Assembly (NCBI GenBank): GCA_013043685.1
Contig: JABDNT010000024.1
Coordinates: 1-64,000, forward strand
Origin: Flavobacteriaceae bacterium
GTDB taxonomy: Bacteria > Bacteroidota > Bacteroidia > Flavobacteriales > Flavobacteriaceae
Direction of reading: 5' to 3'
DNA length: 64,000 nt
The position numbers were made by a program, and so were the translations under genes. Position 1 is the stretch's first letter; the number at the start of each line of letters is the position of its first letter. Below are positions 1 to 64,000 of the stretch, one piece after another. The notes under the pieces were generated by a model that saw only the letters and a program-made list of their open reading frames with translations, made no database searches and was not told the DNA's origin.

Positions 1-1831
1 TATTGATCTGCATTGCTTTATATCCAATACCAACATTTCCATTGTTCGTTGCATCATCATTTAAACCGGCATCAACACCCAGGAAAATTGAAGAACCATC
101 ATCGGTTCCGTCGTTATCCGATTTACCATCAACCAGATCATTGATATCGTGGATTACGGTTGCTGAAGGATCAACCCAAGCCATTGCCCCTGCTCCATCG
201 GTTTGTAATACCTGATTTATGGTTCCATCAACAGAAGGAAGTGCATAGCCTGTTCCGGAGGGATTTCCGATCTGAAAAGTTCCGTTGGCCCTTAGGATAT
301 TGGTGTCGAATTCACCGTAGATCAAGGCATTGTTGGCATCTGCATTTGAGTTTTCAATGTATAAGCGGTTACTGTTTGCTTCTGAAAAGCCTGCTTCATT
401 ACCAATGAACACGCTACCATTCTTGGTGTGGGTAGTGCCTACATAACCTGCTGAACGCCCCACAAATACATTATTGTTCCCCTCGACATAATGCCCCGCA
501 TTTGCGCCCAGCGCCACATTGTAATTTCCACTAGTATTCGACAACATAGTCTGGTGGCCCACTCCTACATTACGAGTTCCCGTAGTGTTGTAAAGTGCGT
601 CGGCGCCGATTGCCAGGTTGTAATTACCGGTCACGTTGCTGAATAATGATCTGTGTCCAAATGCGATGTTCGAAAACCCATCAACATTGGTGTTCAATAC
701 ATTGAATCCTATACCGGTATTGCGGTTGGCGGTTCCATCGTCATTTGCTCCTGCACCAATTCCGAGAAATATCGATGACCCAGTAGCATCGGTTAATCCA
801 TCACTAAGATCATCAATACGTTCGGCACCACTGGCATTTGGATCTACCCAGGTCATGGCCCCGGCTCCGTCAGTTTGTAACACCTGGTTTGCGGTACCAT
901 CTGACATTGGAAAAGCAAACCCCCCGGAGGCCGGATTTCCAATTTGTAAGGTTCCATTTGTTCTTAGGATATCGTTGTCGAACTCTCCATAGATAAGCGC
1001 GCTATTGGAGTCAGCATTTGAGTTTTCTATAAATAGTTTATTACTTCCAGCTGAGTTTTGACCCGCATTATACCCAAGTGCAACGTTGTTATTTCCCACG
1101 GTATTATAGAGGGCACCATATCCGATAGCAGTATTTTCGATTCCAGTACTATTATTAAAAAGTGAACGGCTTCCATAAGCAGTATTTTTCGATCCGATGT
1201 TGTTATTATAAAGTGCATAAAATCCACTTGCGGTGTTCTCGATTCCAGTAGTATTACCTACTAGAGCATAATATCCGTTAGCCGTATTTAAACCTCCTGT
1301 GAGGTTGTTAGCGAGTGCGGCTGATCCAACAGCGGTATTATGATTTCCTGTGGTGTTGTAATAAAGTGCACTCCACCCATTTGCGGTATTCCCCAGGCCT
1401 GCGGTGTTCGAATAAAGCGATTGATAGCCCACTCCAACGTTCCGATTATCTGTCCCATCATCGTTTATTCCGGCATCGGTTCCCAGAAATAATGAACCTC
1501 CGCTGGAATTGGTAATACCGTCACTAAGATCATTGATATTCTTTGCACCTGTAGCCAGCACCCAGGCCGTCGTCCCGTTATCCCAATAATAGAAACCTTT
1601 AGACACGCTTCCTGATCCCGTGGCATACACCAGCATTCCATCCTGTCCTGGTCCCGGATTGGTTACAGGGAATTCATCAACTTTCGGGATAAGGAGTCCA
1701 TCGGTACTGGCTGGTGTCGCCTGGTTGGTGGATTGAATTTCCAGGCTGGCATTCGGTGTGATAGTTCCAATCCCAACTTGTGAGAATAATGGAGTGCTTA
1801 TCATCAATAAAAAATAACATAGACGTTTCAT
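1..1831 (-). CDS. Secreted protein with YadA-head-like repeats (5' part; runs off the window)
   Basis: The frame is open from an ATG at 1831 to the window edge, so only the N-terminal 610 or so residues are seen. It begins with a signal peptide (MKRLCYFLLMISTPLFSQ) followed by VGIGT, a common start of mature flavobacterial surface proteins. The body is made of about 14-residue units of the form N-T-A-x-G-x-x-A-L-x-x-N-x-x, the pattern of the trimeric autotransporter (YadA/Hep-Hag) head, spaced by glycine- and asparagine-rich turns. These units sit in a larger module of exactly 672 bp (224 codons): the boundary segments with GAGAMxWVDP at about 180 and 852, and with NSNAD at about 348 and 1020, are both offset by 672. 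A third module begins before the window edge. The C-terminus is not visible, so anchoring (T9SS domain, chaperone domain or adhesin) is unknown. A phage tail-fibre origin is less likely given the signal peptide. Confidence 0.8.
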   Translation of the reverse strand, partial: MKRLCYFLLMISTPLFSQVGIGTITPNASLEIQSTNQATPASTDGLLIPKVDEFPVTNPGPGQDGMLVYATGSGSVSKGFYYWDNGTTAWVLATGAKNINDLSDGITNSSGGSLFLGTDAGINDDGTDNRNVGVGYQSLYSNTAGLGNTANGWSALYYNTTGNHNTAVGSAALANNLTGGLNTANGYYALVGNTTGIENTASGFYALYNNNIGSKNTAYGSRSLFNNSTGIENTAIGYGALYNTVGNNNVALGYNAGQNSAGSNKLFIENSNADSNSALIYGEFDNDILRTNGTLQIGNPASGGFAFPMSDGTANQVLQTDGAGAMTWVDPNASGAERIDDLSDGLTDATGSSIFLGIGAGANDDGTANRNTGIGFNVLNTNVDGFSNIAFGHRSLFSNVTGNYNLAIGADALYNTTGTRNVGVGHQTMLSNTSGNYNVALGANAGHYVEGNNNVFVGRSAGYVGTTHTKNGSVFIGNEAGFSEANSNRLYIENSNADANNALIYGEFDTNILRANGTFQIGNPSGTGYALPSVDGTINQVLQTDGAGAMAWVDPSATVIHDINDLVDGKSDNDGTDDGSSIFLGVDAGLNDDATNNGNVGIGYKAMQIN

Positions 1832-1898
1832 CTTTCTTAGTTTTAAAGCATAAGCAGGGGAAGTACATGCCTGGTTGTGGTCGATAGATTAAGGAAAT

Positions 1899-1906
1899 CA
1901 AATCTA
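1899..1906 (-). promoter_or_regulatory. Putative -7 element for the YadA-like gene
   Basis: Read on the minus strand these bases are TAGATTTG, an exact match to the Bacteroidota -7 consensus TAnnTTTG. It would start transcription near 1892, about 60 bases before the start codon at 1831. I see no convincing TTG at the -33 distance. Confidence 0.4.
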
Positions 1907-1918
1907 TTTATTGCGTAG

Positions 1919-1938
1919 AAACAGGCGTCCTGTTTTTT
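1919..1938 (-). terminator. Hairpin terminator after the AraC regulator
   Basis: A 7-bp perfect stem (AAACAGG / CCTGTTT) with a 3-base loop lies 30 bases beyond the stop of the minus-strand AraC gene. It has T-runs on both flanking strands, so it may work in either direction, but the only gene that needs it is the AraC regulator. Confidence 0.5.
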
Positions 1939-1968
1939 CAGCTTGCCGAAATAACAGCACGAGTTGAC

Positions 1969-3072
1969 CTATTCTTGCCGGAACTGGGAAGGAGTGAGGC
2001 CGGTGATCTTTTTGAAGGAAGCATTGAACGCCGACTTCGAATTAAACCCGGCTTCGAGTCCGATGGCAACAAGGGTGTAGTTAGAAAAATCGGGATCTTT
2101 CAAATACAATTTTGCCTCCTTGATCCGTAATTTATTAAGGTAATCCTTAAAAGAAGTTCGCAGTTCGGTATTGATTACTTTCGACAAGTGGCCGGAGCTT
2201 ATTCCCAGGTGAGTTGCTACGGCTTCAAGGGAAATATTCGGATCTAAAAAATTGCGATCTCCTTCCAGGAATTGTTTCATGGCCGTGATGTGCTCATTCT
2301 TCTGAGGCAATACTTCCGTAATGGAATATCGGTCGTGGACGGTTTTCCGGATCTGCTTCCGTTGTTCATTGATTCCATATTTATACATCCCCAGGTGTCC
2401 CAGCCAGTAGATGAGAAAAGCAACGATGATCCATAAGGGATAGAAATATGAAATATCATCGGAGTCTCCATACATTATTTCCGAATACGCCCATATAAGA
2501 GTAGTGATGAACAGCAATATAAGCGTGATCTTAAACCAATTCAACTGTAAACTCACCTTATTTACGGAATACGATTCCTTCTTCTGAAATCTATGCACGG
2601 TAATAAGCATGTAGATTATCGCAATCATGCTAAATAGAATCGCCAGTAACTCACCGATTGGAGTAAGTTCTATAAAAAAGACACTCAAACCTTCGTGTTT
2701 GAATTCCATCGCCCTGAAAATTTTATAAGACACTCCAAGAATAAATCCTAGGATAAATGGAACAAACAAAAGTCGTTCGCCCCATGATATTTTCCTTTTC
2801 GGGTAAAGGAGTGTATGGCAATACATGATGATAAGGGCCGGCATCAATAAAGGCCAGGCTATGTAGACATAGTCATAGAATCCTTCAAAATCCACGATTC
2901 CCGTGTCAAGCAGGTAATATTGAAGATTGCTCAGCGAATAACTAACGATCCATGCAATAAGATAGTAAGTGCTTTTTGCCCGGTATTTTTTATTGAACAG
3001 GAATACAACCCCGAACAATAGACCCTGGATGACCCCCGCAAGAATAAGACTGTTGAAGATATTGAAATTCAA
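1969..3072 (-). CDS. Membrane-anchored AraC-family transcriptional regulator
   Basis: This 367-residue protein has about seven hydrophobic segments in residues 1-230 and a C-terminal AraC/XylS-type double helix-turn-helix over about residues 265-367. The second HTH carries the usual signature (GFNSKSAFNASFKKITGLTP), and the first lies around LEAVATHLGISSGHLSKVIN. This 7TM-AraC layout is common in Bacteroidota and couples an unknown membrane signal to transcription. The start MNFNIFNSLILAGVIQ puts the first membrane helix at the N-terminus. The gene stands alone between the YadA-like gene and the divergently transcribed mvaD, so its target is not obvious. A second protein of the same architecture lies at 23715-24830. 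Confidence 0.85.
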   Translation of the reverse strand: MNFNIFNSLILAGVIQGLLFGVVFLFNKKYRAKSTYYLIAWIVSYSLSNLQYYLLDTGIVDFEGFYDYVYIAWPLLMPALIIMYCHTLLYPKRKISWGERLLFVPFILGFILGVSYKIFRAMEFKHEGLSVFFIELTPIGELLAILFSMIAIIYMLITVHRFQKKESYSVNKVSLQLNWFKITLILLFITTLIWAYSEIMYGDSDDISYFYPLWIIVAFLIYWLGHLGMYKYGINEQRKQIRKTVHDRYSITEVLPQKNEHITAMKQFLEGDRNFLDPNISLEAVATHLGISSGHLSKVINTELRTSFKDYLNKLRIKEAKLYLKDPDFSNYTLVAIGLEAGFNSKSAFNASFKKITGLTPSQFRQE

Positions 3073-3116
3073 ATGGCTGATGTTAGGTATTTCAAATATA
3101 GCGAATTAGGTAACTT

Positions 3117-3145
3117 TTTGTCTGAAAGGGTTTTCCCTATCTTTG
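3117..3145 (+). promoter_or_regulatory. Promoter of mvaD (-33 TTTG, -7 TATCTTTG)
   Basis: TTTG at 3117-3120 and TATCTTTG at 3138-3145, separated by 17 bases, match the Bacteroidota housekeeping promoter (TTG / TAnnTTTG). Transcription would begin near 3152, about a dozen bases before the ATG at 3164. This supports the ATG over the TTG at 3143, which lies inside the -7 box. Confidence 0.6.
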
Positions 3146-3163
3146 TGCCGAAAAATACAATGC

Positions 3164-4243
3164 ATGACCGAAACTCAATTTCTTCCAGATTCTTATACTC
3201 AGCAACCTGAGCAAGGAAGTGTGAGCTGGAAGTCGCCCAGCAATATTGCCCTCATCAAATACTGGGGAAAATATGGAGAGCAGCTACCTCAAAATGCTTC
3301 GGTGAGTTTCACCCTTTCGAATTGTTTTACCGAAACGAAACTTTCGTACGCATCTAAAGATTCCAAGGGGTATGATTTTGAAGTGTATTTGGACGGACAA
3401 AGAGAGCCAGGTTTCGAACCAAAGATCCTGCAGTTCTTCGAGCGCGTAGAAAACTATCTCGCTTTTCTGCAAAATTACAGCTTCAGAATAGAAACCTCCA
3501 ATTCCTTTCCGCATAGCAGTGGCATTGCCTCTTCCGCCAGTGGGATGAGTGCGCTGGCCTTATGCCTTATGGATATGGAAAGGTCAATGAGTGGTGCTGA
3601 AATGACCGATGATTTCTTCAACCATAAGGCATCTTTCCTGGCACGATTGGGATCGGGAAGCGCATGCAGAAGTATTGAAGGACCCTTGGTTGTATGGGGG
3701 GAACATCCAGTGATCGATGGCAGCAGTAATTTATTCGGCATTAAATATCCGCTGGATGTCCACGAGAATTTCAATAATTACCAGGATACAATTTTACTGG
3801 TAGATAAAGGGGAGAAACAGGTGAGCAGTACCATTGGACACGGACTTATGCAGGATCACCCTTATGCTGAAAGGCGCTTTGCAACAGCTAATTCGAACTT
3901 GTCCAAACTAAGATTGGTCTTCGGGAATGGTGATATGGATGCATTTATTGAAATCGTCGAATCGGAAGCACTGCAATTGCACGCTATGATGATGACCTCT
4001 CTGCCTTATTTCATATTGATGAAACCGAATACGCTTGAGATCATTAACAGGATATGGCAGTATCGTAAGCAGACCGGCAGTAAAATTTGTTTTACACTCG
4101 ACGCCGGTGCCAACGTGCATGTGTTATATCCAGAAGCGGAAATGACTGACGTGTCTTCATTCATTCAATCTAACCTGGCCCAATTTTGCAAGAACGGGAG
4201 CTACATAAATGATCATGCAGGCTTAGGCGCGTCTCGTTTATAG
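3164..4243 (+). CDS. mvaD: Diphosphomevalonate decarboxylase
   Basis: The product (359 residues) is a GHMP-superfamily enzyme that decarboxylates mevalonate 5-diphosphate to isopentenyl diphosphate using ATP, in the cytosol. Seen in the sequence: the N-terminal family signature SPSNIALIKYWGK, the ATP-binding glycine/serine loop SSGIASSASGMSALAL, the segment RLGSGSACRSIEGP, and the C-terminal LDAGANVHVLY that carries the catalytic Asp region. The start is taken at the ATG at 3164 rather than the in-frame TTG at 3143 because the TTG lies inside the promoter. The stop overlaps the convergent T9SS gene by 6 bp. Mevalonate kinase lies on the same strand 1.5 kb downstream, so the isoprenoid genes are clustered but not contiguous. 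Confidence 0.93.
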   Translation: MTETQFLPDSYTQQPEQGSVSWKSPSNIALIKYWGKYGEQLPQNASVSFTLSNCFTETKLSYASKDSKGYDFEVYLDGQREPGFEPKILQFFERVENYLAFLQNYSFRIETSNSFPHSSGIASSASGMSALALCLMDMERSMSGAEMTDDFFNHKASFLARLGSGSACRSIEGPLVVWGEHPVIDGSSNLFGIKYPLDVHENFNNYQDTILLVDKGEKQVSSTIGHGLMQDHPYAERRFATANSNLSKLRLVFGNGDMDAFIEIVESEALQLHAMMMTSLPYFILMKPNTLEIINRIWQYRKQTGSKICFTLDAGANVHVLYPEAEMTDVSSFIQSNLAQFCKNGSYINDHAGLGASRL

Positions 4244-5617
4244 CTTCACCATTTTAGTTGTCGATAGTCTACGACCTTTTGTTTTCAGTATTAGAAAGTA
4301 AATTCCTGAGGTCAAATTTGAAGTGTCAAAACTTTGCTTCTCGGTTGAAATTGTCAATACATCTATCTGCTGACCTACGGCATTGATTATATCTATTTCC
4401 AATGATTGATGCAGCTGAAATAATTCCGAAGGAAGAATTACCTCGATTATATCTTTAGCAGGATTTGGGCTCGTATAGAAATCAATATCCCCCGAGGTGA
4501 AATCCTCATTATTCAGAATAACTTCCCGCACAAATTTTAAGTAAACCGTATCAGGATCACAGATCACTTCGAATTCGTAACTACTTGCGAACAAATCAGC
4601 ATAGACAAATTGTGGAAAATTACAAGTTCCTATTCCCTGGGTTGCCGTTATAATTGGAAACTCATCGCCTACGGACAGCGTAGCCTGACATTCAACGAAA
4701 ATATCTCCTTCGAGTTGTGGTGATCCGAAAATTTCAATAACGTCATGTTCGCTTGCTTCCGTCCCAATATCTATCAACAAGGCACCAGGAGGAGACAGAT
4801 TGAAGATATTGGTAATGTGAAAAGTACCGACCACACCTTCTCCCCCGGGAGCGACCAGGCCGGAATTATTAAAGTTTGCCGTAATATCGAATGTTCCCTT
4901 ACCACGAATTAACCCGGTATTGAGATTATTCAGTGTAATGTTTCCGCCCAAACACAACAGGGTCTCATTTTCGGGGATATCTATGACCCCTGTGTTATTA
5001 ATATTCAGGATGACATAGAAATTACCATTCGGATTCACACCGTCCGGTAATTTGTTTAGAAATCCCTCGTTGTTCAGAACAGATGGATTTCCTCCCTGAC
5101 TTAAGAATCCACCAACACTGGCAATGTCTATTATGGCCCCTGTGCTATTATTGATCTCGACATTGTTGAGTTGTATTTGATTAGAATTATTGACTTCAAA
5201 TAATTGGTTGTTATTTAAGGTTGCATTTATTACTGTTTTAACTGTTAACGACTCAAATCGGATCAATCCGTTGTTCTCAATAGTCCCACCGGAAAATGTC
5301 CCGCCCATAAATACGAAAGTTCCCAGGGCCCCGATATTCATTTCTGAGCCTAATTCGAGGGTATTGTCCAGTGTTAATGTTGAATTATTTTCAATTTGTA
5401 TCTGGTTAGCCTCTGCGGTTCCAATAAAGATCTCTACTTCGGCATCTGAGGAAATAAGTACATCACTACTGGCATCCGGGACCGAATTTTGTATCCAATT
5501 TGAAGGATTAAACCAGTCGTTATCACCTCCGTTTCCGTTCCAGGTATGTGATTGGGAATACGTTGAGATATGGGAAATAAATATTCCCATTAGAAGGAGA
5601 ATTAATGGCTTTTTCAT
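4238..5617 (-). CDS. Secreted protein with T9SS type A sorting domain
   Basis: A 459-residue protein with an N-terminal signal peptide (MKKPLILLLMGIFISHISTYS) and a C-terminal type IX secretion sorting domain of about 75 residues (SPNPAKDIIEV ... GIYFLILKTKGRR ... KMVKL). The mature N-terminus (HTWNGNGGDNDWFNPSNW) resembles the start of polymorphic or beta-helix-like surface proteins. The middle is asparagine-rich with regular I/L-N-N-x-G spacing, suggesting a right-handed beta-helix. No catalytic motif is seen, so the function is likely adhesion or surface structure. It sits convergent to mvaD and divergent from mevalonate kinase, apparently an insertion between two mevalonate genes. Confidence 0.8.
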   Translation of the reverse strand: MKKPLILLLMGIFISHISTYSQSHTWNGNGGDNDWFNPSNWIQNSVPDASSDVLISSDAEVEIFIGTAEANQIQIENNSTLTLDNTLELGSEMNIGALGTFVFMGGTFSGGTIENNGLIRFESLTVKTVINATLNNNQLFEVNNSNQIQLNNVEINNSTGAIIDIASVGGFLSQGGNPSVLNNEGFLNKLPDGVNPNGNFYVILNINNTGVIDIPENETLLCLGGNITLNNLNTGLIRGKGTFDITANFNNSGLVAPGGEGVVGTFHITNIFNLSPPGALLIDIGTEASEHDVIEIFGSPQLEGDIFVECQATLSVGDEFPIITATQGIGTCNFPQFVYADLFASSYEFEVICDPDTVYLKFVREVILNNEDFTSGDIDFYTSPNPAKDIIEVILPSELFQLHQSLEIDIINAVGQQIDVLTISTEKQSFDTSNLTSGIYFLILKTKGRRLSTTKMVKL

Positions 5618-5793
5618 GGCGTTTGGTTGTTTTTTTATTTCTAATTTACTAAAAATAAGCTTATTGGGATTTGATGGAGCTTTAAATTTTTAAGGATATT
5701 TTCTGAAAAAAGCAAGCGGGAAAGTATATCTTTACGCCGAATATTAGATTTAAGGTAAAAAATGTACCTTTACTGTTGAAATCATACACACAT

Positions 5794-6732
5794 ATGCGCG
5801 GTCCCCTCTTTTACTCAAAAATCCTGCTCTTTGGTGAATATGGTATCATTAAAGATTCCAAAGGCCTATCTATCCCTTACAATTTCTACAACGGTGCTCT
5901 AAAAATTGATGAGCATCACACACCGTCCACACATAAGAGCAATCAAAACCTGAAGCGTTTTCTAGATTACCTGGAAAACCTCATGGAGACTCAGCCACAT
6001 CTTGTGTCATTTGACCTGGACAGGCTGAAAGAAGATATTGATGCGGGCTTGTATTTCGATTCCAGTATCCCTCAAGGGTATGGAGTTGGTAGTAGTGGGG
6101 CGTTGGTAGCCGCGATTTACGATAAATACGCAAAAGATAAAATCACGGTGTTAGAGAACCTAACACGGGATAAACTACTTCAACTGAAAGGTATTTTTGC
6201 CGAGATGGAATCTTTTTTCCACGGAAAATCCTCTGGGTTAGATCCATTAAACAGCTATTTAAGTTTACCAATCCTTATCAATTCTAAGGATAATATTGAA
6301 CCAGCGGGTATTCCGTCTCAAACGGAGTCTGGTACTGGAGCCGTGTTCCTATTGGATAGCGGGAGTACCGGAGAAACTGCGCCTATGGTCCAGATCTTTA
6401 TGGAGAATATGAAACAAGAAGGATTCAGGGCCATGCTGAAGGATCAGTTTGTAAAACATACCGATGCCTGCGTGGAGGATTTCCTGAATGGTGATGTAAA
6501 ATCGCTTTTCGGGAATATAAAGCAGCTTTCCAAGGTGGTCCTTGAGAATTTCAAACCTATGATCCCGAAGGAATTCCATACGTTATGGAAAAAAGGGATC
6601 GACTCCAATTCCTATTACCTCAAGCTATGTGGTTCGGGTGGTGGAGGATATATGCTGGGATTCACTGAAGACCTCGATAGGGCGAAAGAAGCCTTAAAGG
6701 ATTATAAGCTGGAGGTGGTTTATAATTTCTGA
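5794..6732 (+). CDS. mvk: Mevalonate kinase (GHMP kinase)
   Basis: This 312-residue cytosolic kinase phosphorylates mevalonate to mevalonate 5-phosphate. The three GHMP motifs are present: YSKILLFGEYG near the N-terminus, PQGYGVGSSGALVAAIYDKY (ATP loop) around residue 95, and LCGSGGGGYMLGF near the C-terminus. The HGKSSGLDPLNSYLS segment carries the Ser/Gly-Asp region seen in mevalonate kinases. The start is set at the ATG at 5794, giving MRGPLFYSK; a TTG 18 bases upstream would add six residues without homology value. It is followed after 23 bases by the UbiA gene and then by the nitrilase gene on the same strand, so the three are probably cotranscribed. Phosphomevalonate kinase is not in this window. 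Confidence 0.9.
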   Translation: MRGPLFYSKILLFGEYGIIKDSKGLSIPYNFYNGALKIDEHHTPSTHKSNQNLKRFLDYLENLMETQPHLVSFDLDRLKEDIDAGLYFDSSIPQGYGVGSSGALVAAIYDKYAKDKITVLENLTRDKLLQLKGIFAEMESFFHGKSSGLDPLNSYLSLPILINSKDNIEPAGIPSQTESGTGAVFLLDSGSTGETAPMVQIFMENMKQEGFRAMLKDQFVKHTDACVEDFLNGDVKSLFGNIKQLSKVVLENFKPMIPKEFHTLWKKGIDSNSYYLKLCGSGGGGYMLGFTEDLDRAKEALKDYKLEVVYNF

Positions 6733-6755
6733 TCTAATTTTCACGAACATAGGGT

Positions 6756-7661
6756 ATGTTAAGCAGGAGGCAGAAACTTTTTCTATTAAAATTTTTCAGC
6801 TTGTTTTCTGTAGTGAGAGGGTATAACATTCTTGTTATAATTCTTGCGCAATATCTTACCTCAATCTATATCCTGGCTCCCGATCTACCGCTTCGGAAAG
6901 TACTTTTCGATCCTAATTTACTGATGTTGGTACTGGCATCTTCTGCAGCGATTGCCGGAGGATATATTATAAACAATTTTTACGACCGTGAAAAGGACCT
7001 GATAAACAGGCCACATAAAACCATGCTCGACAGGCTTGTTAGTCAGCGAACTAAGTTATCAACTTATTTCATACTGAACTTTATTTCGGTGATCTTCGCG
7101 AGTTATGTATCCTTCAGGGCTGTAATTTTCTTCAGTTTATACATTTTTGGGATCTGGTATTATTCACATCGTTTAAAGCGGTTTCCATTTATCGGAAATA
7201 TAACGGCTGCCGTACTGGCTGTTATTCCGTTTTTTGCTGTGTTCATTTATTATAAGAATTTCGACCTGGTAATTTTTGTGCATGCTACCTTCTTATTTCT
7301 CGTTATTTCAATGCGCGAACTTGTGAAGGACCTGGAAAATCTCAGGGGAGATTTCGCCCAGAATTACAGGACCATTCCTGTGGTTTATGGAGAACAAACT
7401 TCAAAGCGTATGTTAACACTGCTGGCCGCACTCACATTGATCCCGGTTTCCTTCCTGCTTACAAAATTCGATATTGGCTATATGTATCTGTACTTTTATG
7501 CGAGTATTCCCGGACTAGTGCTGTTTCTTATATTTCTATGGGTTTCAGCCAGGAAATTGCATTACATACTGTTACACACAATTTTAAAATTAGTGATCGT
7601 GATTGGTGTATTCAGTATCGTATTGATAGACGTAGACGTGTTGTTAAATAGAATACTTTGA
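6756..7661 (+). CDS. UbiA-family prenyltransferase
   Basis: A 301-residue integral membrane protein with about eight to nine helices. The first aspartate-rich motif of the UbiA superfamily is read in NNFYDREKDLINRPHK (residues about 72-87), and the second in KDLENLRGDFAQNYRTIP (about 190-207). These bind Mg-diphosphate of the prenyl donor. Flavobacterial relatives next to mevalonate kinase are usually named geranylgeranylglycerol-phosphate geranylgeranyltransferase, from archaeal homologues; the real acceptor cannot be read from the sequence, and a quinone or chlorophyll-type acceptor remains possible. Its position directly behind mevalonate kinase fits an isoprenoid-using membrane step. Confidence 0.8.
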   Translation: MLSRRQKLFLLKFFSLFSVVRGYNILVIILAQYLTSIYILAPDLPLRKVLFDPNLLMLVLASSAAIAGGYIINNFYDREKDLINRPHKTMLDRLVSQRTKLSTYFILNFISVIFASYVSFRAVIFFSLYIFGIWYYSHRLKRFPFIGNITAAVLAVIPFFAVFIYYKNFDLVIFVHATFLFLVISMRELVKDLENLRGDFAQNYRTIPVVYGEQTSKRMLTLLAALTLIPVSFLLTKFDIGYMYLYFYASIPGLVLFLIFLWVSARKLHYILLHTILKLVIVIGVFSIVLIDVDVLLNRIL

Positions 7662-7672
7662 TATAAATCGGA

Positions 7673-8653
7673 ATGAACAGTTCTTTAAAAGTTGCACTAG
7701 CCCAAATAGCACCTGTATGGTTGAATAAATCCGAAACACTTAAGCGGATCGAAGAACAGATGCTTGAGGCGGTAGAAAACAAGGCCGAACTAATCGTTTT
7801 TGGAGAAGGGCTTGTTCCGGGTTATCCATTCTGGTTGGCATTGACCGGAGGTGCAGAATGGAATACCAGGTTGAATAAGGAACTACACGCACATTATGTC
7901 TCAAATTCAGTTTGTATTGAAGATGGAGATCTAAACAGGATCTGTGAATTAGCGAAAGAATATAAGATTGCCGTTTACCTCGGCATCATCGAACGGCCTT
8001 CAGATCGCGGTGGACATAGCATTTATGCCTCTCTGGTCTATATAAATTCCGAAGGAAATATTAGATCGGTACACCGAAAGTTACAACCTACTTACGACGA
8101 ACGACTTACCTGGTCACCAGGAGATGGGCATGGCTTGGTGGTGCATAAATTGAAAGATTTCACCCTTGGCGGACTCAATTGCTGGGAGAACTGGATGCCG
8201 CTGCCAAGAGCTTCGCTCTACGCGCAGGGCGAGGACCTGCACGTGGCCGTTTGGCCGGGCAGCGACCACAATACCCGGGATATTACACGCTTTATTGCCC
8301 GTGAATCCAGGAGTTATGTCATCTCTGTTTCATCCCTTATGTTTAAAAAGGATTTCCCAAAAGAAACCCCCCACCTTGAAGCGATTCTACAAAACGCTCC
8401 CAAGGTACTGGCCAACGGCGGCAGTTGTATCGCCGGTCCGGATGGCGAATGGATACTTGAACCTGTGTTGAACTATTCCGGGAATCTCTATTCGATCCTG
8501 GATTTTAACAGGGTATTAGAAGAACGACAGAATTTCGACCCGGTTGGGCATTATTCCAGGCCGGATGTCACTAAGTTAGTCGTGAACAGAGAGCGCCAAT
8601 CCACAGTTGAGTTCGGGGATTTCACGGACGAAGAATCCAATGAGACCAAATAA
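7673..8653 (+). CDS. Nitrilase-type carbon-nitrogen hydrolase
   Basis: The 326-residue protein has the nitrilase catalytic triad: Glu45 in FGEGLVPGYPFW, Lys136 in HRKLQPT and Cys170 in GGLNCWENW. The GYPFW segment and the CWEN motif are those of true nitrilases (nitrile to carboxylic acid and ammonia) rather than of amidases or N-carbamoyl hydrolases. It is soluble, with no signal peptide. It starts 11 bases after the UbiA gene, so it is probably the last gene of the mevalonate kinase operon, although no metabolic link is evident. About 80 bases around the active-site codons (8194-8273) are near two-thirds G+C by hand count, far above the neighbourhood, which may hint at transfer from another genome. 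Confidence 0.88.
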   Translation: MNSSLKVALAQIAPVWLNKSETLKRIEEQMLEAVENKAELIVFGEGLVPGYPFWLALTGGAEWNTRLNKELHAHYVSNSVCIEDGDLNRICELAKEYKIAVYLGIIERPSDRGGHSIYASLVYINSEGNIRSVHRKLQPTYDERLTWSPGDGHGLVVHKLKDFTLGGLNCWENWMPLPRASLYAQGEDLHVAVWPGSDHNTRDITRFIARESRSYVISVSSLMFKKDFPKETPHLEAILQNAPKVLANGGSCIAGPDGEWILEPVLNYSGNLYSILDFNRVLEERQNFDPVGHYSRPDVTKLVVNRERQSTVEFGDFTDEESNETK

Positions 8654-8696
8654 ATATTGTATTAGAGTTTTATAGCTGAATACCAATGCCTTTACC

Positions 8697-8704
8697 TATC
8701 TTTG
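8697..8704 (+). promoter_or_regulatory. Putative -7 element (TATCTTTG) for the RsuA/RluB-like gene
   Basis: TATCTTTG matches TAnnTTTG exactly and is followed by GCCGC, the same context as at the mvaD promoter (TTTGTGCCG). It lies 37 bases before the start codon. No clear TTG is seen at -33. Confidence 0.5.
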
Positions 8705-8741
8705 CCGCAAATTAAAAAGCTGTTTTTACAGCCCGATCAAT

Positions 8742-9575
8742 ATGAGTAAACAAGGGAAACAGGGAAGAAGAAAACCCACAGGCAAAGAAGATGGAAAGCG
8801 GAAAGGCCCTTTCAGAAAAAATACCGGACCAAAAACCGGTCGAACTGCGTCTAAGCAGCCATCGAAGAATACTTCAGAAGGTATCCGGCTCAACAAGTAT
8901 ATCGCGAATAGTGGAATTTGTTCCCGGCGGGAAGCAGATACCTATATTGCCACAGGACTGGTCACAGTGAACGGGAAGATCATAAATGAGATGGGTTATA
9001 AGGTTAAACTGGAGGATGATGTTCGTTTTGACGGCCGAAGGATAAATCCGGAACCGAACACCTATGTTTTACTTAATAAGCCCAAAGCAGTAGCTACTAC
9101 AACCAGTGAATCGAAAGGACTTACTGTCATGGATCTAATTTCCAATGCTACAACCGCCAGGGTGAAGCCCATTGGCAGGCTGGGTAGAAATGCCACAGGG
9201 TTACTGCTGTTTACTAATGATGATAGGCTTGTGAACAAGCTTCACAAAAAAGGGATGGAGCGATTGTTTCACATTGAGTTGGATAAAAACCTCAAAGCGG
9301 ATGACCTTCAAAAGATAAAGGAAGGTCTTAAAATAGGGGGCAAGGAGGTTATGGTAGAGGAAGTCAGTTATGTTGCGAATGCGCCAAAGAAAGAAGTAGG
9401 ATTAAAAATCAAGCACATGGGTAACAGTGTTATACGCGATATTTTCTCACATTTGGGTTACGATGTGTTGAAAGTAGATTGTGTTACCATTGCTCACCTA
9501 ACTAAAAAGGACCTGCCGAGAGGCCGTTGGCGGATGTTGTCCCAATCGGAAATAGAGTTGTTCAGTATGCTTTAA
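8742..9575 (+). CDS. RsuA/RluB-family pseudouridine synthase-like protein with altered active site
   Basis: A 277-residue protein with a Lys/Arg/Gly-rich tail (residues 1-45), an S4 RNA-binding domain (about 48-107: RLNKYIANSGICSRREAD) and an RsuA/RluB/RluE-type pseudouridine synthase domain (about 108-277). The catalytic motif of this family is GRLD followed by x-x-T-x-GLLL; here residues 145-148 read GRLG, so the Asp nucleophile is replaced by Gly148 (codon ggt). The usual family motif with N-R-x-V-R-R is also lost: residues 224-236 read KHMGNSVIRDIFS. The rest of the fold, including LTKKDLPRGRWRML near the end, is intact. It is therefore either an RNA-binding pseudoenzyme or a variant using another residue. 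The stop overlaps the convergent gene by 4 bp. Confidence 0.82.
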   Translation: MSKQGKQGRRKPTGKEDGKRKGPFRKNTGPKTGRTASKQPSKNTSEGIRLNKYIANSGICSRREADTYIATGLVTVNGKIINEMGYKVKLEDDVRFDGRRINPEPNTYVLLNKPKAVATTTSESKGLTVMDLISNATTARVKPIGRLGRNATGLLLFTNDDRLVNKLHKKGMERLFHIELDKNLKADDLQKIKEGLKIGGKEVMVEEVSYVANAPKKEVGLKIKHMGNSVIRDIFSHLGYDVLKVDCVTIAHLTKKDLPRGRWRMLSQSEIELFSML

Positions 9576-10942
9576 GATGTAAGCTGAACCTTCGGATTCT
9601 TTTTGAATATTTCCCAGACCGTAAAACCAATCACGACTGTATATTCAATTGCCACCAGCCACAGATTCTCGGAGAATCCTTCGGGGCCATACGCAGAATA
9701 ACTTAAAAATACCATTCCGCTCCAGAGAATGGGAAAACGGTATTTCGTGAAGAGACATAGTAATAATGGTGTTGCTACATACCAAGGGTGCACGGTGGTA
9801 GATAGCAGCAGATAGAACGAAATAGCGAACAGCATCACAGTGACAAGATCCTTGGTTGATCTGTTCTTTCTGAAAAATGCCAGGGCCAGTACAAAGACAA
9901 TAACAATGATCGGTAAAATTTTCCCGGCTGTTTGTATGGGATCCCACCCATTTATTTGAAAGCCCACCCATCGGATAATGTAAAACACACTGGCATTAAA
10001 CTCGAAATCCTGAAACCAGAGAGAAATTGTCTTTGCGAAGTTGGAAACAAATTCGGAAGAATAAAAAGGCAGGAAGGTAAGAACGACCGTTCCGATAACC
10101 GTCCAGAAAAATTTTTTCAATGTCCAGAAGCCTTTACTGAACAGTCCTTTATCCACAAAGTAATGATAGAACAGCGGTAAAAATATAAGTGGTATTAATT
10201 TTACTGAGATGGAGAGAGCAAAGAGTATCGCTGCGGGAAACCACCTCTTTTTATGCAAGAGATACAAAGAGACGATCAGGAAGAAAAGCATTACACCTTC
10301 GAAATGAAGATTCCCGGTAAGTTCGATAATGATGAATGGATTAAGAAAGTACCAGAATATCTGCTTTACCGGAAGATTCAAAGCCTCCAGCAACTTCTTT
10401 CCGAAATACAAAATACCCAGGTCGGCCAGGATCAGCAAAGCTCGCATAACGACAAGGGAAGCCATGATGCTCTTACCACCCAGTAAGGTTGAAATAGCGA
10501 AGAATAATTGATTTACAGGGGGATAATTACTAAAATGACTGGCATTCAATTCACTCATTCCAGCAAATAATTCTCCGGCATTGGCGATCTTAGTTGTGGC
10601 TAATGAAGGATCATTAATGAACATCTCAGGGGTGAACAAATAAGGGTTAGTACCGTGGGCTACTAATTGGCCATCCCATAAAAACCTGTAAAAATCCTGT
10701 GTAAGGTTCGGTATGGACGGAAGTAAAACGAGGCGAAACACAATTCCTATTAATACTAACAACCAAAAATTCCAGCCATACATCCGGATTAATGTATAGG
10801 TTAGAAAGAAGAGTGAAATATATAATGAAATGAGTTTTAAAAAATCACTTCGCACCAGACCAAAAGCAAAACTACCGTATAAAATTGCTGCCAGTAGCCC
10901 TAAGGCCAGCGGCATGCTGTTATTTTTCAGATAGTTTAACAT
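9572..10942 (-). CDS. GT-C fold polyprenol-phosphate glycosyltransferase (mannosyltransferase-like)
   Basis: A 456-residue protein with about twelve hydrophobic helices. The first large loop carries NLTQDFYRFLWDGQLVAHG, with an acidic D-x-Y-R motif as in GT-C enzymes that use polyprenol-phosphate sugars; the segment HGTNPYLFTPE and the later NYPPVNQLFF match GT87/MptB-like mannosyltransferases. It would transfer a hexose on the periplasmic face of the inner membrane. The donor sugar cannot be read directly. It begins 3 bases after the stop of the TolB-like lipoprotein gene upstream, so the two are translationally coupled. Confidence 0.72.
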   Translation of the reverse strand: MLNYLKNNSMPLALGLLAAILYGSFAFGLVRSDFLKLISLYISLFFLTYTLIRMYGWNFWLLVLIGIVFRLVLLPSIPNLTQDFYRFLWDGQLVAHGTNPYLFTPEMFINDPSLATTKIANAGELFAGMSELNASHFSNYPPVNQLFFAISTLLGGKSIMASLVVMRALLILADLGILYFGKKLLEALNLPVKQIFWYFLNPFIIIELTGNLHFEGVMLFFLIVSLYLLHKKRWFPAAILFALSISVKLIPLIFLPLFYHYFVDKGLFSKGFWTLKKFFWTVIGTVVLTFLPFYSSEFVSNFAKTISLWFQDFEFNASVFYIIRWVGFQINGWDPIQTAGKILPIIVIVFVLALAFFRKNRSTKDLVTVMLFAISFYLLLSTTVHPWYVATPLLLCLFTKYRFPILWSGMVFLSYSAYGPEGFSENLWLVAIEYTVVIGFTVWEIFKKNPKVQLTS

Positions 10943-10945
10943 GTT

Positions 10946-12055
10946 TTAATCCTGCCATTCGGCTATGAAAAGATTGGTGTCTCTTGTTCCTCCATTATTC
11001 CGGTTCGAAGAGAATGCGAGATACTTTCCGTCGTTGGAAAATACCGGAAAGGCATCGAAAGTCTCTCCATGTGTAACGCGTTCAAGATTTTTACCATCGA
11101 TATCGATAAGATAAAGATTAAACGGGAAACCACGTTCTGCTTCAAAATTACTCGAGAACAGTATTTTTTCTCCACTAGGATGGAAGAACGGGCTCCAGTT
11201 GGCATTACCCAGTTTAGTGAGTTGTCTCAGTTCACTTCCATCGGCATTACAAATGTAAAGTTCCATTTCAGTAGGCTGTACCAACCCCTGGGCAAGGAGA
11301 TCTTTATATTCTTTTATTTCTTCAGGGGTTTTGGGGCGTGAGGAACGAAAAATAAGCTTTGTACCATCAGGAGAGAAGAATGCCCCTCCATCATATCCTA
11401 ATTCGTCCGTAATCTGCTTAACATCGCTGCCATCAATATTCATTGTGTAGAGTTCGAGATCCCCGGAACGTGTAGATGTAAATACAATCTTATCGCCTTG
11501 AGGTGAAACCGTTGCTTCGGCATCATAGCCAGGCTCGCTGGTTAATTGAGCAGTGATATTTCCCTCCAGGTCGGCCACGAAAATATCGAATGAATCGTAT
11601 ACCGGCCATACGTATCTGCCGTTTTTTCGAAGCGGAACTTCAGGGCAATTCTCATCAGCCAGATGTGTTGAAGCATAAACGATGTGTTTATTGTCTGGCA
11701 GGAAATAAGCACAGGTGGTTCGCCCCATACCCGTACTGATCATTGGTGGTTTTTTATCTTCAAATGTTTCGTCAATATTCATAAGGAACATCTGGTCACA
11801 TTCCATTCCCCAGGCTGCATTATTCGATTGAAATACAATTTGTTTATCGTCGAAACTCCAGTAGGCTTCCGCATTATCACCACCAAAAGTTATTTGTCGT
11901 ATCGATTTGAAGTGCTTCTCTTCCGGGTAGATCAGACTGTCATTAGAGGTTTGTACAATTTCTTCTGAAGTAGCCTGTTCAACTCTTTCATTTTTTGAAT
12001 CGGATTTGCAGGAAATAATTACAGAAAGTAACAAAAGTGACAAAAGGTATCTCAT
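10946..12055 (-). CDS. TolB-like beta-propeller lipoprotein (PD40 repeats)
   Basis: The 369-residue product starts at the ATG at 12055, which places a lipoprotein signal peptide at the N-terminus (MRYLLSLLLLSVIISCKSD, lipobox IISC). The longest frame adds 16 residues that would overlap the divergent gene and hide the signal. The body holds five or more WD40-like/PD40 blades of the TolB type (for example SPQGDKIVFTSTRSGDLELY and SPDGTKLIFRSSRP). Such propellers bind peptides or glycans, and some belong to DPP-type peptidases, but no hydrolase domain follows here. It is an outer or inner membrane lipoprotein of unknown partner, cotranscribed with the GT-C glycosyltransferase. Confidence 0.8.
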   Translation of the reverse strand: MRYLLSLLLLSVIISCKSDSKNERVEQATSEEIVQTSNDSLIYPEEKHFKSIRQITFGGDNAEAYWSFDDKQIVFQSNNAAWGMECDQMFLMNIDETFEDKKPPMISTGMGRTTCAYFLPDNKHIVYASTHLADENCPEVPLRKNGRYVWPVYDSFDIFVADLEGNITAQLTSEPGYDAEATVSPQGDKIVFTSTRSGDLELYTMNIDGSDVKQITDELGYDGGAFFSPDGTKLIFRSSRPKTPEEIKEYKDLLAQGLVQPTEMELYICNADGSELRQLTKLGNANWSPFFHPSGEKILFSSNFEAERGFPFNLYLIDIDGKNLERVTHGETFDAFPVFSNDGKYLAFSSNRNNGGTRDTNLFIAEWQD

Positions 12056-12063
12056 TTTTCGCG

Positions 12064-12081
12064 TATTTTTGTGCAAAAATA
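12064..12081. promoter_or_regulatory. Palindromic divergent promoter: two face-to-face TATTTTTG boxes
   Basis: These 18 bases are TATTTTTG-TG-CAAAAATA, so each strand carries an exact TAnnTTTG -7 box pointing at the other. The plus box (12064-12071) serves the M28 peptidase at 12087; the minus box (12081-12074) serves the TolB-like gene at 12055. Both leaders would be only about 10 bases, and the two transcripts would overlap by roughly ten bases. The region between the two start codons is just 31 bp. Confidence 0.6.
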
Positions 12082-12086
12082 ACGAT

Positions 12087-13313
12087 ATGCGATCAATTCT
12101 CATTCTATTTCTACTTCTTATTATTTTTTCATGTAAACAAGACGCCAGAAAAATGGTGTCAATGAAGGAAGATGTTACTTATCTGGCTGCAGATAGCCTC
12201 ATGGGTAGAGAGACCGGAACTTCCTATGAAATGCTCGCCGGTTCTTACCTTGCCGACAGATTCCGTGATCTTGGGCTAGAAGCTAAAGGAAGCGATGGCT
12301 ATATGCAGGAGTTCACTTTTAAACCGAGTACCAATCCGCATCAGGAAGCTGAGGTAGTCGACAAGACCGTGGATAGTACTTTAACCGGAAGGAATGTGAT
12401 TGCTTATTTAGATAACAAAGCACCGACTACGGTCATTATTGGAGCACATTACGACCACCTGGGTATGGGAGGACAAGGTTCTTTATACAGAGAAGGTGAG
12501 GCCATTCATAACGGAGCAGACGACAACGCGAGTGGAGTAGCAGTATTATTGAAACTGGCAGGAGAATTAAAGGATACGAATACCAACAACAATTATCTCT
12601 TTATCGCCTTTTCAGGTGAGGAGATGGGATTGCTGGGCTCAAACTATTTTGTGAAGAACCCGACTATCGACCTGGCCGATGTGTCCTATATGATGAACAT
12701 GGACATGGTGGGACGTCTGAATGATGAGAATACCCTGGCTGTCCACGGCGTGGGGACTTCTCCTGTGTGGAAACAAGCATTATTCGCTAATAATGACCTC
12801 GGTCTGAATATCGCAGAACACGAAAGCGGTATCGGCCCTAGTGATCATACTTCATTCTATATTATGGATATTCCGGTATTACACTTCTTTACGGGACAGC
12901 ATAGTGATTATCATAAACCAAGCGATGACGCCGACAAGCTGAACTACACCGGGATGGAGACTATATCAAAGTATATCCTTAATATCATTTCTGATCTAAA
13001 CGATAATGAAAAGCTGGCTTTCAGAAAAACCAAAAATGAGAGTGAAGATGTCCCAAGGTTCAAGGTAACCCTGGGTGTCGTGCCAGATTATCTTTATACG
13101 GGAGAAGGCATGCGCATTGACGGTGTAAGTGAAGACCGTCCGGCGATCAAAGCAGGAATTCAGAAAGGTGATATAGTGAAGAAAATGGGTGAGTTCGAGG
13201 TGACCGACATGATGAGTTATATGAAATCACTCTCCAAGTTTGAAGAAGGCCAGACGGTCATGGTGATGATAGATCGCGATGGTGAGATGCTGGAAATGGA
13301 AGTAACTTTTTAG
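12087..13313 (+). CDS. M28-family zinc aminopeptidase lipoprotein with C-terminal PDZ domain
   Basis: The 408-residue protein begins with a lipoprotein signal (MRSILILFLLLIIFSCKQD). The M28 peptidase domain (about residues 25-310) shows all metal ligands and catalytic residues: His121 in GAHYDHLG, Asp145 in NGADDNASG, Glu178-Glu179 in SGEEMGLLGS, Asp206 in NMDMVGR and His276 in DYHKPSDD. A PDZ domain follows at about 325-408 (GVSEDRPAIKAGIQKGDIV). It probably cleaves peptides in the periplasm or at the surface. The ATG at 12087 is chosen because a longer frame would extend into the divergent gene and bury the signal peptide. The stop overlaps the convergent LpxR-like gene by 4 bp. Confidence 0.9.
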   Translation: MRSILILFLLLIIFSCKQDARKMVSMKEDVTYLAADSLMGRETGTSYEMLAGSYLADRFRDLGLEAKGSDGYMQEFTFKPSTNPHQEAEVVDKTVDSTLTGRNVIAYLDNKAPTTVIIGAHYDHLGMGGQGSLYREGEAIHNGADDNASGVAVLLKLAGELKDTNTNNNYLFIAFSGEEMGLLGSNYFVKNPTIDLADVSYMMNMDMVGRLNDENTLAVHGVGTSPVWKQALFANNDLGLNIAEHESGIGPSDHTSFYIMDIPVLHFFTGQHSDYHKPSDDADKLNYTGMETISKYILNIISDLNDNEKLAFRKTKNESEDVPRFKVTLGVVPDYLYTGEGMRIDGVSEDRPAIKAGIQKGDIVKKMGEFEVTDMMSYMKSLSKFEEGQTVMVMIDRDGEMLEMEVTF

Positions 13314-14257
13314 AAATTCCGCGCGATTGATAAAGTGATCCAGGTGTGCAATAAAGTAGTGCCTACTCTTGGAGAGGCGTAATTATATCCAACCTTGTAT
13401 TCCATTCGTTTCTTTCGGAAAAACCCCTCGACTCCATACGTAAAGAAATGATCCACGGGATCCAATACATAAATGGAACTATCGCCGGTTATAAATCCTT
13501 CCAGTAGCGCATCGTATAAAACATATCTATAGGTACATTTCACCACGAAGAAAAATTCCGGTTGTATTCTTCCAATCTGATGGTAGGCCATCGTACGTCT
13601 CAGATCTTTTCGCTTTCCAAAGTAAAAAGCGCCCTGATTCTCTATGTAGATGTCCTTGGTTCCCAAAGCAATTTTTGGTGTCAAAGCCATATGTACCCCA
13701 AATGAATCGTCCAGTAATTGCCAGTCCCTCGTATAGCTAGCGTAGAGATTCATGTGAACGGCATCTTCAATTTGCCCTATCCAACTGGGATTACCCGATT
13801 CATTACTGCTGTGGAACCAACTTTGAAATCCTTCTGCTCCAGATATTGGGCCCGATGCTCCCATCTGGAACGTAAATTCCAGCAGCCTGTTCTCGTTGGT
13901 AAACGCAAGTGCACTGGTAACAGCACTGTATCCGGCATAGGGACGGTCAAACAAGCGAACATTGGTTTCGGTAATATTTGAAGGTGTGTAGTATTCCTGG
14001 GAAATACTAAAGGTCAATTGTTTTCGATTACGTTCTTCTTCCAGCTCGTTTAAAAGGATTCGATAATTAATAAATGATCCCGTGGTGTAATACCAATCCG
14101 TGAAGAGCAGAAAATCATTATCGTGATGCAATTCGATCTGCCGTTTGTAGAATGGTTCTTCATCTTCTGATTCAGAAATTTCCTGCGAAAGGAGTTCAGT
14201 AGAGAAAAAGATAAATAAAAATAGTATTAAATGAACTCCCTTTGGTTGGCGGATCAT
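13310..14257 (-). CDS. LpxR-family lipid A 3'-O-deacylase-like outer membrane protein (copy 2)
   Basis: A 315-residue beta-barrel protein with an N-terminal signal region ending near FFSTELLSQ. The LpxR (DUF2219) signatures are present: HHDNDFLLFTDWYYTTG near the mature N-terminus, RLFDRPYAGYSAV at about 105, and GFQSWFHSSN with GNPSWIGQ, the region holding the catalytic His. The protein ends in Phe (SIARNF), as outer-membrane barrels do. The family removes the 3'-acyloxyacyl chain of lipid A in the outer membrane. It is the last gene of a minus-strand run that begins at 20433 and has a diverged paralogue immediately upstream. Confidence 0.8.
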   Translation of the reverse strand: MIRQPKGVHLILFLFIFFSTELLSQEISESEDEEPFYKRQIELHHDNDFLLFTDWYYTTGSFINYRILLNELEEERNRKQLTFSISQEYYTPSNITETNVRLFDRPYAGYSAVTSALAFTNENRLLEFTFQMGASGPISGAEGFQSWFHSSNESGNPSWIGQIEDAVHMNLYASYTRDWQLLDDSFGVHMALTPKIALGTKDIYIENQGAFYFGKRKDLRRTMAYHQIGRIQPEFFFVVKCTYRYVLYDALLEGFITGDSSIYVLDPVDHFFTYGVEGFFRKKRMEYKVGYNYASPRVGTTLLHTWITLSIARNF

Positions 14258-14302
14258 AAGTCAAAAATAGAAAAAGAAATCAATTGTACTGAAAGTTGAC
14301 TT

Positions 14303-15208
14303 TTAAAAACTGCGGGCATAGGAAAGAATCACGTACTGATGGGTCTGTGAAGCCTCGGTTTCATCGGAATGAAACCTGTAACCAAACTTGTAATCATTCT
14401 TTTTGAAACGATGTTGAAAATCGAATCCGATCTGAATAACTGTTTCAAGTGAATCGACAAGAAACACAGAATCATCTCCCCAGTAATTACCTTCCAGCAA
14501 CCCATTATAAGCCACAAAGCGATAACCTGCGCGAAAAGCAAAGAATAATTCCCTCTCCGTGTCGCCAATTTGTCCATACCCTATGCTTGAACCCATTTTG
14601 TTCCGCCTCCCGAAATAAGCTACTATTTCAGGCTGAATAAACTGATCTTTGGTTCCGTAGGCAAATTGTGACCGCAAGGCAAGATGAACTCCGAACGGAT
14701 TTGGTACCAATTGCCATTCTTTGGCATAATCGGCATACAAGTTCATATGAAATGAATCTGAAAGTTCCCCGATCCAGCTCTGTGGTTCAGACACGACTAC
14801 TGCATTGTGATACCATCTTTGAAAAGCCCCTGCCCCAGATGATTTTCCGGCAATTCCTAATTCAAGCTGAAGGTTATAAAAGTTGTTATTGTTGACCAAG
14901 GTCCATCCGCTGTTCAGGCCAAGGTAACCTGCATAGGGACGATCCATTTCTGTTATTTCCTCAGTTTTCGTATCATCGGGAGTGAATGCCTCCGCACCGA
15001 GCGTAAAATTCAGTTGCTCATTGCTTTTTTTAAAGATACCTTTCTCCGGGCGGTAGGTGTAGTTCAAAAATAGTCCAAATGAATAGTATCGGTCTGTCAA
15101 TAAGAAGAAGTCATTGTCGTGTTGCAGGCCTACCTGATGCTTCATGTTTTGTGATTCAATTTCCTGTGCTTCCAGATCTTGCAGTGTACCGGAAATGAAA
15201 AGTATCAA
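14303..15208 (-). CDS. LpxR-family lipid A 3'-O-deacylase-like outer membrane protein (copy 1)
   Basis: Paralogue of the next gene (13310-14257) with the same order of signatures: LQHDNDFFLLTDRYYSFG, EMDRPYAGYLGLN, GAFQRWYHNAVV and PQSWIGE, ending in YARSF. The start is uncertain. No ATG or GTG occurs in frame between this TTG and the TAG stop of the upstream glycosyltransferase, whose reading frame is the same. Translation from the TTG at 15208 gives a short hydrophobic leader (MILFISGTLQDLEAQE); the 23 codons upstream also read as a plausible signal segment (RSYFWQFLVLILF) but lack a standard start codon. Either a non-standard start is used, or the start codon has been lost. Confidence 0.75.
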   Translation of the reverse strand: MILFISGTLQDLEAQEIESQNMKHQVGLQHDNDFFLLTDRYYSFGLFLNYTYRPEKGIFKKSNEQLNFTLGAEAFTPDDTKTEEITEMDRPYAGYLGLNSGWTLVNNNNFYNLQLELGIAGKSSGAGAFQRWYHNAVVVSEPQSWIGELSDSFHMNLYADYAKEWQLVPNPFGVHLALRSQFAYGTKDQFIQPEIVAYFGRRNKMGSSIGYGQIGDTERELFFAFRAGYRFVAYNGLLEGNYWGDDSVFLVDSLETVIQIGFDFQHRFKKNDYKFGYRFHSDETEASQTHQYVILSYARSF

Positions 15209-15277
15209 TACAAGAAATTGCCAGAAATAAGATCGCTGGTGTATATGCTGGTTGAAGTTAGCAGAATGTAAAATGGA

Positions 15278-16771
15278 CTATACTTTGCTGGTTAGACTTT
15301 TGAAAAATACAAAACCAAAACCAACGAAGAGCATCAGGTGAAAAGGAAATAACCCAAAATCACCCCCCTGGTCACCTACAATAAAGGCGCTATACATCCC
15401 AAAAGCGAAGTAAAGCATCAACAATCCTTCAATTATCACATTAGGACTTAGTTTCTTCTTGAGGTATTTGTTACCCCTCCAGCTGTCCTTTAATGAACTG
15501 ATATTGAACTTTGGAGTACGAATGAATTCACTTTTCTTTCCCAAATGACCTTCCAGTACCGCAATACTATTGTGCAGGGAAAAGCCCATTGCAATAGAAA
15601 AGAAGGTGAAGAACATGCCTGTATACTTGAGGAACTGCTTGATTCCGCCACCGTAAATATTTTTAAAAGTGAACCAGTAGCAAAAAAAGAAAATTAATGT
15701 ACTGATCACAAAGAAACTCATGATGAAAAAGTATATTTTCAGGTGCTCATATTCATTCTTAATATAGAGCATGGGGATACTTAAGATCGCCACTATTAGG
15801 ATATTCAGGAACATGGTACTGTTCAACAAATGAAGAATGCTGTGAACTTTAGTTTTAAACGGAATGTTTCCTTTTCTCAGAACCTGTTTTGCCATTTTCT
15901 GAAAATTCTCTGCACCTCCCTTGTTCCATCTGAATTGCTGAGAACGTGCTGCACTGATCACCACCGGGAGTTCGGCTGGTGTTTCTACCTCCTCCAGATA
16001 TTTAAATTTCCAGTCTTTCAGCTGAGCCCTGTAACTAAGGTCCAGGTCCTCGGTTAGTGTATCGCCTTCCCAGTTACCCGCATCGATAATACATTCCTTT
16101 CTCCACACTCCGGCAGTACCATTAAAATTGATGAAATGACCGCGGCTGTTTCTGCCAACCTGCTCCAGTGTAAAATGAGCGTCCAGCGCAAATGCCTGAA
16201 CACGCGTTAACAATGAATAGTCACGATTCAGATGGCCCCAGCGGGTTTGTACCACTCCGATCTCTTCATCCTTGAAATATGGTATAGTATTGAGTAACCA
16301 GGTTTTCTTCGGAAGAAAATCTGCGTCGAAGATCGCAATGAATTCACCTTTCGCCGTTTTTAGCCCTTCTTTCAGAGCCCCTGCTTTATAACCTTCCCTG
16401 TTTTCACGTGTGACATGCTTTATATCCAGCCCGGTTTTTTGTAATTCTACTATCTGGTTAGATGTTTTTTCGAAGGACTCATCCGTGGAATCGTCCAATA
16501 CCTGGATCTCCAGTTTATCCTCGGGATATTGGATCTCTGCCATATTGTTGAGCAGTCTTTCAATGACATATAGCTCATTGTAAACGGGCAATTGTATGGT
16601 TACATGTGGAACTTCCTCCGGAATTGTAAGATCAAACTTCTCGCACTGGTCTGCTTTTTTACGTCTCGCTCTTAAGTAATTGAACAGCAGGTTAAGTTGC
16701 GCCAAAGCATACAAGAATATAAGTATGAGGGCGACAGAATAAATAACCATTACTACTGTTTCCAGTATCAT
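15278..16771 (-). CDS. Processive family-2 glycosyltransferase (cellulose synthase/CslA-like)
   Basis: The 497-residue inner-membrane protein has one N-terminal helix (about 5-27), a cytoplasmic GT2 domain (about 55-290) and four or more C-terminal helices. The processive-synthase residues are all seen: VLDDSTD (about 91-97), FDAD at 148-151, TEDLD at 240-244 and QQFRW at 278-282. Relatives are annotated as beta-glycan (glucan/mannan) synthases or as glycolipid glycosyltransferases. Its start overlaps the stop of the previous glycosyltransferase by 4 bp (ATGA), so the two are coupled. Confidence 0.85.
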   Translation of the reverse strand: MILETVVMVIYSVALILIFLYALAQLNLLFNYLRARRKKADQCEKFDLTIPEEVPHVTIQLPVYNELYVIERLLNNMAEIQYPEDKLEIQVLDDSTDESFEKTSNQIVELQKTGLDIKHVTRENREGYKAGALKEGLKTAKGEFIAIFDADFLPKKTWLLNTIPYFKDEEIGVVQTRWGHLNRDYSLLTRVQAFALDAHFTLEQVGRNSRGHFINFNGTAGVWRKECIIDAGNWEGDTLTEDLDLSYRAQLKDWKFKYLEEVETPAELPVVISAARSQQFRWNKGGAENFQKMAKQVLRKGNIPFKTKVHSILHLLNSTMFLNILIVAILSIPMLYIKNEYEHLKIYFFIMSFFVISTLIFFFCYWFTFKNIYGGGIKQFLKYTGMFFTFFSIAMGFSLHNSIAVLEGHLGKKSEFIRTPKFNISSLKDSWRGNKYLKKKLSPNVIIEGLLMLYFAFGMYSAFIVGDQGGDFGLFPFHLMLFVGFGFVFFKSLTSKV

Positions 16772-17463
16772 TTTTTAAAGCTGTATTTAAAGATCCAACT
16801 TAAGATTTTTATGCCTGCAAAGATAGCACCTTTTACGGTTCCCGAAACTTTTGAGACACCTATTCGGTTTCTATATTTAACAGGGACCTCTTCATAGGTG
16901 TATTTTCGTTTAAGTGCCTTTAATTGCATTTCAACCGTCCATCCATATGTCTTGTCCTCCATGGATAAACCTACGAGTTTGTCGTATTTGATCGCGCGGA
17001 AGGGTCCGAGATCGGTGAATTTCGATCGAAAGAACAACCGCATAAGTGAAGTGGCCAGCCAATTTCCAAAGATCTGCGGCATTGTCATCGAGCCCGATTC
17101 TCTAAGTTCCTTCACCCTGGCACCAATCACGAAATCTATATCATTTTCTATAATCGGAGCGATAATTTCATCCAGTTGCTCTGGGTAGTCACTGTAATCA
17201 CCATCCAGAAATACTACTATATCGGGATGAGGTTGCGAATTCGCAATATGGTCCATAGCCTTTAGGCAAGCATATCCATAGCCTTTTCGATCTTCTGTCA
17301 AAACAGTTGCGCCAGCCTTTTTTGCTACCTCTTCAGTCTCATCGGTAGAGCCATTGCTCACCACGATCACTTCAGAAACTGAAACCGGAATATCATGTAT
17401 TACTTTACCGATTGAGTCTGCCTCATTGAATGCGGGGATAATAACTTTAATACTAGGCGGCAT
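16768..17463 (-). CDS. Family-2 glycosyltransferase (dolichol-phosphate mannosyltransferase type)
   Basis: With the start at 17463 the protein has 231 residues and begins MPPSIKVIIPAFNEAD, the normal GT-A opening. An alternative ATG at 17520 would add 19 residues with no family match. Seen are the nucleotide-binding VVSNGSTDET, the D-x-D-like FLDGDYSDYPEQL and the family segment FGNWLATSLMRLFF with TDLGPFRAIK, typical of DPM1/polyprenol-phosphate sugar synthases. It has no transmembrane domain beyond the weak C-terminal AIFAGIKILSWIF. It probably charges a lipid or acceptor for the neighbouring processive enzyme. Confidence 0.82.
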   Translation of the reverse strand: MPPSIKVIIPAFNEADSIGKVIHDIPVSVSEVIVVSNGSTDETEEVAKKAGATVLTEDRKGYGYACLKAMDHIANSQPHPDIVVFLDGDYSDYPEQLDEIIAPIIENDIDFVIGARVKELRESGSMTMPQIFGNWLATSLMRLFFRSKFTDLGPFRAIKYDKLVGLSMEDKTYGWTVEMQLKALKRKYTYEEVPVKYRNRIGVSKVSGTVKGAIFAGIKILSWIFKYSFKK

Positions 17464-17529
17464 TTTCAGTTTAGGGTTTGAATGGACGAGCAAATAAAGG
17501 TGATTTGACCGATTAGACAAGTTAATATG

Positions 17530-19125
17530 TCATTTTTTATTTACTAATGCAATTAGATCTACGTCATTGCCTAAAAGTACTTGATTGCTGTCAATCCGAC
17601 TTTCCATAGGGCCATTCTCTAATTTCAAAACTCCCCTGGGACATACTGCCGAGCAGATCCCGCAACCCACACAGCTTGCACGTACAATGTTCTCTCCTTT
17701 CTGTGCATAGGCGCGAACATCAATACCCATTTCACAATAGGTAGAGCAATTCCCGCAAGAAATACATTGGCCTCCGTTGGTGGTAATTCTGAAACGCGAA
17801 AATAATCGCTGCTGCAGCCCGAGGATGGCAGCCATCGGACAACCAAAACGACACCAAACCCTGCTTCCGAAGATGGGATAGAAACCAGTTCCTATCACAC
17901 CACTAAAAATAGCACCTATTAAAAAACCATACCACTGGCGTAGCACTGCAGCTTCGAAAATGAAAATATTACTGTTGCCGCTTCCATAATGAATGCCGAG
18001 TAAGGCAATTATAATAACAAAATAACCAACGGCTCCATAGCGAGCATCTTTCTTCAATGCATCACGTTTGAAGAACCAAATGCCCGCAAAAATAAGAGTA
18101 AGGAATACACCTGCACCGATAAGAAAAACATCCTTCGTAAGCCAATAAGCATTGGAGTCATTCCCTAAATAAGTACTCACCAGGGCCGTGGTCATAACTA
18201 CGGCAAATACCAGAACACTGTGTACTACCCATCGCTCAACCTTCCATGCGAACATACTTTTGTCCGACAAGTGACGGAAAGGATCCCCGGCAGTTTCAGC
18301 AAGGCCACCACAGCCACACACCCAACTGCAATACCAGCGCTTTCCATATTTGTATGTAAGGATGGGCGTGATAATAAAAATACTGGCAACGCCAAATAAC
18401 AGCATATACAAACCAAGATTTCCCGATGAAAGTAATCCGTCAAGGGAGTAACCATCGAATAAATAATAGTTCAGCGGCCAAACGCTTTTTAAGTCGTAAT
18501 AGGGCAGATTGTAGGCTTCACTCGTATTGAGTCTTGCCATAAATTCCGGAATCAGAAAGGCAAAAGCTGTCTGAAAGAACATAACACTCATAGTTCGAAT
18601 CCGTTCATACCGATTATGGCGATATTTCCAGATGAATTTTATACCAAAGGCAAAGATCGCAATGGTGTAAAGTGTTCCATATACAAACCATTGGCTGGCC
18701 GGATTGCCGTTTAGTAGCCTGCTTAATGGGTCGAATAAGGATATAACACCTGTATTTTCACCGTTGGCATTCAACCCGAGGTATTCAGCATAGAAATACA
18801 AGACGATATAAAACCCTGTAAGTGCAATTCCCGTGATCCAGGCCAGAAATCCTCTGCTGCTTACCGATTTGAACCAAACACCGTGATTTTTTATACCCTC
18901 AAGTTCATTGGCGTATGCTCCTCTGGCAAAAAGAATAATCCCTCCGGTAATGGATAGCAAAGAGATACTAAGCCACACCGCCTTATTTGGGAAGGTTACG
19001 TTAAAAGATGCCAATAACAATATCGCCAGGCCAAACATTCCTATAATCGTTGCGATCTTCTGTACAGTATTTAAGGTTTTTGGAGGTTCTCCGGTTAGGC
19101 TCATATTGTGTTGAACAGTACTCAT
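17530..19125 (-). CDS. NapH/CcoG-like membrane polyferredoxin (4Fe-4S binding protein)
   Basis: A 531-residue inner-membrane protein with about ten helices and several cysteine motifs. WCSWVCGCGG (about 265-275) and WCRFGCP (about 425) are the conserved membrane-linked Cys pairs of the NapH/NosR/CcoG type, and two classic ferredoxin clusters follow: CISCGNCSTYC from about 454 and CVGCGICSAVCP from about 485. It should pass electrons across or along the membrane. It begins 3 bases after the FAD-dependent oxidoreductase gene, which is its likely electron partner. The final acceptor is unknown; it is linked by operon structure to glycosyltransferases and lipid A deacylases, not to a terminal reductase. 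Confidence 0.85.
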   Translation of the reverse strand: MSTVQHNMSLTGEPPKTLNTVQKIATIIGMFGLAILLLASFNVTFPNKAVWLSISLLSITGGIILFARGAYANELEGIKNHGVWFKSVSSRGFLAWITGIALTGFYIVLYFYAEYLGLNANGENTGVISLFDPLSRLLNGNPASQWFVYGTLYTIAIFAFGIKFIWKYRHNRYERIRTMSVMFFQTAFAFLIPEFMARLNTSEAYNLPYYDLKSVWPLNYYLFDGYSLDGLLSSGNLGLYMLLFGVASIFIITPILTYKYGKRWYCSWVCGCGGLAETAGDPFRHLSDKSMFAWKVERWVVHSVLVFAVVMTTALVSTYLGNDSNAYWLTKDVFLIGAGVFLTLIFAGIWFFKRDALKKDARYGAVGYFVIIIALLGIHYGSGNSNIFIFEAAVLRQWYGFLIGAIFSGVIGTGFYPIFGSRVWCRFGCPMAAILGLQQRLFSRFRITTNGGQCISCGNCSTYCEMGIDVRAYAQKGENIVRASCVGCGICSAVCPRGVLKLENGPMESRIDSNQVLLGNDVDLIALVNKK

Positions 19126-19128
19126 AGA

Positions 19129-20433
19129 TCAGGCGTTTATAGTTTGGTTAGTATACGCTTCAAGGACTTGAGACTCGAAGGACCTGTAAAATTCAGGATC
19201 AAAATTTGCCAGCGCCAAATATTGTACAACATAGTCTGTGCCGCGATCATCGGTAAGCCAGGTATCGAATACTTCATGCCGCATTCTAATTCCGAAGGTG
19301 TTGATTCCTAAAAATTTGCCTGTCTCCTTATGTGTTGCGATTGTGAGACACTTAGTGTCATCCTCATGGATCCAGTGAAAATGTTCTTCGTAATCGGGCA
19401 GTTGCTCATTACTGTTCACCCATCCGTAGGTTTGATACTCTATATCAAAGAATTTAGCACTATTGAACCAGTTTCCGGGGTTATATTGAATCCGATTACC
19501 ACAAATTGTTTGCGCGATCGTTTCGCCCATCATTCTCCCCGTATACCAAACCGCTTCAATAGTCCTACGTTTACCTATGGCTTCGCGCTGTTCGGCACAA
19601 TCACCGATGGCATAGACGTCTGGAACATTGGTTTCGAGATACCGGTTTACTTTTACTCCACGCCCTAATTCGATACCACTACCTTTTAGAAAATCGACGT
19701 TCGGACTTACTCCGGCTGTTAACCCTACCAGATCGCATGGTATCTCTTCAGCTGTTTCAGCGACTACAACGGCACGAGCACGTCCGTTTTCGTCTGCCAG
19801 TATCTCCTTCAAATTAACACCAAGGCGTAGATCGATATGATGATTTTTTATATGCCGATTTATCATCTCGCTTTCTCCATTTGGCAGTATTCCATTCCAA
19901 AAACTGGACTCCCGTACCAGGAAGGTAACAGGGATACCACGGGTATGCAGCATTTCTGCAAGTTCAATACCAATGAGGCCTCCACCAACAATCACTGCCC
20001 GCTTACACACCTTTTTGTTGGGTGCATACTGCTCTAAAGTCTCCAGGTCCTGGTATGAATATAAGCCCTGAACACCATCCAGATCCTGCCCCGGCCAGCC
20101 AAATTTGTTCGACTTGGATCCTACGGCTATGATAAGTTTATCATACGATATTTTTGCACCATCCTCCAGGAGCAGTTGCTTCTCCTCATGCATTACCTCA
20201 TTTACATATGCCCGTTTTAACTCGATCTTGTTTTTCTCCCAAAACCAGTCCTCATAAGGTTTAGTGTGTTCGTATTTCATATGCCCCATATAGATATACA
20301 TAAGAGCTGTACGCGAAAAGAAGTGCTCTGTTTCTGCTGATATAATGGTAATTCGTTTGTCACTCAGTTTTCTGATATGACGGGCGGCAGTTACTCCGGA
20401 GATACCATTTCCAATAATTACGATGTGCTCCAT
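19129..20433 (-). CDS. FAD/NAD(P)-dependent oxidoreductase
   Basis: The 434-residue protein has an N-terminal FAD-binding Rossmann motif (IIGNGISGVTAARH), an NAD(P)-binding motif (IVGGGLIGIELAEM, about residue 147) and a C-terminal FAD motif (DVYAIGDCAEQREA), the layout of the pyridine-nucleotide disulfide oxidoreductase class II group (rubredoxin or nitrite reductase-like). There is no redox CxxC pair. Residues after about 330 form a unit rich in acidic and aromatic residues (YEEHFHWIHEDDTKCLTIA) that is not part of the core fold. It heads the minus-strand run 20433-13310 and is translationally close to the polyferredoxin gene. Together they look like a NAD(P)H-to-membrane FeS electron shuttle. 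Confidence 0.82.
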   Translation of the reverse strand: MEHIVIIGNGISGVTAARHIRKLSDKRITIISAETEHFFSRTALMYIYMGHMKYEHTKPYEDWFWEKNKIELKRAYVNEVMHEEKQLLLEDGAKISYDKLIIAVGSKSNKFGWPGQDLDGVQGLYSYQDLETLEQYAPNKKVCKRAVIVGGGLIGIELAEMLHTRGIPVTFLVRESSFWNGILPNGESEMINRHIKNHHIDLRLGVNLKEILADENGRARAVVVAETAEEIPCDLVGLTAGVSPNVDFLKGSGIELGRGVKVNRYLETNVPDVYAIGDCAEQREAIGKRRTIEAVWYTGRMMGETIAQTICGNRIQYNPGNWFNSAKFFDIEYQTYGWVNSNEQLPDYEEHFHWIHEDDTKCLTIATHKETGKFLGINTFGIRMRHEVFDTWLTDDRGTDYVVQYLALANFDPEFYRSFESQVLEAYTNQTINA

Positions 20434-20588
20434 GATGATATAGTCGTGGCTGTTGAGTCGAACATAAATTTACGTAATTACAACGGATGTAGTATTTTAT
20501 TATTCCCAAGAACCTAATTAGTAATTAATTAGGGAAATCTGTAAGTAAATCTCAAGGTATTACGACCTATTTTCGTAGATTATAAACT

Positions 20589-21305
20589 ATGAGAAAGATT
20601 CAATTCATTTTACTGCTATTGATTGGCCTGAATGCTGTAGACGGCCTGGCTCAATCCACCGCTAAGTTCTTCGATGAGGCCGATTCGTTCTTCAAGACAT
20701 TTGTTTCAAATGGGAGAATAGATTATGCCCGGATACATGAGTCCCCAACTCAATTGAATAGCCTGCTGGAATTGGCTAAAAATATAAATGTAAGAGAATC
20801 AAATCAGGCGGTGTTTAAAGCATTTTGGATTAACACGTATAATCTTACAGTCATTAAGGGAATAATAGATAATTATCCACTTGAATCACCGTTAGACGTA
20901 AAAGGGTTTTTTGATATAACCCAATATGATCTGGCAGGCGAATCCATCACATTAAATGATATCGAGAACAGGAAGTTACGTGCAATTTTTGATGACCCGC
21001 GTATTCACTTTGTTTTGGTTTGCGGAGCGCAAGGATGTCCCCCGATTATTTCCGAAGCATATTTTCCTTCCAAACTCGGGGCACAGTTGCAACGGCAAAC
21101 CAGGGGAGCATTGAACGATCCTAAATTCGTAAGAGTTGCGGATGGGAAGGTTGCACTATCCGAGATTTTTAAATGGTATCGCGAAGATTTTGTTAAAAAC
21201 GGGCAAACAGAAGTGGATTTCATAAATAAATTCAGAAAAGAAATTATTCCCGCTGATTCTGAAATAACGTATTATCCGTACAACTGGAAATTGAATTCAA
21301 AATAA
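20589..21305 (+). CDS. DUF547 family secreted protein
   Basis: A 238-residue protein with a signal peptide (MRKIQFILLLLIGLNAVDGLAQ) and one DUF547 domain. The conserved blocks are FWINTYNLTVIKGIIDNYP (about 78-96), DPRIHFVLVCGAQGCPP (about 138-154, two Cys) and EIFKWYREDFV near the C-terminus. DUF547 has no settled function; the paired cysteines and His in HFVLVC suggest a catalytic or metal site. A second DUF547 protein sits inside the arsenosugar operon at 25577-26377, and this copy is divergent from the FAD oxidoreductase. An imperfect -7 box (TATTTTCG, 20563-20570) precedes it. Confidence 0.85.
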   Translation: MRKIQFILLLLIGLNAVDGLAQSTAKFFDEADSFFKTFVSNGRIDYARIHESPTQLNSLLELAKNINVRESNQAVFKAFWINTYNLTVIKGIIDNYPLESPLDVKGFFDITQYDLAGESITLNDIENRKLRAIFDDPRIHFVLVCGAQGCPPIISEAYFPSKLGAQLQRQTRGALNDPKFVRVADGKVALSEIFKWYREDFVKNGQTEVDFINKFRKEIIPADSEITYYPYNWKLNSK

Positions 21306-21342
21306 GTTTCACCCGATTAATGATTCATTATTAGTCTTCCCT

Positions 21343-21375
21343 GCCTATCGCATGCCTCCCCATCATGCGGTAGGC
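21343..21375. repeat. REP-like G+C-rich palindrome
   Basis: Twelve-base arms at 21343-21354 (GCCTATCGCATG) and 21364-21375 (CATGCGGTAGGC) pair with a single mismatch around a 9-base loop. There is no T-run, and the element is much richer in G+C than its AT-rich flanks. It lies between two plus-strand genes, 38 bases after the DUF547 stop, in the place expected for a REP-type intergenic element. A 13-base perfect palindrome (TAATGATTCATTA, 21318-21330) lies just before it. Confidence 0.5.
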
Positions 21376-21446
21376 CGCGGAAGCACCACCAAATCTGAAT
21401 TGCGATAGTATTTCTTTAAGATTTTAGCTGGAATATTATTAGTAAT

Positions 21447-22472
21447 TTGACCTATTCAATAAAATCCATTTACTTGAAATACATCCTGGCGTTATCAATT
21501 TTCTTTGTTTTTCAATCTTGTACTTCGCAGAACTATAAGATGAATGGGGTTAGTTTTGTTGCATCCCGAAACCCTGTCGATCAAGCTCATATAGATCCTG
21601 TGATCCAGGTACAGGCAAATTTTGCCTCAATAATGCCTTTCGGATTTATACGCAGCCTGAATAATCCGGAGATAATATACAATACTGAGCGACAATGGTT
21701 TGGTGAGACCTTTGATGGGGCAGCACAATATATTGAGATGCTGCATGGTAATAATATAAAGGTGATGCTAAAACCTCAAATATGGATTTGGAGAGGCGAG
21801 TTCACCGGGTATCTTAAAATGAGTTCGGAAGAACACTGGCAGGAACTCGAAGATTCATACTCCAAATTCATACTGGAATATGCTTCTCTGGCGCAAAGCA
21901 CCAAAGTTGATTTATTTTGTATTGGAACCGAGTTGGAACAATTCATAGTGCATCGGCCGAAGTATTGGGAGAAATTGATATCTGAAATAAAAACGATATA
22001 TAAAGGAAAACTCACATATGCCGCCAATTGGGATGAATACAAACGAGTTCCGTTTTGGTATCAGCTCGATTTCATAGGTGTGGACGCCTATTTTCCAATT
22101 TCTGAAAGTGTAACACCAAGTATTTCTGAAGCCAGGGAAGGATGGCAACGTTGGAAAGAGGAAATGGAGGGAGTATCGAACACCCATAACCGAAATATTC
22201 TGTTCACCGAATACGGATACAGGAGTATGGATTATTCTGGCAAAGAACCCTGGCAAACAAGTCGGGATCAGAATAATGTGAACCTGGCTGCCCAGGCGAA
22301 TTTACTTACGGCTTTATATGAAGAGATCTGGAACGAAAGTTGGTTTGCAGGCGGATATATCTGGAAATGGTTCATTGATCATGAGATGGCCGGGGGAGAA
22401 GATAACGACCGGTTCACACCGCAGAACAAGCCTGCCGGGATGGTTGTTCAGTATTATTATTCGGATGAATAA
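21447..22472 (+). CDS. GH113-like glycoside hydrolase lipoprotein
   Basis: The 341-residue protein has a lipoprotein leader (YILALSIFFVFQSCTSQ) and a single (beta/alpha)8-barrel domain. The acid/base Glu is read in FCIGTELEQF and the nucleophile Glu in NILFTEYGYRS, the two catalytic strands of GH113 (beta-mannanase and relatives); YAANWDEYKRVPFWYQLDFIGVDAY between them is typical. The substrate is probably a beta-mannan or other beta-linked glycan, acting at the cell surface. The only usable start is the TTG at 21447: no ATG occurs before residue 32, and a later start would lose the signal peptide. A strong terminator follows. Confidence 0.75.
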   Translation: MTYSIKSIYLKYILALSIFFVFQSCTSQNYKMNGVSFVASRNPVDQAHIDPVIQVQANFASIMPFGFIRSLNNPEIIYNTERQWFGETFDGAAQYIEMLHGNNIKVMLKPQIWIWRGEFTGYLKMSSEEHWQELEDSYSKFILEYASLAQSTKVDLFCIGTELEQFIVHRPKYWEKLISEIKTIYKGKLTYAANWDEYKRVPFWYQLDFIGVDAYFPISESVTPSISEAREGWQRWKEEMEGVSNTHNRNILFTEYGYRSMDYSGKEPWQTSRDQNNVNLAAQANLLTALYEEIWNESWFAGGYIWKWFIDHEMAGGEDNDRFTPQNKPAGMVVQYYYSDE

Positions 22473-22480
22473 GAAATATG

Positions 22481-22513
22481 AAAAGCTGTCTTACAGATGT
22501 AAGACAGCTTTTT
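22481..22513 (+). terminator. Intrinsic terminator after the GH113 gene
   Basis: A perfect hairpin of AAAAGCTGTCTTAC / GTAAGACAGCTTTT with an AGAT loop ends in a T-run, starting 9 bases after the GH113 stop. Confidence 0.85.
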
Positions 22514-22615
22514 CCCAAAAAACAACAACACTTATTTATCACCTGAAATTTCCTCTAACAGGGCCGTGTTTTGCATTTTTAAATTCTAAACTTATTGTGT
22601 AAGCTTAATTATTCG

Positions 22616-22936
22616 CTATTGTTCCGGAACCGGGGGTACAACGTACCCCCAGGCGATGTATTCACAATCGTTGGAGTCTCTATAATCACTAGCTGAATTA
22701 AAACCCTGTCCTCCGCGGTTGAATATTAAGCCATCTTATGAATATCCCGCATCTCTGGAAAGGAATAATTAGTTTGTGTCTAACGAAACTCTGTTGGATC
22801 CGGAGCTAACTAATTTTATATTCAGGTTAAACCTATGTGGTTTACACTGACCTTCCTGCAAAAAATTCAATCTTTTATCATTAAAATTCTTGCACAACAA
22901 ACATAATTCAAAGAAATATATTCCTACAAATAAATC
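22616..22936 (-). pseudogene. Probable decayed gene remnant (3' end readable, internal stops)
   Basis: Within the 680-base gap between GH113 and the next gene, one minus-strand frame reads like protein for about 107 codons with only two internal stop codons. The final block is 40 codons of protein-like sequence (GLIFNRGGQGFN ... CEYIAWGYVVPPVPEQ, stop at 22616-22618). Upstream in the same frame lie LFLSRDAGYS and a block of 55 codons containing QEGQCKPHRFNLNIKL and SSGSNRVSLDTN. No start codon is found and the sequence further upstream is AT-rich with stops. I do not recognise the family. It could be chance, but two separate low-complexity-free blocks in one frame suggest a dead secreted-protein gene. 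The remaining parts of the gap (22514-22615 and 22937-23197) hold nothing I can support. Confidence 0.35.
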
Positions 22937-23197
22937 TTACACAAAATGATTAAATGTTTTAAATAATAGATAAAGTGGATTATTAAATCGACAAAAAGTA
23001 ATTTTAAAGAATAATTATAAGAATAGATATATCGGATCATTTTCCGTTAACCGACAAAAACATGCATTTCATGGAATTTTATTTTTTCATTCTTCCGAAA
23101 ATGTCTATTTGGTGTGGTGTGAAATCACAGAAATTTGTAATCCACTGGCAACGGCATTTTTTTAGTGGTGATTGACATTCCTGTTTTTAAGAATGTG

Positions 23198-23596
23198 TCA
23201 CTCTTTTTTTGTTGCTGTCCATACTGCCAGAAATCCTCTGTCCACAGCATGGGTAGTACCATAAAGGATTCCATCTTCATAATAGAATGTTGAATTATAA
23301 TCGCCACTGTTATCGCCAGAAATTAAGGCTGCGTAAATAATACCTCTCTGGGTATTTACCTTACCTTCTCTTATTGCAACCGAACTTCTATAGAATTCAC
23401 CTTCTATGCTGCTATCCGTAATGTTGGTGATACTCATCATGGCAAAATTATTGTCCGTTTTATCTTGTGGGGTCATATCGAGTTTCCATGTTCCTACTAA
23501 TTCCTGAAGATCGTCGTTAGATATCTGGGCAACAACACTAAAGTTGATTGTAAGAATCAACAGGAAAACCATTTTTTTTACTGCTACTGATTTCAT
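23198..23596 (-). CDS. Small secreted protein of unknown function
   Basis: A 132-residue protein with a clear signal peptide (MKSVAVKKMVFLLILTINFSVVAQ) and a mature part starting ISNDDLQELVGTWKLDMTPQDK. The VGTWKLD opening, followed by alternating beta-rich segments (SITNITDSSIEGEFYRSSV, TFYYEDGILYGTTHAV), is reminiscent of lipocalin-like or calycin small beta-barrels. No enzyme motif is seen. It stands alone downstream of the arsenosugar-linked AraC gene on the same strand but 118 bases away, so it probably has its own promoter. The function is unknown. Confidence 0.65.
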   Translation of the reverse strand: MKSVAVKKMVFLLILTINFSVVAQISNDDLQELVGTWKLDMTPQDKTDNNFAMMSITNITDSSIEGEFYRSSVAIREGKVNTQRGIIYAALISGDNSGDYNSTFYYEDGILYGTTHAVDRGFLAVWTATKKE

Positions 23597-23714
23597 TTGT
23601 TCGTTTTTAAGATTAATGTTTCAAAGATGAGGTTTCAAAGCATACAAATCGTTCCGATTTTAAAAATGAGACGTTTTTTGTAGTTAAGAAAAGTATCATT
23701 TCAAAAAATGAAAC

Positions 23715-24830
23715 CTAATAAGCTTCTGATTTTAAATATTTTGGAGAGTTTCCGGTAATTTTTTTTACTGTACGATTAAAAGACGCTTTCGAATTAAACC
23801 CGGCTTCGAAAGCAAGGCTTAGTAGCGTGAATTTGTCATTCTTGGGATCTTTGATCAGGGATTTCAATTCGTTGAAACGGAGTTCATTGATGTAATCGTT
23901 GAATTTTTTATTGAAAATTGAAGTCAATGCCTTTGTTACCAGATACGATTTTACATCAATAGCTTCTGACAGACCCGCCAGGGTCAATTCCTGGTTTTTA
24001 TAAAGTTTTTTCTCTGTCATAACATTGGAAATCTTATTCGCTATTTCCTCAAGTTGGAATTGGTCTTTTTCTGAGAGGATTTCCACTTTTTTAAATGCCA
24101 GGGTATTTCTTCTTGCAAACCCCTCCAATCCAAGCCAATAGGTAATAACAGCCATAATAACAAAGATCGGATCGCCAAAAAAGCTATAGGAATAATCGAA
24201 GAACAGAAAGTCAATTAATACGATGGCAGTGAATAGAATTGAAAATATCCGAAGTGCAATAACCACTCTTTTAATCCATTTGGTATTTTCTTTAATTATG
24301 CGATAGCCGGGGATCACAGGTGGATAATTTAATATTTTTTCAGCTTTAAATGAGTAATACACTATTAGACCGCCTGCGATAATATACATGGTAGGATAAC
24401 GCATCCAAACTACATATCCCCAGTAACCCAACCAACTGAGACTTTCACGTGTACCATCCCAATAGAAGTTCTGTGCCTTTATAAAGAAACTCCAGATTAT
24501 CTCAATCAATACAGGAAGAAAATGTATCCAGTGCTTGGTTTTTAATTTAAAGGTTGGGGTAACATAGCTCAGGACAAAGAAATAGATCAATGCACCGTAT
24601 ATCCAGTTGTATTCGAGTAAAATATAGTACCAGGTGTCATATCTGCCTAAACCAAATGAGTGAAGGATTTCCGCAATCAATCGGTAAGAAAAGAAGAATA
24701 GTATCGTTGCCAGGAATTGCTTTGCCGTTTTATGTAAAGTACGGGTACGCCATAATATACCTCCGTAGATGATTCCCTGAATTGCTCCAATTGCAAGTAA
24801 AACAACAAGAAGAATGTCCTTAGTTTCCAC
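23715..24830 (-). CDS. Membrane-anchored AraC-family regulator at the end of the arsenosugar operon
   Basis: A 371-residue protein with seven hydrophobic segments (about residues 5-235) and a C-terminal AraC HTH pair (about 265-371), ending KASFNRTVKKITGNSPKY. It has the same architecture as the regulator at 1969-3072. It starts 20 bases downstream of the TIGR04283 glycosyltransferase stop, on the same strand, so it may be cotranscribed with the arsenosugar genes and sense a related signal. No ArsR-type arsenic repressor is seen in the window, which makes this the nearest candidate regulator, but no cysteine cluster for As(III) binding is seen. Confidence 0.82.
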   Translation of the reverse strand: METKDILLVVLLAIGAIQGIIYGGILWRTRTLHKTAKQFLATILFFFSYRLIAEILHSFGLGRYDTWYYILLEYNWIYGALIYFFVLSYVTPTFKLKTKHWIHFLPVLIEIIWSFFIKAQNFYWDGTRESLSWLGYWGYVVWMRYPTMYIIAGGLIVYYSFKAEKILNYPPVIPGYRIIKENTKWIKRVVIALRIFSILFTAIVLIDFLFFDYSYSFFGDPIFVIMAVITYWLGLEGFARRNTLAFKKVEILSEKDQFQLEEIANKISNVMTEKKLYKNQELTLAGLSEAIDVKSYLVTKALTSIFNKKFNDYINELRFNELKSLIKDPKNDKFTLLSLAFEAGFNSKASFNRTVKKITGNSPKYLKSEAY

Positions 24831-24850
24831 TTGTCTAAAGATAGCAAAGA

Positions 24851-25558
24851 TTAAGAAACAATATACTTATTGTAATAACGTGTGAGTTCCGAAGGGCTGG
24901 CGCCAAACCATTTCTTAAAATGAATTACGGTAAAATGATATTGAAGCCTTAAAGTACCATTTTTGGTATACTTACGAGAGGAAGTAATCACATAATCATT
25001 AACCACGGTAAAATCATGCTCGTCGTAAATTCGCCCGATAAATTCGCAGTCTTCGTATACATCAAAGTCTTCATTAAAGCCCTTTAAAGATGTAAACAGA
25101 TCACGGCTAATAAAAAGAGATTGGTCACCACCACGACAAGCCCGTACATTAAAACGTGTAAACCATTGTGAAAATGTAAGGACCGGGTGCTTCGTATCGA
25201 ATTTCATACGGAAACAGCCTGCAGAATTTCCTTTTTCAACCTGGTTTAAAATGGTAGTGTCGAATCCATGTGGCGGATATGAATCGGCATGTAAGAAGTA
25301 CAATATTTCACCTTTGGCTTGCTTGGCTCCCGTGTTCATCTGGGATGCCCGGCCTTTGCGGGAAGTGAGAACGGACATGGGTAATAAGCTTCCATTATTT
25401 ATGTAATTGTTCGCACGGAAAATGGTATTGTCTGTACTTCCGCCGTCTACTACCAAAATTTCAGTGATCTTTCCTGAAGTACTCCTTTCATCCAAATGCT
25501 TTAGCAGGTCGGCTATTCCAGCCGCCTCATTATAAACAGGGATGATTATGCTTATCAT
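24851..25558 (-). CDS. TIGR04283-type arsenosugar glycosyltransferase
   Basis: A 235-residue soluble GT-A fold enzyme. It opens with ISIIIPVYNEAAGIADLL, carries VVDGGSTDNTI for the nucleotide and a metal site in YFLHADSYPP, followed by the family-typical RACRGGDQSLFISRDLF and FDVYEDCEFIGRI. This family is found in arsenosugar loci of Bacteroidota and cyanobacteria; it most likely transfers the arsenic-bearing ribose to glycerol or a related acceptor. It lies in tight array behind the DUF547 gene. The acceptor is inferred from the chemistry of known arsenosugars, not from the sequence. Confidence 0.85.
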   Translation of the reverse strand: MISIIIPVYNEAAGIADLLKHLDERSTSGKITEILVVDGGSTDNTIFRANNYINNGSLLPMSVLTSRKGRASQMNTGAKQAKGEILYFLHADSYPPHGFDTTILNQVEKGNSAGCFRMKFDTKHPVLTFSQWFTRFNVRACRGGDQSLFISRDLFTSLKGFNEDFDVYEDCEFIGRIYDEHDFTVVNDYVITSSRKYTKNGTLRLQYHFTVIHFKKWFGASPSELTRYYNKYIVS

Positions 25559-25576
25559 AGTCTAAAGATAGAAAAC

Positions 25577-26377
25577 CTATTGTTTCACATTCAAATTCCA
25601 ATCGTAGTCTTTGTATTCAATACTGGCATTGGGATCGATCTGAGTTTTCGAATAGCTATTGATATATCCAATGACATCCACTTTCCCATTTACAACGAAG
25701 TCTTTTTTATACCAGTTAAATATGGAAGACAACCTGGGATAGGTAGCATTTAGATCGTTTTTCTCACCGTTAATGAATTCTGCTGTAACCCGTTCCAGTT
25801 GAGCCTCCATTTTCGAAGCAGTGAATGCCTCGTTTAACAATTTCGGACAGGAGATTGAGGCGCAATTGATAGCGAAATGAATTCTGGGTTCGTTCATCTT
25901 TCTGAGGATACCGTTCTCAATGCCGCCCAAAGAAAGATTTTTATCACCTATGGGAACAATTCCACGGGTCCATGGACCACCAATATCTTTGATACTCCTA
26001 ACAGGATAGTTATCCAGTATAAGCTGAACAGTATACGCATTATAGGTATTGATATAATAGGCAAGTAATTCTTCCACGCTCCACTTTTCTGCGGGCTGTA
26101 TATTCGATAACATTTCCAAATAAGCACGAAGCACAGGCAGATCTTGCTGAAAACCTGCGTAATCTACCTGACCTTTATGATCAACATGCTTCTTTAAAAG
26201 TGTATCCCAAACAGAATGATCAACGATCTCATCCGAAATGTCAACTGCTGTTAAACTTCCGGTAACTAATTTTGTGGGTTGTCCCTGACTGGTAAGGCCT
26301 GCAGCTGAAAATAAGGTACATTGCTGAAAGCTCAATGCGATTATCAGGAGAAAAATTTTGGCAAGTATTTTTTTCAT
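25577..26377 (-). CDS. DUF547 lipoprotein in the arsenosugar operon
   Basis: The 266-residue product starts at the ATG at 26377 with a lipoprotein signal (MKKILAKIFLLIIALSFQQC); the longer frame from 26404 adds nine residues before it. The DUF547 domain spans about residues 60-260, with YYINTYNAYTVQLILDNYP, EPRIHFAINCASISCPK (two Cys and one His) and IFNWYKKDFVVNG. It is therefore exported and membrane-anchored, unlike the cytosolic methyltransferase and glycosyltransferase around it. Its presence in an arsenosugar cluster suggests a role in export or modification of the arsenolipid, but this is inference. A second copy lies at 20589-21305. Confidence 0.85.
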   Translation of the reverse strand: MKKILAKIFLLIIALSFQQCTLFSAAGLTSQGQPTKLVTGSLTAVDISDEIVDHSVWDTLLKKHVDHKGQVDYAGFQQDLPVLRAYLEMLSNIQPAEKWSVEELLAYYINTYNAYTVQLILDNYPVRSIKDIGGPWTRGIVPIGDKNLSLGGIENGILRKMNEPRIHFAINCASISCPKLLNEAFTASKMEAQLERVTAEFINGEKNDLNATYPRLSSIFNWYKKDFVVNGKVDVIGYINSYSKTQIDPNASIEYKDYDWNLNVKQ

Positions 26378-26497
26378 AAGTATGCTCTTCACTGTATCCG
26401 TCAAATATTAAACCATTACTTAATAGCCGAATGAGTTGTATTAAAAAACCTGTTGTACAGTCGTAGAACAGGTCCTATAATTACATTTCAGAATTAA

Positions 26498-27466
26498 CTA
26501 GCAACAACCTCCGCCATCGTAGTGAAAGGTCGAATCACTAATAAAGATGTCTTCTCTTCCCAGATTTGCCAGGTTGTTGGCCGTTTTGTCGCACACAGCT
26601 ATTGGCTGATTCTTAAGCAATATGTGACCGTTTTGGTCGTCGAGGTATTCTTCTGCTCCGAAATAGATTGCCGCTTTCCCAGTGAAAACACATGGCCCGT
26701 CTTCGGGCATCGGATCTTTAATGGCGGCTACTTCAATAGATTCAATGTATATAAGCTCGTCTGTAGGATAATTTTTCGGATCCAGGATGCGGTATGGTTT
26801 ACGGGCTCGAATCTCTATGGTTCCAAAACCCACATCCGTAAGGGCCTTCACATACTCCTTTATGGGTAAACTACCACTTAAACAAAGTGCTCGAAGCCGA
26901 TCATCATTGCGCAGTGTTTCATTCATGGATTGTTCGCAGGTAGGATCGCTCATCACCAGTCTTCCGTGCGGTTTCAAAACCCGGTACATCTCTTGAATAG
27001 CCTTTCTAAGATCATCTTCTTTAAAAATATTAAACAAGCAGTTCTGAGCGGCGACATCTATACTGTTGTCCGGTACTGGAAGATTCATCGCATCGCCTTT
27101 GCGCAATTCAACAAATTCTTTCTTAAACCAGGGATTCTGTTGTTCTGCTATCCCAAAGTTCTTTCTAGATGCTTCCAACATTTCATCTACCACATCTACC
27201 CCTATAACGCCGCCTTTCTGACGCGAGAAATAAGAAAATTGTAGTAATTCCATTCCACCTCCTACTCCTACATAAAGAATCTTGGGATTGTTGATGAGAT
27301 CTCTTGCATGGACTGTGCTTCCGCAACCGTAATTCATTTCCTGCATGATCTTCGGAATTTTTAATCCCGGTAACTCCCAAATTGGATTGGTAGTGCAGCA
27401 CAATCCAACATCTGGTGATAAAGCAGCATCTTTATAAACGTCGTGGGTGGTTTCTAAATAACTCAT
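26498..27466 (-). CDS. arsM: Arsenite S-adenosylmethionine methyltransferase (arsenosugar type)
   Basis: The 322-residue enzyme has a SAM-binding Rossmann core (ILYVGVGGGMELLQF, about 63-77; DVAAQNCLFNIF, about 137-148). Three cysteines occupy the As(III)-binding positions of ArsM: Cys48 in NYGCGST, Cys143 in QNCLFN and Cys195 in RALCLSG. The YGCGS segment is characteristic of the family. The C-terminus ends in GGGCC, an additional Cys pair that could bind arsenic. It methylates arsenite to mono- and dimethylated forms, the substrate for ArsS. It sits between the purine nucleoside phosphorylase and the DUF547 lipoprotein genes, in the same direction. Confidence 0.9.
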   Translation of the reverse strand: MSYLETTHDVYKDAALSPDVGLCCTTNPIWELPGLKIPKIMQEMNYGCGSTVHARDLINNPKILYVGVGGGMELLQFSYFSRQKGGVIGVDVVDEMLEASRKNFGIAEQQNPWFKKEFVELRKGDAMNLPVPDNSIDVAAQNCLFNIFKEDDLRKAIQEMYRVLKPHGRLVMSDPTCEQSMNETLRNDDRLRALCLSGSLPIKEYVKALTDVGFGTIEIRARKPYRILDPKNYPTDELIYIESIEVAAIKDPMPEDGPCVFTGKAAIYFGAEEYLDDQNGHILLKNQPIAVCDKTANNLANLGREDIFISDSTFHYDGGGCC

Positions 27467-27483
27467 ACGTTCGGTATTCGGGA

Positions 27484-28302
27484 TTAATTCTTTAATTCTT
27501 TAATCAATTCAGTAAATATACTGATCATATCCGGTTCGGCTTTGGCTGCCATAGCCAGTATTTCCGATATTTCCACCGGTTGAAGGTCGTCCGGATCACA
27601 TTCGTCGGTTATTACAGATAAAGCTGACACTGAAAGGCCTAAATGATTGGCGACAATTACTTCAGGTATCGTACTCATTCCTATCGCGTCAGCACCAATA
27701 ATTTTAAGATAACGGTATTCGGCCCTTGTTTCCAACTGCGGGCCTACCACAGCGGCATAAACTCCTTTGTGGAGTGTAATGTTTTTTTCCGAAGCTATTT
27801 TTTCCATTAGCTGGTTCATCTCGGAGTCATAGGGCGCACTCATGTCGATAAAACGTTCGCCAAGCTTTTCAACGCCTTTGAACGCAAGCGGAGACCCGCC
27901 CTGTAAATTGATATGATCATCGATGAGCATGATCTCACCTTTTTTCAGGTTAAGGTTTACAGCACCTGCCGCATTGCTCACTAAAAGCTTTTTGATTCCC
28001 AATTGATGCATTACCCTAACCGGAAAAGTGACATCTTGTAATGAATATCCTTCGTAAACATGAAAACGTCCCTGCATAAGGATTACTTTCTTTTCACTCA
28101 GAGTACCAAATATCAGTCTGCCTGTGTGAAATTCTACCGTCGCAGTTGGGAAATAGGGGATGTGGTTGTAGCTCATTTCGGCTTCTACCGAAACAGATTC
28201 CAGTATTTTTCCGAGTCCGGTTCCTAGTATGATACCCACATCAGGTTCTCCGAATCCACGTCCCTTTAAAAATGATACTGCTTCTTCAATTTGTTTGATC
28301 AT
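27484..28302 (-). CDS. Purine nucleoside phosphorylase
   Basis: A 272-residue trimeric-type PNP with GIILGTGLGKILESV, QGRFHVYEGYS, LLVSNAAGAVN and LETRAEYRYL (Glu191). The purine-specificity position after SVIT is Asp233 (ITDECDPD) where mammalian PNP has Asn; Asp at this site favours 6-aminopurines such as adenine in studied relatives and in MTA phosphorylases. That fits removal of adenine from the 5'-deoxy-5'-dimethylarsinoyl-adenosine made by ArsS, giving an arsenic-bearing ribose 1-phosphate. It lies between the TIGR04282 gene (2 bases away) and arsM. A housekeeping purine-salvage role is not excluded, since other Bacteroidota PNPs may share this residue. Confidence 0.88.
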   Translation of the reverse strand: MIKQIEEAVSFLKGRGFGEPDVGIILGTGLGKILESVSVEAEMSYNHIPYFPTATVEFHTGRLIFGTLSEKKVILMQGRFHVYEGYSLQDVTFPVRVMHQLGIKKLLVSNAAGAVNLNLKKGEIMLIDDHINLQGGSPLAFKGVEKLGERFIDMSAPYDSEMNQLMEKIASEKNITLHKGVYAAVVGPQLETRAEYRYLKIIGADAIGMSTIPEVIVANHLGLSVSALSVITDECDPDDLQPVEISEILAMAAKAEPDMISIFTELIKELKN

Positions 28303-28304
28303 AG

Positions 28305-28925
28305 TTATTTTGATTCATTCGAATTATTGAGGAAGTGTTCGAAGGCATCAATACCAATTATATCTTCTAATCGATCAACATCGTTTTTTACCTCCAACAT
28401 TTTTAGATTATAGCTATTCAAATCTTTGAGTGTATCTGCTAAAACCGTTTCTGTACCCCATGATTTTGATTCGAATAAATCTGAATTCAAAACGTTCATT
28501 CCCAATAAATAATAGCCACCATCTGCGGCTGGGCCAATAACATAATCATTATCATTCAGAGATTTGAAGGCCATTTCTAAGTCTTGTGGTGTTAAGTCCA
28601 ACATATCGCTGCCTATAATAATAATATTTTCGAAACCATCTCGAAACCCTTCTTGAAAGGCTTTTTTCATTCTCATCCCCAGATCGGCACCAGACTGCAT
28701 TTTTTTTACATAGTTAGTCCGATCCCAGATGTCATTTTCATGGATGCATTCCGAATAATAAACATATTTTGCACAAGGCAGGTCTTTTGTGATATTATGA
28801 GTATGTGCTACCAGGAACTTATAGATTTCAAGAGCAGCTTTATCACCTACCCCTTTTGCCAGGCGTGTTTTTACTTTGCCCAGTTCAGGATTTCTGGTAA
28901 AGATTAAGAGAAGATTTTTATTCAT
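28305..28925 (-). CDS. TIGR04282 / DUF2064-type arsenosugar enzyme (nucleotidyltransferase-like GT-A fold)
   Basis: With the start at 28925 the protein has 206 residues and begins MNKNLLLIFTRNPELGKVKT; an alternative ATG lies at 28937. The NPxxGxxKTRL loop matches the nucleotide-binding loop of pyrophosphorylases (CofC/MobA-like fold), and IIIGSDMLDLTPQDL and IGPAADGGYYLLGM follow, as in DUF2064. These are usually annotated as arsenosugar glycosyltransferases, but the fold and the preceding phosphorolytic step suggest it may activate the arsenic-bearing ribose 1-phosphate to a nucleotide sugar. The start overlaps the rhodanese stop by 8 bp, so the two are coupled. Confidence 0.8.
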   Translation of the reverse strand: MNKNLLLIFTRNPELGKVKTRLAKGVGDKAALEIYKFLVAHTHNITKDLPCAKYVYYSECIHENDIWDRTNYVKKMQSGADLGMRMKKAFQEGFRDGFENIIIIGSDMLDLTPQDLEMAFKSLNDNDYVIGPAADGGYYLLGMNVLNSDLFESKSWGTETVLADTLKDLNSYNLKMLEVKNDVDRLEDIIGIDAFEHFLNNSNESK

Positions 28926-29421
28926 ATACTTTTTCACCCTTTAACAACCATTTACCCCAGGCTTTGGAATACGGATGAACTTTTTCAGTCTCTATTCCTT
29001 CTGAATCCAATACGGGATAATCCTTGTTCTTCCATTCAAATATACCACCGTACAGGTTTCTAACATTGCTGTAGCCGGATTTCTTTAATTTTTCACCAAT
29101 TTCTTCCGATCGTATTCCCAGGGAACAATAGACAACGATCAGACTGTCGGTAGGAGGGATTACTTTCATCAGCTCTTCAGAGGAAAAGTCGGAAAAACCA
29201 ACATAATGTGCGCCTTCTATTTTACTTATTTCATATTCTGAATGCTCTCTGGCATCGAGAATGATAACTTTTTCATGGATTTGTGTCATTCTCAGTTCTT
29301 CTACAGAGATGTAAGGAATCGACCTGGTGTTATAGATATTCAGGAGATCGTGAAGTGACTCCTGTGCATAGCCCTGGAAGCCTAACAAAAAAAGTAAAAT
29401 ATTGAGAAATCGTAACTTCAT
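28918..29421 (-). CDS. Exported rhodanese-like protein
   Basis: A 167-residue protein with a signal peptide (MKLRFLNILLFLLGFQGYAQ) and a single rhodanese domain (about 38-150). The active-site loop is VVYCSLGIRSEE with Cys99, the usual first residue of the CX4R loop, and ILDAREHSEYEISKIEGAH is the family signature. The signal peptide places it in the periplasm, away from the cytosolic methyltransferases, so a role in thiol or thioarsenic chemistry outside the cytoplasm is possible. It sits between ArsS and the TIGR04282 gene in the arsenosugar operon, a position this domain often occupies there. Confidence 0.87.
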   Translation of the reverse strand: MKLRFLNILLFLLGFQGYAQESLHDLLNIYNTRSIPYISVEELRMTQIHEKVIILDAREHSEYEISKIEGAHYVGFSDFSSEELMKVIPPTDSLIVVYCSLGIRSEEIGEKLKKSGYSNVRNLYGGIFEWKNKDYPVLDSEGIETEKVHPYSKAWGKWLLKGEKVYE

Positions 29422-29445
29422 TTTGTAAAATAATAACTTCTCAGA

Positions 29446-30510
29446 TTAAGTGACACTTCCCTGACAACTGCTTCCTGCGCCAGCAGTACAACCGAAACAG
29501 TGCTGCGAAATAACAATATTTCTGTTATTCAGTAAAGATTCATTATAATCTTTTATGTGTTGAATTTTATTGTCCACCTTTAATTCAAGCATCTGGTTGA
29601 AATCACAGTCGTATAGCCAGCCATCCCAACTCACGGAAATAGTATTTGTGCACATCACATTTGCCACGGCGGAAGGATTGTAGGCATCCACGAGTTGATA
29701 CATATAATCTTCATAGTTATCGGAGGCAATTAAATAATCGAGAAACCTGGAAATGGGCAGGTTGGTTATCGCGAACAGGTTATGAAACTGAATACCAAAA
29801 TCTTCCATCAAAGCTTTCTTGAAATCTTTTTCCATACTTGCCTGATCGCCTGGCAGAAAAGCGCCACTCGGATTATAAACCAGGTCCAGCCTAAGATCGG
29901 AGTCCGGCAAACCATAGCCCACATCATTTAACATTTTGAGCGCTTCTATGGAAGCGTCGAATACGCCGTCACCCCTCTGTTTGTCGGTTTTACCCTTTGT
30001 CCAGTGAGGCATGGAACTAACTACATGAACGTTGTGTTCCTTAAAAAACCGGGGGAGGTCATGATATTTCTTGTTAGCTCGGATAATTGTGAGGTTGCTA
30101 CGTACAATAAAATCTTGAATTCCAGCTTTACTTGCTTCATCTACGAATCTTCGGAAATTCGGATTCATTTCAGGCGCACCACCAGTTAGATCCAGTGTAT
30201 GAGCACCTGTGTTACGGATTACCTCCAGGCATTGCTCCATGGTTTCCCACGTCATGATCTCTTTTCGATCAGGACCAGCGTCTACATGGCAGTGCTCGCA
30301 TACCTGGTTGCACATATATCCCACATTAATTTGAAGGACTTCCAATTTCTTTGGCCGAAGTGGAAATTGGCCAGTCTCGGTTATTTTCTCTGCAAAAGTG
30401 GGGAGTTCCCCATCACGGAAAATCCCATTAGACAAGATTTCAAGCTGCCTGTTGGCCTGCGCCAGTTCACTATGGCGTTTATGTAGGGATTGGGTTTTGA
30501 TCTTAGTCAT
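29446..30510 (-). CDS. arsS: Arsenosugar radical SAM protein ArsS
   Basis: A 354-residue radical SAM enzyme. The 4Fe-4S site is the CxxxCxxC motif at Cys67, Cys71 and Cys74 (GYMCNQVCEHCHVDAGP), followed by LDLTGGAPEMNPNF. Further cysteines near the C-terminus (Cys338, Cys341, Cys349 in HCFGCTAGAGSSCQG) and MCTNT with YDCDFNQ suggest an auxiliary cluster or substrate site. ArsS in cyanobacteria adds a 5'-deoxyadenosyl radical to dimethylarsinite to give dimethylarsinoyl-adenosine, the arsenosugar precursor. The neighbouring genes provide the methylated arsenic (ArsM) and the later steps. Confidence 0.9.
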   Translation of the reverse strand: MTKIKTQSLHKRHSELAQANRQLEILSNGIFRDGELPTFAEKITETGQFPLRPKKLEVLQINVGYMCNQVCEHCHVDAGPDRKEIMTWETMEQCLEVIRNTGAHTLDLTGGAPEMNPNFRRFVDEASKAGIQDFIVRSNLTIIRANKKYHDLPRFFKEHNVHVVSSMPHWTKGKTDKQRGDGVFDASIEALKMLNDVGYGLPDSDLRLDLVYNPSGAFLPGDQASMEKDFKKALMEDFGIQFHNLFAITNLPISRFLDYLIASDNYEDYMYQLVDAYNPSAVANVMCTNTISVSWDGWLYDCDFNQMLELKVDNKIQHIKDYNESLLNNRNIVISQHCFGCTAGAGSSCQGSVT

Positions 30511-30522
30511 AGCAATTTTTCG

Positions 30523-30852
30523 TTAGCCATCAAGTTTGTTCACTTTGTTCATCATCATGACGCCATGAACCAGTGTGGCACCACTTCTTATCGCTGCGCC
30601 AACATGGATAGCTTCCATCATTTCTTCTTTTGTTACGCCACGCTGAAGAGAGTCCTTGGTATACGCATCAATACAATAAGGGCATTGCTCCGTATGAGAT
30701 ACGGCCAGTGCTATTAAAGATTTTTCTCTGGCGGTTAAGGCGCCGTCCTCGAATACTTTTCCATAATAATCGAAATATTTCGTGCCTAGCTCTTCACTCC
30801 ATTCGGTGATATCACCAAACTTGCGCAAGTCTTTGGGATCGTAATACGACAT
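30523..30852 (-). CDS. Arsenosugar-associated peroxidase-like protein (AhpD/CMD family)
   Basis: A 109-residue carboxymuconolactone decarboxylase/AhpD-like protein with the redox pair Cys57-x-x-Cys60 (HTEQCPYCIDAYTKDSL). It opens the operon, 12 bases before arsS. Its small size and CxxC motif match the 'arsenosugar biosynthesis-associated peroxidase-like' family. A thiol-disulfide or hydroperoxide role in handling As(III)/As(V) redox states is likely but not shown. A 7-bp hairpin lies in the leader upstream. Confidence 0.85.
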   Translation of the reverse strand: MSYYDPKDLRKFGDITEWSEELGTKYFDYYGKVFEDGALTAREKSLIALAVSHTEQCPYCIDAYTKDSLQRGVTKEEMMEAIHVGAAIRSGATLVHGVMMMNKVNKLDG

Positions 30853-30866
30853 ATATTTTTTATTAT

Positions 30867-30889
30867 AAAACCGGATTTAGATCGGTTTT
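30867..30889 (-). promoter_or_regulatory. Leader hairpin upstream of the arsenosugar operon
   Basis: Arms AAAACCG (30867-30873) and CGGTTTT (30883-30889) with a 9-base AT-rich loop form a hairpin 15 bases before the first start codon, downstream of a weak -7 box (TATATTTA). It may be a stability or regulatory element. Confidence 0.4.
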
Positions 30890-30995
30890 CTTGATGTTCG
30901 TAAATATAGCGAAGTAGTCTAATATTTATAGAAAAGCTTACGAAACTTTTTCAATTCAACTATAATTGCTTTTTATAATGAAATTACAGAGCCGA

Positions 30996-31748
30996 TTAAT
31001 CGAAACTGTATGTCAATCCGGTACTGAAATCGTACTGAGAATTTGGGATACCAACAGCCGGGAAAGTGTCATATGTAAAAGTATATGAGGTTTTCAGGGC
31101 AAAATTTTTAAACAAGCCTACAAGTAGCGAACTCTGACTTGATATTCGATAATCGTTAAACTTATCGATTCGCGGTTGATAATAGGTGGTACTAATGATA
31201 GTGATATGTTCGGTGGGATACATGCTGAAAGACAAATAGGTACTTCCGCGAAAATCCTTTTGAGTCGGTGTAACACCATCGGTCACTTTCTCATGTTCAT
31301 ACATCACAAGGGTTCCAAGGTAGAACTTATACTTTTCAGATTGAGTTAATTTAAATCTCGGGCCTGTTCCCACTAATCCTCTGAAATCGATTAGATTAAT
31401 TTTATTGTACTGACCCTGTAAAAATATCTCCCAGGCAATTCGCGGATGAAACCGATAGTTGTATCGAATGTGTGAAATAAGGCTGTTATCAAAATCCTGG
31501 CCTTCTATCTTCTGAAATGCCACTTCATTCTTAAAGAGGATAAGGTGGTCTTTCATCTTATACTGAATGTGGATATCACTGCTAATCGTAACAAAATCGT
31601 TTACATTACGCTTCAGGGCTATAGAAGCGCTTAATGATCCGGAATAACCCGATGTATCAGTCACTTTTCTCAGTGATTCGGCATTTAGAATCTGGGATGA
31701 TACGGTTGTGGAAATTAAAAGTAGAAATACGAGGAATACGTGACGCAT
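30996..31748 (-). CDS. DUF481-type outer membrane beta-barrel protein
   Basis: A 250-residue protein with a signal peptide (MRHVFLVFLLLISTTVSSQ) and strongly alternating aromatic/polar segments throughout (SLSASIALKRNVNDFVTIS, GLVGTGPRFKLTQSEKYKFY, NFALKTSYTFTYDTFP), as in DUF481 salt-stress-type or small porin-like barrels. It ends TYSFD, an aromatic near the terminus. Nothing points to a substrate. It is divergent from the sodium/solute symporter gene and 143 bases upstream of the arsenosugar operon in the same direction, so cotranscription is possible but not evident. Confidence 0.75.
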   Translation of the reverse strand: MRHVFLVFLLLISTTVSSQILNAESLRKVTDTSGYSGSLSASIALKRNVNDFVTISSDIHIQYKMKDHLILFKNEVAFQKIEGQDFDNSLISHIRYNYRFHPRIAWEIFLQGQYNKINLIDFRGLVGTGPRFKLTQSEKYKFYLGTLVMYEHEKVTDGVTPTQKDFRGSTYLSFSMYPTEHITIISTTYYQPRIDKFNDYRISSQSSLLVGLFKNFALKTSYTFTYDTFPAVGIPNSQYDFSTGLTYSFD

Positions 31749-31861
31749 ATCGCTTTTTGGTTGGTTAGTGTTATAAAAATAATCAAATCCTGAAAACGAA
31801 TGAGAGACAAAATAATTATTTCCTACTTTTAAGAACTTAAATTCAAACCAATCATCATTCT

Positions 31862-33532
31862 ATGGGTACTCTTGAAATTTTAGATTATGTTGTTATTGGA
31901 GGCTATTTTGTCCTCGTTTTTGCAATTGCCTGGTATGTGACCACTAAGGAAAAAAGTGGGGAAAACTCGGCTAATTATTTCTTAGGAGGACGAAACCTGG
32001 GATGGTTTGCAATAGGTGCATCCCTTTTTGCCAGTAACATTGGATCCGAGCATTTGATCGGACTATCCGGTGCAGGGGCGCGTGGTGCTTTTCCTGAAGC
32101 TCAGTTCGAGATACTAGCCGCACTTATCCTGTTATTATTAGGATGGGTATTCGTGCCATTTTATATTAAAAGTGGGGTATTTACGATGCCCGAATTCCTT
32201 GAGAGACGCTATAACAAGGGCTCGAGGACCTATTTATCGCTTATTTCAATTATTTCATATGTACTGACCAAGATATCTTTCACCATTTTTGCCGGGGCGC
32301 TTGTCTTTGAAGTCCTACTGGGCATACCTTTTTGGACTGGAGCGATCATTACGGTCGTGGCCACAGGTATCTATACTGTGTTCGGAGGGCTTAAAGCAGT
32401 TATCTATACCGATATGGTGCAGTCCATAATATTCATACTTGGTGGTATTTGTGCTACGTACTTCGGACTTGAAGCCATTGGTGGCTGGGACAATGTATTG
32501 CAGGCCATTCAGGACAATGCACCTGAACCTGATACCTTTATGAGCCTATGGCGCAATAAGGAATATCCATGGACGGGGGTATTGCTGGGGGCACCTATCT
32601 TAGGTGTTTGGTATTGGTGTACCGACCAGTTTATTGTGCAAAGAGTGCTATCGGCTAAGAACATAAAAGTGGCAAAGCAGGGTACTATTTTTGGTGGTTT
32701 CCTCAAATTGTTACCACTTTTTATCTTCGTGGTACCAGGTATTATCGCGTACGCACTTTCTGTCACTGAATTCCCCGATCTATTTACTATAACCAACCCG
32801 ATCACGGGAGAGACCAAGACCACAACAGATGCAGCTTTGCCTGCATTAATCCTTCATGTAATGCCTATTGGTATTAAAGGCCTGGTAGTAGCCGGATTCC
32901 TGGCGGCATTAATGAGTTCGCTGTCCAGTGTATTCAATAGTACATCTACTTTGTTTACGTTCGACTTCTACAAGGAGTGGAGGCCCAAGGCTTCGGAAAG
33001 GGAATTGGTTAACATTGGTAGGTTAGCTACTGTAATTCTTGTTATAGTGGGATTAGCATGGATCCCGTTCATGCAGAAATTAACTGAAGGCGGAGGGATA
33101 TACAAGTATCTGCAGAGTGTGCAAGCATATATATCTCCACCAATCGCCGCCGCCTTCCTACTTGGTATTTTTTATAAGAAAATCAATGGTAGGGGAGCAC
33201 TGACTGCATTATGGGTTGGTTTCGTGCTGGGCATAGGACGCCTTGTATTGGAATTTATGAGCCAGGAAGGTGGATTAGTCCTATCGGATTCTTCACTGCT
33301 TGGAACTCTGGTAACAATGAACTTCCTGCATTATGCGATCTTCCTCTTTGTAATTAGTATTTGTGTTATGGTGCTGGTAAGTTTAGCGACACAGTCTACA
33401 TCCAAAGAACTGGATCCGGCCCTCACCTACGATTACGGCGAGCGCAAGGCAACCATGTTCAGAACCAAAGAATTTGTCCTTACCATGATCATCATAGTTT
33501 GTGTATTGATCCTTTGGTATGTATTTAGATAA
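31862..33532 (+). CDS. SSS-family sodium/sugar symporter (SGLT-like)
   Basis: A 556-residue membrane protein with about 14 helices. The family signature NYFLGGRNLGWFAIGASLFASN is followed by GSEHLIGLSGAGARGA, the SGLT-type N-terminal sodium/sugar site, and GLKAVIYTDMVQSIIF further on. It imports a sugar with sodium through the inner membrane. It faces the fructokinase-trehalase-MFS genes across a 4-base convergent gap, suggesting it serves the same sugars, although it has its own direction and promoter region. Confidence 0.88.
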   Translation: MGTLEILDYVVIGGYFVLVFAIAWYVTTKEKSGENSANYFLGGRNLGWFAIGASLFASNIGSEHLIGLSGAGARGAFPEAQFEILAALILLLLGWVFVPFYIKSGVFTMPEFLERRYNKGSRTYLSLISIISYVLTKISFTIFAGALVFEVLLGIPFWTGAIITVVATGIYTVFGGLKAVIYTDMVQSIIFILGGICATYFGLEAIGGWDNVLQAIQDNAPEPDTFMSLWRNKEYPWTGVLLGAPILGVWYWCTDQFIVQRVLSAKNIKVAKQGTIFGGFLKLLPLFIFVVPGIIAYALSVTEFPDLFTITNPITGETKTTTDAALPALILHVMPIGIKGLVVAGFLAALMSSLSSVFNSTSTLFTFDFYKEWRPKASERELVNIGRLATVILVIVGLAWIPFMQKLTEGGGIYKYLQSVQAYISPPIAAAFLLGIFYKKINGRGALTALWVGFVLGIGRLVLEFMSQEGGLVLSDSSLLGTLVTMNFLHYAIFLFVISICVMVLVSLATQSTSKELDPALTYDYGERKATMFRTKEFVLTMIIIVCVLILWYVFR

Positions 33533-33536
33533 GAAT

Positions 33537-34475
33537 TTAAATATTCAGCACATCTGAGATCACATCTGCAAAATCCGGGATACGCCCAACATTTTGCAAT
33601 TTGATAGCGGCCATTTGCAGGGCGGCCTCCATACATTTTTGTTTAGATCTTCCTTTTAACCAGGCAAACAAGAAACCGGACCAAAATGCATCTCCGGCCC
33701 CTGTGGCATCCATGATCTTTTCTACTTTAAGCGCAGAAAGTTCCAGGACCTGACTCCCTTTTTCACTGAGTTTTGCACCTTTCTTACCTAATGTGAGGCA
33801 TATGGTATCAACACCCAAGCCATGAAGGTATTCGAAAATCTGGTCGTGATTCATACCTTTTCCGAAGAGCCTGTCGACATCGTCCTGGCTCACCTTCACA
33901 ATAGGTTTGAGACCGCAGTATTCGGTTATGGTTCGCTTCGCTTCCTCTGTATCAGGCCAGATCTTTTCGGAATAATTAATGTCGATACTCAACTGGCAAC
34001 CTATTTCAGCGGCTTTATGTGCTCCCTTTAATATTGAACTCCTGGCGGGTTCCTTACTCAATGCGAAGCAGGAGGTATGAAATATTTTAGCCGATTTTAA
34101 TTTTTCTTCCGAAATCTGTTCAGAAAGAATTTCTGAATCAGCACCACGCAGGGCGACAAATTCAGGCGTACCTGTTGTTCTTGAAACAAATATCACCGTG
34201 GTAGGTTTGGACTTTGAACGGCGCACTAGTGAGATTTGCACTTTATTTTCTGTGAAGTGTTTAAGTATATATTCGCCAAATCCATCGTTTCCGATCGTAG
34301 CAACCATTTCTACGTTCAAACCCAGGCGTGCCATATTCATGGCCACATTGGTAGGCGAGCCACCTAAAAACCGGTGATAGTCTTTAATTCTACTTATCGG
34401 ATGTTCGGGTTGGGTCCCGATAAAATCAATAAGTGTTTCACCAACGCAGATTATATCTGTTGTCTTTTCACCCAT
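33537..34475 (-). CDS. PfkB-family sugar kinase (fructokinase-like)
   Basis: The 312-residue kinase begins with MGEKTTDIICVGETLIDFIG at the ATG at 34475; a longer frame from 34514 would overlap the trehalase stop. Ribokinase-family motifs are present: RFLGGSPTNVAMNMARLG near the N-terminus, and DATGAGDAFWSGFLFAW (catalytic Asp, ATP anion hole) near the C-terminus. The most likely substrate is fructose, released from sucrose by the GH100-like enzyme, with which it shares the locus. Other sugars such as 2-keto-3-deoxygluconate are possible. Confidence 0.85.
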   Translation of the reverse strand: MGEKTTDIICVGETLIDFIGTQPEHPISRIKDYHRFLGGSPTNVAMNMARLGLNVEMVATIGNDGFGEYILKHFTENKVQISLVRRSKSKPTTVIFVSRTTGTPEFVALRGADSEILSEQISEEKLKSAKIFHTSCFALSKEPARSSILKGAHKAAEIGCQLSIDINYSEKIWPDTEEAKRTITEYCGLKPIVKVSQDDVDRLFGKGMNHDQIFEYLHGLGVDTICLTLGKKGAKLSEKGSQVLELSALKVEKIMDATGAGDAFWSGFLFAWLKGRSKQKCMEAALQMAAIKLQNVGRIPDFADVISDVLNI

Positions 34476-34482
34476 GTATTTT

Positions 34483-36351
34483 TTAGAATAATTCTTCGGG
34501 GGGCACCAGTTCATTTAATTTTTTTATGAACTGCTCTTCCATTAGAGAAATGCCATATTGAAAGGACGCGTTCATCCAGCCAAAACCTTCTTTAGTAATG
34601 TATTGAAATTCCGTGCCTACATTTCCGTACTCGGCAAATACTTTATGTGTGGCAACTACCACATCGTATTTCTCGGGAATCGTTCCATTATAATCGACCG
34701 CATTTCTGGTGATCATATACATCCATCGATATACCAATTCCTGTAATTCATCATGGTAACCATAATCTTTTAGCCCTTTCCAGATCATCATTTGATGAGG
34801 GGCCCAACCATTGGGATAGTCCCATTGCTTTTGGGGCCTGTGCTCATTAATTTCTCCCCGGCTTGCCTCATCACAGGAAGCGATGCCGCCTTTCTCCTTC
34901 AATAAAGAGATTCCCTTGCTCACCGTGGACTTCGCCTGTTTTTCATCACATATTCCCGCCCATAATGGGGTAAAAAGAGTAGCTGAAATGAAATCAGTCT
35001 GCGCTCCAGTTTCAATATTAAAATCGTAAAATAGTTCTTGGTTATCGTTCCATAATAAAGAGTCCATACGTTCTTTTCGATCAGCAGCTTTATGATACCA
35101 ATACTGAGATGAATATGTCTTCTTGTTGTATTCAAAGGCATCGTCGAACTCATTTTTTATCAATTCCGCAAAATCGGTTTCATATTTATACAGGAATGCA
35201 TTCAGTTCAACAGGAATGATGTCGGCACATATTCCTTCCAATCTATAGGAGGTATCGTGGCCTGACTCGCGCACACTGCGGTCATGAACGAAATACAGAT
35301 CTAGTTCGGCATTTTCTATCTTTCCCTCCGAATATAAATTCTCATAATTTGCTAAGCTCATTCCAGCCTCCTTTGCATATTTTCCAAACACATGATCAAA
35401 ATGACCAGCCTCAGCTTCCGGAGGTTTACCGAGTCCTTCTGCCAGATAACGGTTCAATCCGAATCCGGTTAAACGTTTTCCGGGGACCATCCAAACGGTC
35501 TCATATTCTTTTATCGCAGTTTTTAAATGACTTTCAAGCCAGGATTTATCGCCTGTTTTCTCATAGACTTCGGCAATGAGACTGCTGTAAAAAGGAGGTT
35601 GAGTCCTGGTTAAATAATAGGAACGATTTGCATTTAGAATTTTTCCGTAATGTTCAATTTCATACTGAAAATTATCGGCCATTGCCTTCGCCAATTCTAC
35701 TTTTCCATCCAGAATAAGCCCGATCGACTCAAAATAACTATCCCAGCCATACATCTCGTTAAATCGTCCACCCGGAACCACGAATGGAACACCTGTTACA
35801 GTTCCATTCTTTTCCTCAAGCTTGAGCGACAGAATACCGGGTTTATCGTTGAGCGTTCTAACGTATTCGGGTGTAATGTCGTCTGGCAATCGCACTATTT
35901 CAAGCGGAAGTTCTTTTCTTAATTCTGAATAATAATCGAAGGCCATAGTGTCCCCGTGAGGGACATATACAGTCAGTACTGCAATCTCATCCAGTGTTTC
36001 GTTCTTGCTGTCTTTCAACAAGGTTTCAATCCCGGAAGCATCCATAGTTCTGGTTAGACCTTTCCAAAAGTAATCTCGGATCATACGTGAGACTCGTTCT
36101 ACAGGAGGTTCTTCAAGATGGGCAATAGGAATAGTGGCAATGTTTTTTCCTTCATCCATGGCTATCACCAGCTCCTGTAATAAATTGGAAAGATGGTACG
36201 TTCCTTTAAGGCTATGTGAAGAACCGTCTTCGGCCTTTAGCGTAAATGCTCCTGGCCCTCGATCCTCGATAGTGATCTTTTTATCGTTATCGGTATCTTC
36301 CTGGGATAAAAGTTGCTCGAGCGTGGATGCTATGTCTAATGTGAAAATCAT
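34483..36351 (-). CDS. GH37 trehalase
   Basis: The 622-residue enzyme carries both GH37 signatures: PGGRFNEMYGWDSY at 193-206 and QWDYPNGWAP at 509-518. The catalytic Asp lies in RESGHDTSYR and the base Glu in GTEFQYITKEGFGW. It has no signal peptide (MIFTLDIASTLEQLLS), so it acts in the cytosol on disaccharide brought in by the neighbouring carriers, giving two glucose units. Its start overlaps the MFS stop by 4 bp (ATGA) and its end is 7 bases from the kinase start. Confidence 0.92.
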   Translation of the reverse strand: MIFTLDIASTLEQLLSQEDTDNDKKITIEDRGPGAFTLKAEDGSSHSLKGTYHLSNLLQELVIAMDEGKNIATIPIAHLEEPPVERVSRMIRDYFWKGLTRTMDASGIETLLKDSKNETLDEIAVLTVYVPHGDTMAFDYYSELRKELPLEIVRLPDDITPEYVRTLNDKPGILSLKLEEKNGTVTGVPFVVPGGRFNEMYGWDSYFESIGLILDGKVELAKAMADNFQYEIEHYGKILNANRSYYLTRTQPPFYSSLIAEVYEKTGDKSWLESHLKTAIKEYETVWMVPGKRLTGFGLNRYLAEGLGKPPEAEAGHFDHVFGKYAKEAGMSLANYENLYSEGKIENAELDLYFVHDRSVRESGHDTSYRLEGICADIIPVELNAFLYKYETDFAELIKNEFDDAFEYNKKTYSSQYWYHKAADRKERMDSLLWNDNQELFYDFNIETGAQTDFISATLFTPLWAGICDEKQAKSTVSKGISLLKEKGGIASCDEASRGEINEHRPQKQWDYPNGWAPHQMMIWKGLKDYGYHDELQELVYRWMYMITRNAVDYNGTIPEKYDVVVATHKVFAEYGNVGTEFQYITKEGFGWMNASFQYGISLMEEQFIKKLNELVPPEELF

Positions 36352-37568
36352 GAGCTTTTACCTGTTATTTTATTCAGAACAAATAAGGCGATAAGTATTA
36401 TAGTCATTGGTATCAGGGATAGGTAAAATACTTTATTACCCCCGAGAAGATCAAACAAGTTTCCTATGATCACCGATCCGGAGGTGCCACCCAGGGCCGA
36501 AACAAAAGTTAAAATTCCAGCCAGCGCACTATGATGCATTTTTTCGGTCGCCGATAAAACGGTTGAACTGATCAATGGATAAAGTGGTGCTAAAAATAAT
36601 CCGATCATTGGGAACAGGAAGGAAACTAATGGTAGATTTCCGAATGTGGTTACTTCCATTTCGGGAATATTGTTCGCCATTGGAAGAACCAGCAAGACCA
36701 GGACGGCTGCGCCAATAAGTCCTATTACTGCTATATAGATCCATTTCACTTTTTTAACGAGAATTCCGGTTACAAACCTTCCCAGTGCGAATGAAGCCAT
36801 AAGTATCACCGCCATCTGTGTTGCCAATTGGGAATTGATATTCAATGTTTCTTTGTTGAAGGTTGGCAGCCAGGTCATGATACCTTGTTCGGTCATCACA
36901 TAGAAAAATGCGAAAATGGCAAAGATGTAAATGAGCGGGCTTTTGAAAAGGTTTAACATCGCGCGAATATCCTGGCCCACCGTGGTATTCTTTTGCTCAA
37001 CGTCCAGATTAAATTTGGAGAACAATATGATGAAAAACGCGATTGCTACAATAACTGCCATCACAATATAACCTCTCAGCCAGGCGTCCGGGTCGTTTTC
37101 ATCATCGAAAAAGAGCGGAAAGACAACATACATAAAAATAATCCCAACCATAAAGATGGTCTCGATAAAGCTCATTAAACGGCGATGGTCATCTTTACTG
37201 TCTGTAACATAGCCAATCAAAGCGTATACGGCTACCTTAACTATGGCAAATCCGATTCCGGTCATGGCAAATAGAATTTTAACAGCCCAGAATGAATTTC
37301 CAAAGTACATACCTATACAGCCTAGAAATACCAAACCAAGGCTTATAAGCATTCCTCTTTTATAACCTAGTTTAGGGAGAAGGGATCCTATAATAAAGGA
37401 AACGAAAGCAATGGACAGATCCTTAAAAGGTTCAAGGAGGGCAGCATCCCCTTTGGTAACGTCGTAGACCTCCTGAGATCGTTCAACAAGAATACCAACG
37501 CTGTTGAGTAAAGCCGCGAATACAAAGTATACTAAAAATAACGATATTTTAATACCTACATTTTTCAT
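36348..37568 (-). CDS. MFS transporter (sugar)
   Basis: A 406-residue protein with 12 predicted helices and the MFS loop LGYKRGMLISLGLV between helices 2 and 3, with IGYVTDSKDDHRRLMSF as the loop near helix 4-5. No substrate-specific motif is seen. It overlaps its neighbours on both sides by 4 bp, so it is translationally coupled to the SLC45-like carrier upstream and the trehalase downstream. Together with the SLC45-like carrier it gives the operon two sugar permeases, perhaps of different disaccharide specificity. Confidence 0.85.
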   Translation of the reverse strand: MKNVGIKISLFLVYFVFAALLNSVGILVERSQEVYDVTKGDAALLEPFKDLSIAFVSFIIGSLLPKLGYKRGMLISLGLVFLGCIGMYFGNSFWAVKILFAMTGIGFAIVKVAVYALIGYVTDSKDDHRRLMSFIETIFMVGIIFMYVVFPLFFDDENDPDAWLRGYIVMAVIVAIAFFIILFSKFNLDVEQKNTTVGQDIRAMLNLFKSPLIYIFAIFAFFYVMTEQGIMTWLPTFNKETLNINSQLATQMAVILMASFALGRFVTGILVKKVKWIYIAVIGLIGAAVLVLLVLPMANNIPEMEVTTFGNLPLVSFLFPMIGLFLAPLYPLISSTVLSATEKMHHSALAGILTFVSALGGTSGSVIIGNLFDLLGGNKVFYLSLIPMTIILIALFVLNKITGKSS

Positions 37569-39220
37569 AAATGGTCTTCTTTTTCTTTCGGAAGTTTGAG
37601 TCTTATAGCAAGAATGGAAGCAATTATAAAGAAGACGCCTCCAAACAGTATTGCGTTCACTGCATTATCATTGAGTAAATTCTTTATTATCGGACCGAAA
37701 CTCACGGTTTGTATCAACATTGGGATCACGATCATCATATTTACGATTCCCATATACACTCCTCTTCGGTCTTCGGGAATAACCTTGGATACCATGGAAT
37801 AGGGGATTCCCATCATGGCGGCCCATCCAATTCCGAAAAGAATCATTGGAGCCAGCAGCATGTACTCATTCTTAATATAGGGCATACTCAACATGGCGAA
37901 ACCAGTGATCACAAGACTGAGCACGTAAACCCATTTGGATCCAACTCTTCGGGCTAATGGTACCAATGCCAAAGCGACAAGCATGGTTATAAGGTTGTAG
38001 GTTCCATTCATAAGGCCTGTTTGCGCCAGTGCCTGTTCAGAAAGTATTTGAATGTTCTGTGCGAACGACTGATCGACACTACCAATAACTTCTCCGGCCT
38101 CACATGCTTCCATTATGCCTTCGTATTTTTTATAGTCGGAGTTATCAATTCCATACAAACTGGTACGTAACATTGGAGTTATAAACTGCCAGTAACAGAA
38201 TAAAGCGTACCATTGGAAAAAGTAAACTCCTGAAAGGGTCCACATCATTTTGGGCATATCGCCAATAGCTTCTGTGGTTTCAATAAAAGGAGCAAGAGTG
38301 TCGCCCATTTTCTTGAAAAAAGAGATATGTGGTTTATTCTTAATCTGTTTATAAAGGATGTATATCCATACCAGGGCAATGGCAAGGATAACAATTACGA
38401 GAATATTGTAATCCTCTAACATTTCTGGCAGGAAGTATCTCAGTCCGAAACCGATAGCCATTGGCACCGATAAGATCACCACCAGCACTGACAAGATCTG
38501 AATTAGTGGATTTGGTTTATCCCTGTTAAACTCTTTTATTTCATCTAGTTCTTCCTCTGAAGGTGGTATTTCGGGTGTTTTCCAAACCGACCAAAGTACA
38601 GTCCCAATAGATGCCAGTGCACCCAGGAAGAATGAATAATAAACCCAGTCGGGGATAGCAGTTACCGTTACAGAAGCTGTTGAACATAAGGCGGCACCTT
38701 CCTCAACAGGAACGCTTAAATATTTTTGAAATAACCATAATGAAAAATTGGCAATGGTAATACCAGCACCAACAAAAAGACTTTGCATCTGGTATCCAAA
38801 TGTGAGTTGCTCATCGGGTAATTTATCCCCGATAAACGCACGGTATGGTTCCATTGCGGTATTATTACCCGCATCCAGGATCCATAGTAAGCCCACTGCA
38901 AACCAGAGTTCCGGACTGAAAGGAAAGGCGAACAAACATAAACTTGCAATGATTGCTCCAATGAGGAAAAATGGTTTTCTCCGTCCACCCCATTTAGGTA
39001 TCCAGGTCTTATCGGAAATTGCCCCAATTAACGGCTGTATGAGCAATCCGGTTACAGGGCCTGCTAAATTTAGTAAAGGCAACTCATCGTGAGCCGCTCC
39101 CAGAAAAGAAAAAATTGGGTTGACCGCGGTTTGCTGAAGTCCGAAACTGAACTGAATTCCAAAGAATCCAACATTCATGTTCCATATTTGCCAAAAAGAT
39201 AACTTTGGTTTAAAACCCAT
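37565..39220 (-). CDS. SLC45-type MFS transporter (sucrose/maltose-like)
   Basis: A 551-residue protein with 12 helices and the sucrose:H+ symporter/SLC45 landmarks: GLQQTAVNPIFSFLGAA at the N-terminus, GGRRKPFFLIGAI after helix 2 and LGAMEPYRAF-like DAGNNTAMEPYRAFIGDKL. This family moves sucrose or maltose with protons. It is longer than usual because of the insert after helix 6 (EELDEIKEFNRDKPN and a loop near 310-380 with IDNSDYKKYEGIM). It heads the minus-strand operon SLC45-MFS-trehalase-kinase, and a palindromic site at 39338-39353 lies in its upstream region. Confidence 0.85.
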   Translation of the reverse strand: MGFKPKLSFWQIWNMNVGFFGIQFSFGLQQTAVNPIFSFLGAAHDELPLLNLAGPVTGLLIQPLIGAISDKTWIPKWGGRRKPFFLIGAIIASLCLFAFPFSPELWFAVGLLWILDAGNNTAMEPYRAFIGDKLPDEQLTFGYQMQSLFVGAGITIANFSLWLFQKYLSVPVEEGAALCSTASVTVTAIPDWVYYSFFLGALASIGTVLWSVWKTPEIPPSEEELDEIKEFNRDKPNPLIQILSVLVVILSVPMAIGFGLRYFLPEMLEDYNILVIVILAIALVWIYILYKQIKNKPHISFFKKMGDTLAPFIETTEAIGDMPKMMWTLSGVYFFQWYALFCYWQFITPMLRTSLYGIDNSDYKKYEGIMEACEAGEVIGSVDQSFAQNIQILSEQALAQTGLMNGTYNLITMLVALALVPLARRVGSKWVYVLSLVITGFAMLSMPYIKNEYMLLAPMILFGIGWAAMMGIPYSMVSKVIPEDRRGVYMGIVNMMIVIPMLIQTVSFGPIIKNLLNDNAVNAILFGGVFFIIASILAIRLKLPKEKEDHL

Positions 39221-39337
39221 GCCTGAAGATTTTAGTTAGTTGAAGGAGAATCGACTAGTAAATTGACAAATTCTACTCTGTAATATCCGCAATTTTTGCC
39301 AAAATCGAGAAAACCGAATTAAATAATTGCTGAAATT

Positions 39338-39353
39338 ATAACGAAATCGTTAT
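39338..39353. promoter_or_regulatory. Putative operator upstream of the SLC45 gene
   Basis: ATAACGA (39338-39344), two bases, then TCGTTAT (39347-39353): seven-base perfect arms. It lies about 120 bases before the SLC45 start in the 151-base spacer after the GH100-like gene. The CGAAA/TTTCG-like core resembles LacI-family sites, but its spacing differs from the palindrome near the LacI gene. Confidence 0.45.
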
Positions 39354-39371
39354 CGTAAGGTATTCTTCGGC

Positions 39372-40571
39372 CTATAAATGCAGTTTTTCTGCAAATGAAG
39401 TCCGATCAATTGCGGCTTTCATGAATACAATACCGGAAGCCGTATACCCCATTTGGGTTTTACCATCAAGCCCAAAGTTTACAGCATCAATATATTCATT
39501 GAAGTCCCAGTTTTTGGCATCTTGAACTATTCGTTCGAATTCTGTAACAGAGTCTTTACTTGCATCGTTAAGGCCAATTTTTGTAAGTCCCATACAGAAT
39601 AGTCCCATCCATACCGGCCATATTCCACCATTATGGAAATATCCGGGCTTATTCTTGAAGTCGTAGGAATAATTACCTTGTAAGAGGTGCCAATCCGGGC
39701 TATTTTCTGTAATTGCCGGCCAGAATGCGGGGATTAAAGAATTGCCCAACCCTGCTTTTAGTTCGTCAATGAAAGAGCGTAATTCCTTTTTCTGAAAATC
39801 ATCAGTTCGGAGCAGAAGTAAGGCCAATGCATTGCCGGCCGCATCGAAACGCATATCGTAACAACCCGGCAGAATGAAGGCAGCATAATGTCCTGCATTT
39901 TTACTTATTGCCTTTCTATAGGCTCCCTGATGATATAACTTTTTTGCATTGGTTTGAGTTGAGGGCCAGAAATTACTACTGGTTTTTTCGATTAATTCAT
40001 TCAATGCATCCAAATTGCCACCACTGATCTTTATCCATAGTTTTTCACCCCAAATCCGAAGTAAGTTATCGTAGAGTGTATACCCATGAACGGGATATTC
40101 ATCGGCCCAGTTTCCGCTGAGCGGAGTATAGATCCAACCTTTGTCATTAAATTCCGTCGATTTTAAAAAGTACCTGCATTTATTAATGGCAGGTTGGAGA
40201 GTTTCCCAGGTCTGTGTGTCATTAGATTCGAGATAATATAAGCAACTACCAATGATAAACCAGGTATTCGCATCGATGCGTCCAACCAGGCTTCCGAACG
40301 AAACATCGCTATTTTCGCCAGGCAGAACGTTAGAAGGGATCATACCATGTTCATGCTGTTTACTGGCAAGTGTAAGCAGTGAGTTCTTTAAACCGTTTGT
40401 GATTGTCTCATCATCGAGTAACAATCCGGCTATCCCACATATAATGCTGTCTCTGGCCCAAACGCGCTTATAATTATCTGCTTCAATGGTACTTGCCAGG
40501 ATACCGTCAGGTGTTGTAAGCCTGTGCAACAAATTAACCGCTTCACCATGTATAGTTTGAAGCGATGTCAT
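39372..40571 (-). CDS. GH100/GH15-like (alpha/alpha)6-barrel glycosidase
   Basis: A 399-residue soluble protein with no signal peptide. The segment YKRVWARDSIICGIAGLLLDDE (about 31-52, split here by its RD motif) holds an Arg-Asp pair typical of six-hairpin glycosidases; WIYTPLSGNWADEYPVHGY and YFHNGGIWPVWMGLF follow the same fold. Best readings are an alkaline/neutral invertase (GH100) or an amylo-alpha-1,6-glucosidase-like enzyme. The nearby fructokinase and sucrose-type carrier favour sucrose hydrolysis. The assignment to a single family is tentative. It starts 1 base after the GH97 stop. Confidence 0.65.
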   Translation of the reverse strand: MTSLQTIHGEAVNLLHRLTTPDGILASTIEADNYKRVWARDSIICGIAGLLLDDETITNGLKNSLLTLASKQHEHGMIPSNVLPGENSDVSFGSLVGRIDANTWFIIGSCLYYLESNDTQTWETLQPAINKCRYFLKSTEFNDKGWIYTPLSGNWADEYPVHGYTLYDNLLRIWGEKLWIKISGGNLDALNELIEKTSSNFWPSTQTNAKKLYHQGAYRKAISKNAGHYAAFILPGCYDMRFDAAGNALALLLLRTDDFQKKELRSFIDELKAGLGNSLIPAFWPAITENSPDWHLLQGNYSYDFKNKPGYFHNGGIWPVWMGLFCMGLTKIGLNDASKDSVTEFERIVQDAKNWDFNEYIDAVNFGLDGKTQMGYTASGIVFMKAAIDRTSFAEKLHL

Positions 40572-42707
40572 CTATTTTTTAATTAAACTTATTGCAAAGC
40601 CTCCGCCCGGCGCAAGTTCTATTTCAACATTTGAGGTATTCGTGACTTCCATCGCCTGGATCTCATAAGCTTCCGGATTCGTATCGTAATGGGCATCGTC
40701 GGCGTCCTTGTAAATTGTTGCCGCATAAGTGGTACCTTCATCCAGGAAATTGAAATTGACCGTTTGCTTGCGACTATTTTCATCGGTGATACCACCCACA
40801 AACCAGTTCCCGCTGCCTTTTTCTTTTCTGGCAATCATTACATGATCTGCGATCTCTCCATCGAGAACCTTCGATGCTTCCCAGTCCACACCCACATCAG
40901 TTATAAACTTAAATGCAGGATGAATTTCTCCATTTACCATATAATGTTCGGGCAGGTCGCATACCATTTGTATCGGGCTGTAAATTACCACGTATAAGGC
41001 CAGCTGATGTGCCAGGGTAGTGTTCACCTGATTGGATTTCTTATACTCATCGAACTTGATATTAAATACACCCGGCGTGAAATCGATAGGACCGGAAAGC
41101 ATACGCGTAAAGGCTACTGTAGATAAATGATCTGGTGGATTTCCTCCATCTGTCGCCCAGGCATTGAATTCCTGTCCGCGCAGCCCTTCCCGGGCGATGG
41201 CATTAGGATATGTTCTCCTTTTTCCGGTGGCTTTAATAGGTTCGTGGGCATTAATGGCGATCTTTTTTGCAGCTGCATCATCGAGTACTTTCTGGTAATG
41301 ATTCACCATCCATTGCCCGTGGTGGTATTCCCCCTTCGGAATTATTTTGCCTACATATCCGGTTTTTACCGAATTCATTCCATTCTCTTTCATGAAATTA
41401 TAAGCCACTTCCATTTGCTTTTCATAAGTCCGGGGAGCCGCCGAAGTTTCATGGTGCATAATAACTTCCACTCCTTTTTCTTTAGCGTAAGCCATAACTT
41501 CCTCAAAATTATAGTCGGAATACGGTGTCATGAAATCAAATACACCTTCACGGTCCTCGGTGTTTATCCATTGGTCCCAGCCGGTATTCCATCCTTCTAC
41601 CAATAAACCTTTAATTCCATTGGCAGCGGCAAAGTCAATGTATTTCTTTGCATTCTCCGTATTAGCGCCATGACGGCTGGAGCCACGTTGCCCTTCAATA
41701 TAAGTATTCATATCCTGGGTTCCTTCCAGATCCCATGTAGACTTCCCAATATGCATTTCCCACCAGATTCCCACATACTTCATAGGAGTGAAGTAACTCA
41801 CATCGCCAATGGCATTGGGTTCATTTAGATTCAGTGTAAGTTTAGATTCTATTAGGTCACCTGCACGTTCTTCAATCTGAATGGTTCTCCACGGCGTGCT
41901 AAACGGTAAATTCACTTTTGCCTTTCCACCTAATATTTCCGAGCCAACCAATTCACTTTCCATTTTGAGGTTGTCGTTATCCACTTTCAGTGTCATCCCA
42001 GCATAATTTGTGAGGTCGGCTTCATGGAAACTCAGGTATAAACCATCTGCACTTTTCATTGTGACCGGTGTGTTCACAGCATTTTCAGGAATGTAGGAAG
42101 CTGAAAGATTCGGGTGATTTCTTTTGGATATCGCATCAATTTCGGAAAAGTTAGTTTCAGTATACAGATGCTCGTAAATATCCCAGTCTCCGGGAATCCA
42201 CCATACCTTATGGTCGCCTGTGAGATTGAATTCCGTATTTTCATCTGTTATAAGTACCTCCGACACTCCCTCCATAGCAGGGATCTCATAGCGGAATCCA
42301 AGCCCGTCATCATATATTCTGAAACAGATATTAAGCTTTCGTTTCAATTCCCCTGTTTCCTGAAGGTAAAGGGTTAATTCATTATAGTGATTCTTTACCG
42401 TAGTCTGTTCACCCCATTGCATATCCCAACTTGATTCAATGGTCTTCATATCCGATGAGATGAGCTCAAAACCATCTTTCAAGGAAGGAATATTTTTAAA
42501 ATCGAAACTCATATAAGAGGTGTCGATCACAGTTTCCTTTTTATGCATCACCATATAAGACGGTTGTCCTGAACCAGATAAGTTGAAAGCAACCTCAATA
42601 TTTCCGTCGGGTGAAGTGACTGTGGTTTTGGTCTTTTCTGCAGAGCATGCAGTAAATACCATCACAAAAATGGCCGCAGATAAATAGAGTAAAACCTTTC
42701 GATTCAT
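40572..42707 (-). CDS. GH97 alpha-glucosidase (SusB-like)
   Basis: A 711-residue protein with a lipoprotein-like leader (LSAAIFVMVFTACSAEK). The GH97 N-terminal domain (about 28-290) is followed by the catalytic barrel: KGLLVEGWNTGWDQW, EVIMHHETS, INAHEPIKATGKRRTYPN and LRGQEFNAWATDGGNPPDH. Glu residues in MHHETS and AHEPIK fit the inverting SusB-type base positions, which favours alpha-glucosidase over the retaining alpha-galactosidase branch. It acts in the periplasm on oligosaccharides imported by the SusCD pair, giving glucose. Confidence 0.92.
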   Translation of the reverse strand: MNRKVLLYLSAAIFVMVFTACSAEKTKTTVTSPDGNIEVAFNLSGSGQPSYMVMHKKETVIDTSYMSFDFKNIPSLKDGFELISSDMKTIESSWDMQWGEQTTVKNHYNELTLYLQETGELKRKLNICFRIYDDGLGFRYEIPAMEGVSEVLITDENTEFNLTGDHKVWWIPGDWDIYEHLYTETNFSEIDAISKRNHPNLSASYIPENAVNTPVTMKSADGLYLSFHEADLTNYAGMTLKVDNDNLKMESELVGSEILGGKAKVNLPFSTPWRTIQIEERAGDLIESKLTLNLNEPNAIGDVSYFTPMKYVGIWWEMHIGKSTWDLEGTQDMNTYIEGQRGSSRHGANTENAKKYIDFAAANGIKGLLVEGWNTGWDQWINTEDREGVFDFMTPYSDYNFEEVMAYAKEKGVEVIMHHETSAAPRTYEKQMEVAYNFMKENGMNSVKTGYVGKIIPKGEYHHGQWMVNHYQKVLDDAAAKKIAINAHEPIKATGKRRTYPNAIAREGLRGQEFNAWATDGGNPPDHLSTVAFTRMLSGPIDFTPGVFNIKFDEYKKSNQVNTTLAHQLALYVVIYSPIQMVCDLPEHYMVNGEIHPAFKFITDVGVDWEASKVLDGEIADHVMIARKEKGSGNWFVGGITDENSRKQTVNFNFLDEGTTYAATIYKDADDAHYDTNPEAYEIQAMEVTNTSNVEIELAPGGGFAISLIKK

Positions 42708-42717
42708 AATGATAATT

Positions 42718-43620
42718 TTATTTTTTTAAAGGTAAGAAAATATGAGCTTTCCATTTTCGCGGATCTCCACCTGTATGTGGATCGTTCAGATAAATCTCAA
42801 AAGGGAATTTTTCAACTTCTATTTTGTTTTTCTCTGCATACTCAATAAGATAATACCACGCATTATCTGAAATACGATAATTCCCATTGAATTCACCTTT
42901 TATTCCTTTTAATGCTTCGGTTGCTTTGAACTCAAGGGTGGGATGATACGGCATGGAATCTAACCGTTTAATTGGGAAACAAAAGTTAAAATTAATGGTT
43001 TCATCGTCCTCATTCCATTCCGTTATCTCCAGGAACGGGTCTCCATTCAAGGGGATATCGTTACCCTTTATATATTCCATGATGGACGATATGCCTTCCA
43101 ACATTGTTGTTGCTTTTTGGCGTACAGAAGATTTGAGAGGCAGAAATACACAATAGGTTGGTTGCACAACGGAATCTATAATACTGTGAAATTTGTACGC
43201 ATCAGCTTTTAATTTCTGAGCCTCTACTACTGTTTTTACATTTTCCACACTGCGTTTAATAAAGTCGTTCTTACCAAAAGGGACCATTAGCTTTTGAGCA
43301 AATTCATTCTTTTCATCCTTAATGTAGGCGGTCACCCTGGTTTTATCATCAGAAGATTTTTGTATTTCCCAGGTGTATAAAAAAGAAGAATCGGCAGATT
43401 GGACTCGTTGAAGAATCTCAGTATAGTTCTTTTTTGAAATGACTGAAATCTCAGCGTCACTTCGTTCGTAATTTTCCCAGTCCAGGATATGATGAAACAG
43501 CACTCCCATCGGTTGATCGCTGGTAAATGAAACCTGGTACTGATAATCTTTTACCAAGAAATACCATATACCCAGGCCGAGGACGCTAACGCCAAGTATC
43601 CACTTAAGCCATTGTTTCAT
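42718..43620 (-). CDS. Membrane-anchored SRPBCC/GyrI-like protein
   Basis: A 300-residue protein with one N-terminal membrane helix (about 5-22, ILGVSVLGLGIWYFLV), an SRPBCC/START-like segment (about 30-150) and a C-terminal GyrI-like effector-binding domain (about 155-300, ending EVEKFPFEIYLNDP). GyrI-like domains bind small hydrophobic or sugar-like ligands. It has no DNA-binding part, so it is not a regulator itself; the domain may sense or carry a ligand at the membrane. It lies between the haloperoxidase and GH97 genes, 1-10 bases from each. Confidence 0.75.
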   Translation of the reverse strand: MKQWLKWILGVSVLGLGIWYFLVKDYQYQVSFTSDQPMGVLFHHILDWENYERSDAEISVISKKNYTEILQRVQSADSSFLYTWEIQKSSDDKTRVTAYIKDEKNEFAQKLMVPFGKNDFIKRSVENVKTVVEAQKLKADAYKFHSIIDSVVQPTYCVFLPLKSSVRQKATTMLEGISSIMEYIKGNDIPLNGDPFLEITEWNEDDETINFNFCFPIKRLDSMPYHPTLEFKATEALKGIKGEFNGNYRISDNAWYYLIEYAEKNKIEVEKFPFEIYLNDPHTGGDPRKWKAHIFLPLKK

Positions 43621-43621
43621 G

Positions 43622-44947
43622 TTATTGCTTCATTTGGAGATTTTGAATCACCCATTGGCCTACCATCTGGCCCTGAGTAAGTCCTTCATCGATGGCAGCA
43701 CGGTAGTGAATCCCGCCATATAATCTGCTCACAGCTGCTTCTTCGGCTGCTTTATTAAATGAATCGAATCCTCGTACCGGTAGTCCGTAGGGTAATTCGG
43801 TATCATCCATAAAGCTGAAGTTGTCACCAAAGATTTCTGTTAATACAGTAGCAGCTGCTCCGGATACCACGGAGTGCCCACTCACATATTCTGGGAATGG
43901 GGGTGTTTGAAGGATAGGCTTCCAGTTTTCATCAATATATTGATTGATAAGGGTCTCCGGCCTGATTAGATTAGAACGGTATTTCTCATCCCAGCAGCTA
44001 ATAAAGGCATCGAACATTGCAATAGAACTTTTAGTATAGGCGTGCACTGTTCTGTTGAACTCAGCATCCGTGTCTTTGCAGGCTATTTCGGTAATTCCCA
44101 TCCAATGGGCTCCGGGTGTAATCTTTTTAGTAGCAAACATCAGATGGCCACGAGTAACTGATACGTAAGGATTGCAATCCCAGAATTGAGCGATCTCGAT
44201 TTCTTCAGACTCGTCTCCCTTTTTCGTAATTTCCTCGCTCACCTCGTATACCTCTTCAAGTTCCTTATAGAATTCACTATTTTTTTCCATCGAGAATGGC
44301 GGTGGTGGCTCAGGCTTGAACTGTGCTGCAGAATCAAGTACCAAAGGCCGTATCTTATTCCAGTGTGGCTCAATTCCATCCATATAAGCAGGAGGGGTAG
44401 GTTGCCAACGTGCCGGGTCATCAATATCCACGGTGAATTTCGACATCGTCCGGGTTTGTTTATAATTATCGGCATCGATCCATCTGTTCATATGATCCAC
44501 AACTTTCATGGCGTACTCCTTTGAGGCCTCAAATTCCAGGTTGTTTTTTTCACTCCAGGTGTTATTCAGGCTATCGCTGTAACTTGTCATCTTCTCTTCT
44601 GAAAAGACTAATGCCTTACTTAGATCCATATGAGCTATGAGTGCAGCCATAGGATAATTTACCAGGGAATCGGAAGTAGTTGGAATAGGTGTAAAATCGG
44701 TAATTTGTCCTGCTAAGCTTTTGTAATCAGGATCCACATGCGAGATGATCTCGTATGCGGCAATGTTCGGGTATACATAAATCCTGCTTGCCTGAGGAGG
44801 AGAGAAAATATCATGTATCATGATCTCTGTAACATGGTCCACTGCATTTTGATAATCTTCGGGAGTTATTTCAACAGGCACGAGTTCTTGTTTCTCCTGA
44901 CATGAATTCAGTAAAAATACAAGGAATAGAAAGGGTAGTATTCGCAT
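43622..44947 (-). CDS. Vanadium-dependent haloperoxidase-family (PAP2) lipoprotein
   Basis: The 441-residue product starts at the ATG at 44947, giving a lipoprotein leader (MRILPFLFLVFLLNSCQEK); the longer frame from 44992 would overlap the VCBS stop. All phosphate/vanadate-site residues are present with the haloperoxidase spacing: KYRSNLIRP (Lys then Arg seven residues on), PEYVSGHSVVSGAA (Ser-Gly-His) and SRLYGGIHYRAA (Arg then His six residues on). It is either a haloperoxidase or a PAP2-type phosphatase of this branch. Its place among sugar-uptake genes is unusual and favours an oxidative or dephosphorylating role at the surface. Confidence 0.85.
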   Translation of the reverse strand: MRILPFLFLVFLLNSCQEKQELVPVEITPEDYQNAVDHVTEIMIHDIFSPPQASRIYVYPNIAAYEIISHVDPDYKSLAGQITDFTPIPTTSDSLVNYPMAALIAHMDLSKALVFSEEKMTSYSDSLNNTWSEKNNLEFEASKEYAMKVVDHMNRWIDADNYKQTRTMSKFTVDIDDPARWQPTPPAYMDGIEPHWNKIRPLVLDSAAQFKPEPPPPFSMEKNSEFYKELEEVYEVSEEITKKGDESEEIEIAQFWDCNPYVSVTRGHLMFATKKITPGAHWMGITEIACKDTDAEFNRTVHAYTKSSIAMFDAFISCWDEKYRSNLIRPETLINQYIDENWKPILQTPPFPEYVSGHSVVSGAAATVLTEIFGDNFSFMDDTELPYGLPVRGFDSFNKAAEEAAVSRLYGGIHYRAAIDEGLTQGQMVGQWVIQNLQMKQ

Positions 44948-44957
44948 GGTGGTTGTG

Positions 44958-47900
44958 CTATCTTTTAATTTCATATACATCGACATCATCATTATTATTT
45001 ATTACTAACAGGTAAGGTTGGTTGTTATGACGGATCACTCTCAAATGTCTAACCGATTTCAGTGAGAGATCGATGCCAACTGTATGAGCCGACCTAATCT
45101 CTGTCTCACTGTCGATCAAGGCACCCGGGAAACTATCGTAACGCCCGTGAAAAGGAATAACGCCAAAATAATTTCCTCCTGCCAGCACACTTTCTTTGCC
45201 ATCTCCGTTGAAATCGAAACATTCAAAGGCCATTATAGGCGCCGTTTGCATTATTTCAGGAAACTCGGTAAAAATAAAGCTATTGTCCGTATTTCGCAAG
45301 AAACCAGAGGCCAGTGTATTGACTTCAAATTTTGTTGCCTTGGAAAGGGCTTCTTCTCCAAATATCTCTGTCATGGTTTTACCGGCAAAGGATTCGAAGG
45401 TGGTAAATTTCTTCCGGAGGAAATTCATCTGAGCCGACAGTTCATTTAAACCCATCAATGGATAATATTTTCCATTTTTAAAGGTTGCTACTACAGTTTC
45501 GGTTGTTCCATTTTCATCAAAATCATCGTAATACATTACCATGGGTGCGTTTTGGGAAGCCGTGAACTTAGAGTTAAGTCCCCAGTTTCCCAACAGGTAA
45601 TCGGTATCTCCGTCTTTGTCTATATCGAAAGGAATGATAGTTTGCCAGAGGCCGTTAAGAGGTAAATCGGTAAGGATATCTTCTATTAATTCGCCATCAT
45701 TGTTCCTGAAGAATTTTGGAGACATCCATTCGCCAACGACGATCAGGTCTTTATCACCGTCCTGGTCAAAATCGTTCCATACAGCATCGGTAACCATACC
45801 CAGATCTTCCAGTAGTTCCTGTTTTCCATCCGGATAATAGACCTTAGATGGCGGAATATTCCCAAAATCGTATCGAGTGGTATACCCTCCTTCGAATTTT
45901 AGAGTATCACCGTTTGTATCTTCGCTAACAAAGTATTGTGATGAATAGGAATCGGGCGAAGTGAAATCTACTGAATCGGGCATATTCTCATTTGAAGAAT
46001 CTTTTGTAAACCCTAATTTATTTTGTAAGAATAAAATTGCTTCTGCTTTAGTTCCTCCTCGAAAGAGTACATCCGTTAACGAATCATTGTTGCTATCCAA
46101 AGTCATCATTATCGGACCTCTGTCCGAGACTTTGTAGGGTATTAGTTTCTGATAATCGAAATCGTTGTTTTCAATATCCTGATGTCGGTAGTTCAAACCA
46201 AGATTACCATTTACTTTTTTAAATATGGGATCAATAGCAGGCTTTAAATATGAATAGGGCGCACTATTTTGAGGTGAAATGGTAAGTGTCTGGTTGGTCA
46301 TTACTTCGGAGAGTACCTGATAGGTGTTGTCCGGCCAAATGATCTTTAAGGAATCCACTTCGAGTATATCGTCCATTCCAAAATGGATAATCGGTTCACT
46401 GGATGCCTGCCATCCTCTGCACGGAAACAATTCCTTATATTGAAGAACACCATCATTCCAGGCTTCCACTTTCGATCCTATTCCGAACGAATTACCCTTT
46501 CGATAATCGAATCTGATCTTCAAATACCTGGCCTGGTCATTGGTTTTATTTATATAGAGGCCGGCAGGTTGGTTAATGTTATTGGTGACAATATCAAGGT
46601 CGCCGTCTCCATCCAGGTCTCCTATAGCGGTGGCTCCTGAAACCGTTGGATTTCCGGATATCCATTGTTCTGTTTTATTGGTGAATCCAATAGATGCGTT
46701 TCCTTTAAAGATATAATTTGATACGGCACCAGAGGGCATCATTTCCAATGCGCTTTGATCAATAAGCCGTTTCTCGTTAGCCCGGTTCTTTATTTTATCA
46801 CTTGAGACAAAGCGAATGAAATCCATATCATTAGGGCGTTTAGGTATTCCATTCGAAACGAATAGATCCTGTTCACCGTCCTGATCGAAATCACTAAACA
46901 GGGCGCTCCAACTCCAATCGGTGGCAGCAATCCCGCTTAGTAAGGCTGTTTCGGTGAATGGGTTATCATCCTGGTTGATATATAGCATATTACGTGTGTA
47001 CTGGAAATGATAACCGTATTGCTGGGTTCGCATTTCCAGGGTTTGGTATGTATCATCTCCTTCCGAAGATTTGAGCACCTTCTCATCTTCCGGAGACATG
47101 TCCAGAGAGATCAGGTCAGGAAGGCCGTCGTGGTTGATATCAGCAACATCATTCCCCATGGAGAACCGGGAGGTATGTCCGAAATACTTTCTAAGACTTT
47201 CTGTAAAAGTGCCATCTCCATTGTTAAGGTAGAAATAGTCGTCTTCGTGAAAATCATTCCCAACGTAGATATCGGGGTAACCATCCCTGTTGAAATCGGA
47301 AGTTGCCAGTCCTAATCCATAGGCATTAACACCACCGTAAATTCCTGCTTCCTCGCTTACATCGGTGAATGTATTTCCGTCATTTCGAAGAAGGCGATCA
47401 CCTGATTTTTCATTTCTCGTGTAACGAAGTTGAACCTTTCCGAAGGACTCTTCGGTATGGACGGCATGATTCAGGACATATACATCCAGGTCGCCATCCA
47501 GGTCATAATCGAAAAAGGAAGCAGTGGTGCCATAGGTAGCCAGGTCAAGTCCGAATTCGGCGGCACTTTCGGTAAAGGTATTGTCCTTGTTATTAATGAA
47601 TAGTTCATTGTGGCCTTTAAAACCATTTATTCCAACGACCGCTGTTACGTAGATATCCAACCAGCCATCACCGTTTACGTCGGCCATAACGGCACCGGTA
47701 TTCCAGGTACTGTTACCCCGAACTCCGGCAGATTGAGTAATGTCTTCGAATTCCAGGTTTCCTTTATTGAGATAGAGTTTGTTTTGCTCCTGGTTAGCAG
47801 AAAAATACAGATCGGGAAGGCCATCATTATTTATATCACCCATTGCGAGACCCCCGCCATTGTAGAAATACAGGTAGTCCAGTATGTTGAGTGAATCATT

Positions 47901-48056
47901 TTCAGTGAGCTTGTTCTCAAAATCCACTCCAGAACGAGAAGGTGTGCGTAGTTCAAATAAGAGATCGTTCTCACTGCAGCCACATAGCATTACCAGTAAG
48001 GCTAATCCGAAGAGATATTTATTGATTAATGCCAAAAACTCTGGGTTTTTCATCAT
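44958..48056 (-). CDS. VCBS/FG-GAP repeat lipoprotein with UnbV-ASPIC domain (copy 3)
   Basis: With the start at 48056 (MMKNPEFLAL) the protein has 1032 residues; a further ATG lies at 48053 and the longest frame starts at 48092. The leader ends GLALLVMLCGC (lipobox). The body holds FG-GAP/VCBS blades with calcium loops (DINNDGLPDLYF, DVNGDGWLDIYV, DYDLDGDLDVYV) forming beta-propellers, and an UnbV/ASPIC domain around residue 500 (FGIGSKVEAWNDG ... SLKIIWPDNTYQV). It is the smallest and most diverged of three tandem paralogues in this operon. The start overlaps the upstream copy's stop by 38 bp. A glycan-binding surface role is likely. Confidence 0.85.
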   Translation of the reverse strand: MMKNPEFLALINKYLFGLALLVMLCGCSENDLLFELRTPSRSGVDFENKLTENDSLNILDYLYFYNGGGLAMGDINNDGLPDLYFSANQEQNKLYLNKGNLEFEDITQSAGVRGNSTWNTGAVMADVNGDGWLDIYVTAVVGINGFKGHNELFINNKDNTFTESAAEFGLDLATYGTTASFFDYDLDGDLDVYVLNHAVHTEESFGKVQLRYTRNEKSGDRLLRNDGNTFTDVSEEAGIYGGVNAYGLGLATSDFNRDGYPDIYVGNDFHEDDYFYLNNGDGTFTESLRKYFGHTSRFSMGNDVADINHDGLPDLISLDMSPEDEKVLKSSEGDDTYQTLEMRTQQYGYHFQYTRNMLYINQDDNPFTETALLSGIAATDWSWSALFSDFDQDGEQDLFVSNGIPKRPNDMDFIRFVSSDKIKNRANEKRLIDQSALEMMPSGAVSNYIFKGNASIGFTNKTEQWISGNPTVSGATAIGDLDGDGDLDIVTNNINQPAGLYINKTNDQARYLKIRFDYRKGNSFGIGSKVEAWNDGVLQYKELFPCRGWQASSEPIIHFGMDDILEVDSLKIIWPDNTYQVLSEVMTNQTLTISPQNSAPYSYLKPAIDPIFKKVNGNLGLNYRHQDIENNDFDYQKLIPYKVSDRGPIMMTLDSNNDSLTDVLFRGGTKAEAILFLQNKLGFTKDSSNENMPDSVDFTSPDSYSSQYFVSEDTNGDTLKFEGGYTTRYDFGNIPPSKVYYPDGKQELLEDLGMVTDAVWNDFDQDGDKDLIVVGEWMSPKFFRNNDGELIEDILTDLPLNGLWQTIIPFDIDKDGDTDYLLGNWGLNSKFTASQNAPMVMYYDDFDENGTTETVVATFKNGKYYPLMGLNELSAQMNFLRKKFTTFESFAGKTMTEIFGEEALSKATKFEVNTLASGFLRNTDNSFIFTEFPEIMQTAPIMAFECFDFNGDGKESVLAGGNYFGVIPFHGRYDSFPGALIDSETEIRSAHTVGIDLSLKSVRHLRVIRHNNQPYLLVINNNDDVDVYEIKR

Positions 48057-51000
48057 TGATTGCCACGATAATATAGGCGTTACCTTCAGCATCTTTGAAT
48101 TGACGAATATGTTTTATTTCTTCTTTAATAAAAAATCCGCTGGTGTCATAATTCTGCCAATCGAAATTGAGGTTTCCGTCATTCAGCAACACTGAACCAT
48201 AATTTGCATCCAAACGTGAAAACTGAGGTTTTAACTCAAAATCATTTCCACCCATGATTATATCCAGGTTACCGTCATTATTCACGTCGGCACAGGTAAC
48301 ACCACAAACACAGGACAATTGTGCCTGTGCAGGAAGTTCAATAATATTAAATGAACCGTTACCATTGTTCACAGCGATTACAGTCGCGGAGGTATTTACT
48401 TCCTTGACCAGAGAATTTTGAATGGTACTTTCTGAAAACAATTCCTGAATGGATCTTATTGCAAATTCAGATGCTTTGAGGTTTTCTTTTTTTAGTGACA
48501 CCAATTGTCCAAGGATCTCCTTCTTCTGTTGAATCGGCATGTCCTTACCGTTTATTCTTTGCGTGATAATCTGTTCTATAGTACCGTTGTTGTCGAAGTC
48601 GTTGACCCACATTTTGATCACCCTATCATCGGATGGCTTGTAATGAAGATTCTTTCCCTCATTACCTAAAATGAAGTCCTGATCGCCATCATTATCGATA
48701 TCGACAGGGGAGATCACATTCCACCAGCCTTTTAACTTGTTCAGATCGGAATCCCGCCTCTCTAATTTGGAGTCCCGTACATTATAGATCTGTGGTGTAC
48801 CCCAATCCGATACAGTGATTAGTTCTTTTTGGGAATCTCCATCCACATCTATCCATTTAGCGTCTGTGATCATCCCGCCTCTCCTTAGGGCTCCTAAGGA
48901 TTCTTTCGCCGAATTGACAAAAGTACCATCTCCGTTGTTTTGCAGGTATATATGATTAGGATCTGCTCCGTATATTCCTATTATACTTCGCATTCCCACG
49001 AAGACATCTGTATCCCCATCACCATCCATATCATTGGGCGCTATTACCGAAACGTTATAGATGTTTGGGGGAAGATCCAGTATTTTTTTACTGAAGTTTC
49101 CTTTTCCGTCATTCAGGTAAAGTCTTATTCCTTCATTATTTTTTTCATCAACCTGATTTCCTCCTGAACCAACAATAAGATCCATATCACCGTCTCCATC
49201 GGCATCTAAAAATGATGCGGCTGTATCTTCGTTGAGCTTATCATCCTCAATTATTGAATTCTTGATTTTCCGAAGTTTGCCATTTCCGATATGGCTGTAG
49301 ACAATACCGGCTTGTTGTTTGGCACCACCTATAAAGACGTCTTCCAGGCCATCGTTATTTACATCACCGACAGCTATAGCTGGCCCTTCTTGTGACAACA
49401 TACGGGGAATTAGCCCTTCGAAGTCAAAATCGGAATAGGTATTCTCATCATGTTTTTCAACATCACTATTGTTAATTTCAGTGAGTATTGGTTGAATATC
49501 TTGAGAAGGTGAAATGTTATAAGTTTCTGTTGCCTCATTTTGCCTTAAAGATAGTACCTGATTTGCGGCAATGTCTTCAAGTTTGGTGGTGCGATTGTCT
49601 GGCCATATAACCCTAATGGAATCTATTGCATTTTCTTCACCCAATCCAATGGTCATGGGATATTCCACAGACGACTGGAAACCGCGAGATGGCATAAGCT
49701 CCTGGTATACGACATTATCTTTGAAATACAGCTTGACCGTAGTTCCAACAGCAAATTTGTTTGCACCCTCCCCTGTAAAATTCAGTTTTATATAGTTATT
49801 ATTGGTGGTTTCGCGGGTGTTATTTCTGTAAATAAACGACTCCATATTTACGTTATTCACAACCAGGTCAAGATCTCCATCGTTGTCCAGATCTCCATAA
49901 GCTGCACCATTGGAGTAACTTGGAGTACCCAGACCCCAGTCTTCGGCTTTGTTAGCAAAAGTAAGATCCCCATTGTTATGGTATGCAACATTGGATAATG
50001 GATACTGAGGCATTTTATCAATTATGGAATCGATTGCTTCTTTTCTTCCGGTGAGGGCCATATTCTGTATGATATCATTGGCGAAGAAGTCCATGAAATC
50101 AAGATCGGTAAGATCGTGGTTGATTCCATTGGTAACAAAGATATCCCGATAACCGTCGTTGTCCATGTCGAAAATGAGGGAGGACCAGCTCCAGTCAGTT
50201 GCCGATACCCCGCTAAAATATGCTATATCCGAAAACGTACCGTTTCCATTGTTCAATTGTAATGTGTTCTGAATATACTGTTGATAAAAATCCTTGCTCT
50301 GCTTCAGTTTAAACACGTTATATCCTTCAAACTCCATTACAGATTTCACGCGTTGCTCTTCTTTCGGCAGCATCTCTGTTACAAAGTAGTCGGCTTTGCC
50401 ATCGTTATTGATATCGGCAATATCAACACCCATTGCGGATAGGCTTAGATGAGACATCCAGTTCTTAATATCTTCTTTGAACGTGCCATCCTGATTATTT
50501 ATATAAAGATAATCACGTTCATAAAAATCGTTTGTGATGTAGATGTCAGGGTATAGGTCGCCATTAACATCGCTGATCGCAATTCCCAGTCCGAAACCAA
50601 TTAAGCTTCCAAAGATTCCCGCTTCTTCACTAACGTCTACGAAAGTACCGCCGTCGTTACGAAGCAACATATCGCCACTTCCTTTGATTGTCTCGGGAAT
50701 ATCCCAATCTTCAGCCCGTACGTCTCGCTGACGAGCATAGCCTAAAGTGTTCACCGGGATGTTACTATTATTGAGGATATATGCATCCAGGTCACCATCT
50801 TTGTCATAATCGAAAAAGCTGGAATGGATAGTAAATCCGCTTGCAGCGAGGTTAAAATCTTTTGCTTTTTCTGAAAAGGTTAGGTCTCCGTTATTGATAT
50901 ATAGATCGTTATCGTGGTTGTCTCCTTTTAAAAATCCCGCATGACTCACGTAAATATCCAATAATCCATCATTATTTATATCGGCCATAACAACACCAGT

Positions 51001-51360
51001 GGACCAGGGTTTAACACCTGCCACGCCTGCTGATTCTGTAATATCTTTAAACTTGAAATTCCCTTCATTCAGGAATAATTTATTCGCCCCCATATTCGCT
51101 GTCATATAGATATCTGCTAAACCGTCATTATTGATATCCCCGATAGCAACACCACCCCCATTATAGAAATTTCGATAATTGAATATGTTGAAATCCTTGC
51201 GGTTTTCCACAACATTCTTGAATAGTATATTCGTTTCTTCGGCGGAAAGCTTTGAGAATAAAGTTTGAGTCGTCAGGTCTTCCTCTTTCGATCCAGAACT
51301 GCAGGTCAAAAACATGGAACTAAGAAAAATAACAAGGCTATATTTTAAAAGATTCATCAA
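48019..51360 (-). CDS. VCBS/FG-GAP repeat lipoprotein with UnbV-ASPIC domain (copy 2)
   Basis: A 1113-residue lipoprotein (leader LSSMFLTCSSGSK). It has the same layout as its neighbours: an N-terminal block with FNYRNFYNGGGVAIGDINND, tandem calcium-loop blades (DYDKDGDLDAYI, DMDNDGYRDIFV, DLDNDGDLDLVV) and an UnbV/ASPIC segment (AVGTTVKLYFKDN ... SIRVIWPDNRTT). In the third quarter the blades continue with DVNNDGLEDVFI, DADGDGDMDLIV and DMDGDGDTDVFV. No catalytic site is seen. Its gene lies 10 bases behind copy 1, and the three genes together span about 9.7 kb. Confidence 0.87.
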   Translation of the reverse strand: MMNLLKYSLVIFLSSMFLTCSSGSKEEDLTTQTLFSKLSAEETNILFKNVVENRKDFNIFNYRNFYNGGGVAIGDINNDGLADIYMTANMGANKLFLNEGNFKFKDITESAGVAGVKPWSTGVVMADINNDGLLDIYVSHAGFLKGDNHDNDLYINNGDLTFSEKAKDFNLAASGFTIHSSFFDYDKDGDLDAYILNNSNIPVNTLGYARQRDVRAEDWDIPETIKGSGDMLLRNDGGTFVDVSEEAGIFGSLIGFGLGIAISDVNGDLYPDIYITNDFYERDYLYINNQDGTFKEDIKNWMSHLSLSAMGVDIADINNDGKADYFVTEMLPKEEQRVKSVMEFEGYNVFKLKQSKDFYQQYIQNTLQLNNGNGTFSDIAYFSGVSATDWSWSSLIFDMDNDGYRDIFVTNGINHDLTDLDFMDFFANDIIQNMALTGRKEAIDSIIDKMPQYPLSNVAYHNNGDLTFANKAEDWGLGTPSYSNGAAYGDLDNDGDLDLVVNNVNMESFIYRNNTRETTNNNYIKLNFTGEGANKFAVGTTVKLYFKDNVVYQELMPSRGFQSSVEYPMTIGLGEENAIDSIRVIWPDNRTTKLEDIAANQVLSLRQNEATETYNISPSQDIQPILTEINNSDVEKHDENTYSDFDFEGLIPRMLSQEGPAIAVGDVNNDGLEDVFIGGAKQQAGIVYSHIGNGKLRKIKNSIIEDDKLNEDTAASFLDADGDGDMDLIVGSGGNQVDEKNNEGIRLYLNDGKGNFSKKILDLPPNIYNVSVIAPNDMDGDGDTDVFVGMRSIIGIYGADPNHIYLQNNGDGTFVNSAKESLGALRRGGMITDAKWIDVDGDSQKELITVSDWGTPQIYNVRDSKLERRDSDLNKLKGWWNVISPVDIDNDGDQDFILGNEGKNLHYKPSDDRVIKMWVNDFDNNGTIEQIITQRINGKDMPIQQKKEILGQLVSLKKENLKASEFAIRSIQELFSESTIQNSLVKEVNTSATVIAVNNGNGSFNIIELPAQAQLSCVCGVTCADVNNDGNLDIIMGGNDFELKPQFSRLDANYGSVLLNDGNLNFDWQNYDTSGFFIKEEIKHIRQFKDAEGNAYIIVAINDEKPRVFGINQ

Positions 51361-51370
51361 ATTTATCTTT

Positions 51371-54300
51371 TTATTTTTTGATCTTTAAGAAAACAGGTTG
51401 ATCGTTGTTTCGGGCGATTAAAAGGTATTTATCATCTTGGTAATTCAAGAATTCAATATCGCGGCTAGCGCCTGGAATATCAAAAAACCGGGTATCTGCT
51501 TCCTTGAATTTTCCATTTGATTCGTTCAGCAAAAGTAACCCATGCGAGGCGTCTAATCTACTTAATTGCGTACTAATTTCAAAATTGTTGCCCACCAGCA
51601 GGAGGTCCTTTTTTCCGTCTTTATTAAAGTCGGAAACAGCAATATCATTCACGGTAGAGATCTGTGCTTTAAACGGTAGGTCGTATTGTTTAAAAGTATA
51701 ATCTCCCAGGTTTTCGAAATACGAACTTTTCAGGATATACACTTCTTTTTTATTGGCGTTTTGGAGTATTTCTTCCGAGAAAAGTGAGTTAATATCGGCA
51801 TTGGCAAAATCTGCATAAGACAAAAAGTTCTTATTGATCCCAGGTAGTTGTTTCACCAGTTCATCCTTGGAAGCGAGCGTAGTTTCCTCTCCTTGATAAA
51901 AATAGGTTATAATAGTTTCGTCCTGGCCATTATCATTAGCATCCACAGAGTACAATCTCAATGGTTCTTCAATATTTGCCTGGAGACGTGAATTGGCCCC
52001 CCAATTCCCCGCAACGATATCTAAATCGCCATCATCGTCAAAATCGGCAGCCTTAACGACGTTCCATAATCCATTTGTGTTTTCCAGGCCATTGTCTTTC
52101 TGAAGCGTCAATTGTTTTCCGTCATTCATAAAAACAGAGACAGGCATCCAATCCCCACCAACAATCAGGTCTTGAAAGGAATCGCCGTTAAGGTCGATCC
52201 AATATTGTGATGTACAGTTGCCTAAAAAAGTCAATTCCGGAGCAAAACTGGAGGTGATGTTCGTGAACTGTCCATTACCGTCATTTTCGAAGATAAATTG
52301 CTGTGGCGTGCGTCCAAACTGATGTGGTAGTGTATTAGACAATAGGCAAATATCAAGATCACCATCATTATCTATATCGACCGATTTTACGTCGGAACCG
52401 TTGACAGCCACTTTGAATTGGGTGTCATCTTTCCTGAAGACTCCTTTATTGTTCATATATAAACGAGGGTAGAGTGGTGCTCCGCTCAAAAATTCATTCC
52501 CACCGCTAAGAATTATAAGATCCGGATATTCATCACCATTGGCATCAAAGAATTCCAGTGCAATATCTTCACTTAGGGCATCGCTCTCGAACAGGTCTTC
52601 CTGACTTGATGAAAAGGAGCCATCTTTTTGCTGCAGAAATAATTGCGAAGGCTGTCCCTTGGCCCCACCTACAACAACATCCTCAAGGCCATCCTTATTT
52701 ATGTCGGCCACCGCTATGCCCGGACCTTCATTGGATGAGGCAAATGGAGTTAGTGGATTTCGGTTAAATTCGAGGCTTCGGTTTTCAGCATGTTTGAAAC
52801 TAAATAGGGGATCAGCCTGGACTAAGACCGATGAACTTTTTAATTGATTTTGCTCGTAATAGTTTCCTTGTGCATTTCTTTGTTGAAACGTATACATTTG
52901 ACTAGCTTTCAACTTATAATGGGTTTCGAAAGTCTTATCAGGCCAGACGATCTTCAACGAATCGATTTCGGATATTTCTCCCAGTCCGAAATGAACTATT
53001 GGGGCAGTTGCTGAAAGATAACCCCGGGTTGTGAAATTTTCTTTCACCATTTTATGGCCGTCTGAATATATCTCGATCCTGCTTCCAATACCAAATTTAT
53101 TGGCATTTCTGCCTTCAAGTTTTACCGAAACGAAATTGGCAGCAGCTGTTTTTCCTAAGGTATTCTCCAGAACCATCGCCGGTTCATTAATATTATTGAC
53201 TACAATATCGAGATCACCATCGTTGTCCAGGTCGGCATAAACGGCACCATTGCTAAAGGTAGCAGAAATCGATGCCCATGTATTGTTCATCGGCTCAAAT
53301 TCGCTGTTTCCCATATTCCTGAAAAAATAATTTACCTCTTTTTTAGCAGGGATTTTTTCTATAAATGCCATGGCTTTCTCATCCATACCCTGTCCTAGAG
53401 ATTTTTGAATACTCTCATTAGCGATGAAATTGATGAAATCCATGTCGTTGGTTGCCCCTGGAATTCCATTACTGATAAAGAGATCATTAAGTCCGTCGTT
53501 GTCGTAATCACCAATTAAAGGGCTCCATGACCATTCGGTGGCGGCGATCCCGCTTAAATAACCTGTTTCGCTAAAAGTTTCATTACCATTATTCAGGTGA
53601 AGGGTATTCTGCATGTATTGATAGGAATAGCCATTCTGAATATAATTCTGATAGATTTGATAGTTGAATTCGGTTCCAGAAGTCTTATAAGTGACGAGGT
53701 CCTCCGGTAACATATCCACGGATATGATATCTGTATTGCCATCATTATTAATATCGGCAATATCGTTTCCCATGGAGTAATGTGTGGTATGTCCTATTGC
53801 ATGGGTGTTTTTTTGAATAATTTCGTCGAAAGTCTTATCACCCCGGTTTATATAGAGATAGTCGTTCTCGTAGAAATCATTTCCAATATAAAGATCGGGA
53901 TAGCCATCATTGTTTAGGTCACTTACGGAAATTCCAAGTCCATAACCAATTTTACTCTGGATGATCCCCGCATCTTCGGAAACATCGGCGAAACGGCCAT
54001 TTTTATTTTCGAATAATTTATCTCCCGATTGAAGATCAGGAATAAAGCGTTTTTCTCCCTTGCCATAATTCAGATTTGGATTTACGGAATGGTTCATTAG
54101 GAACATATCGAGATCGCCATCCAAATCATAATCAAAAAATGCAGCCTGAGTCGAGAAACCTTTGAATTCAAGACCGTATGAAGCAGCATCCTCCACGAAT
54201 TTAGGGATACCGTTTTTGTCAGGGCCTTGATTGATATACAGCAAGTTTTTACCTTGAATAGCATGGTAATCACCCACTTTACAAACATAAATATCCATAA

Positions 54301-54679
54301 GGCCATCGTGGTTGATATCCACGGTGGTGACTCCGGTTGTCCAGTTGCCGGCATTATTTATTCCAGCATCTGAAGTGACGTCTTCGAATTTGAATTCGCG
54401 TGTATTAATGTAGAGTTTATCGGCGGTTTGATTTCCTGTAAAATATAGATCAATTAAACCATCATTATTAAAATCACTTGCAGCAACTCCGCCGCCGTTG
54501 TAGTAATATATATAATTAAGGATATTTAGCTCGGGGGTTGATATTAGTTTATTCTGAAAGTAAATGCCTGTTTCTTCGGGAGATTTTTGGAGGAATAGGG
54601 TATCGGTTTGTTCTTCTTCACAACTAAGAGATACAAGTTGCATCAGGATTAGAAACAGTATTCCCAGCGCTGGTTTCAT
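51371..54679 (-). CDS. VCBS/FG-GAP repeat lipoprotein with UnbV-ASPIC domain (copy 1)
   Basis: With the start at 54679 the protein has 1102 residues and a lipoprotein leader (MKPALGILFLILMQLVSLSC). The longest frame begins at 54811 inside the terminator loop, which cannot be translated normally; an ATG at 54733 is a weaker alternative. The blades (DFNNDGLIDLYF, DINHDGLMDIYV, DYDLDGDLDMFL, DYDNDGLNDLFI) and the UnbV/ASPIC segment (FGIGSRIEIYSDG ... SLKIVWPDKTFE) match the other copies. It is the first gene of the long minus-strand run that ends with GH100, and has its own promoter behind the SusD terminator. Confidence 0.87.
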   Translation of the reverse strand: MKPALGILFLILMQLVSLSCEEEQTDTLFLQKSPEETGIYFQNKLISTPELNILNYIYYYNGGGVAASDFNNDGLIDLYFTGNQTADKLYINTREFKFEDVTSDAGINNAGNWTTGVTTVDINHDGLMDIYVCKVGDYHAIQGKNLLYINQGPDKNGIPKFVEDAASYGLEFKGFSTQAAFFDYDLDGDLDMFLMNHSVNPNLNYGKGEKRFIPDLQSGDKLFENKNGRFADVSEDAGIIQSKIGYGLGISVSDLNNDGYPDLYIGNDFYENDYLYINRGDKTFDEIIQKNTHAIGHTTHYSMGNDIADINNDGNTDIISVDMLPEDLVTYKTSGTEFNYQIYQNYIQNGYSYQYMQNTLHLNNGNETFSETGYLSGIAATEWSWSPLIGDYDNDGLNDLFISNGIPGATNDMDFINFIANESIQKSLGQGMDEKAMAFIEKIPAKKEVNYFFRNMGNSEFEPMNNTWASISATFSNGAVYADLDNDGDLDIVVNNINEPAMVLENTLGKTAAANFVSVKLEGRNANKFGIGSRIEIYSDGHKMVKENFTTRGYLSATAPIVHFGLGEISEIDSLKIVWPDKTFETHYKLKASQMYTFQQRNAQGNYYEQNQLKSSSVLVQADPLFSFKHAENRSLEFNRNPLTPFASSNEGPGIAVADINKDGLEDVVVGGAKGQPSQLFLQQKDGSFSSSQEDLFESDALSEDIALEFFDANGDEYPDLIILSGGNEFLSGAPLYPRLYMNNKGVFRKDDTQFKVAVNGSDVKSVDIDNDGDLDICLLSNTLPHQFGRTPQQFIFENDGNGQFTNITSSFAPELTFLGNCTSQYWIDLNGDSFQDLIVGGDWMPVSVFMNDGKQLTLQKDNGLENTNGLWNVVKAADFDDDGDLDIVAGNWGANSRLQANIEEPLRLYSVDANDNGQDETIITYFYQGEETTLASKDELVKQLPGINKNFLSYADFANADINSLFSEEILQNANKKEVYILKSSYFENLGDYTFKQYDLPFKAQISTVNDIAVSDFNKDGKKDLLLVGNNFEISTQLSRLDASHGLLLLNESNGKFKEADTRFFDIPGASRDIEFLNYQDDKYLLIARNNDQPVFLKIKK

Positions 54680-54746
54680 AGCGCGAATATTTCCATTTGA
54701 AAATACTTTTTTATTTAGGGTAAAATAGTTCATTCGTATAATTCTA

Positions 54747-54754
54747 CAAAAATA
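54747..54754 (-). promoter_or_regulatory. -7 element for the VCBS-haloperoxidase-GH97 operon
   Basis: Read on the minus strand, TATTTTTG matches TAnnTTTG. It would start transcription near 54740, about 60 bases before the start codon of the first VCBS gene at 54679. No clear TTG is seen at -33. Confidence 0.45.
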
Positions 54755-54792
54755 AACGAACGAATCGACTATTGCGCCATGATATGAAAAAG

Positions 54793-54821
54793 AAAGGCCG
54801 TCCTTATTCAAGACGGCCTTT
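54793..54821 (-). terminator. Terminator after susCD
   Basis: Perfect ten-base arms AAAGGCCGTC (54793-54802) and GACGGCCTTT (54812-54821), 9-base loop, then a T-rich run on the minus strand. It lies 28 bases after the SusD stop and separates SusCD from the VCBS operon. Confidence 0.85.
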
Positions 54822-54848
54822 TTCGTTATTCATATTCTAATACAAAGT

Positions 54849-56423
54849 TTAGTAACCCTCGTTCTGAACTAAGTTTGGATTAGAAAGAAGTGCGTTAACT
54901 GGAATAGGATAAAGATTTCTAAAATCAGCTCCTACAGATTCCGGATTTTTGAATTCCCAGTCTCTGGTGAATTGACCGAAACGAATAAGGTCATTTCTTC
55001 TCCAGAATTCATAATAAAGTTCACGTCCTCTTTCCGCTAGAAGGTCAGATTCAGTTACCGTACCAATCGCTGATGCATTTCTCAAGGCTCTAAGTTCGTT
55101 AACCATTGCCGTAGCATCACCGCCCATTCGAAGCATGGCTTCAGCTTTCATAAGGTGGGCATCCGAATAACGGAACATGATCTCATGGTTTCTGAATGAT
55201 CCTCCGTCATTAGGAGAGGGGTGGTACTTAATAATACGAATTCCACTCTCTTCAGGATTACCGGATAGACCAGGCAATTCCTTTGAGAATATTAATGGGG
55301 ATCCACCTCTGTTATTAAGTGGTACACCACTAGCGCTATATTGCTGTCCGATTAGGAATCCATACCCAATACCAAGGTTATCATCATCGGCATTAGTTGC
55401 ATCTGGAACCCATCCTCGTCTTTCATCTATACCGTCACCTTCGTAATTTGAATTAGGATCACCTTCGAATGAATCATAAAATTCAGCTAGGGTGCTAAAT
55501 CCATTCCAGCCACCACCTGCATTATCAGGAGCGACCTGGTTATAATGAAGACCATTCCACATCCTGTTACCAGGCGCGGTATTCAGGTACCAAATAGTCT
55601 CATTATCCACATCCGGCTTAAATAGATCGAAGAAGCCTCCTTGAAGAGCAAATCCATCGGCAGTGATAGCGTCAACGGCATCAACAACTGCTTGCATGTC
55701 TGCATTATCAAAACCACCTGAACCTTTATATCTGCCAGCATTTAAACGAAGTTTAGCGAATAAATAATTAGCAGCCGCACGGTTCGCACGGTTGTTATCA
55801 TCGCTAGGTCCCCTAACAGGAAGTACATTTTTAGCCGCATTCAGATCTTCTAAAATAAAAGCATATGCTTCAGCAGAACTTAAAACACGAGGATCTACAT
55901 CAGCACCTTCGTCAACTTCTCTAAATGGAGCAACTCCCCACATGTCCAAAACAAAGAACATACTAAATGCCCGAAGGAATTGAGCTTCGGCTTTTTGCTC
56001 TGCATTTGGAGCACTTCTGTCATCGATAATCTGTGTAGCCCGGAACACATTCTGATTTAGATTGTTCCAAGAGTTCAGAATGTATTCATGAGTCGCACCC
56101 CAGGTGTGAGCGTGAAGCTGTCGCCAGATCCCGTTATCACCCCAGTCTGTTCCTCTTGTTGGAACTAAGGTCTCATCGGTCGATACTTCTTGCAAGGCAA
56201 AGAAGTTCGCCTGGTCACCTAGTTGACCATAAACGTCATTGTACAATTGCGTCAACGACGCGTCAACATCTGCTACTCCATCAAAAATCCCTGAAGACTC
56301 TTCAGTGATAATGGAGTCTGTTTCTTCCAATGATAGATCTGTACATGAAACTGCAACCAGTGCAATCATCACCATCGATACGATTGGAAATAATTTAAAT
56401 TTTAGTGTTTTTTTCATAATCAT
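54849..56423 (-). CDS. SusD/RagB-family outer-membrane glycan-binding lipoprotein
   Basis: A 524-residue lipoprotein (lipobox VAVSC, Cys27 from the ATG at 56423; a second ATG lies at 56417). It has the SusD fold with TPR-like helices (QKAEAQFLRAFSMFFVLDMWG, NRANRAAANYLFAKLRLNAGRY) and the C-terminal family segments EIMFRYSDAHLMKAEAMLRM and LLAERGRELYYEFWRRNDLIRFG, with FRNLYPIPVNAL at the end. It caps the SusC channel at the cell surface and binds the incoming oligosaccharide. It follows SusC after 6 bases. Confidence 0.93.
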   Translation of the reverse strand: MIMKKTLKFKLFPIVSMVMIALVAVSCTDLSLEETDSIITEESSGIFDGVADVDASLTQLYNDVYGQLGDQANFFALQEVSTDETLVPTRGTDWGDNGIWRQLHAHTWGATHEYILNSWNNLNQNVFRATQIIDDRSAPNAEQKAEAQFLRAFSMFFVLDMWGVAPFREVDEGADVDPRVLSSAEAYAFILEDLNAAKNVLPVRGPSDDNNRANRAAANYLFAKLRLNAGRYKGSGGFDNADMQAVVDAVDAITADGFALQGGFFDLFKPDVDNETIWYLNTAPGNRMWNGLHYNQVAPDNAGGGWNGFSTLAEFYDSFEGDPNSNYEGDGIDERRGWVPDATNADDDNLGIGYGFLIGQQYSASGVPLNNRGGSPLIFSKELPGLSGNPEESGIRIIKYHPSPNDGGSFRNHEIMFRYSDAHLMKAEAMLRMGGDATAMVNELRALRNASAIGTVTESDLLAERGRELYYEFWRRNDLIRFGQFTRDWEFKNPESVGADFRNLYPIPVNALLSNPNLVQNEGY

Positions 56424-56429
56424 TTTTTT

Positions 56430-59400
56430 TTAAAATTGTGCATTTAATCCTAATGTAAAAGTACGAGGTCTTGGAAAGGATGTATAGTCAATACCGGCTA
56501 TTGGAAGGCCGTTTAGCAAGTCATCACCACCAGGTGAAACACTAACTTCAGGATCAAGACCAGAATAATCTGTGATCACGAATAGGTTCTGTCCTGTAAG
56601 CGATAGCCCTAAACTAGACAAGAAAGCGTCTTCTTTCAATGGCCATGCATAGCTTAATGTGGCGTTCTGCATCCTTACGAAGTCACCTTTTTCAAGGAAT
56701 CGTGTAGATACTTCAGCCGCTGCTGTTAATGCTTCTCCGGTACTTAAAACATTTAATGGAACGTTTCTACCTCCATTAAAGGCTCCAGCCGTTTGTAAAG
56801 CATTCTCAGTGTTGTTGTATATATAGTGTCCAAACTGTCCTGCAAGGAACGTGGATAGCGACCAGTTCTTGTAGCTAACAGAGGTTGAAAAACCACCGGT
56901 AATGTCCGGAAGTGCACTCTTATCAACAAACTTCTGAATATCTTCCTGGATAGGCTGACCATCGGAATCAAATCCTTCGAACTCACGTAAGAAGAATGAG
57001 AACAACGGTTGTCCTTCCTGAAGTTTTTGAGCAAAGGCACCTGTTAAGCCTTGACCACGAATAGTACCGGCATTGTATTCACCTGCCAGCTGATCGATCA
57101 GGTTTTCGTTGTAAGCGATGTTGAAGCTGGCATTCCAGGTCCAGTCATCCGTTTCAACGATATCGTAACCTAGCGCAAATTCAATACCCTGGTTAGTAAC
57201 CTTAGAATCAGGTAAGTTCAGGAAAATAAACGGTTGAACCGCAGGTTGTGCAGATTGTACACGGAAAAGAAGGTCTGTCGTTTCTTTAAGATAAACGTCC
57301 ACGCTTCCATATAAGCGGTCATCATTAAACCCAAAGTCAAGACCCACAGCATATTGTAAGGTCTCCTCCCATTTCAATTCAGGATTCGGGAAAGCCACAC
57401 CAACAATTCCAGGTATGTTTATACTTCCTCCGTCATCGATTGGGTCACCACCCGAGTAACGCTCTCGGTTCACAAATTCACCATATCCAAGTCCTTCCTG
57501 GTTACCAGTAATACCTACTCCTAAACGTAGTTTAAGTGTAGAAACAGAATCACCAATAAAATCTTCATTGTTGATCTTCCATGCAAAAGCTCCTGACGGG
57601 AAGTAACCGTATTGGTTGTCTTCACCAAATCGAGAGGAACCATCCGCTCTCATTGTTGCAGTAAACAAATACTTATCTGCGAGAGTAAAGTTGATCCTTC
57701 CGAAGAAAGACTGAAGTTCGGTAGTGTTATCAAAAGTATCAACAAAAAGTGAATTAACTCCTAATCCATTGAATACAGGTAAAAAGTCTGTCATTGGTTC
57801 AGGAAACAAGCGATTGATAAAGATTCCCTCAGAAATATTACCCGCATATCCATATTGTTGGTAGCTACCATCAATTCTGGATTCAATAAGATCTGCCGTT
57901 CTCAAGAGTTCTCTAGCCATTCTATTCATGTCATCCGTAAAGAATCCATATCCAAGAATATTTCGTCCTGATCTTTGGAAGTCCTGGAAGGAATAACCTA
58001 CTAATACATCTAAACTTGAATTGGTAAAATCCTTATCGTACTGCAATGTAGTTTCAAGAAGTTTACTTTCAGTATCAAGTTCGTTGATCGCTCCTAATCC
58101 ATTTCCAAAGGCTCCCTGATCGAAGTTTCTCGCATTGGGAGAAGTTATCGCATCACGTGAAGATTCTGAATTGTCATATCCAAGATTTACCTTCGCGGAA
58201 AAATCATTTGTTATATCGTACTCCGCTGAGAAGTTCACAAGATATCTGTTTGTGAAGCTCAAATTCTGAGTATACTCTTTAATAGTAGAAGGGCTCAATT
58301 GATTCCCAGTATTAAAATCTGGACCAGTCGGCCAGGTTGGATTAGCTGAAATCGCCGCACCAATAAGGTCTCCTCTAAATCCTGCACTACCACTCAAAGG
58401 AGCAGTTTCGTCATTAACTCGGGAGATAGTCCCCTGAAGTCCTAGTTTTAATTTTCCATCGAAGAAACGCTGATTTGCATTCAATCGTCCGGTTATTCTT
58501 TCAAGCTCGGAATTTACTACAACCCCATTTTGTTTATTATATCCGAAGGTCGCTCTTACATTACCACCTGTGTAACTTTGGGAGTACGAAAGGTTGCTGC
58601 TTGAGGAAGCGGATGTTCTAAAGATTTCGTCCTGCCAGTCTGTGCTACTTCTGAAGTCTCTCTCGGATACATTAAATCCAAGACGCTCACTCTCAGACAA
58701 ATACTGATCGGCGGTCATTACGTCATAATATTCAGGTACGGTTGAAAGACTCACGTTCGAAGAAAAATCCCATACACCACCGGTTGATCCTTTACCAGAT
58801 TTAGTGGTAATGATAACAACACCATTCGCACCACGTGAACCGTAGATAGCGGTAGCGGAAGCATCCTTGAGTATACTGATACTTTCGATATCATTCGGAT
58901 TCAGGAAAGCTAATGGGTTTTTGGCTGAGGATGATCCCAGACCAACATTAGTTCCTTCAGCGGCTGTCGATTCACCAGACAACGGAATACCGTCGATTAC
59001 AAATAACGGGTTGTTGTTGGATCGTACAGAGTTCGCACCACGAATACGGATATCAACACCCGCACCTGGCTCACCACTGCTCTGGGAGATTTGCACCCCG
59101 GCAGTTTTACCTTGAATTAATTGTTCCGGGGATGAGATAACACCCTGGTTAAAGTCTTCAGAGGTAACAGCAGCTACCGAACCGGTCGCATCTCTAACTG
59201 TTGTAGTACCGTATCCAATTACGACAACTTCGCCTAAAGCTTCAATGTCTTCCTGAAGAATTACATTAATAGTCGATTGCCCACTTACGGCAACTTCCTG
59301 AGTAGTGTAACCTATGTAACTGAATACAAGTGTTGCATTTGAGTCTACATCATCAATAGTGTAATTACCATCGAAATCAGACTGTGCTCCGTTGGAGGTG

Positions 59401-59543
59401 CCTTTCACAATAATATTCACGCCCGGAACAGGACCATTAATATCAGATACTGTTCCACTAACGGTATTTTGTGCGTAGGCCGATCCACCTATGATAAGTA
59501 GAATAGGGAGCAACAAGAGTTTAGTTAGTAGTTTGTTTTTCAT
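56430..59543 (-). CDS. SusC/RagA-family TonB-dependent outer-membrane transporter
   Basis: A 1037-residue protein: signal peptide (MKNKLLTKLLLLPILLIIGGSAYAQ, cleaved after AYA), a carboxypeptidase-regulatory-like domain (about 27-100, GTVSDINGPVPGVNIIVKG), the TonB-linked plug (EALGEVVVIGYGT, then NPNDIESISILKDASATAIY and GSRGANGVVIITTKSGKG) and a 22-strand barrel ending LGLNAQF. It imports oligosaccharides with energy from TonB. It is paired with SusD and divergent from the LacI regulator. Confidence 0.94.
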   Translation of the reverse strand: MKNKLLTKLLLLPILLIIGGSAYAQNTVSGTVSDINGPVPGVNIIVKGTSNGAQSDFDGNYTIDDVDSNATLVFSYIGYTTQEVAVSGQSTINVILQEDIEALGEVVVIGYGTTTVRDATGSVAAVTSEDFNQGVISSPEQLIQGKTAGVQISQSSGEPGAGVDIRIRGANSVRSNNNPLFVIDGIPLSGESTAAEGTNVGLGSSSAKNPLAFLNPNDIESISILKDASATAIYGSRGANGVVIITTKSGKGSTGGVWDFSSNVSLSTVPEYYDVMTADQYLSESERLGFNVSERDFRSSTDWQDEIFRTSASSSSNLSYSQSYTGGNVRATFGYNKQNGVVVNSELERITGRLNANQRFFDGKLKLGLQGTISRVNDETAPLSGSAGFRGDLIGAAISANPTWPTGPDFNTGNQLSPSTIKEYTQNLSFTNRYLVNFSAEYDITNDFSAKVNLGYDNSESSRDAITSPNARNFDQGAFGNGLGAINELDTESKLLETTLQYDKDFTNSSLDVLVGYSFQDFQRSGRNILGYGFFTDDMNRMARELLRTADLIESRIDGSYQQYGYAGNISEGIFINRLFPEPMTDFLPVFNGLGVNSLFVDTFDNTTELQSFFGRINFTLADKYLFTATMRADGSSRFGEDNQYGYFPSGAFAWKINNEDFIGDSVSTLKLRLGVGITGNQEGLGYGEFVNRERYSGGDPIDDGGSINIPGIVGVAFPNPELKWEETLQYAVGLDFGFNDDRLYGSVDVYLKETTDLLFRVQSAQPAVQPFIFLNLPDSKVTNQGIEFALGYDIVETDDWTWNASFNIAYNENLIDQLAGEYNAGTIRGQGLTGAFAQKLQEGQPLFSFFLREFEGFDSDGQPIQEDIQKFVDKSALPDITGGFSTSVSYKNWSLSTFLAGQFGHYIYNNTENALQTAGAFNGGRNVPLNVLSTGEALTAAAEVSTRFLEKGDFVRMQNATLSYAWPLKEDAFLSSLGLSLTGQNLFVITDYSGLDPEVSVSPGGDDLLNGLPIAGIDYTSFPRPRTFTLGLNAQF

Positions 59544-59579
59544 TTAGTTCCTAGTTTAAAGTTAATTTTCAATTAATAA

Positions 59580-60071
59580 TTATGTATACGATTTATACGT
59601 TCCAAATTCATGGCGAATATAATCGTTTATTACGTAAAAGTTTAATAATTGTAAATTTCCGTTCGGAATATACAATTTTTTAGTCAAAAAAGAAGGATAT
59701 TGCCTGTTGGAGGGTCTATAATTCATCCCTTTATCCAGATAATGGCGCGCCACTAATTTCAATTTGTTTATAATGCAAGTTAAAAAATGAAAATCAATCC
59801 CCTTAACAATACGGCTAATTCCATGAGTTTGATTAGAAATCGTGTCATGGGAAATTTCAAAGTGCTCACTTAGAAAACTTTCTTTTACTGGTGAAGAGGA
59901 TTGATTTACAGCTTTATCCCTTCGGCAATTGACGGTTGCCATCAGGCCGCTCTTTCTATTCGGGAGGTATTTAATTTCTTTCATGTTCCCCAAGCCCGAT
60001 GATGTCGAACCTGATTTGTAAGATGAAAAAAGCCCCGCTAGAAAATAAGTCAAAATTTTAAAAAATTTCAT
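59580..60071 (-). CDS. Hypothetical protein upstream of susC (uncertain)
   Basis: A frame of 163 codons from the ATG at 60071 begins with a leader-like MKFFKILTYFLAGLFSSYKSG, then is rich in Ser, Asn, Lys and Arg (SSSPVKESFLSEHFEISHD, YIPNGNLQLLNFYVIND). No family is recognised. An open frame of this length is unlikely by chance at this base composition, but codon use is poor and the gene would occupy the regulatory region of susCD. It may be a short secreted protein, a decaying gene or an untranslated leader. Confidence 0.35.
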   Translation of the reverse strand: MKFFKILTYFLAGLFSSYKSGSTSSGLGNMKEIKYLPNRKSGLMATVNCRRDKAVNQSSSPVKESFLSEHFEISHDTISNQTHGISRIVKGIDFHFLTCIINKLKLVARHYLDKGMNYRPSNRQYPSFLTKKLYIPNGNLQLLNFYVINDYIRHEFGTYKSYT

Positions 60072-60217
60072 TCTGGCCAAATTGTCCTTGCTTAAAATTG
60101 CTAACACTTAAATTAACAATGATCTTAATTTGTTAAAAATTTAACGGATGAGCATCAAACCACGAATTTCCATTATTTTTTTCAATTTTGTAATAAATCG
60201 ATTCCAAAATAGTGAAA

Positions 60218-60247
60218 TTAATAACCGAAAACGTTTTCGATTATTAA
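60218..60247. promoter_or_regulatory. LacI-type operator: 30-bp near-perfect palindrome
   Basis: The perfect 14-base core CGAAAACGTTTTCG (60226-60239) is extended on both sides, so 14 of 15 base pairs match over 60218-60247; only 60225/60240 fail. A central CG with A/T-rich arms is typical of LacI-family sites. It lies 162 bases upstream of the LacI ATG and about 675 bases upstream of the SusC start, so it could serve autoregulation and repression of SusCD. Confidence 0.7.
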
Positions 60248-60305
60248 GTGCTAATCACATGGGTTGTATAAAAAAACATTGTACTTTAGGCATTAGAAAT
60301 AATTA

Positions 60306-60324
60306 TACACGAAGGCCTCGTGTA
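60306..60324 (+). promoter_or_regulatory. Leader hairpin 1 upstream of the LacI gene
   Basis: Arms TACACGA and TCGTGTA (7 bp) with a 5-base loop form a stem in the leader, 84 bases before the LacI start. It may be a second operator half-site array or an RNA stem. Confidence 0.4.
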
Positions 60325-60355
60325 ACTTTCAGGTAGCGAATAAGAATCTTACACC

Positions 60356-60377
60356 TGGCTAACTATTAGCCATTTTT
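60356..60377 (+). terminator. Terminator-like hairpin in the LacI leader
   Basis: TGGCTAA-CTA-TTAGCCA is a 7-bp perfect stem followed by TTTTT (60373-60377), 31 bases before the ATG. It has the form of a small intrinsic terminator and could act as an attenuator or as an end for an upstream short transcript. Confidence 0.5.
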
Positions 60378-60408
60378 AATATCACAAAAGGGAAATACTT
60401 CAGAAATT

Positions 60409-61425
60409 ATGAAAGAAGTAACATTGAAACAGATTGCGGAAAACCTCGGTATTTCGATCACAACGGTTTCAAAGGCATTAAAGGATTATCCTGACGTAAG
60501 TAAGAAGACCAAAGCAATTGTTAAAAAGGAGGCAAAGAAACTTCGTTATAAGCCCAATGTTTTCGCTGTTAATCTTCGTACCAGGGAGTCTAAAACGGTC
60601 GGCCTAATAATCCCGGAAGTTGTACATCATTTTTTCTCCAGTGTCATTAACGGAATCATAGAGCAGGCCGAAAAAAAAGGTTACCTGGTTATTATCTTAC
60701 AGTCCAACGAATCTTATAAACTAGAGAAGAAACAAATTGATCTCCTTATTAGTAAGAGAGTAGATGGCATTATGATCTCGCTTGCCAATAAAACAGTGGA
60801 CATATCGCATCTTGAGCGGGTAAAAGAGCTGGAAGTTCCTTTAGTCATGTTCGATAAGATCTCAAAATTACTGGATTGTTCGAAGATCATTATTAACGAC
60901 AGAGAAGCTGCTTACATTGCTACAAAACACCTTATTGATTCTGGCTGTAAAAGAATTGCACATTTCAGAGGCGCCTTGCTACCTCAGAATTCAATTGATC
61001 GGTTTTTGGGATATAAAAAAGCTTTGGAAGACCATGGCCTTCCATACGATTCGTCACTCGTATATATATGTGAAAATGTTGATTATGAAGATGGTATCAA
61101 TGCAGCTAAGAAATTACTGGAAGACCACAAAGACGTGGATGGAATTTTTGCCATTACCGATCTGGCTGCCATTGGGGCTATTTCAGTTTTCAACGAAAGA
61201 GGTATCCGTGTGCCCGATGACATCTCTATTATGGGTTTCAGCAATTGGTTTATTTCTTCCGCTATCACCCCTTCTTTAAGTACGGTAGACCAGCCAGGGT
61301 ATGAAATGGGAAAACAGACCTTTAAACTTCTTTATAAAGAAATGAAGGCGCGTAAGAAAAATAAGGAATTCGAAAAACAGACTGTCGAATTAGCAACCCG
61401 ACTTATTAAAAGAAACTCTACGTGA
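60409..61425 (+). CDS. LacI-family transcriptional regulator
   Basis: A 338-residue regulator with an N-terminal HTH (VTLKQIAENLGISITTVSKA, residues 4-23) with the hinge KLRYKPNVFAVNLRTRES, and a periplasmic-binding-protein-like sensor domain (about 62-330) with DGIMISLANKTVD, FRGALLPQNSIDRFLGYKKA and DGIFAITDLAAIGAI. The sugar it senses is probably one of the glucosides of this locus. It is divergent from the SusC gene, and a 30-bp palindrome lies between them. Confidence 0.92.
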   Translation: MKEVTLKQIAENLGISITTVSKALKDYPDVSKKTKAIVKKEAKKLRYKPNVFAVNLRTRESKTVGLIIPEVVHHFFSSVINGIIEQAEKKGYLVIILQSNESYKLEKKQIDLLISKRVDGIMISLANKTVDISHLERVKELEVPLVMFDKISKLLDCSKIIINDREAAYIATKHLIDSGCKRIAHFRGALLPQNSIDRFLGYKKALEDHGLPYDSSLVYICENVDYEDGINAAKKLLEDHKDVDGIFAITDLAAIGAISVFNERGIRVPDDISIMGFSNWFISSAITPSLSTVDQPGYEMGKQTFKLLYKEMKARKKNKEFEKQTVELATRLIKRNST

Positions 61426-61603
61426 CCAAAATCCAGCCTTCTTAAGCAGTCCATTCCATAAGTCTTGAATATATAGGTATAAATAAGCTAAATGACTTCT
61501 GCTGTAATTTCATCGAAATAATCGAGACATTTAGGATGTTAAAAATTTGTTTAAACCCATGGGCTAATGACTGTTAGTTTGTAAGTTTACCCAAAAAAGA
61601 GCT

Positions 61604-61768
61604 ATGTTTGGAATTTTTAAATCCAAAAGTGAACGTGATAAGTTGCAGAAACGCTACGAAAAACTAATGTCTGAGGCGCATCAATTGTCGCAGACGAATC
61701 GGAAAGCCGGGGATGCAAAGTATCAGGAAGCTGAGCAGGTAATGCTGCAATTGGAAAAGTTAAAATAA
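61604..61768 (+). CDS. Lacal_2735-type small protein
   Basis: A 54-residue protein (MFGIFKSKSERDKLQKRYEK then SQTNRKAGDAKYQEAEQVML) with a coiled-coil-like helix over residues 8-50. It matches the small conserved flavobacterial family known as Lacal_2735. Function unknown. The stop is 1 base before the next ATG, so the two small genes are coupled. Confidence 0.8.
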   Translation: MFGIFKSKSERDKLQKRYEKLMSEAHQLSQTNRKAGDAKYQEAEQVMLQLEKLK

Positions 61769-61769
61769 A

Positions 61770-62018
61770 ATGAATAAAAACCTCATGGAAACAGACCTAA
61801 TAAACGAAGCGTTGCAATTTGAGCAACAAAAGACGACCTTTAAGACGACCAGTGATCGTATTGTCGCCTCGAGAAAGGCAAAGGATCTTATTTTAAGTTT
61901 GAATGAGATCTACAAGGAAAATAAGGACGCCGCGATCATGGACCTAATGAAAAGACTTACCGAAATAAAGCGTAAGATAGAGAAACGACTAAAGGGCAGA
62001 CGGGATCTGCTGGTATAA
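61770..62018 (+). CDS. Small helical conserved protein
   Basis: An 82-residue, charged, largely alpha-helical protein (MNKNLMETDLINEALQFEQQ, ending IEKRLKGRRDLLV). The basic C-terminus could bind nucleic acid. No family function is known to me. It follows the Lacal_2735 gene by one base and is followed by a strong terminator. Confidence 0.65.
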   Translation: MNKNLMETDLINEALQFEQQKTTFKTTSDRIVASRKAKDLILSLNEIYKENKDAAIMDLMKRLTEIKRKIEKRLKGRRDLLV

Positions 62019-62023
62019 TATAT

Positions 62024-62050
62024 AGCCTGGACGCAAGTTCGGGCTTTTTT
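62024..62050 (+). terminator. Intrinsic terminator of the small-gene operon
   Basis: AGCCTGGAC and GTTCGGGCT form a 9-bp stem (with two G-U wobbles) closed by a GCAA tetraloop and followed by TTTTTT. It starts 6 bases after the second small gene. Confidence 0.85.
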
Positions 62051-62090
62051 ATTGCTACCGAATTCCTTCAGTAAAACTGAATACTCCCAG

Positions 62091-62148
62091 GTTCCCTTAA
62101 GTCAAAATACAAACCATGCAGCCTCCAGCTGCTGGTTTTTTGTTCTCA
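62091..62148 (+). repeat. Hairpin element copy A (58 bp)
   Basis: It shares the layout GTCAAAATACAAACCA-stem-TGGTTTTTTGTTCTCA with copy B, 132 bases downstream. The stem is GCAGC/GCTGC here. The AAACCA/TGGTTT outer stem and the trailing T-run give it the form of a terminator in the plus direction. No gene directly upstream needs it. Confidence 0.6.
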
Positions 62149-62222
62149 TAGCCTTCCGACTTCCTACCCCTGACTTCTGACTTCTGCCCCAGGATTCATT
62201 CGCCTTCGGCAAATGTTCCTTT

Positions 62223-62280
62223 GTTCCCGAAAGTCAAAATACAAACCAATCGACTTTCAGTCGCTGGTTTTTTGTTCTCA
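62223..62280 (+). repeat. Hairpin element copy B (58 bp)
   Basis: The same flanks as copy A, but the inner stem is CGAC/GTCG: both arms have changed together, keeping the pairing. The 58-base length is unchanged. This pattern of compensatory change indicates that the folded structure matters. Confidence 0.6.
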
Positions 62281-62321
62281 AAAATTCCTGAAAGTAAACT
62301 TTCATCATTTTCTCAAACAAA

Positions 62322-62350
62322 AAACCCATCTCGCTTGCGCGGATGGGTTT
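62322..62350 (-). terminator. tRNA-Phe terminator of the same hairpin family (copy C)
   Basis: Read on the minus strand: AAATACAAACCCATC, an 11-base loop, GATGGGTTTTTTGTTTGAG. The nine-base stem and the flanks AAATACAAACC and GGTTTTTTGTT match copies A and B. It begins 11 bases after the 3' end of tRNA-Phe, so it is its terminator. Confidence 0.8.
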
Positions 62351-62360
62351 GTATTTATTG

Positions 62361-62433
<73 letters not shown>

Positions 62434-62574
62434 TTTAAGGTGGCTGCAAATATAACTGATATTTACACTTTCCAAAATATAAATTTAAAAAATCTTTTCT
62501 GCATTTTCAATTTAATAGCACCTTAACAACTGATAAAGAATACAAGTTGTATTTTTAGCGCTTTACAACCTGCA

Positions 62575-63303
62575 ATGAACCTCATAATCGACGTTGGTAA
62601 TACGCACAATAAGATAGCTGTTTTCTCTGAAAAACAACTGATCCACAAACACGTTTGTGATAAAGAAGATACCAAAGACACCCTCAGTCTAATCGACGCG
62701 GAATATCCCGAAATCAAAGATTGCATATTGGCTGTTGTTGGTAATTTCGAAGAGGAACTGCTTTCCTGGTTAAACGATACTTACAATGTTCTTATTCTGG
62801 ACAACCACACCGATGTTCTTTTTAACAATGGGTACGGAACGCCTTCTACCCTGGGAGTGGATAGGATTGCTTTGGCAAGTGCTGCCTCTGCCATATATCC
62901 GGATGAAAATGTTCTTGTTATTGATGCGGGAAGTTGTATAACATACGATTTCATTTCAAAAGAAAACAACTATATAGGAGGAGCGATTTCTCCGGGCATA
63001 AGAATGCGTTATAAAGCGGTTCATACGTTTACCGCCAATTTACCGTTATTGGAACCAACACCACCATTAACTGAGATTGGAAATAATACCGAAACATCAA
63101 TTCATAGCGGAATAATGCATGCTGTAGTATTTGAAATGGAAGGCTTCATAGCGATGTATAAAGTAAAATATCCCGAATTAACAGTTATTTTAACAGGAGG
63201 GGATGCGCATTTTTTGCGAGATAGCCTAAAAAGTGACATCTTTGCCAACTCAAATTTCCTGCTGGAAGGTTTGAATTTCATCTTAGAACATAACAAACAT
63301 TGA
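62575..63303 (+). CDS. coaX: Type III pantothenate kinase
   Basis: The 242-residue ASKHA-fold enzyme phosphorylates pantothenate in the first step of coenzyme A synthesis. Motifs seen: LIIDVGNTHNK at the N-terminus (phosphate 1), TLGVDRIALASAA, LVIDAGSCITYDF and GGAISPGIRMRYKAVHTFTA (PAN site). The length is normal for CoaX. The stop overlaps the start of the next gene by one base (TGATG), so the two are coupled. Confidence 0.93.
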   Translation: MNLIIDVGNTHNKIAVFSEKQLIHKHVCDKEDTKDTLSLIDAEYPEIKDCILAVVGNFEEELLSWLNDTYNVLILDNHTDVLFNNGYGTPSTLGVDRIALASAASAIYPDENVLVIDAGSCITYDFISKENNYIGGAISPGIRMRYKAVHTFTANLPLLEPTPPLTEIGNNTETSIHSGIMHAVVFEMEGFIAMYKVKYPELTVILTGGDAHFLRDSLKSDIFANSNFLLEGLNFILEHNKH

Positions 63304-64000
63304 TGTTGAAACGAATTACAGTTGTTGTATTTCTGCTTGTTGCAGGATTGGCTCAAGCGCAGGAAGGTACAGTTTCACCTTACTCATTCTATGGTATCGG
63401 AACACTTAAGTTCAAAGGGACAGCAGAGAACCGGGCGATGGGAGGTATCAGTGTTTATGCGGACAGTATACATTTAAGCATTCAGAACCCGGCCGGTGTA
63501 GCAGGTTTACGCCTGGTAAATTATTCGGCGGGAGTGAGCCATAAATATGAAACGATCAAAACTGAAGTGGAGAGTCAGAAGGCCAGTACTACTTCAATAG
63601 ATTATTTGGCTTTAGGGATTCCGATGGGAAAATTTGGCGCTAGTTTCGGACTTATACCATTGACATCGGTTGGCTACAATTTACGAACTCAGGATGCCGG
63701 AATTACCACTACATACCAGGGATCAGGTGGATTAAATAAAGCATTCTTTGCATTGGCCTATCAGTTAACCCCCAAATTAAGTATTGGTGTAGATGCCAAT
63801 TATAATTTTGGAAATATAGAAAACACGGCGGAAAGACGAGAGGATAACATTCAATACGGCACTTCGGAATTTAACAAATCGGATCTGCTTGGTTTCAATT
63901 TCAACATAGGTGCTATCTATAAGACCATGATCAATGAATCCCTTTCATTGATATCTTCATTGACGTATACCCCTGAGACCGACCTGACTTCGGAAAATAC
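63303..64000 (+). CDS. Outer membrane protein, OmpP1/FadL-like (5' part; runs off the window)
   Basis: The first 232 codons are visible: signal peptide (MLKRITVVVFLLVAGLAQA) then EGTVSPYSFYGIGTLKFKGT, ENRAMGGISVYADSIHLSIQ and NPAGVAGLRLVNYSAG, the N-terminal layout of FadL/PorV-like flavobacterial barrels (NPAG motif). Alternating strand segments follow (ALAYQLTPKLSIGVDANYN). It probably lies in the outer membrane. The coaX-OMP order is common in this family. The C-terminus lies outside the window. Confidence 0.8.
   Translation, partial: MLKRITVVVFLLVAGLAQAQEGTVSPYSFYGIGTLKFKGTAENRAMGGISVYADSIHLSIQNPAGVAGLRLVNYSAGVSHKYETIKTEVESQKASTTSIDYLALGIPMGKFGASFGLIPLTSVGYNLRTQDAGITTTYQGSGGLNKAFFALAYQLTPKLSIGVDANYNFGNIENTAERREDNIQYGTSEFNKSDLLGFNFNIGAIYKTMINESLSLISSLTYTPETDLTSEN

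Follow-up and report, generated by a model that had tools for sequence, protein, structure and literature searches.

Ordered double beta-propeller lipoproteins between a SusCD importer and a probable iodoperoxidase gene in Flavobacteriaceae

In the window, i.e., the whole stretch of 64,000 nucleotides analysed here, three large propeller lipoproteins (A1, A2 and A3) are encoded between a SusCD importer and a vanadium-dependent haloperoxidase. In at least 34 of 119 flavobacterial genera, the large lipoprotein family to which they belong is linked, in ordered form, with both an iodoperoxidase and a single SusCD lineage; a related unit recurs in Cytophagales, and the enzyme itself was already known. 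From this arrangement, a connection between the uptake of sugars and the chemistry of iodine can be suspected. The reading that we favour, with a rough probability of 0.42, is that A1–A3 join SusCD to the iodoperoxidase in a sugar-induced surface complex, in which sugar uptake would be coupled to iodide oxidation. If this is true, the operon would offer candidate genes for the glucose-, O2- and Ca-dependent iodine uptake reportedly found in a marine flavobacterium in a 2007 study, and marine sugar turnover would be linked to the iodine cycle.

The three genes are arranged in tandem on the minus strand within positions 44958–54679 (ORF calls and Pfam) and encode FG-GAP/ASPIC lipoproteins of 1,032–1,113 aa. 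A3 (51371..54679; 1102 aa) is transcribed first and adjoins SusD, A2 (48019..51360; 1113 aa) is the second, and A1 (44958..48056; 1032 aa from the ATG at 48056) is the third and adjoins the iodoperoxidase; the start of A3 was set at the ATG preceding the signal peptide, its longest ORF beginning at the TTG at 54811. Pfam matched FG-GAP and UnbV_ASPIC, as well as 7, 10 and 9 FG-GAP_3 stretches in A1, A2 and A3, respectively, with PF07593 at 66.7–75.6 bits (curated cut-off 23.4) and PF13517 at 193.6–242.2 bits (curated cut-off 26.9). One lipobox per protein was recognised by eye (CGC/SEND, LTC/SSGSKEED and LSC/EEEQTD). The ORFs, the Pfam matches and the lipoboxes thus agree with the preliminary description, which had placed three tandem VCBS/UnbV-ASPIC lipoproteins between SusCD and the haloperoxidase and had called them diverged, as borne out by full-length pairwise identities of 35, 36 and 38%. 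Most family members are predicted lipoproteins, a lipobox being present in 302 of 337; the acidic export signal of the family is weak (1.73 D/E in +2..+9 vs. 1.17 expected, and 3.01 in SusD). The A1 protein of the window is short by about one propeller blade, as are those of G004 and G006, and is gapped in the alignment, A1 being 1080–1087 aa long in G005 and G001, which belong to the same genus.

Upstream of A3, on the same strand, lie a SusD-type outer-membrane lipoprotein (54849..56423; PF07980, one of two places found with this domain in this genome) and a SusC-type TonB-dependent transporter (56430..59543; TIGR04056, 667 bits). Downstream of A1, the minus strand carries the haloperoxidase (PAP2; 43622..44992), a GyrI-like small-molecule-binding protein that has a hydrophobic stretch at its N-terminus (42718..43620; PF06445), a GH97 glycosidase (40572..42707; profile match) and then, all by Pfam, a GH100-like (invertase-like) glycosidase (39372..40571), two MFS transporters (36348..39220), a GH37 trehalase (34483..36351) and a PfkB sugar kinase (33537..34514). 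A LacI-family regulator (60409..61425, plus strand; profile match) is divergent. The ORFs of A2 and A1, and those of A1 and the peroxidase, overlap by 35–38 bp, and A3 and A2 are separated by just 10 bp, so that one transcription unit is likely. Carbohydrate enzymes, SusCD and a regulator stand together in this locus, as in a polysaccharide utilisation locus. The only glycosidases of the operon are GH97, GH100-like and GH37, the last two having no signal peptide by eye; Pfam disclosed no exported polymer-cutting enzyme in the operon except GH97, which argues for a SusCD locus devoted to small sugars rather than to a polysaccharide.

The three copies are not the outcome of a recent expansion. 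In a tree of 180 sequences, A1 (39 tips), A2 (36 tips) and A3 (27 tips, the copy most often absent) form separate clades, each with a support of 100, and the mean identity is 56–66% within a clade vs. 35–38% between the copies of one genome. Since the copies cluster by position and not by genome, a recent or genus-specific triplication can be rejected: A1–A3 are old positional orthologue groups, forming an ordered set. The order A3-A2-A1-peroxidase is kept in 23 loci from 19 genera, in line with the idea that the copies are retained together, and SusD is directly upstream in 18 of these 23 type A triples, the slot downstream of SusD being that of surface glycan-binding proteins. Across the family, the number of copies per locus ranges from one to four.

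The peroxidase is the closest partner of A1, rather than the sugar genes. A1 adjoins a haloperoxidase gene in 38 of the 39 A1-clade tips, and in L055 and L062 it is found beside the peroxidase even though the 20-kb stretch contains neither A2, A3 nor SusCD. The same association emerged from a search starting from the peroxidase, which retrieved 52 homologues in 50 of the 119 genera: a family (ASPIC) gene directly adjoins 45 of the 52 (lying downstream in G060 and G063, and being a contig-end fragment in G076 and G137). One of the scans behind this figure scored up to six candidates per genome and gave a shortened list of matches. Seven homologues have no adjoining family gene, and for three of the 52 (G126, G041 and one of the two in G044) none was found in the fetched stretch. 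A second estimate of adjacency (88 of 101 rows) is skewed by the fact that most of those loci were fetched for their ASPIC match, and 45/52 is the figure to be used. The GyrI-like gene comes right after the peroxidase in 34 of the 36 type A loci for which the stretch extends that far. As for the enzyme itself, the window haloperoxidase is, as judged from its sequence, an orthologue of the crystallised Zobellia iodoperoxidase 4cit/4usz (688 bits, 67% identity); it has the vanadate motifs KX6RP, SGH and SRxYGGIH (SRX5H), which are present in 40/40 full-length rows and in 93/98 rows of a wider set, where some loci are entered twice. The Zobellia enzyme is said to have been found specific for iodide by Fournier in 2014, and the orthology to 4cit points to iodide as the likely real substrate of the window enzyme as well.

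In Bacteroidota, glycans are imported mainly by SusCD systems, whose accessory proteins known so far are SusE/SusF-like. The association of the propeller family with SusCD, proposed in the preliminary description, proved to be real and general: SusD lies upstream, with at most one gene in between, for 28/51 family members outside the cassettes and for 104/155 members of the named-genome set. Another clade of the 180-sequence tree, whose 48 tips are for the most part single copies, has no peroxidase adjoining in the cassette manner; SusCD, and not the peroxidase, is thus the commoner partner of the family. The cassette SusCs form a single clade (29 tips, support 100) across sugar contexts, the cassette being found with alpha-glucoside, xylose or glycerol genes in different loci. 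The initial proposal that one protein was expanded three times for the recognition of different glycan parts is weakened by these data, since the same set of old positional orthologues occurs in differing sugar contexts and A1 stays beside the peroxidase. That proposal had also been made to depend on copy number and on co-occurrence with SusCD, with a mixed outcome: single copies are common, which speaks against it, and co-occurrence is strong, which speaks in its favour.

The best of the other explanations, which we regard as doubtful, is that A1–A3 are surface lectins in the SusE/SusF slot, widening the catch of SusCD, and that the iodoperoxidase is an independent passenger. The gene position after SusD at most loci, including many peroxidase-free single copies, and the lipoprotein signals of the family members would agree with it; a precedent is BtuG, a surface lipoprotein stably complexed with the TonB-dependent transporter BtuB (PMC10404256). 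However, one and the same orthologue set is kept with alpha-glucoside, xylose and glycerol genes, the window operon offers GH97 as its only candidate for an exported polymer-cutting enzyme, A1 tracks the peroxidase even where SusCD is not nearby, and Pfam detected no carbohydrate-binding module in the propeller proteins.

Less probable is a protection module, in which the iodoperoxidase, with iodide, would destroy the H2O2 of algal defence during feeding on exudates, and the propellers would be general adhesins or armour, co-transcribed with it since life on algae would require both. Expression of the Zobellia iodoperoxidase vIPO3 rose on Ascophyllum nodosum, and the detoxification of ROS belonged to the response elicited by fresh algae (PMC9296495); FG-GAP repeats of marine flavobacteria have been read as adhesion domains (PMC2668756). 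Nevertheless, adhesion needs no fixed positional orthologues tied to SusCD, and a locus with SusC, SusD, a gene of the propeller family and the peroxidase is also found in a groundwater MAG (L201).

The AlphaFold2 models of A1 (pLDDT 87.7, with values <50 at residues 688–708) and A2 (pLDDT 90.9, pTM 0.91) both contain an integrin-like propeller followed by an ASPIC domain. The best PDB match of A2 is CRTAC1 9etn (Z 39.2, 460 aligned residues, rmsd 2.5), against which A1 gives Z 37.8 (458 aligned, rmsd 2.4); 9etn is the top-scoring solved chain by sequence too, with both parts matched, bearing in mind that searches of structural libraries exclude no fold. It is very improbable that at least one propeller protein is itself a sugar-modifying enzyme, e.g., an oxidase making H2O2 for the peroxidase: the family does have almost invariant residues not involved in calcium binding (e.g., W390-S-W392, H637, E711 and Q952) and both models resemble the aldos-2-ulose dehydratase propeller (4a7k; Z 28.8 and 27.2), but numerous other propellers score alike (Z about 24–31), the sequence searches of the PDB did not retrieve this dehydratase, and Pfam found no cofactor-binding domain in the propeller proteins.

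A link with a source of H2O2 might come from regulation. The window SusC is preceded by a LacI-type operator, the perfect palindrome CGAAAACGTTTTCG (60226..60239, between LacI and SusC), at which LacI regulation would presumably act, and the sole other perfect copy in this genome precedes the operon of an exported GMC flavoenzyme. Of 21 genomes, 10 have the operator at both the cassette and the GMC operon; in five genomes it is present at the cassette with none at the GMC gene. Operator sites numbered 43 vs. 0 in five Markov shuffles, and perfect sites 38 vs. six for the reversed pattern in 20 genomes. Of 142 multi-copy or peroxidase loci, 33 have the operator ahead of the cassette SusC, vs. 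none of 49 single-copy loci; the remaining 109 of the 142, many of which come from other groups or are cut stretches, have no such operator within 1 kb of SusC. Some loci enter these counts twice (e.g., L203/L241, L139/L239, L141/L240 and L114/L147), but they are few. Within the window, the search gave two matches vs. 0.31 expected (2/100 shuffles reach two), the second one, at 39342 with two mismatches, being near chance. An Rfam scan of 59400–60450 returned a single match, far below the gathering score. The TAT-exported GMC flavoenzyme probably oxidises sugars; H2O2 from it is putative, since its nearest relatives are dehydrogenases, and matches to pyranose oxidase are weaker.

According to the favoured coupling of SusCD to the iodoperoxidase, in the presence of a simple glucoside (perhaps xylose or glycerol in sister loci) the LacI-type regulator would permit expression of the operon, so that the importer SusCD, then A3, A2 and A1, and then the iodoperoxidase would be produced, SusD, the propellers and the peroxidase being predicted lipoproteins. 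A1–A3 would act as a fixed set of calcium-stabilised double beta-propellers working with one SusCD lineage: A3 and A2 may be large accessory subunits seated on SusCD (for capture, or as a lid), and A1 may dock the iodoperoxidase, coupling sugar uptake to H2O2-dependent iodide oxidation at the cell surface, while the GMC flavoenzyme under the common operator could feed or accompany the peroxidase. The computations show that the operon is conserved, that the propellers form three orthologue lineages, that the peroxidase is an iodoperoxidase orthologue with its active-site motifs, and that the operator is shared; the complex, the docking, the H2O2 source, the binding partners, LacI action at the operator and iodide as the substrate are what we infer. 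A bolder version, which seems unlikely as a whole, is a dedicated, sugar-switched, iodide-oxidising surface apparatus, in which SusCD imports glucosides, the TAT-exported GMC enzyme under the common operator oxidises sugar with release of H2O2, and the iodoperoxidase is kept at the importer by the three Ca-dependent double propellers. It would be the genetic basis of the glucose-, O2- and Ca-dependent iodine uptake in marine Flavobacteriaceae, and feeding would be coupled to halogen chemistry in a manner widespread in Bacteroidota.

Several known systems can be compared with this operon. Iodine uptake by Arenibacter sp. C-21 depends on glucose, O2 and Ca2+; a glucose oxidase bound to the membrane, together with a haloperoxidase, was proposed for it, and at least five PAP2 homologues were reported, otherwise no responsible gene being named (PMC5064120). 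This physiology is what the module would give, and it fits a sugar-induced complex, with the caveat that the operon was read in another strain, Arenibacter sp. ARW7G5Y1, whose locus (LacI-SusC-SusD-SSF-A2-A1-peroxidase-GyrI) lacks A3 and has the SSF gene separating SusD and A2.

The SusE/SusF surface glycan-binding proteins share with A1–A3 the gene slot after SusD, the lipoprotein nature and the co-transcription, whereas A1–A3 have a double propeller fold, one to four copies per locus, a frequent tie to a haloperoxidase and small-sugar contexts. BtuG, whose fold is a propeller, resembles the proposed A1–A3 in being a surface lipoprotein in complex with a TonB-dependent transporter, a complex that for A1–A3 is presumptive; BtuG serves vitamin B12. 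CRTAC1, of the ASPIC-UnbV family (9etn), has the same N-terminal calcium propeller and ASPIC domain, to which the bacterial proteins add a lipoprotein signal and, at the C-terminus, another propeller of ~490 residues. Lastly, the Zobellia galactanivorans iodoperoxidase (4cit/4usz) is an orthologue of the window peroxidase, with the motifs kept, and in G007 an enzyme 98.4% identical to 4cit (435 residues) is located directly after A3-A2-A1 and before GyrI. A search of openly available papers returned no description of a conserved SusCD-propeller operon surrounding this known enzyme.

The window covers the opening 64 kb of contig C51 in a source genome of 3.0 Mb that is 97.7% complete. A minus-strand array at 33.5-59.5 kb harbors the genes for SusC, SusD, the tandem lipoproteins A3, A2 and A1, a haloperoxidase, a GyrI-like protein, a GH97, a GH100-like protein, two MFS transporters, a GH37 trehalase and a PfkB kinase, with a LacI gene oriented divergently. 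The three tandem proteins of the preliminary description are real, full-length and alike in domain content, their pairwise identity being only 35-38%. ASPIC is matched twice more in the genome, by a full-length gene on C61 and by one of 540 aa on C58; PF07980 (SusD) has just two places there, of which one is partial. A1, at 44958-48056, measures 1032 aa in the window and in two congeners (G004 and G006), that is, 48-55 residues less than in two others (G005 and G001), a gap of about one C-terminal propeller blade.

A profile of A1-A3 matched 17 of 40 genomes (the source genome and its relatives) at 1e-60 and, with at most six candidates scored per genome, at least 71 of 119 Flavobacteriaceae genomes, one per genus, at 1e-200. 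A FastTree phylogeny was constructed on 180 family members of at least 950 aa, retrieved from 100 fetched stretches, the window and two source-genome stretches. In this tree, the copies of type A loci (those of the A3-A2-A1-peroxidase kind) split by position into three clades, each with support of 100: the first copy after SusD (27 tips), the second (36) and the peroxidase-adjoining one (39). Mean identity inside one positional clade is 56-66% (up to 200 sampled pairs, some from the same genus), and the lineages have 29, 23 and 17 diagnostic columns, whose residues show 95% conservation within one group and under 10% in the rest. The copies thus represent three old lineages sorted by position, which argues against the local expansion of one protein proposed at first. 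A separate clade of 48 tips consists mostly of single copies.

Among the matches listed, A3-A2-A1-peroxidase is contiguous in 23 loci from 19 genera; 18 of these have SusD as the next upstream gene, and five (L047, L098, L102, L110 and L123) have other genes in between. Eleven genera among the same matches have A2-A1-peroxidase with no A3 beside it, two have no A2 between A3 and A1 and carry another family match upstream, at about 8 kb in G105 and 13 kb in G122, and two more (L055 and L062) have A1 and the peroxidase with no A2, A3 or SusCD inside the 20-kb stretch. From this tally, the A1-peroxidase pair is present in at least 34 of the 119 genera; A1 lacks an adjoining peroxidase in one genus (L124). 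In L122 (and, judging by gene lengths, L121, L140 and L199), a possible sulfonate locus is inserted in the cassette between a displaced A2-like gene and A3-A1; it encodes an SSF transporter and two enzymes that score below the NCBIfam cut-offs, an alkanesulfonate-monooxygenase-like protein and a SorA-like sulfite dehydrogenase.

A second type of triple carries a gene of 189-204 aa between its first two copies in 10/10 fetched loci and forms its own clades, positions 1 and 2 grouping with A2 and position 3 with A3 (support 84). Such a spacer gene, of about 187-224 aa, is seen in L065, L079, L128-L135 and many named loci, from Flavobacteriaceae to MAGs labelled Bacteroidales; two of these genes have a lipobox by eye, and one that was scanned has no Pfam match.

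The PAP2 protein of the window (43622-44992, minus strand) aligns with the solved Zobellia vanadium haloperoxidase (4cit/4usz) at 688 bits and 67% identity. The motifs KX6RP, SGH and SRxYGGIH are kept in all 40 full-length peroxidase rows, and looser vanadate patterns in 93/98 rows of a wider set. Since the enzyme of one genome (G007) is 98.4% identical to 4cit and lies in cassette gene order, the crystallised enzyme very probably comes from an operon of this type. In order to lessen bias, the peroxidase alone was searched in the 119-genome draw, yielding 52 places in 50 genomes at 1e-90. Forty-five directly adjoin a family gene (two with the gene downstream, two beside a contig-end fragment), three more have one within about 8 kb (G017, G024 and G077), one sits at a contig end (G056:C163), and the fetched stretches of three (G126, G041 and the second copy of G044) contain no family gene. 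In a phylum draw, 32/148 genomes have a peroxidase homologue at 1e-70, and among the named loci (the best 80 of more than 547) the order SusC-SusD-(one to four family genes)-peroxidase recurs, for example, in Pontibacter and Chryseolinea (both Cytophagales), Algoriphagus, Larkinella, Belliella and Spirosoma. In 34/36 type A loci whose stretch extends there, the gene after the peroxidase encodes a GyrI-like protein; that of the window (42718-43620) has an N-terminal hydrophobic stretch and perhaps binds or clears a product.

The SusCD lineage stays constant across the different sugar contexts: in a tree of 65 SusCs of at least 850 aa, those of type A fall into a single clade (29 tips, support 100), whose sister group is the second-type SusCs (9 tips, joint support 94). 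The sugar genes beside the cassette are of alpha-glucoside type (GH97, GH100-like, GH37, GH13, GH65), of xylose type (a xylose isomerase above the NCBIfam cut-off, 680 vs. 533 bits, and a xylulokinase-like kinase below it, 287 vs. 380) or of glycerol type (a MIP channel, a FAD glycerophosphate-oxidase-like protein and an FGGY kinase). Since the same propellers accompany such different small sugars, the recognition of different glycan parts, initially suggested as the reason for three copies, is disfavoured.

The region separating LacI from SusC holds a perfect 14-bp palindrome, CGAAAACGTTTTCG, at 60226-60239. This operator or its variants occur within 1 kb upstream of SusC in 33/142 multi-copy or peroxidase loci and 0/49 single-copy ones, with 43 sites in 3.67 Mb vs. 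none in five Markov shuffles (a few loci are duplicated). Alpha-glucoside genes are in the stretch in 13 of the 18 rows with the perfect form, and xylose genes in none; the 14 C-form rows include three with xylose genes and none with alpha-glucoside genes. The operator stands about 650-690 nt upstream of SusC in the genus members seen vs. about 100-400 nt in many other loci. The leader (59544-60239) contains an ORF at 59580-60107, and genus members have frames of 167-183 codons here, whose proteins are 29-44% identical over partial to full length; this could represent either a small gene or an extended regulatory leader.

The source genome holds two perfect operators, and a one-mismatch search gave seven sites vs. 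one for the reversed control. The second perfect copy separates two divergent operons, one encoding a GMC oxidoreductase, a gluconate-2-dehydrogenase subunit 3 bearing a twin-arginine-like signal and a TIM-barrel protein, the other a TIM-barrel protein, an MFS transporter and a Gfo/Idh/MocA oxidoreductase; we take this to be a putative glucoside oxidation pathway. Perfect sites were searched in 21 genomes, the 20 besides the source giving 38 vs. six for the reversed control. In 10/21, from five genera, a site precedes the GMC gene (in G002 and G004, judging from coordinates alone). Each of the ten likewise carries one before a LacI-adjoining SusC; in eight this SusC is that of the cassette, and in G002 and G004 it is on another contig than the propellers. 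Five genomes (G120, G087, G054, G044 and G080) have it at the cassette and not at the GMC gene, three (G066, G115 and G141) solely at other genes, and three (G003, G119 and G142) lack it. Of the seven genus members, G003 alone lacks the triple; it has the GMC gene and no perfect site. A GMC homologue is present in 22/22 genomes searched, so that the gene itself is not cassette-specific. Perfect operators are also located near the start of family-like genes in G099 (L278; 1029 aa, truncated by the stretch end, a 145-aa frame intervening) and G054 (L269; 521 aa), hinting that the regulon may extend to other propeller genes. Four genomes (L270, L272, L275 and L283) share a third site, whose neighbours are genes of about 380-399 and 159-160 aa.

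The importer, the propellers and the iodoperoxidase form a conserved unit preceded by a shared sugar-type operator. In the simplest mechanism, the propellers would connect SusCD with the peroxidase in an assembly at the cell surface; the surface-export signal of the propeller lipoproteins is weak. Their 10-11 or so DxD/NxDG motifs per protein make calcium binding likely. Iodine uptake by Arenibacter C-21 requires glucose, oxygen and calcium, and a membrane-bound glucose oxidase acting with a haloperoxidase has been proposed (PMC5064120). Among the best 80 of more than 547 named loci, the operon, without A3, is present in an Arenibacter strain other than C-21; the match of such an operon to the iodine-uptake physiology of C-21 is suggestive and not proof. 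The GMC enzyme is closer to dehydrogenases than to oxidases.

The AlphaFold2 models of A2 (pLDDT 90.9, pTM 0.91) and A1 (87.7, 0.90) have CRTAC1 as the standout structural match (Z 39.2 and 37.8, respectively; next best about 31), the likeness spanning the N-terminal propeller and the ASPIC domain. Many single propellers can be aligned to the A2 model in its C-terminal half, at about 620-1113. No description of CRTAC1-like propellers combined with SusCD and an iodoperoxidase was found in the open-access literature; CRTAC1-like domains, SusCD loci and the Zobellia iodoperoxidase are each already known.
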